Part shown: positions 1 to 64,000 of the stretch, one piece after another
How positions within the stretch are numbered: the first letter of the stretch is position 1
Layout of the letters: every line of letters starts with the position of its first letter
Source of the DNA: Stieleria neptunia
GTDB lineage: Bacteria > Planctomycetota > Planctomycetia > Pirellulales > Pirellulaceae
Assembly: GCF_007754155.1 (NCBI RefSeq)
Contig: NZ_CP037423.1
Coordinates: 5,948,567 to 6,012,566 of the forward strand
Length of the DNA: 64,000 nt
Reading direction: 5' to 3'
The notes under the pieces: generated by a model
What the model was told of the DNA's origin: nothing
The model's input: the letters and a program-made list of their open reading frames with translations, nothing else
Database searches by the model: none
Program-made: the position numbers and the translations under genes

Positions 1-19
1 TCCAAGCGTCTCGATGCGT

Positions 20-1237
20 CTACGCGACCAGGTTGGCATCACGCACCTCTGTCCAAAACGCAAACAGTTGGGACGTCAGGTCATGATCGCGACGAATCAC
101 TCGATGCGAATGGCCGCTCATCAACCGCGGATTCACGCTGGGATCGGCGACGCAAACCGCAATGTCGCCACGATGGTCCGAAGCGATCGTGATCGAAGCA
201 TGCTGTCGAGACGGATTCGGATAGCATGGGTCGCCAGCACCTTCCGGCGGCACGTCTGCCAGCGCATCCATCATCTGCACCCATCCTTCCCAGCCTCGTC
301 GAACGTGAAAGCAACGCTGTCCAAGATGCACCCGTAACGGAACCGCTGACCGATGCAAGTTGGCCAGCACACTGGCAGCGACTCGAATGCGATCGGCCAA
401 TGGATCACGATTGGAGGACCCTGCTACGTCGACGGTCACTTCCACACTCGGGCACTGCGGGCCACTTCGTTCGGTCACCACCAACGCGCCCGACCGCGCC
501 GTGGCGACCCAATTGACTTGTCGCAAACAATCCCCGTGACGGTATTCCCGCACGCCGATGAAATCGCCTGTTCGACCCGTTCGGTTGCCTTCCCCGGATT
601 CCGCGGCTCGCCGACCCGTCATCGCGGTCTGCCCCGCAATCGGAAACACTTTGGGCCAGACGGTGACCGATGCGACGTCTTGCATCTTGCGTTTGGCCGT
701 CCAAATCCCGAAGGGAAACGAACACGTCAATATCGCATCGCCGTCGGGATAGCGGCCGCGCAATACGGGCTGGACCGAAAAACGATAATTCGAAATGGCC
801 CAGGCACGAACGAAGGCCAGCGCGACGGTGGGAGTGGCGGCGTGGTCGCTCTGTTCACGCTTGCGATCCAAAAAGCCCTCGACCGCCAATCCCCAGACGG
901 GAAGCGGCAACCGGTTTCGCACGGCCAGCTGCAATTCGCATCGATCGCCTTCATGAACCTGTACGCTACTAGACGTCACGCGGCAGTTCACCGCACGAAC
1001 CGCAACGGCCGGCCATACCATCCCGACGGCGATTACCGATGCGAGTGATGCGGCCAGCGTCCAGCCGATCGGCGCCAGATAAAGACCGACGATCACGCTC
1101 ACGACGGTGCCCAGCACGAACCAACCGACGGGTTCTTTCAGCCAATAAACGAAACGATTGGCCCACGGGCAAAAGTCGGTTGTCAACAATCGTGACCACC
1201 AACCCCGCTCCGACGGCCCAGCATGGACCATAGCCAT
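20..1237 (-). CDS. DUF58 domain-containing protein
   Basis: A 405-residue protein with two hydrophobic segments near the N terminus (around residues 30-80) and a cytosolic or periplasmic DUF58 region behind them. The family hallmark, a GVREYR-GD-R-VNW-ATAR-like block followed by a V-VTVDVA strand, is present in the second half. DUF58 proteins usually sit in operons with MoxR ATPases and VWA proteins and are thought to help assemble or regulate membrane complexes; no such partner is visible here, so it may lie beyond the left edge. The ORF extends 52 codons further upstream, but that extension has no hydrophobic or conserved character. I chose ATG 1237; ATG 1231 is equally possible. Family assignment is firm, start and role are not. 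Confidence 0.85.
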   Translation of the reverse strand: MAMVHAGPSERGWWSRLLTTDFCPWANRFVYWLKEPVGWFVLGTVVSVIVGLYLAPIGWTLAASLASVIAVGMVWPAVAVRAVNCRVTSSSVQVHEGDRCELQLAVRNRLPLPVWGLAVEGFLDRKREQSDHAATPTVALAFVRAWAISNYRFSVQPVLRGRYPDGDAILTCSFPFGIWTAKRKMQDVASVTVWPKVFPIAGQTAMTGRRAAESGEGNRTGRTGDFIGVREYRHGDCLRQVNWVATARSGALVVTERSGPQCPSVEVTVDVAGSSNRDPLADRIRVAASVLANLHRSAVPLRVHLGQRCFHVRRGWEGWVQMMDALADVPPEGAGDPCYPNPSRQHASITIASDHRGDIAVCVADPSVNPRLMSGHSHRVIRRDHDLTSQLFAFWTEVRDANLVA

Positions 1238-1647
1238 GGAGACATACCTAGGATGAAAGAGGACTGAATCGAGACTGAATCTATGTCTTGTTGAAAGTAC
1301 AGGCCACGTCTGCACCAAGGTCCGCCTTGTTGCAGCGCTGCAACGAATCACGCGCGCCGGCGTGTAACTCTCATTCGCTCGCCGCCGCGACAACGGTGAT
1401 CAAAAGGGCTTCGTACGGAACGCACGCATTGCACGACACGGTTTGGTCGGACCGGGCGCCGTAAAATGACGCGCGCCCGCACGAAGCTGGCTTGGTTGAC
1501 TCATTGATTCGCAACGCTCCCGGATCGGTGCAAACCGACTAACAGGGCCAACAGGCCGGATCAGGTCTCGATACTGAATCGGCGCAGCGGTAGCCGGCAC
1601 GTTTCCTATTCGAACTGCATTCCGGGTGTGGGACGCGAACGAGACGT
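1238..1647. other. intergenic stretch, no gene seen
   Basis: About 410 bases between the start of the DUF58 gene and the end of the Cys-rich gene. A 66-codon minus-strand frame at 1400-1600 lacks any recognisable domain or ribosome binding site and I do not believe it. Any promoter for the DUF58 gene should lie near the left end of this stretch. Confidence 0.5.
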
Positions 1648-2052
1648 CTAGAGAATTGCTTCGCAGGGGGGACCACGCAGCGGTGGCATGAAAACGAAGC
1701 GGGCGACGTCGACGTTGGACCGAGAGCGGCCAGGCATCGGGTGCACGGCATCACAGACGACCAACGCGGTGACGCCGGCAATCGAACCGCAAGGAGCAGC
1801 CAGCGATTGGCAGACCGCACACGAATCGGAATCGTGTGCGGGCACGGATTCATTCGGCCGCTCGCTTTCCGAAGCGTCGTTCGATGCCGTCTCGCAATGA
1901 TGCAAATGACAGCTACAAGAATGCCCCGTCGGCGTCTCGACGGCAGCGTGATGGCCATCGCAGGTGGCAACATGCAACCAGCCCGGTGCGTGCCCGAGAG
2001 CGAGCACAACGCACAGAATGATCGTCGAAAGAGACCGGACCCGCGAAGCCAT
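1648..2052 (-). CDS. secreted Cys/His-rich small protein, DUF2946-like (paralog 1)
   Basis: A 134-residue protein with an N-terminal signal-type hydrophobic segment (residues 7-25). It then carries a WLHVATCDG block (25-33), a Cys/His cluster HSCSCHLHHC (44-53), a DSCAVCQSLAAPCG block (77-89) and a C-terminal RGPP. The same four blocks occur in order in the protein at 7954-8394, so the two are paralogs. The pattern of paired Cys and His and the RGPP ending resemble DUF2946-type exported proteins, often found near metal transport genes. Metal binding in the envelope is my inference. The frame can also start at TTG 2061; ATG 2052 was preferred. Confidence 0.7.
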   Translation of the reverse strand: MASRVRSLSTIILCVVLALGHAPGWLHVATCDGHHAAVETPTGHSCSCHLHHCETASNDASESERPNESVPAHDSDSCAVCQSLAAPCGSIAGVTALVVCDAVHPMPGRSRSNVDVARFVFMPPLRGPPCEAIL

Positions 2053-2273
2053 CAAAGACAATTGGATTTGTGTTTATCGTTTAGACAGCGGTCCGACCAA
2101 AGACTCTCTGCAATACGGTGACGCGAACACGCCGGTTCGTCAAGTTTAAAAAAAAGATTGTCACGCTCAGCAGGAGCCGCCACCTTCGGGCGAAGCAGCC
2201 AATCGCGACATCATCCCTACCGTTTGCGATACAATGCCGCCGTACCGACGCAACATTCAGAGGTAACAGCGAA

Positions 2274-3200
2274 ATGGTCCGGCGGATTCTGTTCGTTTCA
2301 ATGGTGATCGTGGCCTCGTTGTCCGTTTGTAATCAAACGCGACTGTTTGCGCAGGATGGCAAGCACAACGTCCCACTCTCTGCGGCTTCCACCGACCAGT
2401 GGAAAATTCGCTGGGATCGGTCCGACGATTTTGATGGCGATGACGTTGATTGGCGAAAATGGAACAAGTCGCCCGAGAATTTTGGCGCCTGGGTCTGGGA
2501 CAACGAGAGCAATGTCGCGGTGTCAAACGGGATTCTCCAGATCACGATGCGACGGCTGCCGACACCCGTCGTCAAGGGACGCCGACCGCCAACGCCGTAT
2601 ACATCCGGCATGTTGAAGTCGCATGTCACAGGAACCTATGGATACTACGAGGCACGTGTCAAAGCGGCTGCACTGTTTCCCGGCGTGTGTCCCTCCTTTT
2701 GGCTGTACAGTAAGATCGACGATTCGATCGTTGCCGTGGGGGAAACCCGATACAGCGAAGTCGACATCGTCGAGCTAACGCAGCGAGGCGATCGTGTTCC
2801 AGGCAACGAACGCATTGCGGACTGCAACTTGCACGCGATTTTATCCAACGGCAAACCGGGGATCGGCGGCCGCGATTGGCGTCGACCAAACGATCAATGC
2901 TACAAGGACGCGCAAGCCAATGAGCTGCGACTACCGTTTGATCCGCGCGACGACTTTCATACCTACGGCTGCGAAGTGACTCCAGAGACGGTTACCTGGT
3001 TCATTGACGGCAAAGCGATCGGCCAGAAACCAAATCGTTACTGGCACCGCGAGATGAACGTCGCCCTTTCACTCGGGCTCCGTCCGCCCTATTCGACGTA
3101 CACGGTCAAGGGCTTCGTCCCCTCGGATGTCGAAGTCGACGATGAGTTCCCCACCACGATGGAAGTCGATTACGTTCGTGTCTGGGAACGTGTGAAGTAG
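2274..3200 (+). CDS. secreted glycoside hydrolase family 16 protein
   Basis: A 308-residue exported beta-glucanase-type enzyme. The catalytic signature E-V-D-I-V-E is at residues 162-167: E162 as nucleophile, D164 as helper, E167 as acid/base. The N-terminal part has the typical FDG-D-W-KW opening, and a YG-YEARVK strand precedes the active site. A signal peptide ends near residue 26 (SMVIVASLSVC...LFAQ). The open frame runs 52 codons further upstream, but ATG 2274 has an AGAGG ribosome site about ten bases ahead and begins the signal peptide. GH16 enzymes cleave or transglycosylate beta-1,3/1,4-glucans, agars or carrageenans; the substrate cannot be told from sequence alone. In a marine planctomycete it probably serves algal polysaccharide use. 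Confidence 0.92.
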   Translation: MVRRILFVSMVIVASLSVCNQTRLFAQDGKHNVPLSAASTDQWKIRWDRSDDFDGDDVDWRKWNKSPENFGAWVWDNESNVAVSNGILQITMRRLPTPVVKGRRPPTPYTSGMLKSHVTGTYGYYEARVKAAALFPGVCPSFWLYSKIDDSIVAVGETRYSEVDIVELTQRGDRVPGNERIADCNLHAILSNGKPGIGGRDWRRPNDQCYKDAQANELRLPFDPRDDFHTYGCEVTPETVTWFIDGKAIGQKPNRYWHREMNVALSLGLRPPYSTYTVKGFVPSDVEVDDEFPTTMEVDYVRVWERVK

Positions 3201-3260
3201 CGATTTCTGGTGCCAGATGATGGACAAAGCGATTCATGGAGAAGACGAGTCGCTGGTTTC

Positions 3261-3280
3261 GACGGCCTGGAAAGGCCGTC
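3261..3280. repeat. GGAA-loop hairpin repeat
   Basis: Perfect 8-bp stem GACGGCCT/AGGCCGTC with loop GGAA, followed by GTAC. It lies between the convergent ends of the GH16 gene and the MerC gene, so it could also work as a bidirectional terminator. Related hairpins occur at several other intergenic sites in the window. Confidence 0.75.
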
Positions 3281-3373
3281 GTACTTTCTCGAACCTCCAG
3301 CGCGTTCGGCTCACACGATTACACCGCAACTTTTCTGCTGACAGGCTTCAACCGTCCGATTGGCGATCTGGTC

Positions 3374-4033
3374 CTAACCGGACGACTCCGGTTTGTCGCA
3401 GCAACCGCACAGGCAACCGTAGCGCCGATTGAGCAGGTGGGCGATCACGAGCACGATTCCGCCCAGGGGCGTCATCCATGGGACGATTCGTGCGACCCAC
3501 GGGGACTGAATCGGCAAGGCGGCGACGTTGACACCGGCAAGCACAGGTTTCGGCCCGACCGCAGCGGTTTCGCTCGCACAGTGGGGACAGCAGTCGTCGG
3601 TGCACACTTCTGTGGTGGCGGAATCAAGTACCTTACCCGACTCGTCGAGCGTGCCCGCGGGGATCGATGCCGCACCGCTCTCGCATGCGGCGCAGCACTC
3701 TCCGGCGAAACCAAACGCCGCGATTGAAATCACCATCAAGCCGACACTGCCGATGATCACCGGGGTCAAGCGTCCGTGTTGACGCAGCCCTGGAATGAAA
3801 GCGGTCAGTGCGATGGCAAAGCAACCGCCGGCCATCCATTTGTGGAACGCCTCGTCGGCCAAGAAACTCAGTCCGAGAGCGGGCAAATAAGCGATCACCA
3901 GCGGCATCGCGGCACAATGAATCGCACACCCGATCGACGCGACCATTCCGGCCCAGTCGCTCCAGCCCGATCGAACGCTTTGCTCGGTCGGCCCCGCCGA
4001 GATGACTTCGATCACAGATAACTCGCGGCTCAC
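3374..4033 (-). CDS. MerC-domain membrane protein
   Basis: A 219-residue protein with four to five hydrophobic segments and the MerC hallmark GCAIHCAAMP (Cys-x3-His-Cys-x3-Pro) in the first of them, around residues 35-45. A Cys-rich loop follows (ECCAACESG and CTDDCCPHC), and the C terminus ends CLCGCCDKP. MerC proteins import mercuric ion in mer operons, but in planctomycetes and marine bacteria MerC-domain proteins occur without mer genes and may handle other soft metals. No MerR or MerA gene is near. The start is GTG 4033 with AGAGG seven to eight bases upstream. It ends tail to tail with the GH16 gene. The extra Cys pairs suggest metal binding; the metal is unknown. Confidence 0.82.
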   Translation of the reverse strand: MSRELSVIEVISAGPTEQSVRSGWSDWAGMVASIGCAIHCAAMPLVIAYLPALGLSFLADEAFHKWMAGGCFAIALTAFIPGLRQHGRLTPVIIGSVGLMVISIAAFGFAGECCAACESGAASIPAGTLDESGKVLDSATTEVCTDDCCPHCASETAAVGPKPVLAGVNVAALPIQSPWVARIVPWMTPLGGIVLVIAHLLNRRYGCLCGCCDKPESSG

Positions 4034-4404
4034 TGGTAATCCTCTCTAAAATCAATTTTTCCGTATTCACGGCAGTTTCCCCCGCCAGCGAAGGAACCGC
4101 AACCATCGCAGGTCTCATCCGAGTGGCGCATCGATGACGAAAATCACCACGTCACACCGTGCGGTTACCTCGACTTGCGAAAAACTAACGCACCTGCAAC
4201 CGGTTTGCAAGTGCCAGTCGGCTTGGTTTTTTGTCGGGATTGAAGAAATCGCCAAAGACGATGTTTTCAGGGGAAAGGTTTGGTTTCAACGCGATCTCCG
4301 TAGGCTTCTCCGTTGCATCGCAGCCAAATGCTTAGGCATCAAGCTGCAGCGGAAGTCGTCAAGACTTTCGGTGGTTCACCATTGATTCAGCAGATTTCGA
4401 TAAA
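4034..4404. other. intergenic stretch, no gene seen
   Basis: About 370 bases upstream of the MerC gene. It should hold the MerC promoter. I see no conserved frame, strong palindrome or RNA. Confidence 0.4.
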
Positions 4405-4617
4405 TCAACAAGCCGTCGACGAGTTCCGCGACAACTGCACGCCATCGTTTGCAAGGTTCAGATCGACGTGTTCAGTCGCCAACATCGCTTGCAGACTGGC
4501 AACCAAAGGCATTCTTTTCTCAAGCGTTTCGATGCGGTGGGCGTGCTTGCGCCGGGCACGTCGATCTTGCTTGGCCAGCTTCTTGCGACGCAGTGAATGA
4601 CGAAGTGCGTGAAACAT
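4405..4617 (-). CDS. small basic protein with LEPR-XLL-like N terminus, possible remnant
   Basis: A 70-codon frame beginning MFHALRHSLRRKK, very rich in Arg/Lys for the first 35 residues. It continues with R-IETLEKRMPLVA, which resembles the LEPR-XLL motif that opens many large exported planctomycete proteins (basic run, then L-E-x-R-x-x-L). Real LEPR-XLL proteins run for hundreds to thousands of residues; this one stops about 30 residues later, so it may be the remaining 5' end of a lost surface-protein gene. A weak AAGG lies about ten bases before ATG 4617. It is isolated between two long gene-free stretches. Alternative: a chance frame. Confidence 0.35.
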   Translation of the reverse strand: MFHALRHSLRRKKLAKQDRRARRKHAHRIETLEKRMPLVASLQAMLATEHVDLNLANDGVQLSRNSSTAC

Positions 4618-5096
4618 ATAGACAACCTTGGTGATGACGCTTCGTTGATGGAACAGCGGTTGAGAACAGAAAGCTCGCTGCGGGCGTTTGCCCACGGCCC
4701 TAGACGCGGGTGCGCAGGGAATGCAGGTGCATATCAAGCGCGATTGTAAGGTGGCGGTTAAGTACGTCAATCCGACATGCAAGGGAATTGCATCTGGGGG
4801 TCGGAAAAAGAAATGCCGGCTCGCGCTCGTAGTCCGGCGCTACTCTTTTTGGGTAGTGGATCTTGTTTAATATCTTTCTGCTCGAGATCTTCCGGAAGAT
4901 CCACCACGCCATGTCACGGTGCAGACTTCAGCAGCTGGCGGAAGGGCCTGTTGACAAGGCGTTTTCGCGACAACTTGCTTCGTGCCAATCGACGCTCACC
5001 CCATCATTCTGCCCCGAATCATTCTGCCATCCCCCCCTTGATTTGTGCCGGGTACCACAGACCGCACCCGCCCCAACCCCACGGCCAGTCGGTGAC
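4618..5096. other. intergenic stretch, no gene seen
   Basis: About 480 bases between the small basic gene and the end of the lipoprotein gene. Short overlapping frames on both strands show no conserved pattern. No repeat from the hairpin family is seen here. Confidence 0.4.
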
Positions 5097-5594
5097 TTAT
5101 TGCTTTTCCATGATTTGCGTCGAATAAATCTCAACTGCCGTCAACCAACCGCTTTCGGTCGCTGCCTCGCGATAGGTGAATTGCCAATCGCCAACTTGAC
5201 CAATGTGGCTGGCGCCGCGCTCGACGGTCAACCGCGGTGCGTTGTCCGCTGGCACTTCACTGGCCCCCGATAAACTGGCCGCTACTAGGTTGGCGAGCGC
5301 CGAGTCGGGGAACGGCGTCCCTACCGGTCGCTTTCCGCGTCTCGATCGATGTGCCGTCCTCGATGCTCGATCGACCGGCAGCGGCAATGGCTTCGAGCTT
5401 ACGATCAGACACAGCGACGAAGCCCCCGCTGACTCTGTCCCACCAATCACCTCGCAATCCTTCGGAAATGATACCGACAGGACCTGCTCAAGTCGTTCAA
5501 GCGTCGGCGGTGGTAATGGATCCGAGTCGCAACCGGGCAACATCAGCAGCGTCGCGCCCCACACGAACGCCACAACAATCCGTTTGTCCTTCAT
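5097..5594 (-). CDS. small lipoprotein co-translated with the DUF1559 gene
   Basis: A 165-residue protein with a lipoprotein signal: MKDKRI, a hydrophobic stretch and the lipobox LMLPGC, with Cys at residue 22. It should be acylated and anchored in a membrane. No known domain is recognised in the rest, which has only short hydrophobic strands. The start ATG 5594 overlaps the stop of the DUF1559 gene by the four bases ATGA, which argues for translational coupling. Small lipoproteins often follow DUF1559 genes in planctomycetes, and a shared role at the cell surface is my inference. The open frame continues upstream inside the DUF1559 gene, but only this start gives the lipobox. Confidence 0.75.
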   Translation of the reverse strand: MKDKRIVVAFVWGATLLMLPGCDSDPLPPPTLERLEQVLSVSFPKDCEVIGGTESAGASSLCLIVSSKPLPLPVDRASRTAHRSRRGKRPVGTPFPDSALANLVAASLSGASEVPADNAPRLTVERGASHIGQVGDWQFTYREAATESGWLTAVEIYSTQIMEKQ

Positions 5595-6724
5595 TCCAGA
5601 TTCGCGAGAACCTCGCCCCCATTGCCGCTGCCCATCGCCCACCAGAGCTGCAAATCAGTTGATTCCGAGCGAAAGCTGACACTCCCGTCGGCCATCATCA
5701 CATGCACACCGCCGACATGGTAGCTTCCCGGCGTGACCAAGTTGTTCCCGATGCTTTCACCTCCATAGGTATGACAGTTTCGATCACCAATCGGCATGAC
5801 GTGCATGTAGGTATTGGCTGCAAACGTCCAGCCACTGATCCAGGAATGCCCATGCTTCTCCACGAAACTCGGATCGCCGTGGGTCACGGAGCCACAATAG
5901 GGAACCCAGCGATCAAGTGACCGTGCACGAATGGAGCTTCCGCAGAAGGACTGCATGTTCTCATCGACCTCTCCGGAGACGTAGCTGCCACCGAATGGAC
6001 TCTGCACGACAAAGATCACGCTGATTTTCCGTTCCGCAATCGCGGCGGTGTTGGACAGTCCATCGGTGATATCTCGAAACTTGACCTTGGGGACGTGCCA
6101 AGCGTGTGGCTGTGATGGATTGAACAACCCAAAGACACCGTTTTGCCGTTCCAGTGGTGGACGACTATCCCCGGGCCAGGACGAGAGTATCGGCCAGCCC
6201 ACATTGGCGGCATAGCTTCCGGGGGCAAGCTGCTCGCCGTCGTCGTGAACCTGCACCACACCCGCTGGATCCGATGGACAAAGGTACGTGTCGACGAGTG
6301 TTCTGGCGGCCTCCGCATTGGGATGATCCGGAGCGATGTCGTAGTCGAGGTAGTCGCTGCTATGGGTGTAATTGCAGTGGTTCGAAAGCGACCGGTTGAA
6401 GTCAATCTTGTCGTACAGATTGCCTTGTTCAACGAACGGCAACACCATTGCAAGCCAGCTGTAGAACCCACTGCCACAGTTGCCGGCGGACGAGTCAGGA
6501 CCGGTCGTCGTTGTTGGAATGCAGCGATGCATGCCATGGTAATTGTGAACGGCGATACCGATCTGCTTCATGTTGTTGCTGCACTGAGTCCGCCGCGCCG
6601 CCTCGCGCGCCGTCTGAACGGCGGGCAACAGCAATGCGACCAGGATGCCGATGATGGCGATCACGACGAGCAACTCGAGCAACGTGAAAGCGCTGCGTGA
6701 TGCACGCAAAGGGTGAGAGTTCAT
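5591..6724 (-). CDS. DUF1559 prepilin-like exported protein
   Basis: A 377-residue protein with a type IV prepilin-like N terminus (SAFTLLELLVVIAIIGIL), cleaved before or after the Phe by prepilin peptidase. The conserved DUF1559 start VQTAREAARRTQC-NNMKQIG-A-HNYH follows directly. The C terminus carries the usual H-GGVHV-MADGSV-F block. Planctomycetes hold many copies of this family; they are thought to form pseudopilin-like cell-surface material, with function unproven. ATG 6724 has AAGGAC upstream, and the ten-codon extension to 6754 is not needed. It is the middle gene of a three-gene operon, 34 bases behind the PEP-CTERM gene and overlapping the lipoprotein gene. Confidence 0.93.
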   Translation of the reverse strand: MNSHPLRASRSAFTLLELLVVIAIIGILVALLLPAVQTAREAARRTQCSNNMKQIGIAVHNYHGMHRCIPTTTTGPDSSAGNCGSGFYSWLAMVLPFVEQGNLYDKIDFNRSLSNHCNYTHSSDYLDYDIAPDHPNAEAARTLVDTYLCPSDPAGVVQVHDDGEQLAPGSYAANVGWPILSSWPGDSRPPLERQNGVFGLFNPSQPHAWHVPKVKFRDITDGLSNTAAIAERKISVIFVVQSPFGGSYVSGEVDENMQSFCGSSIRARSLDRWVPYCGSVTHGDPSFVEKHGHSWISGWTFAANTYMHVMPIGDRNCHTYGGESIGNNLVTPGSYHVGGVHVMMADGSVSFRSESTDLQLWWAMGSGNGGEVLANLE

Positions 6725-6758
6725 CTCAATAGTCCTTGTTCCGTTGGTGGGCACGTAC

Positions 6759-7517
6759 TTAGCGACGACGGCGCCGCACGAGGAAGCCGGTCGTGACGAA
6801 TGCGATTGCAGCGAAGCTGCTCGGCTCGGGGATTGCGGTCACATTCCCGACGACAAATCGGAACGTCTCCGTGTCGCTGACGAATCCACCTGGCAAGCTT
6901 CCGTTGTACGCGGTCGCAGTGAGTTCGATGTCATAGACACCTTGTTGCGTGAAGCCCCAGTTGTAGTGGTCGTGGCTTCCGACACTCGGGAGCGACAACG
7001 TATCGCCGGGGCCACCGATGATCCCGTCGCTGGTTTGCATGAACACGGACGGTGCAAACCCGCCTTGCCACAAGGCAAACTGACCGGGACCTGAAAACCC
7101 TGTCATTTCAAAACTCGCCGACGTAAACGGTGCCTCAAGCTCCTCGGTCGCAATCCCGAGAAATGGCATCCCTGCGGTGTTGCTTTGAGGCAAGATCCAG
7201 ACAGGGTCACCCGTGTTCAAACCCAAAAAGGAAATGGGACCGGGAGCGCCCCCGGGATACATCGCGGCATCATCAACGAGGACATAGGCATCACTCGGGT
7301 TGAACTCGATCCCTCCAACGCCACCCACTGGAGCGCCGTCCAGGATCGTATCTCCGCCAAAGTGAAAGTGCAGGTTTAGTTCGCCATCTTCGTAGGCCAG
7401 CCCGATGTCGGAATGTCCTGCCGAGTATTCCACGACGTCTGCGGATACATTCCCCGCTAGGGTGCAGGCCACGCCGATCAAGCAAATGCGAACTGATGTG
7501 ATGACAAGGTGATTCAT
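6759..7517 (-). CDS. choice-of-anchor M domain protein with PEP-CTERM signal
   Basis: A 252-residue exported protein. A signal peptide ends near residue 26 (VSADV). The middle holds the surface-anchored-protein pattern H-HYNWGFTQ-GVYDIELTA around residues 180-205, matching the choice-of-anchor M family, which appears with different anchoring tails in different phyla. The C terminus is a PEP-CTERM tail: IPEPSS, a hydrophobic helix and RRRRR. PEP-CTERM proteins are processed by an exosortase (none in this window) and usually end up in extracellular polymer. GGAG lies nine to twelve bases before ATG 7517. It heads the operon with the DUF1559 and lipoprotein genes. Confidence 0.88.
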   Translation of the reverse strand: MNHLVITSVRICLIGVACTLAGNVSADVVEYSAGHSDIGLAYEDGELNLHFHFGGDTILDGAPVGGVGGIEFNPSDAYVLVDDAAMYPGGAPGPISFLGLNTGDPVWILPQSNTAGMPFLGIATEELEAPFTSASFEMTGFSGPGQFALWQGGFAPSVFMQTSDGIIGGPGDTLSLPSVGSHDHYNWGFTQQGVYDIELTATAYNGSLPGGFVSDTETFRFVVGNVTAIPEPSSFAAIAFVTTGFLVRRRRR

Positions 7518-7727
7518 CTCTTACTCCAAAAGAAAACGGATTCAATGTATGATTTGGCCGCTCGTTCATTCGTTGCGCAGCAGCGACCGAAAACCGCGCA
7601 GTGCCATACGGTCATTCAAACCAAAGCCAAATGGCACAGGACAGGCACAACCAAACAGGATGCAGCACCCGTTGGTGTCTAGCCTTTAGAGACCGTCCAG
7701 CTTAAGACGGTCGCTTTTCTGATGTAC

Positions 7728-7747
7728 GATGGCCCTTCCGGGCCGTC
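7728..7747. repeat. GGAA-loop hairpin repeat
   Basis: Stem GATGGCCC/GGGCCGTC (8 bp with one T-G wobble) and loop TTCC, which reads GACGGCCC-GGAA on the other strand. Same architecture as the copy at 3261. Confidence 0.7.
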
Positions 7748-7765
7748 GCCCGTGGGGCTCTGCGC

Positions 7766-7785
7766 GACGACCTAGAAAGGACGTC
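7766..7785. repeat. AGAA-loop hairpin repeat
   Basis: Arms GACGACCT and AGGACGTC pair at seven of eight positions (A-A mismatch) around loop AGAA. It is followed by GTAC as at 3281, which marks it as the same repeat family. Confidence 0.65.
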
Positions 7786-7953
7786 GTACACCCCTCCGCC
7801 GACCACCTCTCACCCGCTCGGTCAAATCATTTAGATTTGTCGCGTTTCGCGCTAGCCCTAAGCTGGACGGTCTCTTTGGGCGATTCCGCGTCGTTGCGAC
7901 GCAACGACACCGGGCGGCTAAAGCCTGCACACCAACACGGATGCCCGTGCCAT

Positions 7954-8394
7954 TCAACCCAGAGGTGTCTTGCACGCCGTGGCAGGCGGACCTCGGGGAC
8001 GAGAAATCGAGAGGGGTGTCGATTCAGCAGGGAGTGAAGAAACGATCTGCAGAACGCAAAGGCATCGACAATCGCATGAAGCCGACTGGACGTTCCACGC
8101 GACGCCATTTGGCGCCGACAATTTCTGACAGATCGCACAAGAATCTGGGCAACCACCTTTTGGGCAATCGCTGGCATCCAGTTCGGGGGAATCATCACGG
8201 ATTCCAGACGCATCGCAGTGGCCAGTGGAGCAATGGCAGCAACCACGAGCTGGTTCGGCCGATGCGGTTTCGATGCCCACCCCGGCATGACCTCGACCGT
8301 CGCATCCGGCGACATGCATCCACGCCGGAATTTGACTGATGCTCACAAGAGCACAAATCAAGGTTGCGACGATGGACCGGAACGGGGAAGTCAT
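7954..8394 (-). CDS. secreted Cys/His-rich small protein, DUF2946-like (paralog 2)
   Basis: A 146-residue exported protein. A hydrophobic signal segment (8-25) is followed by WMHVAGCDG (25-33), a cluster GCCHCSTGHC (51-60), DSCAICQKLSAPNG (84-97), CDCRCLC (107-113) and RPRGPP near the end. Blocks and spacing match the protein at 1648-2052. It is transcribed away from the SmtB-type zinc sensor at 8759, with a perfect 17-base palindrome between the two. That layout makes it a likely target of that sensor. A role as envelope zinc- or soft-metal-binding protein is inference from Cys/His content and context. ATG 8394 begins the signal peptide; the upstream frame extension has no such character. 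Confidence 0.7.
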   Translation of the reverse strand: MTSPFRSIVATLICALVSISQIPAWMHVAGCDGRGHAGVGIETASAEPARGCCHCSTGHCDASGIRDDSPELDASDCPKGGCPDSCAICQKLSAPNGVAWNVQSASCDCRCLCVLQIVSSLPAESTPLSISRPRGPPATACKTPLG

Positions 8395-8758
8395 CGGGTC
8401 GTGTTGTAATAAAAGCGATAGGGTGATTGCGCAAACCGTGCGATCCAAGCCGATGGCGGCCATCCTATCGTCTGAATCCCTGTGGTGCAATCGCATTGCA
8501 CGTACAAGTGCGACTCTTTATGGTCGCTCACCTCTTTGACGTTGGGCATGCGAATGCTCTCGGCGATGTCATCGTCATCACATGCAGGAAGAACACTCCC
8601 GGTGAGCATCGTCCAAGGCCCACAATGAGCGCCGCGATCAACTGACCAACGGCGATCAACAAACAGGTGATGGCTTCGAGCCGGGAAGAACTTGGTTGAC
8701 GCGTCGCAAAGACGATCCTACACTTATGCATTCCTGCAACTGTTGAGTCGAGATAGCG
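8395..8758. other. divergent regulatory region
   Basis: 364 bases between the Cys-rich gene (leftward) and the zinc sensor gene (rightward). Besides the palindrome at 8485-8501, a small dyad CAACTGTTG lies at 8737-8745, 14-22 bases before the sensor start. No gene on either strand is credible. Confidence 0.45.
8485..8501. promoter_or_regulatory. candidate metal-sensor operator
   Basis: Perfect inverted repeat GTGCAAT-CGC-ATTGCAC, about 90 bases upstream of the Cys-rich gene start, in the region it shares with the divergent SmtB-type regulator. ArsR/SmtB proteins bind such dyads. Assignment to this regulator is inferred from position only. Confidence 0.4.
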
Positions 8759-9130
8759 TTGAGTTCCCAAGCAAAACCGAACCTGACAGACGATGACTCT
8801 CCGAGTTGCCGAGGCGGCGAGCACGAGCATCAGCCGGTCAGGTTTAACGATGCCGCCTGTGAGCGGGCGGCGGCGATTTTCAGGGCCCTCGGTGATCCGC
8901 AACGATTGCGTTTGCTGATCATGCTGGAGGCACGGTCGTGTTGCGTCTCGGAACTCGCCGAAGCCTTGGAGGAACCGTTGCCGGCGATTTCGCAGCGTTT
9001 GCGTGTGCTCAAGAGCGAACGGGTCGTCCGATCCCGACGTGATGGCAAGCACGTTTATTACAGTCTGGCCGACGGGCACATTTCGCGATTGGTGACCAAC
9101 GGGGTCATGCACGCGATGGAAGACGCATGA
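8759..9130 (+). CDS. ArsR/SmtB-family transcriptional repressor, zinc-sensor type
   Basis: A 123-residue winged-helix repressor. The recognition region reads CCVSELAEAL-EPLPAISQRLRVLK, followed by the wing R-DGKHVYYSL. The last helix carries D105-x-H107, then H118 and E121; this spacing (2, 11, 3) is the alpha-5 zinc site of SmtB. C61 and C62 sit where alpha-3 ligands occur in CadC/SmtB. Zinc (or cobalt) release of DNA is therefore the likely mode. An N-terminal His/Cys stretch (C17, HEH at 22-24) may help binding. The start is TTG 8759; an in-frame stop at 8744 and no better start downstream support it. It faces the Cys-rich gene and precedes a Fur-family gene. Confidence 0.88.
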   Translation: MSSQAKPNLTDDDSPSCRGGEHEHQPVRFNDAACERAAAIFRALGDPQRLRLLIMLEARSCCVSELAEALEEPLPAISQRLRVLKSERVVRSRRDGKHVYYSLADGHISRLVTNGVMHAMEDA

Positions 9131-9219
9131 CCACAATCCGACCTACCCTTTAGAAGGCAAATGGCTCACGTTGACGACGAACGGTGGTCACATCGACTAT
9201 CCTCTGGGTGGACATCTGC

Positions 9220-9651
9220 ATGAAACAATCCTCCATCCCCACCGATTCCGCCAAAGACACGATTCGTGCCGTGGGACTGCGGGCGACTCCGGCGCGGCTC
9301 GCCACGTTGCAGATGTTGCGTGAGGCGATCTCGCCGATGACGCACGCGGAAGTTGCCGAGCGCTTGGCCGAGAGCGGTGTCGATAAAGCGACGGCGTTTC
9401 GCAACCTGAACGACATGACCGACGCGGGATTGCTTCGCCGCACCGAACTCGGTGATCACGTCTATCGCTTCGAAGAAATTCGCCCAGGCGAAGGCGACTC
9501 CGACGGCCATCCGCACTTTCTCTGCACCGTGTGCGGTACCGTTTCTTGCCTGGACACCGTCAAACTGACCGCAAGCAGTCAGCGCGCCAGTCAGGCGGTA
9601 GGCGAAATCACAGAGATCCTGCTCCGCGGCCGCTGCAACGACTGCAAGTAG
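9220..9651 (+). CDS. Fur/Zur-family metalloregulator
   Basis: A 143-residue Fur-family repressor. The N-terminal winged helix shows R-TPARLATLQMLR, then the recognition helix DKATAFRNLNDM. The dimer domain begins at GDHVYRFEE (H80, E85-E86). HPHFLC-VCG gives C102 and C105, and the C terminus RC-DC gives C139 and C142, the two pairs of the structural zinc site. The length is typical of short Fur or Zur proteins. Placement 90 bases behind a zinc-type SmtB sensor hints at Zur rather than Fur, but sequence alone does not decide. ATG 9220 has GGGTGGA upstream; a 12-codon extension to 9184 is possible. The gene ends tail to tail with the radical SAM operon. Confidence 0.88.
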   Translation: MKQSSIPTDSAKDTIRAVGLRATPARLATLQMLREAISPMTHAEVAERLAESGVDKATAFRNLNDMTDAGLLRRTELGDHVYRFEEIRPGEGDSDGHPHFLCTVCGTVSCLDTVKLTASSQRASQAVGEITEILLRGRCNDCK

Positions 9652-9724
9652 GCGGTTCGTCGTCTCCAAAGACCCGATGTTCGAGTCGCCCGACGATCGA
9701 CGTGTTCCGACCGACTGTGACACC

Positions 9725-10645
9725 TCATCGAATGGGGCGTAACGGCGTCAACGGAATCGACGTCGGCTCATCCGTCATCGGAAAGTCGATTTTCGGCCAA
9801 GTCAGCGGGATACGCTCCAGAAGATTCTCGCCGTAGAGTTGATCGAGCCCGAAGTCTTCGCGGTGCACGTAGCCGATGTGGCATCCGCACGTCGAATTGG
9901 GGCATGCTGTGGGCTTCAACAGGGACCAGATGTCGTCGCGATAGATGTTCCCGATGACGTCGTCAACGAAGTGGCATCGTCGTGCGTCACCTTCGCCATC
10001 CACTGTGAATGACGTGTGCCCGGTCTGGCACGCTGCACCGAGACTGGGCCAACGCCGTAGATTCCATCGGAAATACGGATCGATGGAGCTCAAGAATCGG
10101 AGCTCCTCGTCTGAGTAGTCGATCCCACTGCTCTTGGGCACGTTGACCCACAGGTAAACATCACCCGGCAGGCGTTTGCGCAATTCGGCGATTTCGTCGA
10201 AATGCTCTTGAAACCCCACGACCCCGACACTGAACCGAATGCTCAGTCGTTGCAAGGTCGCACAACGATCCAGAAATCGAGGCAGGTCGGTTTCCCCGGG
10301 GTGAAAGGTTGCCCAGATGGCGATTCGATCGACCAGAGCATCCTCGAGATCGCCCAAGTAACCGCTGAGATTGGTTTGAATCGCGATCCGGTGCACATGG
10401 TCCATCCGTGACAGGTCAATCATGGCATTGCGATAGTACCGATGGATGATCGCTTCGCCCCACGGTGTGATCATCACACCGAGAGGTTGACGGCAATCGG
10501 CTGCCCAATCGACGAACCGCTGCAACTGGTCCCGATCACGATCGAGTTCTTCACGCGTGTTGGTCGTCTTGGCGAAGGGGCAATATCCGCACGCATAGTT
10601 GCAACTGGACAGCGAACCTCGATACAAAATGCGTGTGACTTTCAT
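9725..10645 (-). CDS. STM4011-family radical SAM protein
   Basis: A 306-residue enzyme. The radical SAM cluster motif C15-x3-C19-x2-C22 is at the N terminus (SSCNYACGYCPF). A second Cys set, C206, C224, C248, C253 and C255, with the pattern VDGEGD-RRC between, looks like a SPASM-type auxiliary iron-sulfur site. Such sites are common in peptide-modifying and dehydrogenating radical SAM enzymes. I recognise it as the STM4011 family, which travels with STM4012-4015 in Salmonella and other bacteria; the reaction is unknown. It is the last gene of the operon, and its start overlaps the STM4012-like stop by four bases (10642-10645). Confidence 0.85.
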   Translation of the reverse strand: MKVTRILYRGSLSSCNYACGYCPFAKTTNTREELDRDRDQLQRFVDWAADCRQPLGVMITPWGEAIIHRYYRNAMIDLSRMDHVHRIAIQTNLSGYLGDLEDALVDRIAIWATFHPGETDLPRFLDRCATLQRLSIRFSVGVVGFQEHFDEIAELRKRLPGDVYLWVNVPKSSGIDYSDEELRFLSSIDPYFRWNLRRWPSLGAACQTGHTSFTVDGEGDARRCHFVDDVIGNIYRDDIWSLLKPTACPNSTCGCHIGYVHREDFGLDQLYGENLLERIPLTWPKIDFPMTDEPTSIPLTPLRPIR

Positions 10646-11979
10646 TTCAATTCATACTGCTCCATTTGCTCTTGAACCTGATCGGAGTACAACCAGGGGC
10701 CGATCACGTCGCTGTGAGCAAGTCCATTGACAGTTAGAGTCAATCGCTGTGATGTAATCTTTGCAAAGTCGAGTCGCACGAGTTCGTCGACTTGCGGCAG
10801 CATATTGCGAACGTCACGACCAAAGTTTTCGAGAAACGCCGAACGGTCCAATCCGTCGGTTTGAAGCAGTGACCGAATGAGATATCGCCGGGCTTGCTCA
10901 TCGCGACACAACCAGACGCCATAGTCGGCGGCAGAAAAATCGGCTGTTTTGCGTTGGCAGTAGTCTGCGATGATCTTTCGGACACCGACGCCACTGACGG
11001 CGTATTCGCTGCTGTAATGCAGGTCGGACGTGTAGCTGCGAGCGCCAGGACCAAGGCCGATCATACCGTCTTCCTGGCAACAATGCTGCGTCGAATATTC
11101 AACGTCGTCCCGGCGAAACATTCGCATCGAAATTTGACGATAACCAGCCTCCAACAACATTTCTCGACCCCGTCCATAAAGATGCCTGCGATTTTCGGCA
11201 GGGCTCCGTCCGGTACGTCCAAGTCCTGTCAACTCGCGAACGTAAAGCGGGTACATGAACAGCTCTTCGGGCCGGTAGGCGAGTGCTCGCCGAACCGTCC
11301 GCACCCAATCTGCCTCGCTTTGATCGTGATTGCCATAGATCAAATCCAAGTTGAAGACCTCAACGCCACTTTGACGAATCAGGTCGATCGCCGAGTCGAC
11401 TTGGTGGTTCTGTTGAGGACGACCGAGACGATTCAAATCGCGTTGAACGAAGCTTTGCACACCCATGCTGATCCGCCGCACGCCGTGGTCGATCAGCACG
11501 CGAAGCTTGTTCGGGTCGACCGTCGCGGGCGAAACTTCGATTGAAAACGGGAAACTCGCCGTTGGGAGTGGCCAATCTCGTCGAATGGTTTGCAGGACGT
11601 CGTCGAGTTCGTCGGCGTGCAAATAAGTCGGGGTGCCGCCGCCGATGGCGACCTGAGCGACGCTCTGTGGCTCAACCGATTCCGCAACCACTCTGGATTG
11701 TCGCGTGATCGCTTTCAACGTCCGATCGACCAGTTCGTCGGCGGGTTGCGACGCTGTGAACAGGTTGCAAAACCCACACCTCATTTCGCAAAACGGAAGG
11801 TGCACGTAAAGATACAGCCGCGACTTGTCTTCGTTCGCCCAGGCGGTCGACAACTCGACGGGCGGATCGAGTTCTCGGTAGGACGTTTTGTGAGGATACG
11901 CATAGGCATAGCCCGCGTACTGATCATTCGCGATCGTTTCGGCGAGTCCGCGTGTCGATTCACCATTCAATTTCGGCAT
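10642..11979 (-). CDS. STM4012-family radical SAM protein (HemN-like)
   Basis: A 445-residue protein with the coproporphyrinogen dehydrogenase-like fold. C64-x3-C68-x2-C71 sits in the context LYVHLPFCEMRCGFCNLF, the SAM-binding glycine motif GGGTPTYL is at 113-120, and YGNHDQSEADWVRTVRRAL fits the HemN family. The C-terminal region resembles the HemW/HemN winged-helix tail. STM4012 proteins are a distinct branch, and true HemN function is unlikely because they always sit with STM4011/4013/4014-type genes. Methyltransfer or oxidation of a peptide or small molecule is possible, but no reaction is known. The start overlaps the preceding hydrolase gene by 20 bases. Confidence 0.87.
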   Translation of the reverse strand: MPKLNGESTRGLAETIANDQYAGYAYAYPHKTSYRELDPPVELSTAWANEDKSRLYLYVHLPFCEMRCGFCNLFTASQPADELVDRTLKAITRQSRVVAESVEPQSVAQVAIGGGTPTYLHADELDDVLQTIRRDWPLPTASFPFSIEVSPATVDPNKLRVLIDHGVRRISMGVQSFVQRDLNRLGRPQQNHQVDSAIDLIRQSGVEVFNLDLIYGNHDQSEADWVRTVRRALAYRPEELFMYPLYVRELTGLGRTGRSPAENRRHLYGRGREMLLEAGYRQISMRMFRRDDVEYSTQHCCQEDGMIGLGPGARSYTSDLHYSSEYAVSGVGVRKIIADYCQRKTADFSAADYGVWLCRDEQARRYLIRSLLQTDGLDRSAFLENFGRDVRNMLPQVDELVRLDFAKITSQRLTLTVNGLAHSDVIGPWLYSDQVQEQMEQYELK

Positions 11980-12769
11980 AGGGCACCTCCCAAACGACCG
12001 GATGCGCCAAGCGATGACCCCAGTAGCCTTGTTCGCCGTAGGCTGTTCCGTGATCAGAAAAGATCATGCCAAACAGACTGCCTCGGCGGCGAAAACAGTC
12101 CAGCAACCTGGGGATCTGACGGTCGATTTCGATCAACGCTTCGCCGTGGCTGTGTTTGTTGTCGGTTCGGTCTGCTGGTGAATGACCTGCCGCGGTTCGT
12201 TCCGACGCGAAAAACCAATTGGGTTGGTGGATCGCGGAAAAATTGATGAAGCAAAACACCCGTTTATCCGTTTGCTGCTCGACCCCTTCGACCGCGCAAT
12301 CCACCTGGTGGCTCGCAGAATTCCGGTCAACGACACTCATTGATTTCGACCAATGCGACTCGTCAAACAGTTCCGGCAGGACACGTCCCAACGCATTGTC
12401 AGGATTGAAGAACCCTGTACCACCGACGCAGATGGTGTGATAGCCAACCGCCGAGAGCGCTTGCGGAAGCGTCGCTTGTGGGAAAACATAGGTCTGCTCG
12501 CCCGTCGTTTCGCTGCCGCCGAAGCTTGACGCGAACAATCGGGGGTGCTTTTCTGGACCGGCGTGCGTTGGTAGGAACCCGGCGAAAAACGCATGATGGG
12601 CTGCGTAGGTGAACGTTGCGGGGGAATGTCGGCGTTGCCAGCCATTGGCCGGCAAGTAACGAGCGAAGTTGGGCAAACGCCCCTGTTCAAACAGTTCTTG
12701 GGCCACGTCAAAGCGAAGCGTATCCAGCGTTGCCATCAAGAGGTCGCTGCGTCCGATATGGGTCAACAT
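11960..12769 (-). CDS. STM4013/SEN3800-family hydrolase (alkaline phosphatase superfamily)
   Basis: A 269-residue cytosolic enzyme. ATLDTLRFD near the N terminus gives D16 and the presumed nucleophile T17, as in phosphodiesterases and phosphoglycerate mutases of the alkaline phosphatase superfamily. The metal motif SDHG is at 238-241 and GHR at 251-253. No signal peptide is seen, unlike secreted sulfatases. It matches the STM4013 family, always found with the two radical SAM genes. It probably removes or transfers a phosphate, phosphonate or sulfate from the pathway's substrate; that is inference. It overlaps the HAD gene by seven bases and the STM4012-like gene by 20, consistent with one tightly coupled transcript. 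Confidence 0.82.
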   Translation of the reverse strand: MLTHIGRSDLLMATLDTLRFDVAQELFEQGRLPNFARYLPANGWQRRHSPATFTYAAHHAFFAGFLPTHAGPEKHPRLFASSFGGSETTGEQTYVFPQATLPQALSAVGYHTICVGGTGFFNPDNALGRVLPELFDESHWSKSMSVVDRNSASHQVDCAVEGVEQQTDKRVFCFINFSAIHQPNWFFASERTAAGHSPADRTDNKHSHGEALIEIDRQIPRLLDCFRRRGSLFGMIFSDHGTAYGEQGYWGHRLAHPVVWEVPYAEIEW

Positions 12770-13362
12770 GCGGCCCCCTCAAGCCAAGGAGTCAACTGAC
12801 GCTGCAAATCATCCGGTCCAGACACCTGACAAGCCCTCCAGCCAGCAGCCCTGGCAGCCATCACGTCGGTTTCGAGTTGGTCGCCAAAGTACAGGCACTC
12901 GGTTGCCGGCAATCCTAAGGCGTTGGCGACGAACTCGAATGCTGCGCGGTCAGGTTTTGCCACGCCAATCTGAGCTGAAATGAAGATCCGATCGGACTCG
13001 ATGATCTGGTCGAGCGTCAGTGCTTGCAGTTTGATCGTCTGAGTGTCCACGCCGCCGTTGGTCAGGATGGCGAGCCTGTGATTCAATTTCAACTGTTTCA
13101 ATGCAGTCATCAACCCGAGTTCGTTTCGAATGCACCTCGCCAGCGACACGGCAAAGCGGTTTTGATCGATGTCCGCACCGGTCATCGACTCGAAAGCCGC
13201 AAAGAAGTCGTCGCGATCTCCCAAACCGTTTTGATCAAGGTCACTCAACTGTGTCCGATCACGATCGGACATGTCCAGGTTGGCGATCCAGCAATCCATC
13301 GCATGCCGGCGGTCGAACAAGGTCTGATCGAGATCGAAAACGATGGCGGTCGGTGGAATCAA
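12763..13362 (-). CDS. HAD-superfamily hydrolase (phosphatase)
   Basis: A 199-residue haloacid dehalogenase-type phosphatase. Motif I is FDLDQTLFD with D10 as nucleophile and D12 as acid/base; motif II is ILTNGG; motif III Lys lies in GVAKPDRAAF; motif IV is YFGDQLETDVMAARAAGW. The cap between motifs I and II is helical, as in subfamily IA (pyrimidine 5'-nucleotidase and phosphoglycolate phosphatase-like). Its place between the ATP-grasp and STM4013-like genes, with a four-base overlap upstream (13359-13362) and seven downstream, says it acts in the same pathway, possibly clearing a phosphorylated intermediate. It is not a fixed part of the Salmonella STM401x set as far as I know. Confidence 0.85.
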   Translation of the reverse strand: MIPPTAIVFDLDQTLFDRRHAMDCWIANLDMSDRDRTQLSDLDQNGLGDRDDFFAAFESMTGADIDQNRFAVSLARCIRNELGLMTALKQLKLNHRLAILTNGGVDTQTIKLQALTLDQIIESDRIFISAQIGVAKPDRAAFEFVANALGLPATECLYFGDQLETDVMAARAAGWRACQVSGPDDLQRQLTPWLEGAAC

Positions 13363-14471
13363 GCGAGGGCCTCCCGGTCAGCGGCGTTTGACTGAAGGAT
13401 GGCCTCATACACCGTTTTGCCGCCGGCAACTAGATTCGGCAAGAAATCACCAAACGCGTTGACTTCGCAAACCAGCGGATCACCCGAACGCGGCAACAGG
13501 ATGTCGACGCCGCAATACAGCGTTTCTGGGAAACAACTCGCCGCATGCAACGCCAGGCGTCGGCAGCGTTCGACTCGCGATGAACCGACCGCATCGGTCA
13601 CCGCCTGCAACGATCCACGCCGATTTCCCAAGTGCAAGTTCGTGATCGGCGAAGCGCTTTGCCGTACCACCAGATGCTCGGCACGTCCGTTGATCACCAC
13701 GACGCGCAGGTCAAAACGGTCGCCTTCGACGCGAGCTTTGTTCACGGCGGCCTCGGCGATCATGCCCTGAGGGACGAGTACTGCGAAGATGTCTTCGATG
13801 TCACTTGGCGATGTGAACGAACGCACGCGAAGGGAATTAAACAATCCGATGCCGCCCGCGTCACGGACAATCTCGATGGGCGCGATCAATTGCTGCCGAC
13901 CCTTGCTGATGCGGTAGCAGCACACGCCGGACGCGGACGATGCATACCGAGGTTTCACAAAAACTCGGCCGCCGACCTGCTTCGCAAAGCGCCTCAAGGA
14001 TTCCCCGAATGAGATCTTTTCGGTCGGCAGCAATCTCGTTTGGGGGCGGTCAGGCAACAATCGCCGATGCGTTGCCCATTTGTCGAACATGACGGCAATG
14101 TCCATCGGATTTTGATCGAGCGATATCTCGGTGCGCTGCGTCGACCAATGGCTCAGATCTTCCAGTACCCGGCAGAGACCTGAGTATTGCCGGTCCAGCG
14201 ATTGGATTTCTCCCGGCTTTGGAAATGCGTTTCCTCCGCCATGTCGGATGAGCGCGGCAAGCACATCGTCACGCTGACCGAACGAATCGATCCGCAATCG
14301 GGATCCGGCGGGAATGCAATTCAATGCCTGACAACCACGACCGATCAAATCCAGCCATTCGACGCACCTCGGCGGTTGCATTCCACATCGCACCGCAGCT
14401 GCACTGTAGTCGGAGAATCGTTTGCTTGAGGAATCGCCGAGGATCCAGTGTGTTTGTGGTGACGGCGGCAT
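13359..14471 (-). CDS. STM4014-family ATP-grasp protein
   Basis: A 370-residue protein with ATP-grasp features in its C-terminal half: a VFVKPRYASSASGV phosphate-binding strand and loop, a Q-LIAPIEIV region, DLRVVVINGR, and EVNAFGDFLPNLV, which supplies the Mg-binding E-x-N. ATP-grasp enzymes ligate a carboxylate to an amine or thiol through an acyl-phosphate, often amino-acid or peptide ligation in natural-product pathways. The STM4014 family is the expected partner of the neighbouring radical SAM genes. ATG 14471 lies four bases after the stop of the WGR-LRR gene; a longer frame from 14513 would overlap that gene and is less likely. The stop overlaps the HAD start. Confidence 0.84.
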   Translation of the reverse strand: MPPSPQTHWILGDSSSKRFSDYSAAAVRCGMQPPRCVEWLDLIGRGCQALNCIPAGSRLRIDSFGQRDDVLAALIRHGGGNAFPKPGEIQSLDRQYSGLCRVLEDLSHWSTQRTEISLDQNPMDIAVMFDKWATHRRLLPDRPQTRLLPTEKISFGESLRRFAKQVGGRVFVKPRYASSASGVCCYRISKGRQQLIAPIEIVRDAGGIGLFNSLRVRSFTSPSDIEDIFAVLVPQGMIAEAAVNKARVEGDRFDLRVVVINGRAEHLVVRQSASPITNLHLGNRRGSLQAVTDAVGSSRVERCRRLALHAASCFPETLYCGVDILLPRSGDPLVCEVNAFGDFLPNLVAGGKTVYEAILQSNAADREALA

Positions 14472-14475
14472 GCGA

Positions 14476-15678
14476 CTATTCACCCACGGCCACAAACCGC
14501 CACTCTTCGTCATCGTCCATGTGACTGGGCTTGGATAAATCCATCTTGATCGGCAGTTTTTTCAACAACTTGGTGACTTCGCTTGTCAAATAGTTGTAGT
14601 GAAGACTGGCATGCTGAAGAGCCCCGTCAGTCGGCAGCGAGAGAAGGGCCCTTCCACCTTCATCTGTCATCACACCCAACGAGAGGTCGAGCGTTTCGAT
14701 GCGCTGGACGAGCGGACTGTTGACAATCACCGCGGCAACATCATCTGCGAACTGACAATTTCGCAAGCCTAGGTATTTCAAGTTCGGAAAGAGATCGCCA
14801 CTGAGAATCGGTTGCAAATCTTCGATTGTGCTATCGCCACCGTACTCGTCGGTTCCGAGCCAGAGTTCCAAATGCTCCAGTGCAGGGAATTTGGAACGCC
14901 CAACGGCGCGCACAACCTCGGCCGGCAAGCCACCAGACTCGCAAATCAGGCCTCGCAATTTCGCGTGCTGCGGCTTGCTAATCGCAAGATCATTGCCACC
15001 CCGGGTTCGCAGCAATTCCAACTCCGGGAACGCATTCAACAACGGCGACACATCTGCCTGATGAATCCACGACATTTCATTTTCTTCAGAAACGATGTCG
15101 CCGAGGTAGATCGCTTTGAGGCTCTTGAGTCGATCGCGATTTTCACAGAGCAGTTCGATCACATCGCTGGGATCGCCATCGCTGTCATCGCCAGCCCAAT
15201 TGCCGATGATGATTCCCATCGCTTCGCTGGCCGCGTCGGTGTCCAGAAAGTGCGTCAGGTGCGGGATGCAGGTGGCGTCATCATAGTCGCTGCGAAAACG
15301 GTAAACCGTCTTGCCACCGCTGGTCGGTTTCTTGTCGGGCTCATAATCTGCGACACGTTTCCCAATGAAGGTTTTCGCGTTGTGATCAATATCGTCTTGC
15401 TTCACGATCGAGCGAAACGCGAGTACCGGCAGCACGTCACCGTCCTTCCCTGTTGAGGCGGAAGCACTGCCGGCATCCACATAGCCCTTTTTCATTTTGG
15501 CAGCGACCAACTTGTCAAAGTCCTTGCGAGCCGCCTCCTCGTTGGCAAAGCTTTTTGTCTTCGTCTGTCCATCGGTACCTGATCGCCCAAAGTTCACCGT
15601 GTGCGAGTCGCCGCTGAGTTCAATGTTCCAAAACTTGTTCGATGCCGAATCCATGAAAACCAACTCGCGTCGATTCAT
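14476..15678 (-). CDS. WGR domain plus leucine-rich repeat protein, STM4015-like
   Basis: A 400-residue protein in two parts. Residues 1-70 form a WGR domain (FWNIELSGDSHTVNFGRSGTDGQTKTKSF...A..DF-KLVA-K--KGY), a nucleic-acid-associated fold also found in PARPs and MolR proteins. From about residue 170 follow leucine-rich repeats (LKAIYLGD, LELLRTRG, LEHLELWLG, LKYLGLRNCQFAD, IETLDLSLG, LQHASLHYNYL). NCBI calls this arrangement the STM4015 family, and it occurs with STM4011-4014. A scaffold or recognition role is inferred, since no catalytic motif is seen. ATG 15678 has GGAG eight bases upstream; the 17-codon extension is not needed. It lies 69 bases behind the DUF6745 gene. Confidence 0.82.
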   Translation of the reverse strand: MNRRELVFMDSASNKFWNIELSGDSHTVNFGRSGTDGQTKTKSFANEEAARKDFDKLVAAKMKKGYVDAGSASASTGKDGDVLPVLAFRSIVKQDDIDHNAKTFIGKRVADYEPDKKPTSGGKTVYRFRSDYDDATCIPHLTHFLDTDAASEAMGIIIGNWAGDDSDGDPSDVIELLCENRDRLKSLKAIYLGDIVSEENEMSWIHQADVSPLLNAFPELELLRTRGGNDLAISKPQHAKLRGLICESGGLPAEVVRAVGRSKFPALEHLELWLGTDEYGGDSTIEDLQPILSGDLFPNLKYLGLRNCQFADDVAAVIVNSPLVQRIETLDLSLGVMTDEGGRALLSLPTDGALQHASLHYNYLTSEVTKLLKKLPIKMDLSKPSHMDDDEEWRFVAVGE

Positions 15679-15747
15679 CGGTTGCTCCAGGGGGAAGTGA
15701 GACAAGGCGTAATGGGAAAACGCCGACAATCTACCAGACTTGAACGA

Positions 15748-16683
15748 CTAGGTTTCAATCGTCGGCCGGTAAAGAGACGGATCGTCAAAGCCGGCCATCC
15801 AGGCGGCGGCTTGGTGGCAGGTTTTCATCTGCGGTGGAACTCGCAAAAAATACTGACGGTTCGTCGATGGACATCGGCACGCCAACCCAACCAGCGGCTC
15901 ATCGTCGCCGAGTTCAATTTGTAACAATTGCCGATTGCCGCCGGCGTCGGTGTCCTGGTCCAACTCCTTCGCACCGACCTCCTCCGAGAATCGCAAGTAT
16001 CCCATGCGTTCGATCATGACCCGGCGCAGCTCCGCGTTCTTTTCGGCCAAGACCTGCTTTGAGGTGATTTTCTCGGGCTCGAACGCGATCTCGTGCGTTA
16101 CCGGAACACTCCGCCATCGTAGCGGAGCGGTCCGAAGCGAATTCGGCAACGAAGCAATGCTCGAACCACCGATGTCGATCCAGCCGGACACCCGGAGCCC
16201 CTCAGGCACCTCGTGCAGGTTCACACAACCGGCTAAATCCAACTGCCCGAGCGGCCCCAACCAGCGAGGAAGATTGCGGACTTCGATGCAGTTTCTCAAA
16301 TGCACGTTACCGTTTCGGATCGTCGCCTCTTTTGGCCAGACGGATAGACGAGGGCACTCACTCGCATTCAAGAACCATGTGTTCAACCGCTCTGGCAATC
16401 TGTCCAGGAAGTTGCAGCCTCGCAAACTGAGTGATCCACACGTCAATCCAGTCGGCAACCGCTCCAAATGCTTGCAATTATCCAGGGTCAGCCGCGATCG
16501 CACTTTCACTTTTGACGAAAGGGACGTAATCGCAGTACCGCTGAGGTCCAGATCATTGCACGTGATCGAGCAGGGGACCGTTTTTACTTCCGTACCGCTC
16601 AAATCGATGCTGCCATCGACGCGAACGGCCTTCGATTCACCCGCAAGCACATGCTCACGGGCCTGCAGTGGCGTCATGATCAT
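15748..16683 (-). CDS. leucine-rich repeat protein with DUF6745
   Basis: A 311-residue protein. Residues 20-190 are short imperfect LRR-like units (DLSGTEVKTVP, DLSGTAITSL, LTLDNCKHLERLP, LSLRGCNFLDRLP, LDLAGCVNLHEVPEGL, IDIGGSSIASLP). The C-terminal 120 residues match what I know as DUF6745: TSKQVLAEKNAELRRVMIERMG, then REYFL-like RVPP, CHQAAAWMAG and a final YRPTIET. Function is unknown; actinobacteria also carry such proteins. ATG 16683 lies four bases after the stop of the His-rich gene with GGGAC upstream; ATG 16677 is an alternative. It likely belongs to the same transcript as the radical SAM genes. Confidence 0.75.
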   Translation of the reverse strand: MIMTPLQAREHVLAGESKAVRVDGSIDLSGTEVKTVPCSITCNDLDLSGTAITSLSSKVKVRSRLTLDNCKHLERLPTGLTCGSLSLRGCNFLDRLPERLNTWFLNASECPRLSVWPKEATIRNGNVHLRNCIEVRNLPRWLGPLGQLDLAGCVNLHEVPEGLRVSGWIDIGGSSIASLPNSLRTAPLRWRSVPVTHEIAFEPEKITSKQVLAEKNAELRRVMIERMGYLRFSEEVGAKELDQDTDAGGNRQLLQIELGDDEPLVGLACRCPSTNRQYFLRVPPQMKTCHQAAAWMAGFDDPSLYRPTIET

Positions 16684-16687
16684 GGCT

Positions 16688-16990
16688 TCAGTCCCGGATG
16701 GTGCGAATTTCTTCGGGTGAATACTCTCGTTGCCGCCAGACGCGATAAAAGCCGGACGTCAATGTGATGGCGTCGTGTTCGTCATGGACCAGGGTCGCGA
16801 CCTCCGCTGTCACGTGAAGAAACAGACCGTCGGGTGTGTCGTACAGATCGGCCGCACCCCGTTCGGCGATTCGATGGCAGTGCCCGGTCAGCTCGCCGTG
16901 GGCAAGAATAGTGTGTTGTGCCTTGCGTCGAGTGTCCGGCAAGGTTGCCACCTCTTCGACCATGACGTCCCCGTGACGAAATTGAGACAT
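16688..16990 (-). CDS. small His-rich beta-fold protein, first gene of the radical SAM operon
   Basis: A 100-residue protein: MSQFRHGDV, ILAHGELTGHCHRI, DGLFLHV-AEVATLVHDEH, SGFYRVWRQREY. Regular beta strands and the eight histidines (H6, H26, H31, H37, H39, H59, H69, H72) suggest a small cupin-like barrel that could hold a metal, but I know no named function. Homologous small proteins accompany LRR-DUF6745 proteins elsewhere, as I recall, so the two probably act together. ATG 16990 has GGAAC upstream; a longer frame to 17107 exists but looks non-coding. It is separated from the DUF6745 gene by only four bases, which ties it to the operon. Confidence 0.72.
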   Translation of the reverse strand: MSQFRHGDVMVEEVATLPDTRRKAQHTILAHGELTGHCHRIAERGAADLYDTPDGLFLHVTAEVATLVHDEHDAITLTSGFYRVWRQREYSPEEIRTIRD

Positions 16991-17200
16991 GATTCTGTTC
17001 CGTTTGGTTGCAGGTAAGAGTGCCATCCAGCGGTCGATAGGATGCGGTGTCGATGGACTCGTTTGGTCACGCCATGGAATGGGCACTTTCAATCCGTCGA
17101 CGTGCATTGAGTATGGTACCTGCTAGAATGCAGGGACAGGAACAGTGTCCTTGCAATGGAGTGATTTTTTCGCGTTTGCAACGAACGAAAACTGAGCGTC

Positions 17201-17227
17201 GACAGGCTGGAAGCCTATCCCACTTAT
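17201..17227 (+). repeat. dispersed 27-bp repeat, copy 1
   Basis: Begins GACAGGCTGGAAGCC and continues TATCCCACTTAT; it is base-for-base identical to 24683-24709. Its core is a hairpin with AGGCT/AGCCT arms and loop GGA. It lies in the divergent region between the radical SAM operon and the frameshifted gene at 17265. Confidence 0.85.
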
Positions 17228-17264
17228 TATCAACTCGATCAACAAAGCAGCTCAGGAGCCTGAA

Positions 17265-17914
17265 TTGGATTCATCAAAGACTTCGCCGGATGAATTATCG
17301 AACGATGTGATCCGAGCTGCGAGTGCACATCAGGGATCCGACTGCCCGGATGATCTTCGCGACGCTCTCAACGCGATTGGTGAGCATGAACATCGTCAGC
17401 GGGCGAGGCTGCTGGTCGCGAAACGACTTGGCGAAGTCACTAGCCCAACCGGGGCCGGTTTCCTGGCCGTCTGGTTGGGCGCAGGAGTGGAAGCAGGAGC
17501 CGATCCGGACTTGACGGGGGGCGAAGTTCTCGGATCTCTTTTGCATTGGGCGGGCTCCGTTGCGAGCCTTCCCGACGAAGATGCCGATGATGATGATCCG
17601 GAAGTCGACTCGGAAATCGTCTCGGGGCTGGAAATGCTCGGTCGGGGACTTGTTGCTCATCTCTCCCGTTCGCCCGCATTGTTGCAACAAATGGCAAACG
17701 ATGGCGAGGCGGTCATGGACAACAGGTCCTCCTGTTGTGGCCGATGATGATCCAGTCGCGTCAATGGGGAGGTGGTTTTTTTGGCCCATTCCTGCAGGCC
17801 TCGCCGCCTGACGTGACGGTCACTGCGGAATTAACCGATGCCGAGGTCCAACACTGGTTCGAAACGCTGAATCTGCCGGAAGTCGCAGCAAAGCCTTGGT
17901 GGAAGTTTTGGTGA
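17265..17914 (+). pseudogene. unrecognised protein gene with an apparent -1 frameshift
   Basis: The first frame (160 codons, TTG start with AGGAG six bases ahead) codes for a helical protein: residues 30-60 HEHRQRARLLVAKRLGEVT, then a WLGAGVEAGAD stretch and an acidic loop. It ends abruptly in SSCCGR. At the same point the -1 frame opens and continues coherently from about 17732 to the TGA at 17912. That tail reads LLLWPMMIQSRQWGGGFFGPF ... LTDAEVQHWFETLNLPE and ends in W-rich KPWWKFW, which looks like a genuine protein end. A one-base loss near 17720-17735 explains this best. No known family. It could also be a sequencing error in an intact gene of about 215 codons. Confidence 0.5.
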
Positions 17915-18305
17915 ATTTTGCGGCGGCTATCTGGATCGCTGTCTTAATAGATCTTCAATAATCGCCCGGCGTTTTCTTCGAACCGCTCCGACAGCGATCG
18001 CCGCATTCTGTTAGACTCCGAATCATGCGGACCGAACCAATGCAATCCCCTTTCGAGACCGTGCTCGTGGATCCCGAAAACAATAGGTTGGCCGATGCTA
18101 CCCGGCCTGTGCTTCGATCGGCCACGATTGCCCTCCATCTGGATGCGCTCTGGAGACGATCGTAGATCAGGCATCTCGATTCAGCGTGATACTTCGGCGA
18201 CGGACAGGAACGTCCGTCGAACGTCTATCTGTTCCTTGGTTTGATGTCGAAACACGTGTCGGATTCACACTGGAAAATTAGCTGCCCTTTCGAGGGCCCC
18301 GGTCA
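17915..18305. other. intergenic region upstream of the mrp operon
   Basis: 390 bases. A 76-codon minus-strand frame at 17944-18174 has no recognised family. The hairpin at 18198-18219 lies about 90 bases before mrpA, and the mrp promoter should be here. Confidence 0.45.
18198..18219. repeat. hairpin repeat with AGGAAC loop
   Basis: Perfect 8-bp stem CGACGGAC/GTCCGTCG with loop AGGAAC. It is related in style to the GAC-GGAA hairpins at 3261 and 7728. It sits between the frameshifted gene and the mrp operon. Confidence 0.6.
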
Positions 18306-20681
18306 ATGATGTTTCAATCGGGAACACTGCCGTTTCTTTGGGTGTCGGCCATTCTGATTGCCGCGGCAGTCGCGCCGGTGGTCAATCGCGTCTTCGGTTC
18401 GCGCGGTGGCTGGGGGCTGGCATTGATCCCGGTCGGGGTGGTCGCCTCCATGCTGAACTTGTGGCCATCGGTCGTTGACATGCAAGAGGTGTCGGCGTCG
18501 GTCGACTGGGTGCCGGCATTGAATCTGACGGTGTCGCTGCGGCTGGACGGACTGAGCCTGCTGTTCGGGCTGCTGATCACCGGCATTGGCGCGTTGATTC
18601 TGATTTATGCGGCAGGTTACCTGAACGGCGATGAACGACTGGGGCGGCTGTGGATGTTGCTGCTGTTGTTCATGGCGGCAATGTTGGGACTGGTGCTGGC
18701 TGACAACCTGCTGACGCTGTTCATCTTCTGGGAATTGACCAGCATCACGTCGTATCTGTTGATCGGATTTAATTCTGACAAACCCGAATCACGAGCGTCC
18801 GCGTTGCAGGCGTTGTTGGTGACCGGGGGCGGGGGATTGGCGTTGTTGCCGGGGTTGCTGTTGCTCGGATTGGCGGGCGGTTCGTTCGAGCTCTCTTCGC
18901 TGCTGGACAATGCGGAAGCCATTCGTCAGCACCCGTTCTATGTTCCCATGTTGGTGCTGATTTTGGCGGGAGCGTTTACGAAATCGGCGCAGTTCCCGTT
19001 CCATTTTTGGCTTCCCAATGCGATGGCGGCCCCGACGCCGATCAGCGCCTACCTGCATTCGGCCACGATGGTCAAAGCGGGGGTGTATTTGATCGCTCGG
19101 TTGCAACCGATCTTGGGCGGGACGACGGAGTGGTTTTGGATGATCGCCCCGGTCGGCACGATCACGATGCTTCTGGGCGCATGGCTGGCGCTGCGGGCGG
19201 CGGACCTAAAACAGATCCTCGCCTACGCGACCATCAGTGTGCTCGGATCGCTGACGATGCTGTTGGGCATCGGAACCGAAGCCACGATGTCGGCTGCGTT
19301 AGCGGTGTTGGTGGCCCACGCGCTGTACAAGGGCGGGTTGTTCATGGTGGCTGGAGCCGTCGACCATGCGGTTCATCAGCGCGACATTCGCAAGCTCGGC
19401 GGCCTGCGGTCGGCGATGCCCGTCACGTTCGCGGCGGCTTGTTTAGCCGGTCTTTCGATGTCGGGAATGCTGCCCACGTTCGGATTTATCGCAAAGGAAA
19501 CCTGGTACGAAGCGGTCGGCGGTTGGGCGGGCGTCTCGTTTTTGACCGCGTCGGTGCTCTCGAATGTTTGTCTGGTCGTCGCGGTCGGACTCGTTTGCCT
19601 GAAGCCATTCTTTGGCCGAGGAACCGAGGCGACGCTGGCGGCACATGAAAGCGGTCCGGCGATGTGGGGGCCACCGATGATGCTCGGTGTCACCGGTTTC
19701 GTGCTGGGTTTGATGCCGACAGGAATCAGCGAATTGCTGTCCGCCGCGAGCCACTGGGTTGTCGGTCACGCGGTTCCGGTGAAATTGGCGTTATGGCACG
19801 GGGTGAACGTCACGCTGGGGTTGTCGCTGCTGACGTTGGCCGGCGGGATGACGATGTATTGGCAACGCCACCGGTTGGAACGATGGTTCATTGGGCTCGA
19901 TGTCTTGACGCAGTTCGGCCCTGCCCAGATGTATCACCGCCTGTTGACGGCCGTCAATGATTTTGCCCGCGGGCTGACGGCGATTTTGCAAAACGGCTAC
20001 TTGCGGTTCTACCTGCTGACGATGGTTGGACTGACGGTCTTCAGCGTCTGGATGGCGTTGGGGAGCGAGTTGCTGTCACATCTCAAGCCTGTTTCTCTTG
20101 ATTTTCGCGTCCATGAAATCCTCTTAACCGGGTTGATTTTGTTGGCATCGGTTGTGGCGGTTCGAGCAAGGACGTGGCTGCTGGCGGTCGGAGCGATGGG
20201 AGTGGTCGGCTATTCCGTCGCCGGCATCTTTGTGCTCTTTGGCGCCCCGGACTTGGCCATGACTCAGTTCGTGATCGAAACGTTGACGGTCGTCCTGTTC
20301 GTCCTGGCGTTTTGCCGGCTGCCTGATTTCCGTCGTCTCTCGTCCGTCCAGACACGCGTCAGGGACGCAGTGATCGCTGTCGTGGCGGGCGGCACGATCA
20401 CGGCCTTGTTGTTATTCGCGATGACGGTTCGCTCCGACCATCCCATCTCTGACTACTACTCCGCCCACAGCGTTGCGGATGCCCATGGTCGAAATCTGGT
20501 GAATGTGATTCTGGTGGATTTCCGGGCGTTGGACACGCTCGGCGAGATCACGGTGCTGTCGATCGCAGCGATCGGCGTTTATTCGCTTTTGAAACTGCGT
20601 GCACCCAAACGAACTGACTCCTCGGACGATGCGGCGATGGATTCGTTGCCGGCGGCGGCTCGCAGATCGGAGGGCATGTGA
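18306..20681 (+). CDS. mrpA: Na+/H+ antiporter subunit MrpA
   Basis: A 791-residue multi-spanning membrane protein, the usual length of MrpA. The N-terminal two thirds is an NuoL/ND5-like proton channel with [31 protein letters not shown] and many helices. The C-terminal third is the MrpB-like or MbhD/E-like extension ([25 protein letters not shown]...). With the six downstream subunits it forms the inner-membrane Mrp complex that exports Na+ in exchange for protons, important for salt and alkali tolerance in marine bacteria. ATG 18306 begins the first helix; ATG 18309 is an alternative. The stop overlaps mrpB by four bases. Confidence 0.95.
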
Positions 20682-21097
20682 CGATGGATTCCGTGATTTT
20701 GAAGACTGCGATTCGTTTTCTGTTTCCGTTGCTGCTGCTGTCATCGGTGTTTCTGTTCCTGCGCGGACACAACGAACCGGGAGGCGGGTTCGTTGGTGGT
20801 TTGGTGGCCAGCGGCGCCATTGCGCTCTACGCGATGGCGCACCATGTCGCCGCGGCCCGCCGGGTGCTGCGTGTGTCGCCGCGTGTGCTGATCGGTTCGG
20901 GGCTGCTGCTGTCGCTCAGTTGCGGAGTCGCTCCGTTGTTGTTCGGTCGTCCGTTTCTGACGGGGCTGTGGATGAAGGTTGCGACGAAGGGACTCGGGGA
21001 GATTCATCTTGGAACGCCGTTGTTGTTCGATCTGGGCGTCTACTGTGTGGTGACGGGGGTCTCACTCGTTTTTGTGTTTTCACTTCTGGAAGAATAG
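20678..21097 (+). CDS. mrpB: Na+/H+ antiporter subunit MrpB
   Basis: A 139-residue membrane protein with four helices. It shows the family block [17 protein letters not shown] followed by ALYAMAHH, and a second half with [24 protein letters not shown]. It supports assembly and proton routing in the Mrp complex. The start is GTG or the overlapping ATG (GTGACGATG), with four bases shared with the mrpA stop. Confidence 0.94.
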
Positions 21098-21102
21098 GCG
21101 TT

Positions 21103-21450
21103 ATGGACATCGCGTTGGCCGTTACCGTCGGCGGATTGTATGCGGCGGGCATCTACATGATGTTACGCCGCAGCGTCGTCAAGCTGCTGATCGGGCTGGG
21201 GCTGCTCAGCCACGCCGCCAACCTGCTGATCTTCACGGCGGGCGGGCTCGTTCGCGGTCGTGTGCCGGTGGTGTCGGACGGTCAATCGCAACCCTTGGCG
21301 GAGATTGCCGATCCCCTGCCACAAGCACTGATTCTGACAGCCATCGTGATCAGCTTCGCGGTGTTGGCGTTCGCGCTCGTCCTGATCTACCGCACCCACC
21401 AGACCTTAGGAACGGACGATCTGGACCAGTTGAAGGCGACGGACACATGA
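21103..21450 (+). CDS. mrpC: Na+/H+ antiporter subunit MrpC
   Basis: A 115-residue NuoK-like protein with three helices: [32 protein letters not shown], then the loop [33 protein letters not shown]. The latter is the diagnostic DPLPQALVLTAIVI motif of MrpC. ATG 21103 is five bases after the mrpB stop, and the stop overlaps mrpD (ATGA). Confidence 0.95.
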
Positions 21451-22994
21451 TGGAACAGGTTGCCGTCATCCTTCCGATCGCGTTGCCACTTGCCACCATG
21501 GCGATCTCACTGCTGGCTTGGAATTCTTTTGCCGCGCAGGAAGTCATCGGTGTCGCCGGATCGGCACTGCTGCTGTTGTCCGCCGCTGCGCTGATGTGGC
21601 TGGTGGACCGTGATGGCATTCTCGTGTTGCAAGTCGGAAGCTGGCCGGCTCCGTTCGGGATTACACTGGTGGCCGATCGACTGAGTTCGATCATGGTGAT
21701 GCTGGCCGCACTGGTCATGTTTGCGGTGTCGGTGTACTCGCTGGCAACGATTGACGACCGCCGTGTCGACTACGGCTTTTTTCCACTGATCCAATTGCTG
21801 CTGATGGGCGTTTGCGGGGCGTTTCTTACAGGGGACTTGTTCAATCTGTACGTGTGGTTTGAAGTGATGCTGATTGCGTCTTTCGTATTGCTGACGCTCG
21901 GCGGTGAGCGAGGACAATTGGAAGGGGCGATCAAGTACGTCGCATTGAATCTGGTTTCGTCGGCGGCCTTTCTGGCGGCGATCGGAGTGATCTATGCTGC
22001 GACCGGAACGCTAAACATGGCGGACCTCGCGGTGAAACTGCGTAGCTTTCCGGACGAAGGGATCGTCTCGGTGTTGGCGATGCTGTTTGTGATTGCGTTC
22101 GGAACCAAGGCGGCCGTTTTTCCCTTGTTCTTTTGGCTGCCCGCGTCGTACCACACGCCGCCGGTCGCCGTGTCCGCGATCTTCGCCGGGCTGCTGACGA
22201 AGGTCGGTGTGTATTCGCTGATTCGAGCGTTCACGTTGTTGTTCGTCACCGATTTGGAGTTCACTCACAACCTGCTGTTGCTGATCGCGGGGCTGACCAT
22301 GGTGACGGGGGTTTTGGGCGCGATGGCGCAAACCGAAATTCGCCGAATCTTATCGTTCCATATCGTCAGTCAGATCGGCTACATGTTGATGGGGCTGGCT
22401 TTGTTCACACCGCTGGCCCTTGCCGGTTCGGTGTTCTACATCATTCACCACATCGTCGTGAAAACGAATCTGTTTCTGATCGGCGGAGTGGTGGAACGCC
22501 GTTTCGGTAGCGGCCGGCTTGCCGAAATCGGCGGGTTGCAACACTCGATGCCCGTGCTGGCAATCCTGTTCTTCCTGTCGGCGATGTCGCTGGCCGGGAT
22601 CCCGCCGCTGTCCGGATTCTTTGCTAAACTGACGCTGATTCGCGGCGGTCTGGAAACAGAAAGCTACGCCATCGTTGCAGCGGCTCTGGTGGTGAGCTTG
22701 CTGACGCTGTTCTCGATGACCAAGATTTGGGCCGAGGCATTTTGGAAGCCGGCGCCGAACGTTGATGTGCCGATTGTCTCCGTCAACAGCCTTTCGCCGC
22801 TTCGTCGCCTTGCTCTCTTGGGGCCGATCGTGTTGTTGGTGACGGTCACAGTGGGGATCGGATTGCTGGCGGGGCCGGTGATGACGATGTCCTACGCAAC
22901 GGCAGAACAGCTGCTCGATTCCGGTGCGTACATCGAAGCGGTATTGCCCGATTATCAAGATCCTGCATTCCTGCGTGACGAGACCCACCCATGA
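21447..22994 (+). CDS. mrpD: Na+/H+ antiporter subunit MrpD
   Basis: A 515-residue NuoN/ND2-like membrane subunit with about fourteen helices. Diagnostic stretches are [54 protein letters not shown] and [12 protein letters not shown]. The conserved Glu in the WFEVMLI helix and the Lys in VVKTNLF belong to the proton path. It pairs with MrpA as the pumping core. The true start is ATG 21447, overlapping the mrpC stop; the long frame upstream of it only shadows mrpC. Confidence 0.95.
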
Positions 22995-23464
22995 CCCACT
23001 TCGTCTTCAACATTCTCTTGGCACTCGTCTGGGCGCTGGCCAGCGGCCAAATCTCTCTGCTCAGTCTGGTGGTTGGCTTCATGCTCGGTTATGGCGTGCT
23101 GTGGTGCGCCCAACCCTTGTTGGCGTCGAGTCGCTATTTTCAACGACTGCCCATCGCGATTCGGTTTGCCGGATTTTTTCTGTGGCAACTGGTGTTGTCG
23201 AATCTCCGCGTCGCCTACGACGTCATCACGCCTCATTTGTACATGCGTCCCGGAATCGTTGCCGTGCCGCTCGACGCGAAGACGGATCAAGAGATCACGT
23301 TGCTGGCCAACCTGATCACGTTGACGCCCGGTACGCTCAGTCTGGACGTGTCGGAAGACCGCCGCACGTTGTACGTGCACGCGATGTTCGTCGACAGCCC
23401 CGAAAGCGTTCGCCATAGCATCAAAGACGGATTCGAGCGGCGACTACTGGAGTTGCTTCGATGA
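22991..23464 (+). CDS. mrpE: Na+/H+ antiporter subunit MrpE
   Basis: A 157-residue protein with two N-terminal helices and a cytoplasmic domain. It shows [25 protein letters not shown] and [28 protein letters not shown], the latter being the MrpE signature. MrpE holds the sodium-side part of the complex together. Four-base overlaps with mrpD and mrpF. Confidence 0.94.
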
Positions 23465-23790
23465 TGGCGAATCTTTTTCAAACGGATTGGACCGCGATCA
23501 CGCCACTGATCGCAGCGACGACATGGGTGGTGCTGACGGCCCGTGTTTCCATGGTGCTTTTCGTGATCGCGGTGGGGTTGGCGTTTCTGCGTGTGGTTCT
23601 CGGCCCTACCTTTCCCGACCGCGTGGTTGCGCTCGACCTTGTCGCAACCTTGCTTGTCGGGTTGATTGCCGTGAGCGCGATCGAGACGGGGGACGCCATT
23701 TTTCTGCGCGTCGCGATGGTGGCTGCGTTGTTCAACTTCATTGGGACGATCGGTTTCTGCTGGTATCTTCAACGGGGACCTGAAAAATGA
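23461..23790 (+). CDS. mrpF: Na+/H+ antiporter subunit MrpF
   Basis: A 109-residue three-helix protein with the MrpF signature [27 protein letters not shown] and a final [14 protein letters not shown]. It lies inside the overlapping mrp operon, sharing four bases with mrpE and with mrpG. Confidence 0.94.
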
Positions 23791-24143
23791 GTGATCTTCT
23801 CACCGCCGTGCTACTGATCACCGGCACCAGCTTTGCCTTGCTGGCCGCGATCGCGGTCGTCCGAATGCCCGATCTGTACACGCGGATGCACGGTGCGACC
23901 AAGAGCGCGACGCTGGGGGTCGGTTGCACGGTGCTGTCGGCTGCGGTGGGGTTGGGCAACATGGAAACGACGACGGTCGCGATTCTGATCATCGGCTTCC
24001 TGTTTGTGACCACGCCGGTGGCCGCTCACATGATTGGACGAGCCGCCTATCGCCAGCACGTTCCGATGTGGCAGGGATCGGTGATCGACGAGTCGCCGCG
24101 AGGCGATTCGGACGCCGATGCGTCCAGCGATATCAACCCATGA
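23787..24143 (+). CDS. mrpG: Na+/H+ antiporter subunit MrpG
   Basis: A 118-residue three-helix protein with the MrpG signature [28 protein letters not shown] and [14 protein letters not shown]. It is the last gene of the operon. The polar tail beyond residue 100 is longer than in many homologs but has no recognised motif. Confidence 0.94.
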
Positions 24144-24173
24144 ATCGGCACCGTTTCCTGTTGGCACAAGTGA

Positions 24174-24668
24174 ATGAATCCAGCCGCACCGCTACAGCTG
24201 AGACCGTTTCGACCGGAAGATGCAGGGGCGTGTTTGTCCCTGTTTCGCGATTGCGTTCACCGCATCAATGCTCGCGACTACACGCAACAGCAACTCGATG
24301 CGTGGGCGCCGGCGACGATCGATCAGGAGGCTTGGCGCGCCCGTTTTGATGATCGCTTTGCGTACGTCGTGGTCGAAGGGGACCGCGTCGTCGGCTTTAC
24401 CGACATGACCCGCGGCGGACATCTCGACCGCTTGTTCGTCTCCGCCGACCATCAGGGCCGCGGCATCGCGCGACGTCTCGTCGAAACGCTTCTCGACGAC
24501 GCTGCCGCGAACGGGATCGATGAGATCACGACCGACGCCAGTCTCACCGCCAAGCCCTTCTTCGAACGGATGGGATTCAACGTCATGCGTGAACAATCGG
24601 TTGAATGCCGTGGGGTGCATTTGACGAACTATCCCATGCGGCGAGTGCCAAACAACGATCTTGGTTGA
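24174..24668 (+). CDS. GNAT-family N-acetyltransferase
   Basis: A 164-residue acetyltransferase. LRPFRPEDAGACLSLFRDCVH opens the fold. The acetyl-CoA site is LFVSADHQGRGIARRLVETLL (motif A, Q-x-x-G-x-G/A), and FFERMGF supplies the C-terminal strand. The middle HINARDYTQQQLDAWAP is typical of a GNAT branch fused or linked to small-molecule targets; the substrate is unknown. It follows mrpG by 30 bases and might be read through from it, but it has no clear functional link. Confidence 0.9.
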   Translation: MNPAAPLQLRPFRPEDAGACLSLFRDCVHRINARDYTQQQLDAWAPATIDQEAWRARFDDRFAYVVVEGDRVVGFTDMTRGGHLDRLFVSADHQGRGIARRLVETLLDDAAANGIDEITTDASLTAKPFFERMGFNVMREQSVECRGVHLTNYPMRRVPNNDLG

Positions 24669-24682
24669 CCTTTCGCGTGGCA

Positions 24683-24709
24683 GACAGGCTGGAAGCCTAT
24701 CCCACTTAT
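24683..24709 (+). repeat. dispersed 27-bp repeat, copy 2
   Basis: Identical over all 27 bases to 17201-17227. It lies between the convergent ends of the GNAT gene and the chemoreceptor gene, and its last four bases reach into the chemoreceptor stop and last codon. A terminator-like role is possible. Confidence 0.85.
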
Positions 24710-26931
24710 CTCCCGTGCGCTGCTTCGCCCAACCTTGGCGAAGGCCACACTTTGCCCACGGTCGATGATCGCCCGCCGGCGGATTCAGACGTGAGTTCTG
24801 CCAGTTCGGTACTCAACTTGGTTAAATTCATTGCCGATTGTTCGATCTCTTGCAAGGCCGTTGCGTGGTCGGACGTCATTTGTTCCATGTGCTGCATCGT
24901 TTGATCGAGTTGGACCGTACCGGTAGCCTGCCTTGTTGCTGCCGAAGCGATCGTTTTTGCGGTCGACGCAGACGCGGAGATCGTCTCCAACAACGCTTGC
25001 ACAAGGTTCCCGGTTTGCTGAGCGACTTGGGAAGCTTCGGCAACGACCTCTGTTTCTTGCTCCGACGATTCGACGGCTTTGCGGATCGCATCGAGGATTT
25101 CCGATAAAATATCGCGCACCTGGCGTGTCGATTGCATCGATTGCTGAGCCAGACGTTTGATTTCGGCAGCCACGACGACGAATCCCTTGCCGTGTTCTCC
25201 CGTTCGCGCGGCTTCGACGGCGGCGTTGAGTGCCAGGACGTTGGTTTGTTCGGCGATGTCATCGACCGTCGCGGTGATTTCGCCAATCGCTTGAGCTCGA
25301 TCGGCTAACGAAATCACGTGGGTTGCTGTTTCTTCGACTTGCCTCCTGACCGACTCTAAAGCTGCGATCGATTTCTCCATCGCTTCACGGCCTGTTTCGG
25401 CAGTTGCTTCGACATGCTTCGCTTCGTCGACCATCCCGTTGGCACGTCCTGCAGTGTCATGGGCAATGCTGGAGATCTCGTTCATCGTGCTGGCGGCTTG
25501 AGACACTGCGGCGGCCTGGTCGTGCGAACCGCGAGCCTGTTTCGACGTGGTCGATAGAATGTCATCGCTGGTGGAGTTGAGTCGCCTGACCGCATCCGCG
25601 ATCGCCTCAAAAAGCGTGTCCCGCTCGCGTTGTGCATTCAGCATTTCTTCTTGTGATGCGAGGGTCAAACGTTGTGATTCCAATCGCTCGTTTTGCTCGG
25701 TCAGCTTTTCCTCTTTGTTTTTCAGGTCGTCCACCATTGATTGCAAATTTGCAGCCATCTGGTTGAATCCCGCACCCAATTTGGCGACTTCATTCTGGCC
25801 GGCAACAGGAATTCGGATTTCGAGTTCGCCTTGTCCGATGCGATAGGCACCTTCGAGCAACTCGTCGATGGGACGGGTCACCGAACGCGCGATCAGCCAT
25901 CCGGCGAGGACGACCAGCAGCGTTGCGGCCAGCGCCAACAAGACGATCTGGTTGCGGAGTCGTTTGATCGGAGCAAAAACCGTCGAAGTATTTCTTGCCT
26001 CCAGAACGATCCAGCCCATCCCGGCAAAATCACCGTGTCCGCGGGAAAATGCGAACGCGCCCAGTAACGCTTCCCCATCGCGAACATCGGTTAGATTTGC
26101 AACAAATGCGTTCCGGTTCTGATCGAACTCGACGTCGCGAAAGTACGCACTGCCGTCTCTCAGCCCTGTCGAATGCTCACCGGCTTCGTGGATCACGTTG
26201 CGCTCTCGATCGAAGAGCAACAGATAGCCGTCGGTTTGGCTGTTGCGTTTGTACTTGTCGACGATTTCAATCAACTCTTGAATGTTCAAAACGGCTTTCA
26301 TGACGCCCAGGAATTCGCCGTCCTCGTCGACCGCCTTGAGGCAAATGTCGACCGAGAAAATCCCGGCGCTCTCGTCGAAACTGACATCCTCAAGATGCAG
26401 TCCATTTTCAACCGCCTGTTGCCACCATGATTCGTCGTCTTGGCGGTAGTCCGAGGTGCGATTGGTTTGGGCGACGTTCGCACCATATCGGTTGGTCAGA
26501 AAAACCTCGCCGAAAACAGCGTGTCCCGCCGTTTTTTCGAGTTGCCGCAGCCAAATATCGAAGTCGCGGGCCAGATCATTGTTCATGACCTGCTGCATCA
26601 ACGGGTTGAACTCGTCCGCCGGCGTCGATCGCCACTGCCGATCACGTTGCTGCACCAATCCCGCGGGGTCGTCCACTTCCATCATCTCTTCGTTCGATGT
26701 CCGTAATGACTCACGCACCAGGTCGGTTTGCAGATACGCTTGCCACGTCGTCGCGCGCGTTTGGATGATCCAGTCCACCTCGTCGATCACTTCTTGAGCG
26801 CGGTTCACCGAATTGGTTTCGATGGCCTGGCGCAAACTGGTTTCGCTGACACTGGTCGCGTAGATCCCCACCAGCCAAATCAAAATCGTCGGCAGAATCG
26901 TTGCAATCAGCAGCTGATGGACGATACGCAT
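24706..26931 (-). CDS. methyl-accepting chemotaxis protein with dCache sensor
   Basis: A 741-residue chemoreceptor. TM1 is at residues 5-27. A periplasmic double-Cache-type sensor follows to about residue 325 ([52 protein letters not shown]). TM2 is at about 333-352 ([18 protein letters not shown]). A HAMP domain begins [23 protein letters not shown], then comes a coiled coil, and the signalling hairpin tip is [24 protein letters not shown]. It senses a small ligand in the periplasm and controls a CheA/CheW array; no che gene is in the window. ATG 26931 has GGGAG nine bases upstream; a 75-codon extension over the divergent promoter region is not credible. Confidence 0.93.
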
Positions 26932-27079
26932 AGTGGTGTCTCCCGAGAGAAATCGCACTGTTAAATGATTTTGATTACTCCGATTGTAGTTGACCCACCT
27001 TGCCGAGCGGTTGGACATGGCCCCCGAATGTCGTGTTTTCCTTGTCGTCAAGACGGGGCGTTCTCCGATCTTTGCCAGT

Positions 27080-28561
27080 ATGAACGTCAAACGATTTTCC
27101 CGACTCAAAGTCTTGTTGTTCGCGATCGCCATCTCACCCTTTGCGGCGTCGCACACCTGTGCCGACGATGCGGAGGTCGCCAGATCCGCCTACAAGCAAA
27201 GCTTTATCGACAACGACTTTCGCTACCTAGACGATCCAGCGTACCAGGGAGCTTTCCTGGGGGAGCGACTGAAACGACTGCGCCCCAGCAGCGACATCAC
27301 CATCGACTTAGGCGGCCGATTCCGTTCTCGGTATCACAACGAGAACAATCTGCGCGGCGGTCCCCGATTGACCGGTCGCAGTGACGAATTTGTGCTGTCG
27401 CAGATGTTCTTGTTCGCAGACATCCATCTGGGAGACAACCTGCGTGTCTTCGGGCAAGCGATCGATGCGACCAGTGACGGCGAAAACCTGTCGCCCCGCG
27501 CCAGCGAAGTCAACCGTTTCGATCTGCAAATGCTTGCTGTGGATGCATTGCTGTTGACCGATGGCGGGGATCAAGCATGGTGGCTGCGGTTCGGACGCCA
27601 AGAAATGCACTACGGTTCGCAGAGACTGCTCGCAAGTCGTCCGTGGCGGAACACGCCGCTAACGCACGACGGGGTACGCACCTGGTGGCAGTCGGATGCG
27701 GCGCGTGTCGATGCGTTCTGGGTGCGGCCGATCGATCCGAGACAGCATCGGCCCGATGATCACAACTTCGACAACCCTGACCAAAGCCGACAATTCTATG
27801 GGGTCTTTGGTACAACGAAAACCGACACGGTGCGATACGACGTTTTCTACTTTGGTATGACCGAAGATGACGATCGAGTGCAAACCTTCGCCGGTGTGCC
27901 AGGTGGCTTTGATGTCCACACGATCGGCGGGCGTGTTTTGCGCCGCGAAGGCGACCTGCGGTTCGAAGCGGAAGGCGGCTACCAGTTCGGGAAATTTTCG
28001 ACTTCCCGTCAATCGGCCGGTTTTGCAACGGTCGGATTGGGCCACACGTGTGAAAGGCTACCGCTGAAGCCGACCACTTGGCTCTATTACGACTGGGCGT
28101 CGGGCGACAACGATCTAAACGACGGTGTTCACGGAACGTTCTACCAGCTCGAACCACGTGGCCACTACTACTTGGGACTTGCCGATTTGACCGGGCGTCA
28201 GAACATTCAAGACTTGAGTCTTCAGACCTCGCTCGCGGTCCGCAACGACCTGGAATGTCGCATCCATTTCCATAACTTCTGGCTCGCCAACCGCCGGGAC
28301 GCGTTGTACACCAACGGCACGGCCGCAGCATTTCATGATCCCACCGGGTCCGCGGGCAACGAGATTGGCCACGAGTTGGATTTGCAGCTGCGTTGGAGCA
28401 TCTCGCCACGAGCCCACTTGTTGGTCGGGTACAGCTACCTCTGGGCGGGCGACTACTTCGACAGCCCCGTCATCCAAGGCGGCCCTGCCGGCATCGCTGC
28501 CAACGGAGCGAACGGCAACGACGGCGAATTCACCTACATCCAGTCGACGTTGCGATTCTAG
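27080..28561 (+). CDS. AlgE-type alginate-export family outer-membrane porin
   Basis: A 493-residue protein with a signal peptide ([19 protein letters not shown]) and alternating beta-strand segments throughout. Matching stretches are [58 protein letters not shown]-like THDGVRTWW, and a terminal Phe after YIQSTLRF. This is the pattern of the Pfam alginate_exp family, large anion-selective barrels. In planctomycetes these proteins are not tied to alginate synthesis and may import oligosaccharides or other anions. The frame extends upstream to 26990, but ATG 27080 begins the signal. It is divergent from the chemoreceptor, with about 150 bases between starts. Confidence 0.85.
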
Positions 28562-28578
28562 TCGTTTCGATCACGACA

Positions 28579-28878
28579 TCAGTCATCGGTCGGCGTGAGC
28601 GTATCGAGCACTTGTCGGATTCGCTGTGACCCCTGAGCTGCCTCTTCGTGGCCGTAGGTGGATTCATCAGATGATCCATGCAAGGCTCCGCTTCCATAGA
28701 ACTGCCGAGCTTCTTTCCACGCATCCGCGTCCGCCGCTGCGTCGTCGAGTCGCTCACGACACAAGACGCAATCATTCAGATGCAGTTGCAGTTCGGACTC
28801 CTCCTGGGGACTCAGTTGTCCTCGCAGGAAAGTAAGCAGATGGTCGGGGGGGCTGCAATGTTGCTGGGTCTGTGTCAT
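28579..28878 (-). CDS. small zinc-finger anti-sigma-type protein
   Basis: A 99-residue soluble protein. H-x-x-x-L-x-x-F-L-R-G-Q-L, then HLNDCVLCRERL (His-x3-Cys-x2-Cys), is the ZAS-like zinc finger. In planctomycetes the same module normally opens a serine/threonine kinase or a membrane anti-sigma factor. Here there is no kinase or transmembrane part: the protein stops after about 50 further acidic residues. It overlaps the sigma factor gene by ATGA, so it should regulate that sigma factor. It may be a free anti-sigma factor or what is left of a longer one. Confidence 0.75.
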   Translation of the reverse strand: MTQTQQHCSPPDHLLTFLRGQLSPQEESELQLHLNDCVLCRERLDDAAADADAWKEARQFYGSGALHGSSDESTYGHEEAAQGSQRIRQVLDTLTPTDD

Positions 28879-29474
28879 GGGTCTTGTTCTCCAAGTTCAG
28901 AGATGACTTCACGCAGTCGAAACATGATACGACTGCGCGCGGTGTAGATCGCTCCGACGCTTTTGCCAAGCTCGGCGGCAATTTGTTCAATCGTCAGATC
29001 ACCGGCGACCGACAATTCAAACGCCTGCCAGGAATCGGGACGAAATTCCACTTTCACCATTTCAGCTGCTCGCAGATAAAGTTCGCGACGCAACTCGGTT
29101 TCAATCAATTCCGTCGTAGCCCCATCACGATCGACAGCCTCACGCAAGAGTTCGTCGACGGAGGAGCCACCCACAGCCTGATCTCTGGGCCGCCGCATCA
29201 GAGCGTTGAGAATCGCGTTCTTCGTCACTCGGCTCAGCCAATGCCGAAACCGCGTCGAGTCGTCACGCTTTTCCCAATCGCCGATCGCACTGGCAACCGC
29301 CATCAGAACTTGCTGCGACAAATCCTGCGCGTCTGCGTGCTGCAGCCCCCGAGCCCGAGCGATCCGGACAATCACGGGGCGGTAAATCCGAGCGAACATC
29401 TCCCATGCGTCCCGATTGGCGGGATCTTGGACCTGAACCAGCAGGCTATCGCGTGTTTCTGGAAATTCGCTCAA
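28875..29474 (-). CDS. ECF RNA polymerase sigma factor, planctomycete type
   Basis: A 199-residue sigma-70 factor of the ECF class. Region 2 covers residues 18-90 (WEMFARIYRPVIVRIARARGLQHADAQDLSQQVLMAV, then FRHWLSRVTKNAILNALMRR). Region 4 covers about 135-190 (QIAAELGKSVGAIYTARSRIMFRLREVI). This sequence style is that of planctomycete ECF factors paired with zinc-finger partners. The start is TTG 29474 with AGGAG upstream. It is co-transcribed with the small zinc-finger protein through an ATGA overlap. Target genes are unknown. Confidence 0.9.
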   Translation of the reverse strand: MSEFPETRDSLLVQVQDPANRDAWEMFARIYRPVIVRIARARGLQHADAQDLSQQVLMAVASAIGDWEKRDDSTRFRHWLSRVTKNAILNALMRRPRDQAVGGSSVDELLREAVDRDGATTELIETELRRELYLRAAEMVKVEFRPDSWQAFELSVAGDLTIEQIAAELGKSVGAIYTARSRIMFRLREVISELGEQDP

Positions 29475-29772
29475 GAAATTTGTCTCCTGCAGGAATCAAC
29501 ACAGCCGGAGACACATTCTGTCAGAAATCTTTCAATCACGTCGGCGAGTCACTGCGAGACTCGCAACAGTCAAGCACCCAATATCCGACGATCACATCCA
29601 GCCAAGGAGAGATGATGACGGATATCCGATGGCAAGTGTCGGCGTCGAGACAGTCTTTGCTACCGCCTTGATGGCTAGGTCAGCAGAGGAATCTTAGCAC
29701 GGGGCGATCGCAATCGCATGCAGGATGCAATCGAATGTCAGGTGTCCCGCGTTGACTTGTCTATCGGAATGG
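29475..29772. other. intergenic stretch upstream of the sigma factor
   Basis: About 300 bases that should contain the sigma operon promoter and the 3' end region of the acetyltransferase toxin gene. I see no gene or strong repeat. Confidence 0.4.
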
Positions 29773-30294
29773 CTACTCGTTCACCATTCGCTCCAGCAGT
29801 TTGAACGGCAAAGAGAGTCGCATCGGGTACCCTGGCAACTCGGCGAAGTCGAAGTGCTGGTAGAACGCTTTGGACGGTTCGTCGACGCAGTCGAGAATGA
29901 CAGCGATGAACGCGAAGGTTTCCGATGCGTCGAAGCAATCCTTCAAAGCAGTTGCGAGTAAACGCTTTCCGATACCTCGGCCTTGAAACGAACTGGCGAT
30001 TCCCAGCCAAGCCAGAACAGCAACGGGCAACTGTCGCTGAGGTAGCGACTTGGCCACATCGGTGGGAAGATCAGAAAAGTCGACTTGCGAAGTCGCTAGC
30101 GAGTAGTAGCCGACGAGGTGGTTCTCGCCATCAAGCAAAAGCTTGGTTGAGCTGAGGTGCTTCTTTTGGCTCTGAAACGCTGACTTTTTCAGCCATCTGT
30201 CGACTTGCTCTTGTCCAGAACTGAAACCTCGACGGTCGTGCGATTTGCGAAGCAATTCGACTCGCCAACCGTCGGGATAACGGACACCGCTCAC
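29773..30294 (-). CDS. TacT-like GNAT toxin
   Basis: A 173-residue GNAT acetyltransferase. It opens with VELLRKSHDRRGFSSGQEQVDRWLKKSAFQSQKK, the F-CG-x-x-x-D-x-(F/W)-L pattern of TacT/AtaT toxins. Acetyl-CoA binding is at WLGIASSFQGRGIGKRLLATAL, and the C-terminal FYQHFDFAELPGYPMRLSLPFKLL carries the conserved Tyr. TacT toxins acetylate the amino group of charged tRNAs and stop translation. The start is GTG 30294, sharing four bases (GTGA) with the stop of the DUF1778 antitoxin gene, the standard order. It probably acts as a toxin-antitoxin module held by autoregulation through the palindrome at 30602. Confidence 0.87.
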   Translation of the reverse strand: MSGVRYPDGWRVELLRKSHDRRGFSSGQEQVDRWLKKSAFQSQKKHLSSTKLLLDGENHLVGYYSLATSQVDFSDLPTDVAKSLPQRQLPVAVLAWLGIASSFQGRGIGKRLLATALKDCFDASETFAFIAVILDCVDEPSKAFYQHFDFAELPGYPMRLSLPFKLLERMVNE

Positions 30295-30560
30295 ACGTCG
30301 CCCCGCATCATCGCTCCGAGATCTTTCTGAGCCTTGGTTAGTTTGGGAGGTTTCGAAAGCGCATTCCAGAACTGCAACTGTTCATCAGGCGTCATGGCAA
30401 TCGTGTGTGACTTTGCCGCCGCCAATTCTCGCTCGGCCTGCCCCACGACCACACTGCGAACGTAATCGCTAACGCTAATTCGGCGAAGTTCGGCTGCGGC
30501 GGTGAGCATCGCTTTGGACTGCTCGTCCAGACGAACCATCAGTGAACTTGTTTTTTGCAT
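30291..30560 (-). CDS. DUF1778 (TacA-like) antitoxin
   Basis: An 89-residue ribbon-helix-helix antitoxin. KTSSLMVRLDEQSKAMLTAAAELRRISVSDYVRSVV is the DNA-binding half, typical of DUF1778. The C-terminal TPDEQLQFWNALSKPPKLTKAQKDLGAMMRG is the toxin-wrapping tail with the usual W/F-x-x-L pattern. ATG 30560 lies about 40 bases downstream of a 25-base palindrome that is the likely operator. The ORF frame upstream of this start has no conserved character. Confidence 0.88.
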   Translation of the reverse strand: MQKTSSLMVRLDEQSKAMLTAAAELRRISVSDYVRSVVVGQAERELAAAKSHTIAMTPDEQLQFWNALSKPPKLTKAQKDLGAMMRGDV

Positions 30561-30938
30561 CCGAAAAATGCTCCAAGATTGGCCAAAACTGCTTTGTCGC
30601 CATTGTACTGCGGACCGCAATACAATGCAATCTTGTTCATCGTGGCCGCAGCGCGTGGCTTCAGCCGCTAGATTGTCGGCCGTCCCTGCGGCACGCGAAG
30701 CCGCCACCAACGCCAACGACGCCGGCAGTTGCAATCTCGCTCTAGTGGCGAGAGAATAGGTCGGATGAACATGATGCTGCGTCAACTCAATCGAATCGTG
30801 GTGATGTCGCTCGCGGCGTTCGCAGAGTACCTCGGAACGCTCGGGCTGCGAAGTCACGACGGCAAGGCCAAGCCGGCCTGGAATCGCCTGCGGGAAAGCG
30901 TCGCAAAACGAGCTCGATAAGAACGGATACCATCTTCG
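30561..30938. other. intergenic region upstream of the toxin-antitoxin pair
   Basis: About 380 bases, holding the antitoxin operator (30602-30626) and a small hairpin GTGGCT-TC-AGCCGC (30655-30668). A 63-codon plus-strand frame at 30729-30920 has no known relative and is not called. Confidence 0.45.
30602..30626. promoter_or_regulatory. palindromic operator of the DUF1778-GNAT pair
   Basis: A 25-base near-perfect palindrome. The left arm ATTGTAcTGCGG mirrors the right arm CCGCAaTACAAT around a central A, with one mismatched pair. It ends 42 bases before the antitoxin start. Ribbon-helix-helix antitoxins bind such sites to repress their own operon. Confidence 0.7.
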
Positions 30939-31490
30939 TTATTCAAGTTTACGAATCACTTGGCAAGGATTGCCAGCCGCAACCACTCCGACTGGCACGT
31001 GCTTCGTCACCACGCTGCCGGCACCGATCACGCTGCGATCTCCGATCGTCACGCCGGGGCAGACGATCGCCTTGCCTCCGACCCAGACATCGTTTCCGAT
31101 CGTGACCGGCTTGCCAAACTCCTGCGTACGGCGCAACTCTGCGTCCAGCGGATGCGTGGCGGCATAGATGTGAACGCCGGGTCCGATAAACACATTGCTT
31201 CCGATCCGAATTTCGCAAACGTCCAAGATCACGCAATCGAAGTTGAAATACACGTTCTCGCCAAGATAAATATTGGTCCCGTAATCGCAGCGAAACGGTG
31301 GTTCCAGCCAAACCGTTTCACCGCCTTTGCCGAACAGTTCGCGGCAAACATTTCTTAAGCGTTTGCCATCGCCTGGTTCGGCGTTGTTCAAAACATGAAG
31401 GAGCTTCCGAGCGTGCAGGCGATCGGCCGTCAGCTCACTGTCAGCGGGATCGTAAGGTTGACCGGCGAGCATCTTTTGCTTCTCGCTCAT
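30939..31490 (-). CDS. Maa-type sugar O-acetyltransferase (left-handed beta-helix)
   Basis: A 183-residue hexapeptide-repeat acetyltransferase. The N-terminal maltose-transacetylase segment reads MSEKQKMLAGQPYDPADSELTADR. It is followed by FRCDYGTNIYLGENVYFNFDCVILD, then hexapeptide coils (IGSNVFIGPGVHIYAATHP, IGNDVWVGGKAIVCPGVTIGDRSVIGAGSVV). The His in ATHP is the expected catalytic base. It transfers acetyl from acetyl-CoA to maltose, galactoside or a similar sugar. ATG 31490 is preceded by GAGG; a longer frame to 31547 is less likely. It lies just beside a CIA30 remnant. Confidence 0.9.
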   Translation of the reverse strand: MSEKQKMLAGQPYDPADSELTADRLHARKLLHVLNNAEPGDGKRLRNVCRELFGKGGETVWLEPPFRCDYGTNIYLGENVYFNFDCVILDVCEIRIGSNVFIGPGVHIYAATHPLDAELRRTQEFGKPVTIGNDVWVGGKAIVCPGVTIGDRSVIGAGSVVTKHVPVGVVAAGNPCQVIRKLE

Positions 31491-31491
31491 C

Positions 31492-31695
31492 TCACTGTAC
31501 CTCGATCGAGTGAACCAGGATCTCGAACGGACCGGGTTTCTTGTCACCGACCAAGATTCCGACGGACTGAACTTGGTAGGGTGTCAGCTTCCAATTGGGC
31601 ATGGGACGGCAGCAGGAATGAGCGACTACCTTGTCGACGCGAAGATTGACCTCGGTATACTGTCCGGATTTCGTGTCGAAATTTAGTTGGTACAT
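31492..31695 (-). pseudogene. C-terminal remnant of a CIA30-family protein
   Basis: The frame from about ATG 31695 codes for 67 residues. They match the end of CIA30 (NADH:ubiquinone oxidoreductase intermediate-associated protein 30) domains: Y-EVNLRVDKVVAHSCCRPMPNWKLTP, then QVQSVGILVGDKKPGPFEILVHSIEV. A full CIA30 domain is about 160 residues; the first two thirds are missing because the DUF1569 gene on the other strand starts at 31724. I read it as a truncated leftover. An expressed small protein cannot be excluded. Confidence 0.5.
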
Positions 31696-31723
31696 ATTGT
31701 TCGACAGTCTACGAGAAGCCCCC

Positions 31724-32197
31724 ATGGCAGCCACGCAAAAACGAACGCTCGACTTTCACACCGGCGATGAAGTGATCGCGGAGATTCAAAATCTCCGTAG
31801 AAGCGGTTATACGAAAACCAAAACTTGGAACCTCACCCAGATCTGCGAACACCTCACCGCAACCATGACCGGCGGTATGGACGGTTTTGGATTTCGGCTG
31901 CCGTGGATCTTGCGAGCCACCCTCATCAAGTGGATTTTCAATCGCATGTTGCGGACCCGCAAGATGTCCAGCGGACCGACCTTGGATCGTTTGAAGCCCA
32001 AGTCGGAACCTGGCCCCGATGACGACGCGATCATCAATGATTGTATCGCGACGATCGAGCGTGCGAAGGCGTTTGCAGGCCCAATCGAGGACTATCCGTT
32101 CCTGAACGAGTTGCCGGTCGAGGATTGGAAACAGTTCATGTGGATGCACGCCGGCCATCACCTGGGGTTCCTTGTCCCCAACGAGCCTGACTCATGA
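31724..32197 (+). CDS. DUF1569 (DinB-like) protein
   Basis: A 157-residue four-helix protein. LDFHTGDEVIAEIQNLR, W-LTQICEHLTATMTGGMDGF and WKQFMWMHAGHHLGFLVPN fit DUF1569, a DinB-like family with conserved His residues that may hold a divalent metal (H43 in CEHL, the HAGHH cluster near the C terminus). The role is unknown, and many planctomycetes carry copies. ATG 31724 is chosen because the family starts here; the frame upstream overlaps the CIA30 remnant. Confidence 0.8.
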   Translation: MAATQKRTLDFHTGDEVIAEIQNLRRSGYTKTKTWNLTQICEHLTATMTGGMDGFGFRLPWILRATLIKWIFNRMLRTRKMSSGPTLDRLKPKSEPGPDDDAIINDCIATIERAKAFAGPIEDYPFLNELPVEDWKQFMWMHAGHHLGFLVPNEPDS

Positions 32198-32252
32198 TCC
32201 ACGCGTCCGTTCACAAAGCAACTGTGTTGGAACAAACCGTGTGAAGGTGGCA

Positions 32253-32266
32253 AGTCCGTAAGGACT
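32253..32266. repeat. short hairpin with GTAA loop
   Basis: Stem AGTCC/GGACT with loop GTAA, in the gap between the DUF1569 gene and the His-rich gene. Similar in layout to the GGAA-loop hairpins but with a shorter stem. Could serve as a weak terminator. Confidence 0.35.
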
Positions 32267-32329
32267 CCGCCGGCCGGTCCTTGTCAGATCGCTATAGCTT
32301 ATTCCTGGACTGATTGATAAACTGTAATC

Positions 32330-32758
32330 ATGACCAGGTTCCTTTCACTCCTGCTGATTCCCTTATTCGTGTTGGGGCAATGCTTGCCTCATTCGCACGC
32401 GGGTAGCGTTGTGGCTGAGCCGGACGGTCATGGTCGGCGTCCACACGTGCATTTGCACGGTCACGATCACGCCCATGACGACCACCATCAGCATGTTGGC
32501 GAAGGCGATTCGACACCGCCAAATGACTCACTTTCGCCAGCGGCCGAACACGATTCTGATGCCGTCTATTTAGCTGCATCGGGTCAGTCGTTGACGCGAC
32601 TCTCTGGGGCCATCGGGCTGGAGGTCCACTCGGCGGACTGTGTCGCGTTTTCTGTGCCGCTCACCGTCGACAATCGACCACGATGGCGCACCAGTGATCC
32701 GCCGGGTCGCGATCGGACTCTACCAATCTACCTTCTCACGGCCTCTCTTCGGCTGTAA
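32330..32758 (+). CDS. small exported His-rich protein at head of metal-efflux locus
   Basis: A 142-residue protein: signal peptide MTRFLSLLLIPLFVLGQCLPHSHAG, then HGRRPHVHLHGHDHAHDDHHQHVGEG, a His/Asp run typical of zinc, nickel or copper buffers. The remainder has no known domain. It precedes the CusB-like adaptor by 160 bases on the same strand and probably helps hold or sense periplasmic metal for the pump. It is not a CusF, since the beta-barrel Met/Trp site is absent. The ending TASLRL is unremarkable. Confidence 0.7.
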   Translation: MTRFLSLLLIPLFVLGQCLPHSHAGSVVAEPDGHGRRPHVHLHGHDHAHDDHHQHVGEGDSTPPNDSLSPAAEHDSDAVYLAASGQSLTRLSGAIGLEVHSADCVAFSVPLTVDNRPRWRTSDPPGRDRTLPIYLLTASLRL

Positions 32759-32919
32759 CGGAAGCGTGCGCGCACTCTTTGACTGCGTTGCACCTGCTTC
32801 TCCGTAGCGGAACTCATCAAGAGTTTCGATCCAACCATTCGGTCTAGCCGGAAGTCTTTGCAGATTTTCGTTACCGGTTGGTGCTGCCCGCTGAAGATCC
32901 GTCGAGATTGAACCACACA

Positions 32920-34347
32920 ATGAAACACTTCCTATCCGTTTTCCAAGCCCTGGTCGGGCCGACAATCATCATCGGCGTGGTCGCCGCACTCTGGTTCTTC
33001 CGAGCTGAATTGTTCGGTAGTAAAGAGGTAAGCGATACGCCGCCTGCTAGCTCGTCGGGCGAGTCTGCCGAGAAGCAGACGGTGCTTGAGATCAGCGAGC
33101 AAGCAAGGAAAAACCTTGGCTTGTCATCCGCTCCCGCGAAGCCGCAATCGTACTGGCGCTCGGTCACCATCCCCGGTGTCGTAGCAGATCGCCCGGGGTT
33201 GTCAGATCGGGGTGTAACGTCGCCTGCGGTTGGCATCGTGACCGCGATTCATGCGTTTCCGGGCGACACGATGGGACCTGGCAATCCCCTGTTCACACTC
33301 CGCCTGTTCAGTGAATACCTGCAGAGCACGCAAACACAACTTTTCAAGGCAAACCGAGAGATCGGCATCATTCAAGAGCAGATCGACCGCTTGTCCGGAG
33401 CCGTTAGCGCAGGTGCTGTGTCCAAGGCAAAGATGATCGAACTGCGAGCGGACATGAGCCGCCAGCGAGCGATCATTCAATCCTCTCGGCAAGATTTGCT
33501 GACCCGTGGCTTGCGTCCCGAGCAAATTGATCTCGTTCAACAACAAGGGCAGTTCGTCTCAACCATCGAAGTCACCGCCCCACCACCATTGGTTGGGCAA
33601 AATACTTCGATCGACGAATCCAGAAAGCCCGTTCAGCAAGCGAATCTTATCACAGATTCCTCTTCATCGAGCCACGTGGCCTATGAAGTCCAAGAATTGA
33701 GCGTGGAAATGGGCCAGCAGGTGCAAGCCGGCGAGTTGCTCGCCAAGTTATCGAACCACCAATCGCTGTACGTCGTTGGACACGCCTTCAAACGCGAAGC
33801 GTCGTTCTTGGAAAAGGCGGCGGCAGAGAATCGTCCCGTCGAGATCGAGTTTGCGGAGGACAAAGCCAGTGATTGGCCGATGATCGCGCAATCGTTTCAC
33901 ATTCGGCATCTATCGAATTCGATCGACCCTGATAGCCGCACCTTTGACTTCTTTATCCCATTATCGAATCAGTCTCACGCCTACACAAAATCGGGAAAAC
34001 AGTTCTTGGTTTGGCGATTCCGGCCCGGCCAACGAGCCAGGATTCGCGTGCCGGTCGAGCAGTTTGAGGACGTCATCGTTGTGCCTGCCGAAGCGGTCGT
34101 GCGTGACGGCCCCGAGGCGTATGTGTTCCGTCAGAACGGCGACCTCTTCAAACAGTTGCCGGTTCATGTGCTGCACGAAGACCGACAGTCGATTGTGATC
34201 GCCAATGACGGCAGCATTCCACGCGGAAGCTATTTGGCCCAGAGTTCCGCCGCATCGTTAAATCGAGTCTTGAAATCGCAAACAGCCAGCGGCGAGCAGC
34301 CCGGCCTGCACGTCCATCCGGACGGAACCGTTCACGCCGCACACTGA
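32920..34347 (+). CDS. cusB: CusB-like RND efflux periplasmic adaptor
   Basis: A 475-residue membrane-fusion protein. One N-terminal helix (PTIIIGVVAALWFF) is followed by a barrel-sandwich half (GVVADRPGLSDRGVTSPAVGIVTAIHAFPGDTMGPG), a helical hairpin (QTQLFKANREIGIIQEQIDRL...), the second sandwich half (ELSVEMGQQVQAGELLAKLSNHQSLYVVGHAF) and a beta-barrel. It links the inner-membrane pump to an outer-membrane channel. The second lipoyl half is interrupted by an inserted loop (PPPLVGQNTSIDESRKPVQQ). ATG 32920 begins the signal or anchor helix; a TTG 14 codons upstream is less likely. The cusA-like gene follows after ten bases. Confidence 0.9.
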   Translation: MKHFLSVFQALVGPTIIIGVVAALWFFRAELFGSKEVSDTPPASSSGESAEKQTVLEISEQARKNLGLSSAPAKPQSYWRSVTIPGVVADRPGLSDRGVTSPAVGIVTAIHAFPGDTMGPGNPLFTLRLFSEYLQSTQTQLFKANREIGIIQEQIDRLSGAVSAGAVSKAKMIELRADMSRQRAIIQSSRQDLLTRGLRPEQIDLVQQQGQFVSTIEVTAPPPLVGQNTSIDESRKPVQQANLITDSSSSSHVAYEVQELSVEMGQQVQAGELLAKLSNHQSLYVVGHAFKREASFLEKAAAENRPVEIEFAEDKASDWPMIAQSFHIRHLSNSIDPDSRTFDFFIPLSNQSHAYTKSGKQFLVWRFRPGQRARIRVPVEQFEDVIVVPAEAVVRDGPEAYVFRQNGDLFKQLPVHVLHEDRQSIVIANDGSIPRGSYLAQSSAASLNRVLKSQTASGEQPGLHVHPDGTVHAAH

Positions 34348-34357
34348 GAGGCTCAAC

Positions 34358-37300
34358 ATGCTCGACTCAATCATCAAATTCTCTTTGCGTTACCGCATGC
34401 TGGTCGTCGCGATCAGTTTGATCGTGCTGGTCTACGGTTCGTACCTTGCCACCCAAATGTCGATCGACGTCTTTCCAGACCTTGATCGGCCTCGCGTTGT
34501 CATCATCACCGAAGCACCCGGCCTGGCGACAGAGGAAGTTGAAACGCTGGTCACTCAGCCGATCGAGATCGCGTTGATGGGGGCCAACGGAGTGCAGGCC
34601 GTCCGCAGTCAGTCGACTTCCGGCTTGAACATCATCTTCATCGAATTCGATTGGTCGACCGAAATTCGCGCGGCTCGCCAGACCGTGCAAGAACGATTGA
34701 CCACGCTCGAAGGGATCCTGCCCGCCGGAATTCGGCCGCAGATGACACCGCCGTCCTCAATCATGGGCCAGATCATCATCGCGGGGATCTATCGCCAAGA
34801 CGGTCCCAATGGCGGAAAACTCGCTCAAGTTGGAACGACCAATCTGATGGCGGAAATGATCGAGGCCGACGGAAAGACGCCTCGCATCGACGTTTGGCGA
34901 CCGGGCGATCGACACGATTTTGCGACTTGGGAGAAACTTGATCCGCAATTCGCCGACTGGTCGACGGCCGAAGAGCCAAACACCCCAACCGCGACGATTG
35001 CGATCGACGATCGAACCTATGAAGCAAACTTCTATTGCGACACAAAGCAACAACTCGAACTTCGTACGATCGCCGACTGGATCATCCGGCCTCGGCTCTT
35101 GAAGACAACAGGCGTCGCGGAAGTCTTCATGCAGGGCGGCGATCGAAAACAGTATCAGATTTTGATCAACCCCACCGCACTGTTGGAATACGACATTACG
35201 GTGCAAGACGTTGAGAAAGCGCTGCGGGAAAGCAACATCAACACGAGCGGCGGGTTCGCCGTCACAGGCGAGACGGAACGCCCGATTCGTGTGCTTGGGC
35301 GACTCGGGCCGCAATCGCGAGTCGTCATTGAAGACCTCAAAAAGGTGCCGGTCGGCAGCAATCCGAAACGCTCCGTGTTGCTCGAACAAGTCGCCCGAGT
35401 GACCGAGGGACCGCAGTTCAAGCGGGGCGACGGAAGTGTCAACGGTCGGCCTGGAATCGTGTTCACGACGGTCAAACAACCGCACGTCGATACACGGCAA
35501 CTGACCGACGATGTTGCGGCGGCGTTCGCGGAAGTCGAAGCGTCGTTGCCAGCCGACATCATCGTCAATAGCGAATTGTTTCGACTGAAGAACTTCATTG
35601 ACCGCGGGATCTTTAACGTTGCAGAAGCCCTCGTGATCGGTGCTGTGCTGGTCATCATCGTGTTGTTCCTGTTCCTGCTGAATTTCCGTACGACGTTCAT
35701 CACGCTAACCGCCATTCCGCTGTCGCTTGTGTTGACAACACTCGTTTTCCGATTGGTCGGGATCCTTAGCGGCAGTGAACTGTCGATCAACGTCATGACG
35801 CTTGGCGGTATCGCCGTTGCCATGGGCGAATTGGTCGATGATGCGATTGTAGACGTTGAGAACATTTTTCGGCGTTTGAAGCAAAACAACTCGCTGCCAA
35901 TCGAAGAACAAAAGCCGTCGATCGTCATTGTCTTTGAAGCGAGTAAAGAGATTCGCAGTTCGATCGTTTTCGGCACCGCCGTTGTCATTCTTTCGTTCCT
36001 GCCACTGTTCGCGCTCTCGGGAGTGGAAGGCCGTTTGTTTACGCCGCTTGGCCTTGCGTACATCGTTTCAATTCTCGCATCGTTCGTCGTGTCGATGACA
36101 GTCACGCCGGTGCTTTCGTACTACTTGCTTCCAAAGTCAGGTGCGACTCACCACCAGGGCGACGGGTTCTTGCTGCACGGGCTGAAGAAGCTCGTCACGC
36201 CGCTGATACGACTTAGCATGTCAATGCCTCGCACGCTGCTGATCCTGACTTGGATCGCCGTCGCGCTGGCGGCTTGGCAAATGTCCCAGTTGGGCAGAAA
36301 CTTCTTGCCGCCCTTCGACGAAGGCAGCATCCAAGTGAACGTGACGCTGCCGCCGGGTTCGTCACTGGATGCGTCGAACAAGGTGTCGCGTGCTATCGAC
36401 GCGGTCTTTCAGTCAATGCAGAAGACAGACGAAACGCCCAACGGAGAAATTCTGTATTTTGTTCGCCGGACCGGTCGGGCCGAGATGGATGAACATGCAT
36501 CGCCGGTGAACTTTGGCGAATACATCCTCAGCATGAATCCGGACTCCGGCACGAATCGCGAGGACATCCTTGCCGATTTGCTGGAGAAGATCAGCGACGA
36601 AGCGCCGGGTGTTGACATTGAAGTCGAACAACCGCTTGCCCACTTGATCAGCCACATGGTTTCGGGCGTCTACGCTCAAATTGCGATCAAAATTCACGGC
36701 GATGATCTCGACACGCTTGGTCGTGTAGCAGAGCAAGTCAAAAACACGATCCAGGATATCCCTGGCATCACGCCTCCGATCGTCGAGCCGATTCGCGAAA
36801 CGGCCGAGTTGCACATCGAGTTGCGCGCAGACGACTTGGCTCTGCACGGCCTGACTCGAGAGTACGTTGCCAACGTGTTGCAAACGGCTTTGCAAGGCGA
36901 GGTGGTCTCACAAGTACTCGAAGGCCAACGTCGTTTCGATCTACTCGTTCGCTTGGAAGAGGAGTATCGGACCGACTATGCCAATCTCGGGCGTCTTCGT
37001 ATCGACTTGCCGCATCAAGCCGACGAAACCGAACGCGGGCAGATTGAACTGCGAGAGGTCGCAGACATCGGTGAAGGCACGGGGCCAAACTCCGTCAATC
37101 GGGAAAACGCCCGCCGACGGATCGTGATCCGCTGCAATACGCAGGGCCGTGATCTTGCCAGTGCGGTGGGGGAAATCAAACAACGAGTCGACGATGAAGT
37201 GCAAATGCCGATCGGCTATTTCATCGAGTATGGCGGGCAGTTTGAAAGCCAGCAGCGTGCGACTCAGCTGATCATCGTTCTGGCCGGCATCTCCATCGTT

Positions 37301-37813
37301 GGAATGTTTGTGGTGCTGATGCTGCTGTTTCCATCGGTGCGTATCGTCCTGCAAGTTCTCAATGCCTTGCCGACCGCGTTCATCGGCGGTGTGCTGGCGT
37401 TGGTCATCACGCAGCAAAGTCTAACGGTCGCAAGCTTGGTTGGCTTCATTTCGCTCGGTGGGATCGCGGTTCGCAATGGGATTCTTCTGGTAACGCATTA
37501 CTTCCACTTGATGAAAGAGGAAGGTCAAGACTTTTCGCAAGCGATGATCGTTCGCGGAAGCCTTGAACGACTCGCACCTGTGTTGATGACGGCGCTTACC
37601 GCGGGCATTGGACTGATTCCATTGGTTTTGGGTGGCCAAGAACCTGGACGTGAAATTCTTTACCCGGTGGCAACGGTCATCCTTGGTGGATTGACCACGT
37701 CAACCTTTTGCGAATTCCTGATTCACCCAGGACTGTTTTGGAAGTTCAGCGGCCGAGACGCCGCGCGGCTTGCCGAGCAAAAAACAGAGGAGGACGAACT
37801 GGCAATGATTTAG
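34358..37813 (+). CDS. cusA: CusA/CzcA-family heavy-metal RND efflux pump
   Basis: A 1151-residue inner-membrane pump, about 100 residues longer than E. coli CusA. Twelve helices, two large periplasmic loops, and the proton-relay helix GELVDDAIVDVENIFRRL with paired Asp are present. Family stretches include STSGLNIIFIEFDW, FAVTGETERPIRVLGRL, LFALSGVEGRLFTPLGLAYIVSI and a C-terminal LLVTHYFHLM. An extra segment at about residues 155-225 (from EMIEADGKTPRIDVW to CDTKQQLELR) splits the porter domain just before ADWIIRPRLL; I know this only from planctomycete-type homologs. Substrate is probably Cu(I)/Ag(I), given copA nearby, but Zn/Co/Cd is possible. Confidence 0.92.
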   Translation: MLDSIIKFSLRYRMLVVAISLIVLVYGSYLATQMSIDVFPDLDRPRVVIITEAPGLATEEVETLVTQPIEIALMGANGVQAVRSQSTSGLNIIFIEFDWSTEIRAARQTVQERLTTLEGILPAGIRPQMTPPSSIMGQIIIAGIYRQDGPNGGKLAQVGTTNLMAEMIEADGKTPRIDVWRPGDRHDFATWEKLDPQFADWSTAEEPNTPTATIAIDDRTYEANFYCDTKQQLELRTIADWIIRPRLLKTTGVAEVFMQGGDRKQYQILINPTALLEYDITVQDVEKALRESNINTSGGFAVTGETERPIRVLGRLGPQSRVVIEDLKKVPVGSNPKRSVLLEQVARVTEGPQFKRGDGSVNGRPGIVFTTVKQPHVDTRQLTDDVAAAFAEVEASLPADIIVNSELFRLKNFIDRGIFNVAEALVIGAVLVIIVLFLFLLNFRTTFITLTAIPLSLVLTTLVFRLVGILSGSELSINVMTLGGIAVAMGELVDDAIVDVENIFRRLKQNNSLPIEEQKPSIVIVFEASKEIRSSIVFGTAVVILSFLPLFALSGVEGRLFTPLGLAYIVSILASFVVSMTVTPVLSYYLLPKSGATHHQGDGFLLHGLKKLVTPLIRLSMSMPRTLLILTWIAVALAAWQMSQLGRNFLPPFDEGSIQVNVTLPPGSSLDASNKVSRAIDAVFQSMQKTDETPNGEILYFVRRTGRAEMDEHASPVNFGEYILSMNPDSGTNREDILADLLEKISDEAPGVDIEVEQPLAHLISHMVSGVYAQIAIKIHGDDLDTLGRVAEQVKNTIQDIPGITPPIVEPIRETAELHIELRADDLALHGLTREYVANVLQTALQGEVVSQVLEGQRRFDLLVRLEEEYRTDYANLGRLRIDLPHQADETERGQIELREVADIGEGTGPNSVNRENARRRIVIRCNTQGRDLASAVGEIKQRVDDEVQMPIGYFIEYGGQFESQQRATQLIIVLAGISIVGMFVVLMLLFPSVRIVLQVLNALPTAFIGGVLALVITQQSLTVASLVGFISLGGIAVRNGILLVTHYFHLMKEEGQDFSQAMIVRGSLERLAPVLMTALTAGIGLIPLVLGGQEPGREILYPVATVILGGLTTSTFCEFLIHPGLFWKFSGRDAARLAEQKTEEDELAMI

Positions 37814-37868
37814 CTCACACAACCGACTGCTACGAAAAAAATTCATTCTCTATTTTAGGAACCATTCC

Positions 37869-38402
37869 ATGAACATTCAAAACTTCTTCGCTTCGCTGCT
37901 CACCGCCGCTTGCCTTCTGGGCTTCGTCGGTTGCAAGCACGAAACCGCGTCCACGACACCGGCACCAAATGTCGGGGCAGACGAACATGCCCATGATGAC
38001 GTCGAAGGCGACGAAAGGGATCACAGTGTTGCCGGCCATGGCCACGGAACTGGCCCTCACGGCGGCACAATCGCCGACTGGGGTGGCGGAAAGTACCACG
38101 TCGAATTCACCGTCGATCACGACAAGACTCAAGCAACCGCCTATGTCCTGGGAGGCGATGAAAAGACGTCCGCCCCAATTGATGCCGATACCATTGAGCT
38201 GAACATCGTCGATCCCGAAATGACGGTGACTCTGGATGCGTCACCTGAAGATAGCGATCCCGACGGCAAAGCGTCACGGTTCATCGGCACGCATGAAAAG
38301 CTTGGCGTCGTCCAAGAGTACGAAGGCAGCATGACGGGGGTGATTGGTGGCACGCCGTATACAGGCGACTTCAAGGAAGAAGCTCACAGCGACCACGAGT
38401 AG
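37869..38402 (+). CDS. His-rich lipoprotein of the metal-efflux locus
   Basis: A 177-residue lipoprotein with lipobox LGFVGC (Cys 22). It then has an acidic His stretch (DEHAHDDVEGDERDHSVAGHGHG) and the block GPHGGTIADWGGGKYHVEFTVDHDKTQATAYVLGGDEKTSAPI. That block recurs in small lipoproteins next to Cus-type pumps in this phylum, as I recall. The fold is likely a beta-sandwich with His-rich N-terminal metal site. It is 55 bases behind cusA and probably in the same transcript, as an extracytoplasmic metal donor or buffer. Confidence 0.75.
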   Translation: MNIQNFFASLLTAACLLGFVGCKHETASTTPAPNVGADEHAHDDVEGDERDHSVAGHGHGTGPHGGTIADWGGGKYHVEFTVDHDKTQATAYVLGGDEKTSAPIDADTIELNIVDPEMTVTLDASPEDSDPDGKASRFIGTHEKLGVVQEYEGSMTGVIGGTPYTGDFKEEAHSDHE

Positions 38403-38432
38403 GCCGCACGCTTTCATCAAGGACCGATCAAG

Positions 38433-38639
38433 GTGTGGTTGATTGTCAAAGCGTTGATTTCGGCTGCGGTGATTGTTGCCGTGGCCGAGTTGTCGTCTCG
38501 GATGCCTCGTTTCGGTGCGTTGGTGCTGACACTACTCATCATCAGCATGCTCGCGTTCATCATGAGTTGGAACAAAGACCACGACATGATCGCGATCAGC
38601 AAACTCGCTCGCGAGGCGTTTATCTCGACGCAACAGTAG
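38433..38639 (+). CDS. short DUF3147-like membrane protein, C-terminally truncated
   Basis: A 68-residue protein starting GTG 38433, with AGGACC about ten bases upstream. WLIVKALISAAVIVAVAELSSRMPRFGALVLTLLIISMLAFIMSWNKDHD matches the first half of DUF3147 (GlpM-like) proteins, which normally have about 110-120 residues and four helices. Here the last two helices are missing; the frame ends within the 3' end of the convergent DUF305 gene (overlap 38620-38639). It may be a functional two-helix version or a truncated relic. Confidence 0.55.
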   Translation: MWLIVKALISAAVIVAVAELSSRMPRFGALVLTLLIISMLAFIMSWNKDHDMIAISKLAREAFISTQQ

Positions 38640-39093
38640 AAGAGTTTTCCTCTTCCAAATCCGCAATCAGCTTCTTCATCTCTGCGATCTCCTTCCTTTG
38701 GGCTTCGATGATTTGGTCGGCCAGTTCGCGGACTCGTGGGTCGCTGATTTCGGCTCGTTCGCTGGTCAGGATCGCGATCGAGTGGTGTGGGATCATCGCC
38801 TTCATCCACGAGACATCTTCGACGGTCTCTTGGCTGCGTACGAGGTACAGCGACCCGGCGAAGACGGCGACGCTGGTAGCGAAAATGGCCGCGTTGGTCT
38901 TCGTACTCTTGTACATGCCGAGCATGAACGACAACATAATCACCGCCATCGTCGCTCCCATCACGAGTGCCATGTAAAAGCGAGTCTCGCTCCAGTAAAC
39001 GTGGTCGATCGCGTAGGTGTTCAGATACATCAACAACAGCATGACGGTGGTCGACGTTGCGATCATTGCTCCAAAGAGTCGGTAGTTGGACAT
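38620..39093 (-). CDS. DUF305 membrane protein
   Basis: A 157-residue protein with four N-terminal helices (GAMIATSTTVMLLLMYLNTYA to IFATSVAVFAGSLYLVRSQ) and a short DUF305 domain: VSWMKAMIPHHSIAILTSERAEISDPRVRELADQIIEAQRKEIAEMKKLI. The M-IPHH and the following Met/Glu pattern are the diagnostic metal-binding site, linked to copper handling in CopM-type proteins. AAGGA lies right before ATG 39093. It lies between the Cus-like genes and copA, so copper is the likely metal. Confidence 0.88.
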   Translation of the reverse strand: MSNYRLFGAMIATSTTVMLLLMYLNTYAIDHVYWSETRFYMALVMGATMAVIMLSFMLGMYKSTKTNAAIFATSVAVFAGSLYLVRSQETVEDVSWMKAMIPHHSIAILTSERAEISDPRVRELADQIIEAQRKEIAEMKKLIADLEEENSSTVASR

Positions 39094-39327
39094 GTCCTTT
39101 TCCTTAGTGGGTTTGTGATTCGAGTGCCCAAAGAATCTGCAAATACGGTGCCGAGGTATCCGAAGGTCAGGAGAAGGCTCAAATTCCAACGCGAAGGCCC
39201 GATGGTCTGTGTGATGCGCGACCGAATTGGTCGGTCATCGCCATGGCACGCCGAATGCCAATGCCGATAGTTGTTAGATGGGGATTGATCGGCTTTCCTT
39301 AGAAGCGAAATCCTGCTTTGCCACGGA

Positions 39328-41745
39328 TTACGTGAGTTTAGCGGCACGCAATCGCAACGCATTTGCAATCACGGATACACTGCTAAAACTCATCGCTGCC
39401 GCTGCAATCATGGGGCTCAGCAGCACGCCGAAGATTGGATACAGCAACCCAGCCGCGACCGGAATTCCCAGTGCGTTGTAGATGAAAGCGAAGAACAGAT
39501 TTTGACGAATGTTGCTCATCGTTTTGCGACTCAAGTTCGCCGCCGCCGCCACCCCGCGCAGATCGCCACCGACGAGCGTGACGCCGGCGGACTCAATCGC
39601 AACGCCCGTCCCCGTGCCCATGGCGATGCCAACATTCGCTTCGGCGAGTGCAGGAGCGTCGTTGATTCCATCGCCACACATCGCAACTGTTTTGCCTTTC
39701 TCCGTCAGCTTGCGGACGAAGTCATGCTTTTCCTCGGGCGAAAACCCGGCATGAAACTCGTCGATGCCCAGTTTCGATGCGACGGCTTTCGCGGTCGGTT
39801 CGGCATCGCCGGTCAACATCACGACTTTCAATGCCAGTTCATGCAAGGTCTTAAGTGCTGCAGGAGTGCTTTGCTTGATTGGGTCCGTGATGGCCAGGAT
39901 TGCCGCCAACTTGCCGTCGATCGCCACAAACACAACCGTCGCCCCCTCGGCCTGATGCGATCCCGCTTTGTCCCGACCCGCATCGACGCCCTCGATGCCT
40001 TGTTCGACCAAAAGGTCAGCCTTGCCGATCAACACATCATGATCATCGACGCGGGCGCGAACGCCACCACCGGTGATACTGTTGAACTCTTCTGCCTCCA
40101 CAAGCTGCAACTCATCCGCCTTCGCTCGGCGAACGACCGCCTGAGCCAACGGATGCTCGCTCTGGGCTTCGACCGCAGCAGCCAACGTCAACACATCATT
40201 CTCATTCCAGCCACCAAACGTTTCGACCCCCGTCACTTCCGGTCGTCCCTGCGTCAGCGTGCCCGTCTTGTCGACAACAATCGTGTCAACCTTCTCCATG
40301 ACTTCAAGGACTTCCGCGTTCTTAATCAAGACGCCTTCCTTGGCACCGCGGCCAACACCCACCATCACCGACATGGGCGTCGCCAGCCCTAGCGCGCATG
40401 GACAAGCAATGATCAACACCGCAACGGCCGCTACGAACGCATGAGCGAGTTGCGGTTCAGGACCAAACACGGCCCAGCCGATGAACGCGAGAATCGAACA
40501 AGCGATTACCGCCGGCACGAAGTAACGAGCGACCACATCGACAAGCTTCTGAATCGGCGCGCGACTTCGTTGAGCGTCGGCAACCATTTGCACGATCCGG
40601 TTCAGAACGGTGTCGCCGCCAACACCGACGGCCTCCATCACGAGCGCACCGGTCTGGTTCAAGGTCCCGCCCGTGATCTCGTCGCCTTCCACTTTCTTCA
40701 CCGGCATCGGCTCGCCCGTCAGCATCGACTCGTCAACGCTGCTCGACCCACTCAATACTTTTCCATCGACCGGAACTTTTTCGCCAGGACGAACGCGCAG
40801 CCGATCGCCTTGGCGGACTGAATCGAGCGAGACGTCTTCCTCGCCATCGTCTGTCATTCGGTGCGCCGTGTCGGGAGCAAGCTTCATGAGTTCGCGAATC
40901 GCTCCGCCCGTCTGTTGTCGTGCTCGCAGTTCCAATACTTGTCCAAGCAACACCAGCGTGATGATCACCGCCGCGGCTTCAAAATAGAGTGGCGGGACAC
41001 CGTTTTCGAAAAAGGCTTCCGGGATCACACCAGGAAGCAACACGACGACGAAACTGAACAGATACGCCGCCAACGTGCCCACCGCGATCAACGAGAACAT
41101 GTTCAAGTTCATCGTGCGAAATGACTTGGCTCCACGAACCAACAAGGGCCATCCGCACCAGAACACAACCGGTGTCGCCAACGCCAACTGCACCCAGCCA
41201 AAGACGGTTTGGCTCATCCAATCCGCGACCCGCAAACCCACCATCGGCCCCATCGCGATCACGAGCAATGGCACCGACAACGCAACGCCAACGCAAAAGC
41301 GACGTTTCATGTCGGCGTATTGTTGATCTTCACCCTCGTCATCCAACGCGACGACCTTCGGCTCCAAGTCCATTCCACAAATCGGGCAATCGCCGGGGCC
41401 AACTTGCTCGATCTCCGGGTGCATTGGACAAGTAAAAAGAGTCTGGGAGTCGGGAGAGGGGGAGTCGGGAAGACGTTGCGTCGATGATGGTTTTCGCTTC
41501 GCCTTGGTCGCTGATCCGCCACAGCACGAATGCTCCATCTTCCCATCTCCCGGACTCCCACTCTCCCCATCTTTGTCTGCAAGCACGCCCGCCGGGTCGT
41601 GCTCGAACTTCGTCAAGCACCGATCGCTGCAAAACACGTACTTCTCGCCTTCAAACTCGGCCGATCGTGGGCTATCCGCGGGGACGGTCATTCCGCAAAC
41701 CGGATCGATCTGCTTCTCCCTCGCTCTATCTTCGGTGTGGTCCAT
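39328..41745 (-). CDS. copA: copper-exporting P-type ATPase CopA
   Basis: An 805-residue P1B-type ATPase. N terminus: a YHS/TRASH-type zinc or copper ribbon (DPVCGMTV at 14-21, FCSDRC at 38-43), a Ser/Pro linker, then a heavy-metal-binding domain ([25 protein letters not shown], 105-129). There is no CxxC HMA domain. The transport site is CPC at 448-450, the phosphorylated Asp is D492 in DKTGT, and the actuator TGEP is at 343-346. The C-terminal helix pair carries [22 protein letters not shown] and [19 protein letters not shown], typical of Cu(I) exporters. GAGAG lies just before ATG 41745. The linker at 59-102 is coded by an inverted G-rich repeat (see findings). Confidence 0.95.
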
Positions 41746-41792
41746 GATCTCTCCTGGCTGCCAATTGGTCGTTGCTCAATCTACCCCTCAGT

Positions 41793-41811
41793 GGTATGCA
41801 AGTCGCATACC
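41793..41811. promoter_or_regulatory. candidate operator upstream of copA
   Basis: Perfect inverted repeat GGTATGC-AAGTC-GCATACC, 48-66 bases before the copA start. Size, symmetry and position fit a repressor or activator site for copper-responsive control, but no copper regulator gene is seen in the locus. Confidence 0.5.
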
Positions 41812-41905
41812 GCTCAGGCAATGGCAACGGGGCCGAATTCGCAAGATTCCAAAGGACAAGCGAATGGGTACCGCAACCCCCAAAGCAATCGCAGCCACGA
41901 AGCAT

Positions 41906-43120
41906 TCAAGGCAGCGTTTCATTGTTGGCATCCTTAAACGGATTTCGCTCTGGCGGTTCGTCGTGATTGACGTTCTTCAGTAATTGGTGAACGACAAAAT
42001 TGAGGAGAGGAACACGATGCCTGACCCAAACGTGAACGGTCTCGGGTTTGCAACCCAAACGACTCTTGGCCTCCAACGCCGTTCGTCCAAACGAAATGCG
42101 TTTGCATCGCCAACGAATGGCTTGTTCGATCACGGCCAACAGCAATGCGTGATAGACGGGCAATCGTGCGTTTGCTTCGTAGTCCATGCCCAAGTAGAAA
42201 CCGATTGCTGTTTCGCCGTCACGAATGACAGTCACGTATCCGATCAACAATCCATTTTCACGGATCCCAATCGTCTCGAAATCATCATCCAACGATTCGG
42301 CGATTCGTGGAAGCGTCGTGATGTTCAATTCAAACAGGCAGACATCTGCCTTCGCTGCCACCGCCTTGTACAATTCCAAGATTCGGTCTGATTCGTCTCT
42401 TAGGTTTTCAATCGGCGATACTGAAAGAGTGTCGCAATCGAACGGCTTTTTGACTTTCCTCGCTGCAGCGCGGTAACGCTTTGTCAAACTACCCAGATAG
42501 TCGTCCATCGACTGCCACTGTGGATGAAGCGAAAGAACCATGTTCGGCTCGGTCTCCATCGATCGGTAGCGAAACGGTTCCAATGCCGACGCATCCAACG
42601 GGTCCGATTCGAGTAGGTCTTTGACGATCACATAGTCGACCTGGCCATGGAGTCGATTGGCGCGTCGGATTCGATACAGACATTCGGCGATGCCCTGCCA
42701 AACGCGTTGATGATCCTGGCCCGCCGCGATTGCCACGCCATGTGGCCCCCATGTATGAACATTGCCACAAATCATGATCCGGCGTTTTAGCAATGACAGT
42801 GACTTCCGTTTCCATTGCTCGGGCAGATTCTGCGGTAACGCTGAATTTCCACCAATCAGTTGAGTTCCGACAACATCGAATGTTTGAGTCGCGATTGCGG
42901 CCACCGGTTCTTCCTTGTCGTAGACGATGGCGAAGTCGCGAACAATCGCTTCAAAGAACTCATCCTGAGCGGAACTCAAGTACCGGCGACTCAAGAACAC
43001 AGATGACTCCGCAGTCACATTGTCCCAGTGATCCGCATTCAGGAACTCGATCCTGCCAGCGATGGCGAATTGGAAGCCAGAAGCTTTCCTTGTGACGGAA
43101 TCTTGAATCTCATGAGTCAT
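41906..43120 (-). CDS. FemAB/GNAT-like acyltransferase
   Basis: A 404-residue protein. The C-terminal half is a GNAT-like domain of the FemAB type: LGSLTKRYRAAARKVKKPF, ILELYKAVAAKAD, L-ELNITTLPRIAESL, YVTVIRDGETAIGFYLGMDYE, PVYHALLLAVIEQAIRWRCKRISFGRTALEAKSRLGC. The last block, with FGRTALEAKS-LG, is the acceptor-site signature of the PF04339-like branch. The N-terminal half is also GNAT-like (two tandem domains). The substrate is unknown; related proteins transfer amino acids to peptidoglycan or lipids. ATG 43120 was taken; a TTG-started frame reaches 43291 with no conserved residues. Confidence 0.75.
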   Translation of the reverse strand: MTHEIQDSVTRKASGFQFAIAGRIEFLNADHWDNVTAESSVFLSRRYLSSAQDEFFEAIVRDFAIVYDKEEPVAAIATQTFDVVGTQLIGGNSALPQNLPEQWKRKSLSLLKRRIMICGNVHTWGPHGVAIAAGQDHQRVWQGIAECLYRIRRANRLHGQVDYVIVKDLLESDPLDASALEPFRYRSMETEPNMVLSLHPQWQSMDDYLGSLTKRYRAAARKVKKPFDCDTLSVSPIENLRDESDRILELYKAVAAKADVCLFELNITTLPRIAESLDDDFETIGIRENGLLIGYVTVIRDGETAIGFYLGMDYEANARLPVYHALLLAVIEQAIRWRCKRISFGRTALEAKSRLGCKPETVHVWVRHRVPLLNFVVHQLLKNVNHDEPPERNPFKDANNETLP

Positions 43121-43305
43121 GACGGGTACCGCCGAAAGAGTGTTTGAAGTGCAGAGCGGCAACTGCCAGTCGATCGCCGAGACTGCAAGCACCACCTGCG
43201 CCCTAGCGGCTTGGATATCCCTTCCCAGGCCTGCGTCCCGCTGGGCCTGAGTCGAATCGAGTGGACTGCAGGGAAAGTCCGCGTGAAACAAAGAGCGAGT
43301 TGCAG

Positions 43306-43779
43306 CTATTCGCGTTTTCTAATCGTGGCCTGTGGCGGTAGCTTGCTAATCAACGCAATGTGTGCGTCCAGCCGTTGCAATCGTGCTTGTGTCAGCTCCT
43401 CCTCGGAGCACGCGCCGTTCTTGAAACAAGATACGCGGTACTTCTCCAGCCGTTGACGATTCTTGAAGATCGCCCGCAGTGCTTTGATCTCGTCGCGTTC
43501 TGCATGAAACGGCGAAGCTTGGGCGACCAGATAGTCACGCTCTGCATCCAAAAATGAGTCGAGGGACAAGTTGCCAAGATCGAAGAGCTTCTTCATCGCG
43601 TCCATGCGATTCTTGAGGATGATGGTTTTCTCTTCTTGGAGTTCCTGAAGAAACTCTTTGACCGTTTGCGTTGCGCCTTCATCTCCAACATCGCCAGTTT
43701 TTTGTGGTGGCGGTTCAGCGTGAATTGCGATCGTCGTAACCGATAACACGACGAAAATTGCCAGGCGAAGAAGTGTCAT
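43306..43779 (-). CDS. secreted helical protein resembling a TolC hairpin
   Basis: A 157-residue exported protein: a signal peptide (LRLAIFVVLSVTTIAIHA) and two helical hairpin repeats. Each has the pattern R-x-x-x-x-x-x-L-x-x-x-G-x-x-S-x-x-x-x-L-x-A-x-R (NRMDAMKKLFDLGNLSLDSFLDAERDYLVAQ; then LEKYRVSCFKNGACSEEELTQARLQRLDAHIAL). This pattern is seen in outer-membrane efflux (TolC) proteins and in many short planctomycete proteins. It has no membrane barrel, so it is not itself a full channel. It could be a periplasmic partner of an efflux system. The frame upstream to 43839 is ignored because ATG 43779 begins the signal. Confidence 0.65.
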   Translation of the reverse strand: MTLLRLAIFVVLSVTTIAIHAEPPPQKTGDVGDEGATQTVKEFLQELQEEKTIILKNRMDAMKKLFDLGNLSLDSFLDAERDYLVAQASPFHAERDEIKALRAIFKNRQRLEKYRVSCFKNGACSEEELTQARLQRLDAHIALISKLPPQATIRKRE

Positions 43780-44125
43780 GATCTGGTCTCTTGCAGCAGT
43801 GTAGTAGTGAATTGGCCGACAATTAAATTCGATGAACAACTCGGGGCATCCGCTTCGAGATTAGGTGTAAAGTTTTGTCGGACTTGGCCTTCCCGCGACT
43901 CGACGCAATGCGATCCTCTTCAATAGCTTGAACGTCAATCTTCTCAGGTTTATATCGAAGAGCATACAGAAACGCAAATTTCGTAGCAGAACTCGGCAAG
44001 TCTGGGTATCTAGCAACAGTCCGGGGCATTCGGAACATCGTGAGGTTGGGGAATCAGCGATCGCGTTGCTCGATCAAATGCGGCTTCTTTGGCTTTCGCA
44101 TTGGCATTCCCATCGGGCCAGACGG

Positions 44126-45352
44126 CTAAGCGTCAAACAGGCTGATAGGCAAAGATTGTCGTGGCACAGGCAATTTCAGTGCGGTGCCCAACCACTTTTG
44201 TGCGACTTCCTGGTACATGTTGCGAAAGTCGGTGGTCATTTGCAGGTCACCGTCGACGAGGTCGGACAGTTTGGGTGTTGATCCGATCAACCCGGATCGG
44301 ACTTGGCTGCCGGCAAGGAAGACGGGGCCGGCGGTTCCGTGGTCGGTTCCTTCGGAACCATTCTCGGTGACCCTCCGGCCGAATTCGCTAAAGCCCATCA
44401 CGCAGATTCGATCGGAGATTCCTGCAGCCTCCACGTCGTCCATGAACGCTTTGACCGCATCGGAAAATTCTCTGAGCAAACGCGCGTGCGACGGCAATTG
44501 AGCCGCGTGGGTGTCGTAGCCGCTGTGGATCGCGTAGTAGATGGGCGTTTGAAAACCGCTTTTGACCATGGTTGAAATGGTCTGCATGCGCTGCCCGAGC
44601 CTTGTGGACGGGAACTTGGCACTGCCATCGATTCTATCCTCGATGTTTTGCTCCAATACACTCGCCGTGGTGATCGCGTTTTGCATCGTCTGATCGACGA
44701 ACCGGGCAAGCGAGGAGTTAGGCGTCTGGTCGTTTTGAATTGTCGGTTGTGCGACGGCGGGTCGACGAAGTCGCAAGTCGCTTAGGCTAGACAGTGTCAC
44801 GGCGGTCGAGCGACGACTTTGGATGGCCAGTGGTGGGGATTCGTCGCCGACCAATATCATGTCGGGATCTTTTGCTCCACCCCCGATGACGGCTTCGCGG
44901 GTTGTGTCCATCGCCTTGCCAAGCCACCCGTGGGATCGCAGCGTCTCTTCGCCGCCGACCTGGGCCGAGTGCCAGATCGCCATGCTCGTGTCGTGCGAAC
45001 GACTCGGGTTCGGATAGCCGACACCTTGTACGATTCCAAGCTTACCTTGTTCAAGCAGATCCGCCGCAGAACGCATCGACGGGTGAAATCCCACCGACTC
45101 GTCAATCTTGAGTAGCCGATCCGTCGACAATCGCAGTTTCTTGCGGTGCTTTGCGTAACCTTCGTCGGCATAGGGGACGATCGTGTTGATTCCGTCATTG
45201 CCGCCGCTCATCTGGATCACGACCAAGATCTTGCCGTTTTGTCCCGGCAGAGAACGGTCGTCGGCCACCACTGCCCGGCTGACCAGCGAGGTCATTGCTC
45301 CCAACACTACGGTGGAACTCTGGTCAAGAAAGCGTCGTCGATTCGTTTTCAT
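44126..45352 (-). CDS. DUF1501 protein with Tat signal
   Basis: A 408-residue protein. MKTNRRRFLDQSSTVVLGA is a twin-arginine export signal. DUF1501 stretches follow: ILVVIQMSGGNDGINTIVPY, GIVQGVGYPNPSRSHD-SMAIWHSA, GYDTHAAQLPSHARLLREFSDAVKAFMDDV, GFSEFGRRVTENGSEGTDHGTAGPVFLAGSQV. The TDHGTA pattern relates it to the alkaline phosphatase/sulfatase superfamily. It follows a DUF1800 gene by 29 bases, the usual pairing in planctomycetes and proteobacteria. Exact role unknown; an envelope or surface function is inferred from export. Confidence 0.92.
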   Translation of the reverse strand: MKTNRRRFLDQSSTVVLGAMTSLVSRAVVADDRSLPGQNGKILVVIQMSGGNDGINTIVPYADEGYAKHRKKLRLSTDRLLKIDESVGFHPSMRSAADLLEQGKLGIVQGVGYPNPSRSHDTSMAIWHSAQVGGEETLRSHGWLGKAMDTTREAVIGGGAKDPDMILVGDESPPLAIQSRRSTAVTLSSLSDLRLRRPAVAQPTIQNDQTPNSSLARFVDQTMQNAITTASVLEQNIEDRIDGSAKFPSTRLGQRMQTISTMVKSGFQTPIYYAIHSGYDTHAAQLPSHARLLREFSDAVKAFMDDVEAAGISDRICVMGFSEFGRRVTENGSEGTDHGTAGPVFLAGSQVRSGLIGSTPKLSDLVDGDLQMTTDFRNMYQEVAQKWLGTALKLPVPRQSLPISLFDA

Positions 45353-45381
45353 CGTTTGTTCCCGTGTCTTCGTGGATTCAA

Positions 45382-46737
45382 CTAACCGAGTTGCGACGCC
45401 GGTCGCCGAAGGATCGCTTCAATGTCGCCGGGTGCATTCTCGTGACCTAGAAGCAACGTGCTCGCGAGCTTGGATTGATCAGCCGGTGTCGAACAACCCT
45501 GTTTGATCGCCAGCGCCTCGATGTCCGGTGGATGGTTCGGGCGATGCAACTCGCCCCGACACAACGCGGACACATAGTTGGCGCGGCCGATCATCGTTCG
45601 GGTCGTTAGCCACGACCGACCGCCGGGCCATCCGAATACATTGGGTGGATAGAACAAATCTTGGCCGAGTTTGGACGCCCATTCTGCGAGCAACAAGGTG
45701 CTCGGCGGCGGATCGAGCATTTCCAAGGCTCGTAGAGGTCCGATCATGAACTGAATCGGATCATGCACACGATTGCCAATGTTGGTATCCGAAAAGAACG
45801 TTTCGCTGCGGAGAATGGTTTCAACAGCCCAGCCAATATCCAGGTCGTGGTCGCGAAGACCGCCGGCAAGTTCGTCGAGCGCGTCATCGGTGATGACAGC
45901 TTCGCCAAAAAACGCTTCGCACAAACGCATCGCGATTCGACGGGCAAGCGGTTCCTGCTTCAGCAGAATGTCCAGAACGTCGTCACCGTCAAAACTCCCC
46001 TGCTCACCGAGTATTTGTTTGGTTCCACCATCGTGGTAAGCCATCACGTGCTCGAAATCGCCGCCGCGGACCGTCCAGCCGGTGAGTGCTCGGGCGACTT
46101 CTTTCACATCGGTTTCGCTGTAGTGTCCGACCCCCAGCGTGAACAGTTCCATCAACTCGCGAGCGAGGTTCTCGTTCGGTTTGCCTTTTCGATTGGCGTT
46201 TGCATCCAGCCAGACCATCATCGCCGCATCCTTGATGACCGCTCGCAACAGATCGCCGAACTTTCCCAACGCATGTTGTCGCATCAAGTCGTTTTGGCGT
46301 TTCATCATCGCGACATTGGCGACCTTCAAGTTGCTGGTGGCAAAGTGATTGTGCCACATCAGCGTCATGCGTTCGGTCAGCGGATCACCGCAATATAGCA
46401 TTCGATAGAACCACCACGCCTTCAGCCGATTGATGTCACCGGAACTGACCGCAGCGTCACCGATCAGTTGCTGAAGTGAATCAAAATCCGTAGCGGAATT
46501 CGTCAAGGCTTTCGGTTCGCCTCCGATTCCAGCATCGCCGAAACTCTTGGTGAGATTCGCAACGGTCAGGATTCGGCTGACCGCATCTTGTGGACCGGCG
46601 TCGATGTCTCGTTGCAACTCACCCCAATTCGCACCGAATCCGGCTCGTCGGTGAAGGTGATGAACAAGGCGCAAATCCCACGGACGAGACTCAGTCGGCT
46701 CATAAGGCTTCCACTCGGCTAGGTTTGCGACTTTCAC
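45382..46737 (-). CDS. DUF1800 protein
   Basis: A 451-residue protein. Diagnostic stretches: HLHRRAGFGANWGELQRDID, LKAWWFYRMLYCGDPLTERMTLMWHNHFATSNLKV, RQHALGKFGDLLRAVIKDAAMMVWLDANANRKGKPNENLARELMELFTLGVGHY-E-DVKEVARALTGW. These are the DUF1800 conserved blocks. The function is not known beyond co-occurrence with DUF1501. The start was set at GTG 46737, with AGAAGGAA about ten bases upstream; the earlier TTG at 46758 overlaps that ribosome site. It forms an operon with the DUF1501 gene. Confidence 0.92.
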   Translation of the reverse strand: MKVANLAEWKPYEPTESRPWDLRLVHHLHRRAGFGANWGELQRDIDAGPQDAVSRILTVANLTKSFGDAGIGGEPKALTNSATDFDSLQQLIGDAAVSSGDINRLKAWWFYRMLYCGDPLTERMTLMWHNHFATSNLKVANVAMMKRQNDLMRQHALGKFGDLLRAVIKDAAMMVWLDANANRKGKPNENLARELMELFTLGVGHYSETDVKEVARALTGWTVRGGDFEHVMAYHDGGTKQILGEQGSFDGDDVLDILLKQEPLARRIAMRLCEAFFGEAVITDDALDELAGGLRDHDLDIGWAVETILRSETFFSDTNIGNRVHDPIQFMIGPLRALEMLDPPPSTLLLAEWASKLGQDLFYPPNVFGWPGGRSWLTTRTMIGRANYVSALCRGELHRPNHPPDIEALAIKQGCSTPADQSKLASTLLLGHENAPGDIEAILRRPASQLG

Positions 46738-46857
46738 GGCTGCAATTCCTTCTCGCAATATTTTCCTGCCATTGCATCAGACTCAAAACGATATTTGTCT
46801 TTTTGCCGACACGCTCCAAGCTCAGAATTCGCGCCGGCTTCCGCGCGGATACCGCCC

Positions 46858-49800
46858 TCACAAACAACTCCATCCAATGCGCATCGGTACGTACATATAG
46901 CGAGAACGCTTCGATGAAGTGCGACCGAACTCGTCCAGGTCGATGACATCGCCGGGCTTGGTATCCGTCAGGTCAATCGTGAAGTCAACTTTCTTGCCGC
47001 TTCGATCGCGAGCCTTCATCTTATAGACATGACCTGCCATCAAACCCTTGATCTCAAATTCGCCATCGTTGTCGCTATGGCACCAATGAATCATGAAGTC
47101 CAATGGCGGAGCGTTTCCGCTTAGCAAGCACTCCCCGCAGGCAACAAAGTATCGCGCCGCGGGAAGACCGGTTTCGTTCTCAATCAAACGTCCGGTGACT
47201 CGCACGGACGGTTCGAGTTTGACAGCGATCTCCGGCGGTGCGGTGCCTTCAAGCCGATACTGTCCGACGAGCGTTTCGTCTTGGTTTTTAAAGAACAGTT
47301 GACGTGGCCCCTTGCCGTCATAGCCGTTGACCGTGAACTGATCAGTCAAGCGAACCTTGTCGTGATACTTTGGGCTCCAGTACTTGTCGCCCTCCGTTAA
47401 CCCGAGGGCGTAAAGGTCCGAAACCGGTTTTCCATCGGGGCCGACGACGCGACCGGGAATGCGGACGCCACCATCGAGCGTCAGGTCAGTCGTCAATGAG
47501 ATTGCGTCTTTCGCCGGATTGATCTGTTTTACCAGGTGCCAATTGGAGGCCTTGATGGGAAAAGGCGTTGTGGGAAGCGTGCCAACGGACTGATCATAGC
47601 CTTCGATCGTTTCGACGCCGGTTGCCAACGGATAACCCGGATCGAGCGACGTGACCAACAACACGCCGGGTCCGGGCAGACCGAGCAAACGATACCGGCC
47701 ATCGCTGTCCGTCACGTAGCGCTGCTCAACCCGGACAGGATCTAACCTCAACTTGGGGTCCCATCCGGCTACATCGATCGCGTATGGGTTCTCACTCAAC
47801 GCCATGTAGTCGATCGCCGCCGATCGTGGTTCGCCAGTTTCTATATCCGTGATACGCCCTTCGATGCAGACGCCCCGCTTGAGCTTGATTTCGATGCGTT
47901 TCGTCTTGCCATCCTCAAGACTCAGAGAAACTTCTTGCGGTGCGGGCAGGTAAGGCTCGGACTTTGGCGGAACGGCTTCAAGAATGTGGCCTTCCCCCGG
48001 CGGCATCCCGGTGATACGAAAGCGACCTTGCTCATCGGTCACCGCACGCATGTGGCGGGTGTCCAGCCGCAACTTTGCGTACTTGTGTCTGAATAGTCGC
48101 TCGACAGAGACCAATACGTCTGCGATAGGTTTGCCCGTGTCGTAGTCCGTGACAGTCCCTTCGATTGGAATCGATGGGGCGGCGAAATGGTTAAAGTCTC
48201 GTCCGACGAATAAGTCCTTCGTTCCGTCGGGTTTTTGATCCCTATATGGCAGGCTGACCATCTCCATCTCGCGACCGAGAACATGCACGGGGCGGGCTTC
48301 GATACGTTCGTCTTGAAAGACAAGCGTGGCTAGTTGATCATCGCCAATGCCGCGAATTTGAAACTCGCCGTTTTCGTCCGTCTTGATCGGAGGGAAGAGT
48401 TTTTGCAGCTCGGTTCTGGCAAGTCCGCCAGCGACGCCAGTTGAACTCATCGCGTCATACACGCCCTGCTTCCAAGCATTCTCCAGGGCGTTCATCAACT
48501 GCGGAACGTTTGGTTGACGAAGGCTTTCGACGAACACGGTCACGTTCGACAATCGGTTGCCTTCCAGATCGACCAGCCGTCCCTGTACCGGCTGCGACTC
48601 GGGTCGCAAGACAAGTGTTCTGCTGGCGAACCGTCCATCGCCAAACGCGTCATCGATTCTGGACTGCAGTAGACCTCTCTCCTGACTGGGAATCGGATCG
48701 TCCTGGAACACATCCAGTGGCAACCAATCCATCCCATGCCCATCAGACGTTGCAATAATTTGAACCCGAGCGAATCGAGGGCGGTTGCGGATTTCCAAAG
48801 CCGTTGTTGTGTCCAGTAAGCACTCAAACCGGCCCTGCTCATCCGTTGAACCCAACTCACGCAGCAACCCCTCCCGATTCTCCATATTCACTTCACTATT
48901 GAACTCGAACGATGTGACGGCCAACCAGATCTTCGCTCCGCCAATCGGGTCTCCACTCTGTTCGCGAACGATACCGCTGATCGCAAGCTCGTTTGAATCC
49001 GCTTCTGACTTGGCGGTCGATTCATCGATCTTGTTCTGTGCCGTTGCCATGGTGAGGGTGCCGAAGCAGATGGCTGCCAGCAAACCGACCGTTGAAACCA
49101 GTACAAATGCCCATCCGCGTTTGCTCAATAAAGTTTGCGTGTCGCGGTTCTCATCGAGTAGCCCCGCGACGCGTTGTTCCAATTTCCAACGTGATGCGAA
49201 GAAACCGACGCTTCCAGGGAGCGTTTCGGGCTGCTGGACGAGTTGAGCCAACGACAGCAGCGTGCGGCTGTAGAGGGGTGCATCGGTCGTCGCCAAGACG
49301 AAATTGTCGCAGACCTCTTCGCGGGCTTTGGCGAGTTCGCGGTTCAGCCTTCGCACCAGCGGGTGCGGCCAATAGATCGCTGCGACGAGGTTTTGCAACA
49401 CAACGACAATCGGGTCTCGCCGGACGACGTGAGCGACTTCATGAATCAGGACATCGGTTAGATCAGTCGGACTCGACTCCGCAATCAGCTGTTTGGGAAG
49501 GACGACTGACCCGGCAAAGATTCCCGCGGCGAGCGGGCCGCTGACTTCATCGGACGCAAGCAAGCGCGGCATGCGTGCTTCCTTACAACCGGCCAACGCA
49601 CATGCTTTTGTGAACGCTGCCACGTAATCAGGATCTGCGATGGTTTCTGCTCGGCGCAGAATCCCTGCGAGCCGGATCCAGCCTATCGCCATTCGCACCA
49701 GCAACAGCGTCGTGCCCGCCGCCCAAACGGCCGTGGCGATGGTCACGATGATCGCGAGCCACTGCATCGGTGAGCGAGACTCTTCGGACGTCCAAGCGGA

Positions 49801-50223
49801 GGGCTTCACCGGAACCTCGGCAGCCGTCATTGGCTTGCTTACGATGGGCCTATCAGCAAACTCTTCGACGTGGTTCGCGTCCGGGACCGGAGGCGTGATG
49901 AATGCATTGACTTGCTGTGATGGCAAGTGTTGCATCGACAAGTCGTTTGCCGTCATTGGCGGGTCGGTTACGGCAACCGCGGTTGCTGGAACGGATTCAT
50001 TTGGCAAAGCGAGTGCCACCCAGCCACTTCCGTTGGATTGAATCAATGCCGAAACCGCGGGACTGCCCAATACCAATAACAGACCGCAACACAGAATCCA
50101 ATACCGCAGGGCGGCTCGCTTGCGAAACAACATCGCGACGCACAACAAAACCGCTGCCAAAACCGTCGAGTGAATCAAGACGTTGACTCCCCACAGAACC
50201 AGTTGGTCAGAGAGTGTATTCAT
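46858..50223 (-). CDS. BlaR1-like M56 peptidase fused to carboxypeptidase-regulatory repeats
   Basis: An 1121-residue membrane protein. Helices lie at about 12-32 and 40-62, another at 155-180 and one near 375-395 (WAFVLVSTVGLLAAICFG). The zinc site is HEVAH at 261-265, with the third ligand Glu in REEVCD near 302. From about 415 to the end come repeated beta-sandwich units of the CarboxypepD_reg type (ISGIVREQSGDPIGGAKIWL, VQGRLVDLEGNRLSNVTVFV, IEGTVTDYDTGKPIADVLVSV, IEGRITDIETGEPRSAAID, IPGRVVGPDGKPVSDLYAL, VTGRLIENETGLPAARYFV). Classical BlaR1 has a penicillin-binding sensor there instead. The start overlaps the blaI stop (ATGA). It likely cleaves that BlaI on an unknown envelope signal. 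Confidence 0.85.
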   Translation of the reverse strand: MNTLSDQLVLWGVNVLIHSTVLAAVLLCVAMLFRKRAALRYWILCCGLLLVLGSPAVSALIQSNGSGWVALALPNESVPATAVAVTDPPMTANDLSMQHLPSQQVNAFITPPVPDANHVEEFADRPIVSKPMTAAEVPVKPSAWTSEESRSPMQWLAIIVTIATAVWAAGTTLLLVRMAIGWIRLAGILRRAETIADPDYVAAFTKACALAGCKEARMPRLLASDEVSGPLAAGIFAGSVVLPKQLIAESSPTDLTDVLIHEVAHVVRRDPIVVVLQNLVAAIYWPHPLVRRLNRELAKAREEVCDNFVLATTDAPLYSRTLLSLAQLVQQPETLPGSVGFFASRWKLEQRVAGLLDENRDTQTLLSKRGWAFVLVSTVGLLAAICFGTLTMATAQNKIDESTAKSEADSNELAISGIVREQSGDPIGGAKIWLAVTSFEFNSEVNMENREGLLRELGSTDEQGRFECLLDTTTALEIRNRPRFARVQIIATSDGHGMDWLPLDVFQDDPIPSQERGLLQSRIDDAFGDGRFASRTLVLRPESQPVQGRLVDLEGNRLSNVTVFVESLRQPNVPQLMNALENAWKQGVYDAMSSTGVAGGLARTELQKLFPPIKTDENGEFQIRGIGDDQLATLVFQDERIEARPVHVLGREMEMVSLPYRDQKPDGTKDLFVGRDFNHFAAPSIPIEGTVTDYDTGKPIADVLVSVERLFRHKYAKLRLDTRHMRAVTDEQGRFRITGMPPGEGHILEAVPPKSEPYLPAPQEVSLSLEDGKTKRIEIKLKRGVCIEGRITDIETGEPRSAAIDYMALSENPYAIDVAGWDPKLRLDPVRVEQRYVTDSDGRYRLLGLPGPGVLLVTSLDPGYPLATGVETIEGYDQSVGTLPTTPFPIKASNWHLVKQINPAKDAISLTTDLTLDGGVRIPGRVVGPDGKPVSDLYALGLTEGDKYWSPKYHDKVRLTDQFTVNGYDGKGPRQLFFKNQDETLVGQYRLEGTAPPEIAVKLEPSVRVTGRLIENETGLPAARYFVACGECLLSGNAPPLDFMIHWCHSDNDGEFEIKGLMAGHVYKMKARDRSGKKVDFTIDLTDTKPGDVIDLDEFGRTSSKRSRYMYVPMRIGWSCL

Positions 50224-50654
50224 GATTGACCTCCGCGTTTTCGGCCCGGTTTGCGATTCACCTTCTTGGGCGAGTTCGTCTCCGCCGTGTCGATCATCTC
50301 ACGAATCCGATCGGCTTCATCGGCCGACAGTCCGCGATATTCCATGAGCGCTGTGACCATTTCTTCCGGCGAACCGGCGAATAGCCGATCCACCATTTGA
50401 GCAACCTTTGCCCCGAGGGAAGCGGTGCGAGGTCGGTTGGCGGAGTACCAGAACGTTCGGCCTTCGGTCCGGTGCTTCAGCCAGCCACGTTCTTCGAGGC
50501 GAACGATCATCGTTTGGATCGTGTTGCGAGCGACCTCGCGCCGCTTGCCAAGCTCGTCTCGCACCTGTGTGACCGTGACTTCCTCCTGATCCCAAACCAC
50601 CTCCATGATCTCCCGCTGCGCCTGCGTCAGCGGTGTCGTGTCCGGCTTCGCCAT
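50220..50654 (-). CDS. blaI: BlaI/MecI-family repressor (pair 1)
   Basis: A 144-residue winged-helix repressor. PLTQAQREIMEVVWDQEEVTVTQVRDELGKRREVARNTIQTMIVRLEERGWLKHRTEGRTFWYSANRPR is the DNA-binding domain, and the C-terminal helices (MVDRLFAGSPEEMVTALMEYRGLSADEADRIREMI) form the dimer and cleavage region. ATG 50654 was chosen for the family start, with a GAGGGAT-type site upstream. The following M56 gene overlaps by ATGA, the standard BlaI-BlaR order. A 23-base palindrome just upstream is the likely operator. Confidence 0.9.
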   Translation of the reverse strand: MAKPDTTPLTQAQREIMEVVWDQEEVTVTQVRDELGKRREVARNTIQTMIVRLEERGWLKHRTEGRTFWYSANRPRTASLGAKVAQMVDRLFAGSPEEMVTALMEYRGLSADEADRIREMIDTAETNSPKKVNRKPGRKRGGQS

Positions 50655-50676
50655 ATCCCGTATCCCTCGAAAGTGC

Positions 50677-50699
50677 TGCCTACCTACTGCGTGTAGGCA
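50677..50699. promoter_or_regulatory. candidate BlaI operator
   Basis: Inverted repeat TGCCTAC / GTAGGCA with a nine-base centre CTACTGCGT, 23-45 bases before the blaI start at 50654. A partial extra copy GTGCGTAGGCA follows at 50712-50722. BlaI sites have TAC...GTA cores, present here. Confidence 0.6.
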
Positions 50700-50772
50700 T
50701 TGTTGCCGACAGTGCGTAGGCAAGTCAAGCGTTTTCGTAAAAAATAGTTGTCGATGTCGATTGACGCCGGTT

Positions 50773-50802
50773 GTTTACCGCCATAGATTTAGTCGGGTAA
50801 AC
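50773..50802. promoter_or_regulatory. candidate operator of the second BlaI pair
   Basis: Inverted arms GTTTACC and GGTAAAC separated by 16 bases, ending 25 bases before the second blaI start. The arms differ from those at 50677, so each repressor probably has its own site. Confidence 0.45.
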
Positions 50803-50826
50803 GCCGCGAGCCAATCGAGGACGCCG

Positions 50827-51210
50827 ATGAACACGACGCAACTGGGACGGGTGCAACTGCTGATCATGCAGGTGCTCTGGGAAAACGAACGGGCGACCGC
50901 TCGTGAGATCACCGACCGAATCAATCAGTCCGAACCGATCGCTCACAGCACCGTGCAAACGCTGCTGCGAGGATTGGAAGATAAGCAAGCGGTCGACCAT
51001 GAAACCGAGGGACGCACCTTCACGTTCTTTCCGTTGATTTGCGAAGCGGACTTCAAGCAATCGGCGACCCAAGACCTGCTCACCCGTGTCTTCCGCGGCA
51101 GCGTCGAAGGGTTGGTCGCCCACTTGCTGCAAAGCGAAGACGTTTCCGCGGATGAACTCGCTGACCTTCGCAAACTGATCAACCGCCAAGCCAAGAAGAA
51201 GGGATCGTGA
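50827..51210 (+). CDS. BlaI/MecI-family repressor (pair 2)
   Basis: A 127-residue winged-helix repressor: LGRVQLLIMQVLWENERATAREITDRINQSEPIAHSTVQTLLRGLEDKQAVDHETEGRTFTFFPLI, then a short C-terminal helix region (LTRVFRGSVEGLVAHLLQSEDVSADELADLRKLI). ATG 50827 has GAGGA seven to ten bases upstream. It is transcribed away from pair 1, with 172 bases between the two starts, and its stop overlaps the second M56 gene by one base (TGATG). Confidence 0.9.
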   Translation: MNTTQLGRVQLLIMQVLWENERATAREITDRINQSEPIAHSTVQTLLRGLEDKQAVDHETEGRTFTFFPLICEADFKQSATQDLLTRVFRGSVEGLVAHLLQSEDVSADELADLRKLINRQAKKKGS

Positions 51211-54200
51211 TGAACGCTTTCAGTTGGATTGAGTCGGTTTGGCAGATCGGAATGCTGTACGCAGTGCAGTCAACGATTTTGATCTTGGGCGTGATGGCTG
51301 TGGTTCGGCTTTGCCGGGTTCGCGACGCTGCGGTGCTGTCGATGATCTATCGCTTTACAATGGTGGCGGTGGTCGTGTCGCCCCTGGTGACCGTCGGCAT
51401 GAAACAAGCACAAGTCGACGGTTGGTGGCCCGTCACGCCAACCCAGGAGGTGGCGGCCGAGGCGAATACTTCGTTCTCCACGCGTGCGATCGCGATGCCA
51501 AATGAGTTTGCGACCAGCGGCGACGTTCCACCACAGAGAATTGAGAATGAGGCTGTTCCCAATGAACCGGTCGCGTTGGCTGCTTCGGATTTGCAGCCAG
51601 TGTTTGATGTTCCACCGCCAAACGAGCTGGCCGGTGTCGAAGACGTTGGCGACGAAACGATACTGACCACAATCGACGCCACAGCGACAGCCGGCGCTGG
51701 AGCGTTCTTCGTTTGCAGAACAATTGCAGTCGCGGCTTGGTTGGTTGTGTCCCTGGCGTTGCTGATCCGGCACGGCCGAGCTTTTCTGTCACTGAGGCGA
51801 TCCTTGAGACGCAGCGTGCCGGCAAGTTCGGAGATCCAAGCTCTCTGCGACCAAATGGCCCGCGACCTTCAAGCGACGTCGCCGCGAGTCATTTGCAGTC
51901 CGTACTTCGAGAGTCCGTTCTTGTCGGGCGTATGGAATCCGATCATTCATTTGTGCAGTGACGACGTTGGCATGATGGAGTCCAGCGATGATGCGGAAAT
52001 TCGCGATGTCCTCGCCCATGAACTCGCACACTTGAAGCGTCATGATTTGATCGTGCGGATGGTGAACCACGCGGTTCTGTCGCTGCTGTTTTTCCAACCA
52101 CTGCTGTGGCGATTGGTGGATTGGATCGAGGGCACCGCCGAAGACGTTTGCGACGACTTCGCTTTGGGGCTCGGTGCGTCGCGTCAATGCTACGCGCGTC
52201 GGCTGGTTGACTTAGCCGAACGTTGCGACTTTCCCCTTGGCTCCGCCGTCGGAATTGCGTCGGGCAACAGCATGCTCCAGCACCGGGTCAAGCGAATCAT
52301 GGAAGACGGTCGTCGACTCTCAACGGCAGCGGGAACGAAGGCAAAATGGTCAGCAGCAGCCGTGTCGGTGGCAGCCGTCTTGATCGCGGGTTTGTCGTTC
52401 ACTCCTGCGGCGATCGTGTCGGCCGGTCCGCCGAGGGACCTGGCAATCGCTCAACCAGAAACCGACGAGTCGACGCAGTTGCCAGAAGAAAAGCTGGCGA
52501 AAACCGATGCGACGGCCGAAACGCCCACTTCAGCCGAAGTGCCTCTGGGCGTGATTCGCGGGACGATTCTCGGTAGCGACGGACCAAAGGCCGGTGCGGA
52601 TGTCTATTGGTGGCGAAGTCGTGTTTACGACGATGACCCGATGAAGCCCGTCAAGGTCACGACAGATGAGAACGGCAAGTTTGAACTCAAACGCACTGCC
52701 CCAGCACCGGATCAAGTTGGAGTCTGGGAGATGAGTGAACTCATGGTTGTCCGTGCGAAGGGGTACGCCTTCAATACCGCCAGTCCTCGGAAGTTCGGTT
52801 CCGCGACCGGATTCAACCCAGATTGGCCTGAGCAGAATAGCCAACTCCCAAAACCCGGCGCGACATTCCAACTCAACAAGGAAGGCCCCGCCGTGTCAGG
52901 GAAATTGGTCGATATTGAAGGCCAGCCGATCGAGAACGCAAGCGTTCGTATTCGGTGGTTTTCAAAACGCTGGTTCAGGAACAGCGGCGGTGGCATTCAA
53001 AATTCACGCCCAAAAAATCCGGTCCCAGAGACCGAAGAAGATTTGATCCGTGATGTCAATCGCCTTGTTAATACCATCGAGCAGGTGCCGCTCCGCGATG
53101 CCTTGCCGAGGGCGACGACGGATGCCGAGGGTCGATTCAGATTGACTGAATTGCCGGCCGATTGCTTTTTCGAATTACTGATCGAGCGAGACGGTTTTGA
53201 ATCAACCACTCTAGTTGTTCGCAACGACGGTGGTGAAAACGTCGTGACCGTTCCACAAGCCGAGGGCTATGCCCATAAACCGCCAACGAAGTTGTATCCG
53301 CCCAATTTCGAGGCGGTTATCGGACCGTCGTCGGTCGTGATGGGCACGGTGACCGATGCCGAAACGGGACAGCCGATCAGCGACGCTTTGGTGAAGACCA
53401 ATCTCGTCAATAATCAGAAACTGACGTCGACTCGCGAACGTCAACACTGGATGACCAGGACGGATAAAGACGGACGATTCCGAATCGACGGATTGCCGGC
53501 CGGAAACGGCAACCGCTTGATCGTCCATGGACCTAAAAATGAACCGTACATTCCGGTCGAAGCCATCGCCAGCGAATCTACCGGGATGCCGGCAAACCGC
53601 ACTTACAAAATCGACTTCAAATTGAAGCGGGGAATCTGGGCCGAGGGACGAGCGTACGAAGCGGAAACAAATGAACCGTTTCAAGGCACGATTGCCTACT
53701 ATTGGTTTCGCAATCGCGATTTAGAAACCACCTACCCAGGAAAGATTCGTGTCGACGTAGACGGCCAAAATTACACCGATGCAGATGGCAATTACCGCAT
53801 TCCGGTCCTGCCCACCGCTGGCGTGATTGCGTTCAGCACCGGCAACCGCGACCACGCACGCATGGCGGTCTACCCAAGAGGGTACGGCGAATTTGAACTG
53901 ATAAAGTACCGAAATGCCAACGGCGGTTATCCGTATTACGACACCGCGCCGAGTTTCCTCATCCCCGGCAACTACAACCGGGTTGCCCTCGTCGACCCGA
54001 ATTCGGAGGAGTCTGTCGTGAGGGTAGATTTACCGATCAGAAAATCGCAACCCATCCCAGTCACGATCCTCGATCCCGGTGGAAAGCCCGCAACCGCGAA
54101 ACTGGAAATCTATGGCGGCAATGAGCGGTGGGGATGGCAAGATAAAATGCCAAAGGACTTTGTCGTGGAAGATCTACTTCCTGATGAACGCAGAAAAGTG

Positions 54201-54611
54201 TTCGCGTTTGACCGGACGCGAGACTTAATCGGTGGCACGATCGTCGAGCATGGCGAAGGAAAACAATTTGAAATCAAGCTGTCAGCTGCGGGGCGTGTCC
54301 ATGGTCGACTGATCGACGCGGATGGCGAACCAATCACGGATGGAGAACTGATCATCGAATGGGGGGATCTTCGGCGTGACGATCGAACTGCGATCTGGGC
54401 TCGAGTCGAAGGGAAACGATACGCGCCATCGAAGATCATTCCCGACGATGACGGACGCTTCGAGGTGCTCGGCCTATCGCCCGAGTGGCAGTATTCAGCT
54501 CGAGTCAGCCGCGACAATCGAATGATCGGCCGAGCATTCCGCTCCCTGGTGATCCAACCAGGAGAAGACCGCGACCTCGGCGATATCACCATCGAAAGCT
54601 CGAATGATTGA
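51210..54611 (+). CDS. second BlaR1-like M56 peptidase with carboxypeptidase-regulatory repeats
   Basis: A protein of 1133 residues with the same layout as the divergent one at 46858. Helices lie near 12-33, 45-65 and 168-188, and one at about 385-405. The zinc site is HELAH at about 270-274, with Glu in TAEDVCDD near 311. Repeated beta units follow (IRGTILGSDGPKAGADVYWW, VSGKLVDIEGQPIENASVRI, VMGTVTDAETGQPISDALVKT, WAEGRAYEAETNEPFQGTIAY, VHGRLIDADGEPITDGELII). It probably cleaves the BlaI in front of it. ATG 51210 was used; GTG 51207 is an alternative and would overlap by four bases. There is no beta-lactam sensor domain, so the signal is unknown. Confidence 0.85.
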   Translation: MNAFSWIESVWQIGMLYAVQSTILILGVMAVVRLCRVRDAAVLSMIYRFTMVAVVVSPLVTVGMKQAQVDGWWPVTPTQEVAAEANTSFSTRAIAMPNEFATSGDVPPQRIENEAVPNEPVALAASDLQPVFDVPPPNELAGVEDVGDETILTTIDATATAGAGAFFVCRTIAVAAWLVVSLALLIRHGRAFLSLRRSLRRSVPASSEIQALCDQMARDLQATSPRVICSPYFESPFLSGVWNPIIHLCSDDVGMMESSDDAEIRDVLAHELAHLKRHDLIVRMVNHAVLSLLFFQPLLWRLVDWIEGTAEDVCDDFALGLGASRQCYARRLVDLAERCDFPLGSAVGIASGNSMLQHRVKRIMEDGRRLSTAAGTKAKWSAAAVSVAAVLIAGLSFTPAAIVSAGPPRDLAIAQPETDESTQLPEEKLAKTDATAETPTSAEVPLGVIRGTILGSDGPKAGADVYWWRSRVYDDDPMKPVKVTTDENGKFELKRTAPAPDQVGVWEMSELMVVRAKGYAFNTASPRKFGSATGFNPDWPEQNSQLPKPGATFQLNKEGPAVSGKLVDIEGQPIENASVRIRWFSKRWFRNSGGGIQNSRPKNPVPETEEDLIRDVNRLVNTIEQVPLRDALPRATTDAEGRFRLTELPADCFFELLIERDGFESTTLVVRNDGGENVVTVPQAEGYAHKPPTKLYPPNFEAVIGPSSVVMGTVTDAETGQPISDALVKTNLVNNQKLTSTRERQHWMTRTDKDGRFRIDGLPAGNGNRLIVHGPKNEPYIPVEAIASESTGMPANRTYKIDFKLKRGIWAEGRAYEAETNEPFQGTIAYYWFRNRDLETTYPGKIRVDVDGQNYTDADGNYRIPVLPTAGVIAFSTGNRDHARMAVYPRGYGEFELIKYRNANGGYPYYDTAPSFLIPGNYNRVALVDPNSEESVVRVDLPIRKSQPIPVTILDPGGKPATAKLEIYGGNERWGWQDKMPKDFVVEDLLPDERRKVFAFDRTRDLIGGTIVEHGEGKQFEIKLSAAGRVHGRLIDADGEPITDGELIIEWGDLRRDDRTAIWARVEGKRYAPSKIIPDDDGRFEVLGLSPEWQYSARVSRDNRMIGRAFRSLVIQPGEDRDLGDITIESSND

Positions 54612-54816
54612 GCGTTTCTTAGTTCGACCAAACGATTTGTGGAACGCCGTCTTTGGCCGCGATGCAATTCACCGGCCGATCAGCGACCCTGTGAGCAACG
54701 GCCGATAAGACCTGTTGTCACAGCAATTGCGAATCAACCAGTCGTCTGCATGACCGCCAACGTTACGAATGCGATTGGCACACTGCAGCTAAACAGTTGG
54801 AAGATCATGTTACCGA

Positions 54817-56580
54817 TCATATTTCCTGCTCCGGCGCGTGTTCCTGTTCATACCGTTCGAGCTTGTTGGCTACTTGGCGAAGATTCCGCTCGACAGACTT
54901 GGGTGATTGATCTGGGAAGACCGGCAAGTCCTCGAGCGCGACACCCATTCTGGCCAATGCGAATCGCCACTGATCGGCATCGTCGGCATGATTCATAATT
55001 GGCGAAGGGCGACGTAGAAACAGTTCTCGTATCCGCGGTGCTGCGGCCGATGCCTGCGGACCCAAGCGAACCAGCGCCGCTCGGATACCATCAACGGTTG
55101 AGCGTCGATCCCGCCAATGCGGCAGCGCAAGCGCGGTGTCGAGCATCTCATTGAGTTTAGGCATCGCTTGTTCCGGGCCAAGATCAGCCAACGTTGCAAT
55201 CAGCGGTGACGCTTGTTGGTAGATCTCCGGCGAATTCCAGATTGCAAGATACTTGGCGTCCGGATTGGCAAACGTTCCCGGTGGAAAACTTGCCAAACGC
55301 TCTGCCAACCAATGACGCAGACTTGCCGAGGTGTGGTCCATGGAAATTCGATCGACATAAGCATCCCGCATCGCGGCGGGCGTCTTGTCCTTCGAAAAAA
55401 CATTCTTAATTGGCGTTTCAATGTCTCTGACGCGATCGTCGGCCACGATTCTCGCGATCAGTGCATGGTCGCCCGCAGTCGTGTCAAAGAAAAATAAGCC
55501 GAGGTAGTGTCGCGCCAGATCGAGCTGGGCGGTCGATGCTATCGGGTCGTCAAGTGCCTGGACGGTTTGGTTTCGTAGCAACTCCAGTGCGTGTCTGTCA
55601 CACGGCGGGACAGCAAACTTGATCGTTTGCAACAGCGCGGGTTCCAGCTCCAGCGACCGTTGGCCAGACTCGATGAGCTGACGTCCAAAATGGAAGGACG
55701 CCGAGACTGGGCCGCCCGCCATACTCGCTTGAAAACCAATGTAGAACATGCGAGCGGGAACAGCCTGCTTGCGATAGCTCTTGCGAAAACGGACTGTGCC
55801 CTTCGAGTCAAGGATTGTGATCCGACGCAGGGTTGAAGTTCGGCGATTCGATGGATTTTCAATCCGGACGATCCAATCCGCTCCCTCGGCTTCGATCGCG
55901 TCGACCTCTCTCAGTCGCTCCTCTCCGGCCAATCGCACCGCCCATTTCGCCTCCACCCCTTTGCATGCCGTGATCACACTCATTCCACGGTTCGCTTGAA
56001 CCAACGGCGGATACTCGCGGACGATCTGGCCTGGCTTACTCGGAGATATGCCTGGGGCGGGATCTGACTTCGCGGAGACCAAGGCGTAGGCGGCGGAGGG
56101 CACGGTATCCGACGGTTTGTCCCGTCCAGCGCTGCGCCCGGCTGTGACTGTGGTCAAGCTTTTCACACGGGGCGAGTCGAGCACGGCGAGGACCAAGTAG
56201 TCGCATTCAGGCTCGTGGCGTTGATCCAGCCTTTCGATGCGAACGTGGCCATCAAGTTCGATGACCTGACTGGGCACCACATCAGGCAACTCGTCGGCGT
56301 GATACGCAGCGATTGCCGCTAAACGAAACGGCTGCATGACAGCCCAACCGAGCAGCAGCGTGACACCGAATGCCACCGCGGTTGCAGTCAAGGGCGAGGG
56401 GATAGGCAGCAGTCGCCGCACGACCGCCGTCGCGGCCAGGTAAACGAACACGGTAGGCGCGACAGTAAGGACCAACCCCGGCACGATCAACAGGAAATAC
56501 CCCAACACCACCAGTTGGGGAGCCGCGATCGCTAGCCCCGCGAGAACGCCGGTGATGACAAGTGCATACTTCATCCGCAA
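54817..56580 (-). CDS. membrane protein of unknown function
   Basis: A 587-residue protein (585 if ATG 56574 is used). Three N-terminal helices (residues 5-60: ALVITGVLAGLAIAAPQLVVLGYFLL...; then TATAVAFGVTLLLGWAVM) precede a large soluble part. The soluble part has no family I recognise. Its second half is helical and may contain HEAT-like units (PKLNEMLDTALALPHWRDRRSTVDGIRAALVRLGPQASAAAPRIRELFL). It stands alone; the neighbours on both sides read on the plus strand. Confidence 0.6.
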   Translation of the reverse strand: MRMKYALVITGVLAGLAIAAPQLVVLGYFLLIVPGLVLTVAPTVFVYLAATAVVRRLLPIPSPLTATAVAFGVTLLLGWAVMQPFRLAAIAAYHADELPDVVPSQVIELDGHVRIERLDQRHEPECDYLVLAVLDSPRVKSLTTVTAGRSAGRDKPSDTVPSAAYALVSAKSDPAPGISPSKPGQIVREYPPLVQANRGMSVITACKGVEAKWAVRLAGEERLREVDAIEAEGADWIVRIENPSNRRTSTLRRITILDSKGTVRFRKSYRKQAVPARMFYIGFQASMAGGPVSASFHFGRQLIESGQRSLELEPALLQTIKFAVPPCDRHALELLRNQTVQALDDPIASTAQLDLARHYLGLFFFDTTAGDHALIARIVADDRVRDIETPIKNVFSKDKTPAAMRDAYVDRISMDHTSASLRHWLAERLASFPPGTFANPDAKYLAIWNSPEIYQQASPLIATLADLGPEQAMPKLNEMLDTALALPHWRDRRSTVDGIRAALVRLGPQASAAAPRIRELFLRRPSPIMNHADDADQWRFALARMGVALEDLPVFPDQSPKSVERNLRQVANKLERYEQEHAPEQEI

Positions 56581-56916
56581 AATCGTTACAGAGACAAGGT
56601 CTGACGCGACGCAACCAATCGAATCGCGATCGCCCGGCGCTCAGAACCGCAACAACCGGGTGCCGCTCCGAAAGCTAGCTTGCCGACAGCCGACATGTCG
56701 GGATTTTCCACCTCTCGGCTTACCAGTCGCTGATCCCCCATTTGTCGTCGTGAATGCTTATACGCAGTTCCATTAGCGAGGCTCTGGTGTGAAGGCGGAC
56801 GATGACACGATTTCCAAAATCGTCTGCAAGGAACTCGTCGGCAAAGATTTTACAATGGCGGTCCTCAAGCCCTCGTCGTTTCCTGCCCATTCGTTTCCTG
56901 CGCAGAGAGATTTATC

Positions 56917-57653
56917 GTGAACGCGTCTTCGGATTGGCTCGATCTGATCGAGCTGATCATGGAAACCGAAGATGAATTCGGCGTCACAATTCCGGACACG
57001 CCGAAGACGCCAGTCGGCAAACTGATCTTCACTCGGCAGCCGTTCCGGGTTCGCGACCTCGCCGAATTCGCGTTCTTGAACCAGGGGGCCGGCAAGCCGA
57101 CATGCAGTTTGAGTTGTGCGAACAATTGTGGAAGCCTCGAGCGGGGACGGCGATGCAACCGGTCGTGATGGTTTCGTGGTACGCCGCCGATGCTTACTCA
57201 CGTTGGGCAAACGGCCACGACGGGGCCGCGGACGGATCTGAGCGGAGCTATCTGCCAACAGAAGCCCAGTGGGAATACGCCGCCGCAGGAGCGTTCGACG
57301 AAACGGAACGTGTCGACGCGGAAATCCACGGGCGGGGCGAAACCTACGAATTGGCGGGTTTGCCGCTGCCGGCGGTGCAGCAGATGTTTGGTCAATCACG
57401 GTTTGGCCTGAGGCACATGAGTGGCACGATCTGGCATTGGTGCCGCGATTGGTTCTCGCCTAAATTATATTCTAGCAAAGCTGCCACCAGACACGACCCG
57501 GTCGCCGAGGTTGAAACCGGAGTGCGAAGTGAGCGCGGTGGAAGCTGGGTGGGGCCGATTGAACTGTGCCGGCTAAGTTACCGCCGCGGCCGAAATCCCG
57601 ACGCGCGCGGCCGGTGCCTCGGGTTTCGATGCGTTGGTGACGTCCCAAGTTGA
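56917..57653 (+). pseudogene. broken ACP-FGE gene (acyl-carrier-like plus formylglycine-generating-enzyme-like parts)
   Basis: Two frames side by side. From GTG 56917, about 60 codons resemble an acyl-carrier domain: SSDWLDLIELIMETEDEFGVTIPD, the D-S-L-D-x-x-E-L region with Trp in place of the phosphopantetheine Ser. The adjoining -1 frame from 57102 carries the C-terminal part of a SUMF1/FGE domain: PVVMVSWYAADAYSRWANGH, LPTEAQWEYAAAGAF, FGLRHMSGTIWHWCRDWFSP, SERGGSWVGPIELCRLSYRRGRNP, LGFRCVGD. FGE oxidises a sulfatase cysteine to formylglycine. The first half of the FGE domain is missing and the frame breaks at about 57097. So it is probably a decayed ACP-FGE fusion or two genes collapsed by a deletion. 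Confidence 0.6.
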
Positions 57654-57656
57654 CTT

Positions 57657-58382
57657 ATGACAATGTCTACGACTTCAGTTGATACGCCGCCGCTCGTTCT
57701 GCTCTCAGGGCTTGCTGCGGACGCCCGCATCTTTGCGCCGCAAAAAATTTCGTTCCCGCAGATGCATTGTCCAGGTTGGCTGGAGCCGGAACGTTCCGAA
57801 ACGATCAATGACTACGCCGGCCGTTTAGCCGAAACACTCGACAACGATCCGTGCATCATCGGCGGCGCATCGTTTGGCGGAATCGTCGCTTTGCATCTGG
57901 CAGAACACGTTGACGCCCGAGCCGTGATCTTGATCGGAAGTATCAGGGCGCCGTCGCAATTGCCAATGTTTGCCCGCTGCGCTCGACCACTTGGGTTCTT
58001 GATCCCCTTCATTCCGGTACGTCTACTTCAAGTTCTGACTCGGCCGATCGCGACGCCGTTTGGCAAACGGCATGCACCGTTCGTGTACGGACTTGCTTGT
58101 CAGTTCCGCGACTCCAACCCGGTCGTTTTCAAATGGTCGTTACGTCGCATTTTGGATTGGTCGATCACACCGAAAGTTTCTTGTCCCGTCTTTCAACTGC
58201 ACGGTGACCGCGACTGGACACTCCCGTTGCGCTACACGGATCCCGACGAGATCGTTGCAGGCGGCGGGCACGTGCTTTCGATCACTCACCCCGCCGAGGT
58301 AAATTCCTACATTCGACAGATTCTTAACGAGGTTGCGTCAACGTTGAGCACCGCACGCGAGCATCACGGACCGCAGCAGTAA
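57657..58382 (+). CDS. alpha/beta hydrolase
   Basis: A 241-residue alpha/beta-hydrolase. The nucleophile elbow GASFGG gives the Ser, FQLHGDRDWTLP supplies the acid Asp, and GGGHVLSITHP supplies the His. The first strand VLLSGLAADARIF corresponds to the oxyanion region. It is a small esterase or thioesterase-like enzyme; the substrate is not identifiable. ATG 57657 and the in-frame ATG 57663 are both possible. It starts three bases after the end of the broken FGE gene. Confidence 0.88.
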   Translation: MTMSTTSVDTPPLVLLSGLAADARIFAPQKISFPQMHCPGWLEPERSETINDYAGRLAETLDNDPCIIGGASFGGIVALHLAEHVDARAVILIGSIRAPSQLPMFARCARPLGFLIPFIPVRLLQVLTRPIATPFGKRHAPFVYGLACQFRDSNPVVFKWSLRRILDWSITPKVSCPVFQLHGDRDWTLPLRYTDPDEIVAGGGHVLSITHPAEVNSYIRQILNEVASTLSTAREHHGPQQ

Positions 58383-58431
58383 AGCATCGAGTTCATGGTC
58401 CGGTCACGTCGGCGACATCACCGCCGATCAA

Positions 58432-58725
58432 ATGATCAAGCACTTCGACATTCCCACCGACGAATTGCTTCGCCGGATTCGAGCCGGCGAAAATCCGCCG
58501 TTCACGTGGCGAAAGTGCCTGTACCTGGAATGGTACAGCAACGCGAACGGCCGAGCGGTGATCCAAAGCACGCGTCTGGAGGTCCAGCGGATCGGAGAGC
58601 GAGCGTTCGAGCTGACCGAGGATCAATGGAAAGAACAGGCCATGCAAAGCGCTAACGAATTTGGCCACTTCATGGATCAACTCGGCGACGCATTGGAAGA
58701 ACGCGAGTCAAAGGATGACGCATGA
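58432..58725 (+). CDS. conserved small protein, unknown function
   Basis: A 97-residue charged protein: IKHFDIPTDELLRRIRAGENPPFTWRKCLYLEWYSNANGRAVIQSTRLEVQRIGERAFELTEDQWKEQAMQSANEFGHFMD. Regular helix and strand pattern and codon use like its neighbours make it a likely gene. I know no function. It lies 49 bases behind the hydrolase, on the same strand. Confidence 0.65.
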   Translation: MIKHFDIPTDELLRRIRAGENPPFTWRKCLYLEWYSNANGRAVIQSTRLEVQRIGERAFELTEDQWKEQAMQSANEFGHFMDQLGDALEERESKDDA

Positions 58726-59531
58726 ACGATTAAACCGGGAGTGATCGAGTTTCGGCATCACCGAGCTTTCTCGGACCAGCGTTTGCGAGAAATCGCTTTA
58801 CGCCGTGTCGCTCATCCGGTCGGCCAGTTCGCTTCCGCATTTGCAATCCACTACCAAGGAAGAATATTGGTCCCGAGTTCATCCTGATCGACTAAGCATC
58901 GTCTGGATCTCCTTGATGTTTGGCCGCGTCGAAGAAGCTGCCCATCGCCGATTGAAGGACGTCGTTTGAATCAATCAAGGCTTTGAATACGCGATTCGGC
59001 CGGCTAGCGACCAAGGCCACACCGAGGGTGACTTCGGTCATGCGGGGGGAGTCGAGTGTTTCGGGGGTGTTGGTGGCTCGTTGGATATTTGATTGCAAAT
59101 TGCAAATTGAACAATGCAAATTGGCGATTGGAATAGCATTTAGCCCACATCCCGCACTTCGTGCGTGGCTAGTTTTGATTTTGGGGTTCTTCCGCGAGTT
59201 TAGTGGTTGCTCTCAGATACTCGGGGAAGGTTCTTTGAGGGATGGCTGCGATGTCCGATGGTTCTGCTCGGTCTAATCGCGAAGCCAGCTGACGCGGAGG
59301 CGGGCTCTGCGAAGGAGCAACCCGCCAAGGAATCACTTGGTCTGCGATGCGGCGAAGGTACTTCGTCCGCTCCACCGGCCTCGTGTCGGCGGAGGGGCGT
59401 TTGAACCGCGCGTTTGTCGTCCGACACCCATTCGGACATCGCAGCAATGCCTCAAAAAACCTGGGTCCTGAGCGATCAGCCACAAAATCCAGGAAGAACC
59501 ACTTTGTGAATGATGATCGCGTCGCGGCTCA
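58726..59531. other. gene-free stretch, possibly decayed DNA
   Basis: About 800 bases with only short mutually overlapping frames. The piece at 59160-59480 has an unbroken minus-strand frame of 104 codons that does not match anything I know. No rRNA, tRNA or repeat seen. Likely degraded sequence beside the remnant cluster that follows. Confidence 0.4.
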
Positions 59532-59702
59532 TTAAATTTGCTCCAAGATCAATCGTTGTGCTTTGTTCAATTCAACACCGGGACGGACCGCCTGAATCAT
59601 CGCGATCGCGTCCGCCGCCGTTTGTGCCTTACCGGACACGATCAAGACGGCCGCGGCCACCAGGCCCGTTCGGCCATGACCTTGACCGTTCGACGGATAA
59701 GC
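59532..59702 (-). pseudogene. C-terminal fragment of a tyrosine/dual-specificity phosphatase
   Basis: The frame reads NGQGHGRTGLVAAAVLIVSGK, then AQTAADAIAMIQAVRPGVELNKAQRLILEQI and a stop. GxGRTGL followed by this helix is the end of a Cys-x5-Arg phosphatase (PTP/DSP fold). The catalytic Cys position holds Asn, and everything before it is missing. The fragment joins directly to the macro-domain remnant in another frame. Confidence 0.55.
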
Positions 59703-59919
59703 TGAACCGATGAGTCATAGAATGGGTCGATAGCAACGGCGTGAAGGATGCATCGAAACGGCAAGCTGCCGGCTTCGGTTGGCACGACGGTGCCGGCGGG
59801 GACCGCAGACGTGCCTTTCTGTTTCAAGAAAGAATGAAGTTCTTCTTGAATCTTCGGACCCGTCGCGTTCAGGATTGCACCGTTGACTCCGCCGGACAGA
59901 TTCAGTCCGGGATTGTCAA
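59686..59919 (-). pseudogene. macro-domain fragment
   Basis: The frame has NPGLNLSGGVNGAILNATGPKIQEELHSFLKQKG, then PAGTVVPTEAGSLPFRCILHAVAIDPFYDSSVQLIRRTV. This is the middle of a macro domain: the NPGL-GGGV-GAI ligand loop and the AGTAV...LP...I-HAV strand. N-terminal strand and C-terminal half are missing. Macro domains bind or process ADP-ribose and ADP-ribose 1''-phosphate. The upstream part of the frame is fused to KptA-related sequence. Confidence 0.65.
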
Positions 59920-60033
59920 AAACGAAGGTGGCACTGCATCGACCAACCACACGCCGTTGGCCGACAAGAAGAAGCGATGTCCGTCTTGGTGCATCGCTAC
60001 GGCATCGACGCGAAGCATGATCGGCTTGCCACG
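59902..60033 (-). pseudogene. C-terminal fragment of KptA/Tpt1 RNA 2'-phosphotransferase
   Basis: In the frame adjoining the macro fragment, 43 codons read RGKPIMLRVDAVAMHQDGHRFFLSANGVWLVDAVPPSFL up to TGA 59902. This is the end of KptA/Tpt1: R-GKPV-L-V-A-x-M-x-x-D-G-x-x-F-x-x-S-x-NGVWL-x-VPP-L. The enzyme uses NAD+ to remove a 2'-phosphate from RNA and yields ADP-ribose 1'',2''-cyclic phosphate. A possible further upstream piece (LSRHTENTRR, near 60110) lies in another frame behind a small hairpin. The N-terminal two thirds are missing. Confidence 0.6.
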
Positions 60034-60039
60034 TCGCGA

Positions 60040-60052
60040 GCTGCTTCGCAGC
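60040..60052. repeat. small hairpin in the KptA remnant
   Basis: Stem GCTGC/GCAGC with loop TTC, between the two KptA-like pieces. Resembles the GGA-loop repeats in style and may mark the insertion that broke the gene. Weak evidence. Confidence 0.3.
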
Positions 60053-60282
60053 AAGACGCGTAGCTTCGCCCACTGCCGGTCGTCGGGTGTTTTCGGTATG
60101 ACGAGACAAATTGCCGACGAAGGAAATGCAGCGGATCAACGAAGCGCGTCGCGGAAGACCTTGATCTGAAACGGGGAATACTTCCGATTATGACGGAAGA
60201 ATTGAGTCAACCGAAGAACAAAAACTAGTTTGTCGGAGTAAGAGTACCCTGCCCAGCCATTGAAGTGAGAGGAAAGCGTTTC

Positions 60283-60879
60283 ATGTCGATTTCAACATCG
60301 CACCCCACCGAGGACATATTGAACGAACTGGAGAATGCCGCGGATCAACACGATCCGTTGACGTTCGGCGAAATGATGGACGTTCTAGGACAGCATACTT
60401 TCGCACCTGTTCTGATGCTGGTCGGTTTGATCATGATGGTTCCCGGGCCGGCCGACATTCCCGGTGTACCAACCGTTTTAGGGCTGCTCGTTATCGTTGT
60501 CGCAGGGCAGATCGTGATGCACCGCGAGCACCTTTGGGTCCCGGAGTGGATGGAACGTCGCAAGGTAAAAGCCGAGCGTGCCAGAAAGATGGCGTCATGG
60601 GTCCGCAAGCCCGCCCAATGGATGGACTGGTTGACGAAGCCTCGCTACCAGTGGCTGATCAATCATGCTGGTGCTTCGATTATTGCAATCGCTTGCGTTC
60701 TGGTCGCCATGACGACACCGATTCTTGAATTCGTGCCCTTCAGCGCGAACGTCGCCGGTGCCGCAATCGCTGCGTTTGCACTCGCTCTGTTGGCCAAAGA
60801 CGGCCTGGTCGCGGGATTCGCAATCGTCCTCTCGGTCGCCACTGCCGGATTGGTCGTCTATCAATTTCTCGGGAATTGA
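60283..60879 (+). CDS. ExoD-family membrane protein
   Basis: A 198-residue protein. LTFGEMMDVLGQHTFAPVLMLVGLIMMVPGPADIPGVPTVLGLLVIVVAGQ is the first ExoD block, with the P-P-x-x-D-I-P-G-V-P pattern; WVRKPAQWMDWLTKPRYQWL follows, with two more helices. ExoD proteins in rhizobia affect exopolysaccharide and alkali tolerance; the mechanism is unknown. ATG 60283 has AGAGGA nine bases upstream, better than the earlier frame start at 60265. Confidence 0.85.
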   Translation: MSISTSHPTEDILNELENAADQHDPLTFGEMMDVLGQHTFAPVLMLVGLIMMVPGPADIPGVPTVLGLLVIVVAGQIVMHREHLWVPEWMERRKVKAERARKMASWVRKPAQWMDWLTKPRYQWLINHAGASIIAIACVLVAMTTPILEFVPFSANVAGAAIAAFALALLAKDGLVAGFAIVLSVATAGLVVYQFLGN

Positions 60880-60895
60880 CATGACAAAAGATGAT

Positions 60896-61366
60896 TCACC
60901 TCGCTTCTCCGTACACTCGTTCGGAAAGTGGAGCCAACGGCGGCGAATAAAGATGCAATGAAACCAATTCGTAACCCGGCGAATCTTCGTTGCCACAGCG
61001 GTGAATTTTGCTTCCGGCGCGGGTGACGAATTGGCCTGGGACAAGACGGCGGCGACTGATCTCGTCGCTCCGCCCGTTAGGCTTGCGGACAAAGTCGGTA
61101 TCGGTGAGCGTCCCCTCAACGACGCGGACGCAGCACACGCTGCCTCGGTGACCGTGAATCGAACTCCGTTGTCCACCGAGCCAGCAGAAGCGATTCACTT
61201 CAAAGTGCGGCGCCCGATAGCGCAGCTGACACGAGAACTGCCGCGGTTGAAATGCAATATAATCTCCTAAGTCCTCTCGGCTGAGTCGCAACCGCTGCGT
61301 CCGAATAGGTACTCGAGGCACCGATCTTTTAGCCCGCGGAAAAGGGCCAGGTCTCATCGGTTGCAT
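60896..61366 (-). CDS. cysteine dioxygenase-family protein
   Basis: A 156-residue cupin-type enzyme. The iron ligands are H71 and H73 in SSIHGHRGS and H122 in IHRCGNE. CCVRVVEGTLTDTDF and YELVSLHLYSPPLAPL are family blocks. Cysteine dioxygenase oxidises cysteine to cysteine sulfinate using O2. The N terminus is short: homologs have about 45 more residues before RLRLSREDLGDYIAF. The gene may start at ATG 61366 or 61357 with a reduced end, or may have lost its 5' part. It lies just downstream of the YeeE/YedE pair on the same strand, so a sulfur-metabolism group is plausible. Confidence 0.8.
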   Translation of the reverse strand: MQPMRPGPFPRAKRSVPRVPIRTQRLRLSREDLGDYIAFQPRQFSCQLRYRAPHFEVNRFCWLGGQRSSIHGHRGSVCCVRVVEGTLTDTDFVRKPNGRSDEISRRRLVPGQFVTRAGSKIHRCGNEDSPGYELVSLHLYSPPLAPLSERVYGEAR

Positions 61367-61406
61367 TCCTAGTTTATTCGGCGTTGATGTTACGTGCGCC
61401 TACTGA

Positions 61407-61997
61407 TTAGCTCGCGCCGTGTCGCTGGCGTGTGTCCTTGTGCAGCCTCGGCGAGGTATCTCCCCAACTGCGGTCGAATACTGCAAACGCTGCCAATGCT
61501 CCGAAGCAGACGACGCCTATCCACAGCCAGGGCGACGTACCGCTCCACTCCGGAAGCGTCACCTTCCCGGCGTCGCCCCAAGTCTTCAGCAATCCGGAGA
61601 GCTGCGGATACAGAACCACGTAGAGTCCTGCCCCAAGCAACATTCCGATCACCCCTACCATCGCGTCACGACGGCCTTCACCGCAGGCGGCAACGCTGGT
61701 CCCGGGGCAATAGCCAAAGATCGCCATTCCCGCTCCGAAACAAAGCCCGCCCGCGACGATGCCAAGCCAAACAAGCGGCTTGATGTGTAGCGAAACGGCA
61801 CCCGTAGGCAGCAACGCGTATATCCCGATCGCCCCCACCACGACGGCCGTGCCCATGATCTTGACAACGGTCCAGTCGCGAAACAGGAACTGGTTAACGA
61901 TCACGTGAAACTTTGCCACTCGTCCTTTCTGCAGCAGCAGGCCGAAGACCATTCCGGTCAGCAAGCCCAGCGCCAGTTTCCATAGTGGATCAAACAT
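61407..61997 (-). CDS. YeeE/YedE-family sulfur transport subunit (second of pair)
   Basis: A 196-residue membrane protein with five to six helices. MFDPLWKLALGLLTGMVFGLLLQKGRVAKFHVIVNQFLFRDWTVVKIMGTAVVVG and the Cys motif MAIFGYCPGTSVAACGEG are typical of YeeE/YedE (DUF6691) subunits. The Cys in GYCPGT is part of a sulfur-relay path for thiosulfate or related compounds. ATG 61997 overlaps the end of the other YeeE/YedE gene by eight bases. Split subunits in this order are common. Confidence 0.88.
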   Translation of the reverse strand: MFDPLWKLALGLLTGMVFGLLLQKGRVAKFHVIVNQFLFRDWTVVKIMGTAVVVGAIGIYALLPTGAVSLHIKPLVWLGIVAGGLCFGAGMAIFGYCPGTSVAACGEGRRDAMVGVIGMLLGAGLYVVLYPQLSGLLKTWGDAGKVTLPEWSGTSPWLWIGVVCFGALAAFAVFDRSWGDTSPRLHKDTRQRHGAS

Positions 61998-62478
61998 TGC
62001 GAGTCCTCCCATACACCGCGAATGCGGTCAGAATGGCTGTTGAAAAAAATATGATCGAGAACAACCAGCTTGAAGCTGCCAGTTGAAGGTTTCCACTGAT
62101 GCCGTGACCACTGGTGCACCCTTGTGCCAGCCGAGCGCCGAACATCATCAATCCGGCACCGAGGAGGGCCACAGTCAGACGGCGCGGCACGCTCGATCCA
62201 AACCGGCGTTTCCATAGTGGCGGCACGGTGACCGGCTCTCTGTCGCCGGACGTGAACGAACTGATGATGCTGCCGACAAAAACGCCGAGTACCAACATCC
62301 ATTCCCACCCGATCTTCGGGGATTCATCTTGGTAGTAACTGTTCGACTCGGACAGTCCAGGAACTGCCGCCTTCAGCACCAGTGCGGACGTATGTTCAAA
62401 GGCGGTCGTGATTCCGAGCGGATGGTCGGCGCTCCAGAATGCAAACCAACTCAGTACGCCGATTCCCACACCGACCAA
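61990..62478 (-). CDS. YeeE/YedE-family sulfur transport subunit (first of pair), with in-frame TGA near the 5' end
   Basis: A membrane protein: VGVGIGVLSWFAFWSADHPLGITTAFEHTSALV, then WEWMLVLGVFVGSIISSFTSGD and the Cys motif RLAQGCTSGHGISG. It is the N-terminal partner of the split transporter. The natural start is ATG 62517, with GGAG nine bases upstream and the expected MNNPFAKK. Codon 9 is TGA (62491-62493), followed by TGGTCGCCG (W-S-P). Homologs normally have Trp-Ser-Pro here, so codon 9 looks like a mutated Trp codon. A TTG at 62478 could restart translation with 162 residues. The gene may be silenced by this stop. Confidence 0.7.
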   Translation of the reverse strand: MVGVGIGVLSWFAFWSADHPLGITTAFEHTSALVLKAAVPGLSESNSYYQDESPKIGWEWMLVLGVFVGSIISSFTSGDREPVTVPPLWKRRFGSSVPRRLTVALLGAGLMMFGARLAQGCTSGHGISGNLQLAASSWLFSIIFFSTAILTAFAVYGRTRNV

Positions 62479-62741
62479 ATACGGCGACCATCATTTCTTC
62501 GCGAACGGGTTATTCATCTAACGTCTCCTCAAAATCAACAGTTCAACGCCATATTTTTCACTTCGAAACCGCTGTTGTCCCAAGCCTGCATACTGCCGGG
62601 TGCGTTCTTGCAACTCAGCATCATCCGCAAACTGCATCTAATCTTTGTCATCGAGCTAACTGACTCCCCACTTCCATTTCACGCGCGTATTCTTTCGATA
62701 GGTTTTGCTGATCAAATTTTTCACCTGGCAACGCGCGGAAA

Positions 62742-62767
62742 ATAAGTGGGCTAAGCTTCCAGCCTGT
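62742..62767 (-). repeat. dispersed 27-bp repeat, copy 3 (inverted)
   Basis: Read on the minus strand it gives ACAGGCTGGAAGC, then TTAGCCCACTTAT, matching copies 1 and 2 at all but a few bases. It is followed after 12 bases by a plus-strand half copy. Confidence 0.75.
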
Positions 62768-62779
62768 GGTCGCTGAAGT

Positions 62780-62800
62780 GACAGGATGGAAGCCAATCAC
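62780..62800 (+). repeat. dispersed repeat, degenerate half copy
   Basis: GACAGGATGGAAGCC then AATCAC: the first half of the dispersed repeat, facing copy 3 in inverted orientation. Confidence 0.5.
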
Positions 62801-63428
62801 GCAACAAGAGATCCGACACTTAGATTCCGCTCATCGCTTGGTCATCTCCGGGGCGTGTCTCAAATTCATAGCCAATACCGTCAACCGGCACGGCGCACAT
62901 CTGGGCAATTTTTATGCCGCAACCGTATTCGGTGGGAAGGACCGTCGGAACAATCAGTGACACGATCTTCGGTAGCGAAAGTCGTCAGGACGTTCGGTGA
63001 CTCAAGCGATCGAGACTTGCGACGAGTTTCGCTACCGCCAGCAATCGATCCAGCGGTGCTAAAATTTAATGCGACTGATTCGGCGGTGACCGTCTTGTCG
63101 AAGGCTGCTGTTGACTGATCGGCCATCGCGCACTTTTCGCACTGATCTGTTTACGCACGCTTGCGACTTCGGCGTTCGCAGCACCGTTCGCAACACCGTT
63201 CGCCGTGCGTTTGAGTCGTTGAGAACCACCAAATTCTAAATGAAGTACCGCATCGACGAACGCTGCGAGCTTCGCGGGCGTTTCGGGGTGCGTTGCAAGA
63301 GTCGTTCCGCCGCGCGTTCTCGATGGGTGGAGTCTGAGGTCAGTACGGCATGGAGTTTGCGGCTTTTTCGCCGGATTGATCTTGATACCCATCGATAAGA
63401 CAGACACACGACAACGGGTGACTTAGAC

Positions 63429-63683
63429 ATGACGAAGGATCACGGGCCGTCCATCAAGAACGATGAACAATACGAGTCACTTCGCGATCAAGGAATGAGC
63501 AAAGAGAAAGCTGCCAGAATCGCGAATTCCGGTAGCAAAACCGCAGGCAAACGGGGTGGGAAGGCGGACAAGTATGAAGACCAGACCAAGGAAGAGTTAT
63601 ACGAGCGGGCCAAGGAGGTCGGAATCGAAGGCCGATCGAAAATGTCCAAAGACGACCTGATCGAAGCACTGCGAAGCCACTAA
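63429..63683 (+). CDS. small Rho-N/DUF7218-like protein
   Basis: An 84-residue basic protein: GPSIKNDEQYESLRDQGMSKEKAARIANSGSKTAGKRGGK in the first half, then EDQTKEELYERAKEVGIEGRSKMSKDDLIEALRSH. The second half is the Rho N-terminal (SAP-like) helix-extended-helix fold that binds nucleic acid. The first half is the recurring NDEQYE-LR--GMSKEKAARIAN motif of small stress-linked proteins. The start is ATG 63429. Probably a small DNA- or RNA-binding protein; exact role unknown. Confidence 0.85.
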   Translation: MTKDHGPSIKNDEQYESLRDQGMSKEKAARIANSGSKTAGKRGGKADKYEDQTKEELYERAKEVGIEGRSKMSKDDLIEALRSH

Positions 63684-64000
63684 GCACCGAATATGTAAGT
63701 GGCGTCAGCTTCCGTTTGCAAACACCTTCCATTGCAAGCTGGCCGCTTCCTGTGGTCTTAAATCGTTCATGCTGGTGCTTGTTTATTGACCAAGCAACAC
63801 AGCACCCGATAACGTCACAGCTCGGTTCAGTCAAAAAGATGCTGCCCTGTTGCCGCGGCTTGTGCGATCAATGCTGCCGCGTGGCTCCAACGTATCGAAT
63901 GCATGCTGCCGGCGGTGTGGACTTTTTTGATGCACATCTTGGGAAAGCCCGATGTATTGGCGGTACTTTCCAAAGAATTGACGGCCTGAACTGCAGGCTG
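63684..64000. other. right-edge stretch, no gene seen
   Basis: About 320 bases after the small Rho-N-like gene. A minus-strand frame at 63454-63834 overlaps that gene and looks like its shadow. Nothing else is supported; a gene may start beyond the edge. Confidence 0.4.

Follow-up and report, generated by a model that had tools for sequence, protein, structure and literature searches.

A near-invariant C-terminal glutamate on the LRR protein of the STM4011-STM4015 radical SAM operon points to a probable protein-tethered modification system

What does an operon make that combines two radical SAM enzymes with an ATP-grasp ligase, phosphatase-like hydrolases and LRR proteins, and on what is it made? 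No function for STM4011-STM4015 was found in the open literature searched, and a preliminary description of this locus had left it as a radical SAM operon of unknown product. The window analyzed here, 64,000 nucleotides in length, holds eight open frames of this operon, all on the minus strand. With ATG codons taken as the starts of STM4014 (frame open to 14513) and STM4015 (frame open to 15729), neighboring frames overlap by 4, 20, 7 and 4 bases or are separated by gaps of 4, 69 and 4 bases. These coordinates confirm the eight-gene layout that the preliminary description had given and support its treatment of the genes as one operon; the family names that it had assigned are likewise correct, with the curated cut-offs exceeded.

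Five of the encoded proteins score above the cut-offs of the NCBIfam STM4011-STM4015 system and are encoded together, in the same order as on a Salmonella plasmid, and to this Salmonella-type set the window adds a HAD-IA protein, a DUF6745 protein and a small His protein. The core order STM4015-4014-4013-4012-4011 is repeated across many phyla, the operon being spread over Salmonella, Bacteroidota, Actinomycetota, Deinococcota, Myxococcota and Planctomycetota, and it is also kept on plasmids of Streptomyces, Deinococcus, Methylobacterium, Paenibacillus and Salmonella; on a Bacteroides plasmid the core set is incomplete. This conserved five-gene set has thousands of homologs (5755 STM4011 matches at E ≤ 0.001, some of them outside the family), and its recurrence is more than chance. 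Among planctomycetes, STM4011 exceeds its cut-off in 11 genomes and STM4014 in 12, the 11 all being included in the 12, and the full core sits together in 76 of 98 loci, with many of the rest on short contigs. Such tight co-occurrence suggests that the five proteins serve one pathway. A search for a further recurrent partner gene found none.

The point that goes beyond the earlier picture of the operon lies at the very end of STM4015 (14476-15678 including the stop, minus strand), an LRR protein (NF038076, 309.9 bits, cut-off 275; WGR, 67.2 bits, cut-off 22) with a solved homolog, 2ra8 (E = 1.2e-88), from a family of 300-650 aa proteins (median ~306 residues) that often carry WGR. In the window its C-terminal tail reads WRFVAVGE-stop (14476-14502, minus strand), and the conserved Glu, which we predict to be the attachment site, is specified by the final codon (14479-14481). 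Of 111 STM4015 ORFs, 107 place Glu directly ahead of the stop, and it is the last residue in all 120 database matches and in 96 of 97 actinobacterial copies. The four exceptions comprise two fragments (L116 and L131), one ORF with four extra residues past AVSE (L103) and one that ends in Gly (L111). None of the five enzymes ends in a fixed residue. Over the final 20 residues of 106 tails, which mostly end [Y/F][V/I]AV[S/G]E and follow an Asp/Glu-rich stretch, the terminal Glu alone is near-invariant (105/106). STM4015 is also very acidic (family median pI 4.54) and its neighbor STM4014 basic; STM4012, STM4013 and the HAD protein are not basic (median pI 5.6-6.2).

Given this terminus, we considered the ligase encoded beside it. 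STM4014 (13359-14471 including the stop, minus strand; NF038074, 282.1 bits, cut-off 175) is an ATP-grasp ligase of the LysX/RimK type. Its profile matched solved proteins in the PDB weakly and in two pieces, LysX being the best at 8.5e-8, and the best fold matches of its structure model (pLDDT 91.6) were ArgX-LysW and LysX, such that the modeled protein shares the LysX/ArgX fold. LysX/ArgX are thus its closest solved structures, with RimK also among the nearest solved relatives. The Z margin of LysX is 1.4 over RimK and 2.2 over glutathione synthetase, so that fold alone does not fix the substrate, and STM4014 scores far under the family cut-offs of both LysX (TIGR02144, 15.2 versus 275.6 bits) and RimK (TIGR00768, 23.7 versus 143.4 bits). 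The nucleotide- and metal-binding residues K145, K187, E254, D268, R270, D337, E350 and N352 are ≥95% conserved in 76 sequences, as would be expected of an active ATP-grasp enzyme. LysX/ArgX and RimK join amino acids to the C-terminal Glu of a protein, through the gamma-carboxylate in LysW and the alpha-carboxylate in the RimK case. By analogy, we think it rather probable that STM4014 loads the terminal Glu of STM4015 as LysX loads LysW, and that the radical SAM and phosphatase-like enzymes then act on the attached group.

The coupling of the two families extends to genomes. Across 150 genomes of one actinobacterial order, STM4015 and STM4014 occur in exactly the same 86. In these genomes STM4015 is present in 241 copies, a number of which lie far from the operon, with up to eight copies per single STM4014 ligase. 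Two controls that lack STM4014 match the profile over only part of it, and one of their two genomes (G164) has STM4014 elsewhere. The copy numbers bear on a different account, in which ligation, dephosphorylation and oxidation all take place on a free small molecule, STM4015 merely scaffolding the enzymes with its tail as a docking motif. Every enzyme type of the operon is compatible with a soluble pathway, LRR domains bind proteins, and fixed tails can be docking signals. Indeed, the His and DUF6745 proteins also end in fixed residues (Asp, and Thr or Ser, respectively), including in loci without STM4011-15, so that a fixed end alone is no proof of loading by STM4014. Yet up to eight copies per ligase, some encoded at a distance, would be unusual if STM4015 were a scaffold, conservation falls on the terminal residue and not on an extended docking sequence, and the ligase belongs to a class that works on protein C-terminal Glu. 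We therefore regard the scaffold account as unlikely, and the preliminary description, which had seen a small-molecule pathway with the LRR proteins as bystanders, is not borne out here, since the evidence makes STM4015 the likeliest substrate or carrier of the ATP-grasp enzyme.

The composition of the tail invites another explanation, namely graspetide-like cross-linking, in which STM4014 would link a side-chain carboxylate of the acidic tail to a nucleophile within STM4015 itself, with further cross-links added by the radical SAM enzymes. Chains of the graspetide ligase PsnB do appear among the Foldseek matches of the STM4014 model, from the third rank onward, and the Asp/Glu-rich stretch would offer carboxylates for such chemistry. 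However, the final 20 residues of the 106 tails include no fixed Lys, Ser, Thr or Cys as a partner, STM4015 with its median of ~306 residues is unlike a short precursor, and a conserved terminus in which only Glu is fixed fits an end-loading ligase better. This reading appears highly improbable.

How would end-loading of STM4015 compare with known protein-tethered chemistries? In the LysW/LysX (ArgW/ArgX) systems of lysine and arginine synthesis, an acidic carrier with a terminal Glu is likewise encoded with an ATP-grasp ligase. The LysW pathway employs a kinase, a reductase, an aminotransferase and a peptidase, whereas this operon has radical SAM, HAD and AP-superfamily enzymes. LysW has 54 residues, binds Zn and ends in EDWGE, in contrast to the far larger LRR protein, of which, unlike LysW, there are several per ligase. 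While STM4015 has Glu as its last residue, its tails lack the EDWGE motif, and instead of a small domain with Zn-binding Cys it has LRRs and no Cys that is ≥90% conserved among 105 sequences. The EDWGE terminal motif of LysW-type carriers is defined in PMC10433800, which also names the C-terminal GSWGR motif of LysX/ArgX that recognizes it. RimK, acting on ribosomal protein S6 (RpsF), is also an ATP-grasp ligase that works at a protein C-terminus and resembles STM4014 in fold and Z; its system differs in that STM4015 is not ribosomal and has dedicated radical SAM and phosphatase-like enzymes alongside. Pearlins (PEARL; for example 3-thiaglutamate and ammosamide) share the idea of a metabolite built on the C-terminus of a ribosomally synthesized scaffold, with radical SAM steps included (PMC9303977). 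Pearlin ligation needs aminoacyl-tRNA and a PEARL enzyme, whereas STM4011-15 loci encode an ATP-grasp enzyme.

We next turned to the enzymes that would act on a loaded STM4015. STM4012 (10642-11979 including the stop, minus strand; NF006067, 536.2 bits, cut-off 380) is a HemN/HemW-like radical SAM enzyme whose C64, C68, C71 and GGGTP motif are ≥95% conserved in 91 sequences. STM4011 (9725-10645 including the stop, minus strand; NF038073, 373.7 bits, cut-off 200), the second radical SAM enzyme, combines a CX3CX2C motif (Cys 15, 19 and 22) with five further conserved Cys (206, 224, 248, 253 and 255), all ≥95% conserved in 101 sequences, and has a SPASM/Twitch-like C-terminal part. The SPASM motif consists of a first half, CX9-15GX4C, and a second half, CX2CX5CX3C...C. 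The first half is matched by C206-X12-G219-X4-C224 (each ≥95% conserved in the same 101 sequences), which upholds the earlier suggestion that the extra Cys of STM4011 are SPASM-like; in place of the second half stands C248-X4-C253-X-C255, and with PF13186 only the Bacteroides protein scores, below the cut-off (18.3 versus 21.5 bits). STM4013 (11960-12769 including the stop, minus strand; NF038075, 355.1 bits, cut-off 250; PF00884 Sulfatase, 28.0 bits, cut-off 25) is a hydrolase of the alkaline-phosphatase/sulfatase superfamily with D16, T54, H58, H181, D239, H240 and H252 ≥95% conserved in 88 sequences. Sulfatases use a catalytic Cys or Ser for formylglycine, and, as assigned by eye, the conserved Thr54 lies at that Cys position. 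The HAD gene (12763-13362 including the stop, minus strand; PF00702 Hydrolase, 59.7 bits, cut-off 26.4), of subfamily IA, is translationally coupled to STM4013, and its D10, D12, K136, D161 and D166 are conserved in 33 sequences.

Taken as a protein-tethered modification or biosynthesis system, the operon would work on a ribosomally made, acidic LRR protein, STM4015, with its C-terminal Glu as the attachment point. STM4014 would activate this Glu with ATP and join an amine-bearing building block to its gamma- or alpha-carboxylate, a single ligase serving several STM4015 proteins in trans. The HAD protein and STM4013 would remove or move phosphate groups, and the HemN-like STM4012 and SPASM-like STM4011 would modify the attached group through C-H or C-C chemistry. 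The computed evidence covers the fixed terminal Glu, the class of the ligase, the coupling and co-occurrence of STM4015 with STM4014 and the conserved residues of the active sites; that the loading is covalent, in what order the steps run and what the radical enzymes do is inferred. HemN acts on coproporphyrinogen, and by analogy STM4012 might act on the propionate-like side chain of the Glu itself. No peptidase or other release enzyme is found within the core, so the LRR protein may keep the modified group as a prosthetic group, or a peptidase encoded elsewhere may free it. More tentatively, it is possible that LRR proteins of one family, with one to eight members per genome, bear on their C-terminal Glu a prosthetic group or metabolite built by radical SAM enzymes and made in trans by one conserved operon, as a third protein-tethered chemistry beside LysW carriers and pearlins. 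If true, an LRR-made carrier with several copies per ligase would be added to the established strategies for assembling molecules on proteins. The terminal Glu narrows the question of this operon to one simple point, the mass of STM4015 with versus without STM4014.

The genes around the core were the remaining part of the preliminary description, in which the HAD, DUF6745 and His genes had extended the Salmonella-type set. The HAD gene occurs in 32 of the 98 loci, each time directly upstream of STM4013, DUF6745 in 29 and the His protein in 28, all of the latter among the 29. All eight genes are present in four loci (the window, L039, L040 and L119), in identical order in the first three. Since the three genes recur as neighbors elsewhere, their presence here is no accident of this locus. 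HAD proteins of another subfamily are also found in this context, as a HAD-IIB gene after STM4011 in Salmonella and as a HAD-IIB fusion to STM4011 in Bacteroides. For DUF6745 and the His protein the notion of a core extension does not hold, as the pair also occurs alone, without STM4011-15, in phages and other planctomycetes; it is a separate two-gene cassette and an optional partner. In the window it consists of an LRR and DUF6745 protein (15748-16683 including the stop, minus strand; PF20530, 78.8 bits, cut-off 27) and the 100 aa His protein (16688-16990 including the stop, minus strand). The latter matched no Pfam or NCBIfam model and is related to phrog_27831 (E = 1.5e-14); its model (pLDDT 87.3) is all-beta, and its alignments show four conserved His (37, 39, 69 and 72) and the invariant terminal Asp.

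The operon consists of eight minus-strand genes, beginning with that of the small His protein (16990) and ending with STM4011 (9725). Neighbouring genes overlap by 4, 20, 7 and 4 bases or are separated by 4, 69 and 4 bases, as the preliminary description of this operon had it. The sequence-based assignments to the STM4011-4015, HAD, WGR and DUF6745 families are firm. The genome is a single contig of 10.98 Mb, of which the window covers bases 5948567-6012566, and a database search placed the nearest relatives of this genome's STM4011 among planctomycete proteins.

We scored iterated profiles on the window, on 6 loci from plasmids and 80 from genomes, and on planctomycete loci, keeping 98 loci once weak or duplicate ones were removed. 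STM4011 was found in 98, STM4012 in 94, STM4013 in 89, STM4015 in 83 and STM4014 in 80, and 76 of the 98 carry the complete five-gene core. HAD (32/98), DUF6745 (29/98) and the His protein (28/98), which had been proposed as an extension of the Salmonella-type set, do recur beyond the window. Three blocks were rearranged as units in the 98 loci, namely STM4015-4014, (HAD)-4013-4012-4011 and His-DUF6745; STM4011 and the 4015-4014 block lie on opposite strands in 21/80 loci, and 9 of 12 genomes lacking STM4014 at the STM4011 locus encode it elsewhere. Among 392 planctomycete genomes, 11 have STM4011 above the cut-off, all of them among the 12 with STM4014, and STM4015 matches (E <= 1e-20) fall in the same 12; STM4014 is absent from one further genome, G044, that does have an STM4015-like match. 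DUF6745 occurs in 12 of these planctomycete genomes; just 4 of the 12 have STM4011, on a different contig in one case. From this distribution, the five core genes are one system, of which HAD and His-DUF6745 are recurrent options. One planctomycete locus (L131, genome G048) holds STM4011, STM4014 and STM4015 fragments resembling a decayed operon copy.

The N-terminal parts of STM4015 are always variable: WGR is present in the window protein, and a scan of 10 long copies found it in 6 and BRCT in 1. In other proteins, these domains are nucleic-acid or ADP-ribose related. At locus L045 (4901-6208), BRCT is set within the LRR part. At the other end, Glu directly precedes the stop in 107 of 111 STM4015 ORFs, the exceptions being two fragments (L116, L131), a copy that continues for four residues past AVSE (L103) and one whose last residue is Gly (L111). 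When tails were aligned at their ends, 105/106 had the terminal Glu and the remaining 19 positions were variable. All 120 database matches listed also end in Glu, a biased set of best-scoring matches to a profile that includes the tail. None of the five enzymes has a fixed last residue. In a small control, the last residues of two LRR relatives without accompanying STM4014 (L157, L158) are Asp and Ala, although both match just part of the STM4015 profile and one genome has STM4014 elsewhere.

We sampled 150 genomes from the order of Sinosporangium album, the actinobacterium of locus L081. STM4015 occurs in 86 and STM4014 in exactly those 86, the latter as a single copy save in G487 (two) and for split frames in G508 and G550, while STM4015 totals 241 copies, with more than one in 67 genomes and a maximum of 8. 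Terminal Glu was found in 96 of 97 stop-terminated copies from 50 loci, the exception being a fragment match; those examined include stand-alone copies distant from the operon (L196, L197, L200, L201, L203, L205, L209, L210, L212). Neighbours of stand-alone genes were varied (L196, L200, L201, L203, L205, L209, L210), and such surroundings might show what the modified proteins do.

A PDB search with the STM4014 profile returned LysX first and RimK next. The structure model of STM4014 (pLDDT 91.6) matched ArgX-LysW, PsnB and LysX in Foldseek; in a separate comparison by Z its matches were LysX (23.4), LysX/ArgX (22.6), ArgX (22.6) and RimK (22.0). On LysW, the gamma-carboxyl of the terminal Glu is where LysX/ArgX attach an amino group (excerpt of PMC10433800), and RimK adds Glu at the RpsF C-terminus (excerpt of PMC10092738). 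Across the family STM4015 is acidic and STM4014 basic, like amino-group carrier proteins and their enzymes (excerpt of PMC9303977).

The end of the HAD-IA gene lies close to STM4013 in most loci, at a distance of -6 to 21 bases in 30/33 (more in L052, L074 and L063), and D10, D12, K136, D161 and D166 are kept in the window type. Salmonella and Bacteroides have another HAD, of IIB type, after STM4011 or fused to it. This coupling of HAD-IA to STM4013, with HAD-IIB near STM4011 elsewhere, suggests that a phosphatase step is part of the pathway. The Bacteroides locus seems incomplete, as iterated profiles detected STM4013 only as a piece and did not find STM4012.

The His protein ends in Asp at 28/28 operon loci, in 119/120 database matches listed and at 7/7 loci without STM4011. 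All complete copies examined but one keep this residue, phages included (window 16688-16990, L037, L038, L136, L138, L143, L144 and L145 among them), despite a tail that is flexible in the structure model. DUF6745 ends in Thr or Ser at 28/29 operon loci and 9/9 loci without STM4011. Microcystis phage MaMV-DC and an unrelated siphovirus carry the two genes adjoining without STM4011-15 (L037 4968-6499, L038 3622-5315), and the pair is therefore an independent two-gene cassette. Fixed ends thus exist without STM4014, which may reflect a different function of the pair or may weaken the inference for STM4015.

On balance we favour, with moderate confidence, loading of the STM4015 terminal Glu by STM4014 followed by phosphate and radical steps, the evidence consisting of genetic and structural pre-conditions. 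Most likely, STM4014 would activate the Glu and load an amine-bearing group; HAD and STM4013 would handle phosphate, and STM4012 and STM4011 would perform radical chemistry on loaded STM4015. Our confidence is no higher because fixed ends occur without STM4014 and Z scores differ little between ligase families. The five-gene core has no peptidase, and the product may therefore stay on the protein.

In the openly licensed literature searched, STM4011-4015 appear as a single table entry in each of two papers, and work on amino-group carriers with radical SAM enzymes exists (including PMC9303977, in excerpt). Provisionally, the same literature has no mention of 2RA8/Q64V53, of WGR combined with radical SAM and LRR, or of DUF6745 and similar terms; nor do two ATP-grasp surveys, one of them on graspetides, mention WGR, leucine-rich or YheC, or the graspetide survey STM40 names or DUF6745.

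Just beyond the operon end, convergent with it on the plus strand, lie genes for an ArsR-like regulator (8759-9130, assigned by eye) and a Fur-like regulator (9184-9651, domain match). Domain matches mark a heavy-metal P-type ATPase bearing YHS and HMBD domains (39331-41745), adjoined by an RND-type efflux gene (34358-37810, by eye), a DUF1501-DUF1800 gene pair (44129-46758), and, encoded on opposite strands, two large proteins that contain M56 (BlaR1-type) peptidase as well as carboxypeptidase-regulatory domains (46861-50223 and 51207-54608), between whose genes lies a 201-aa ORF.
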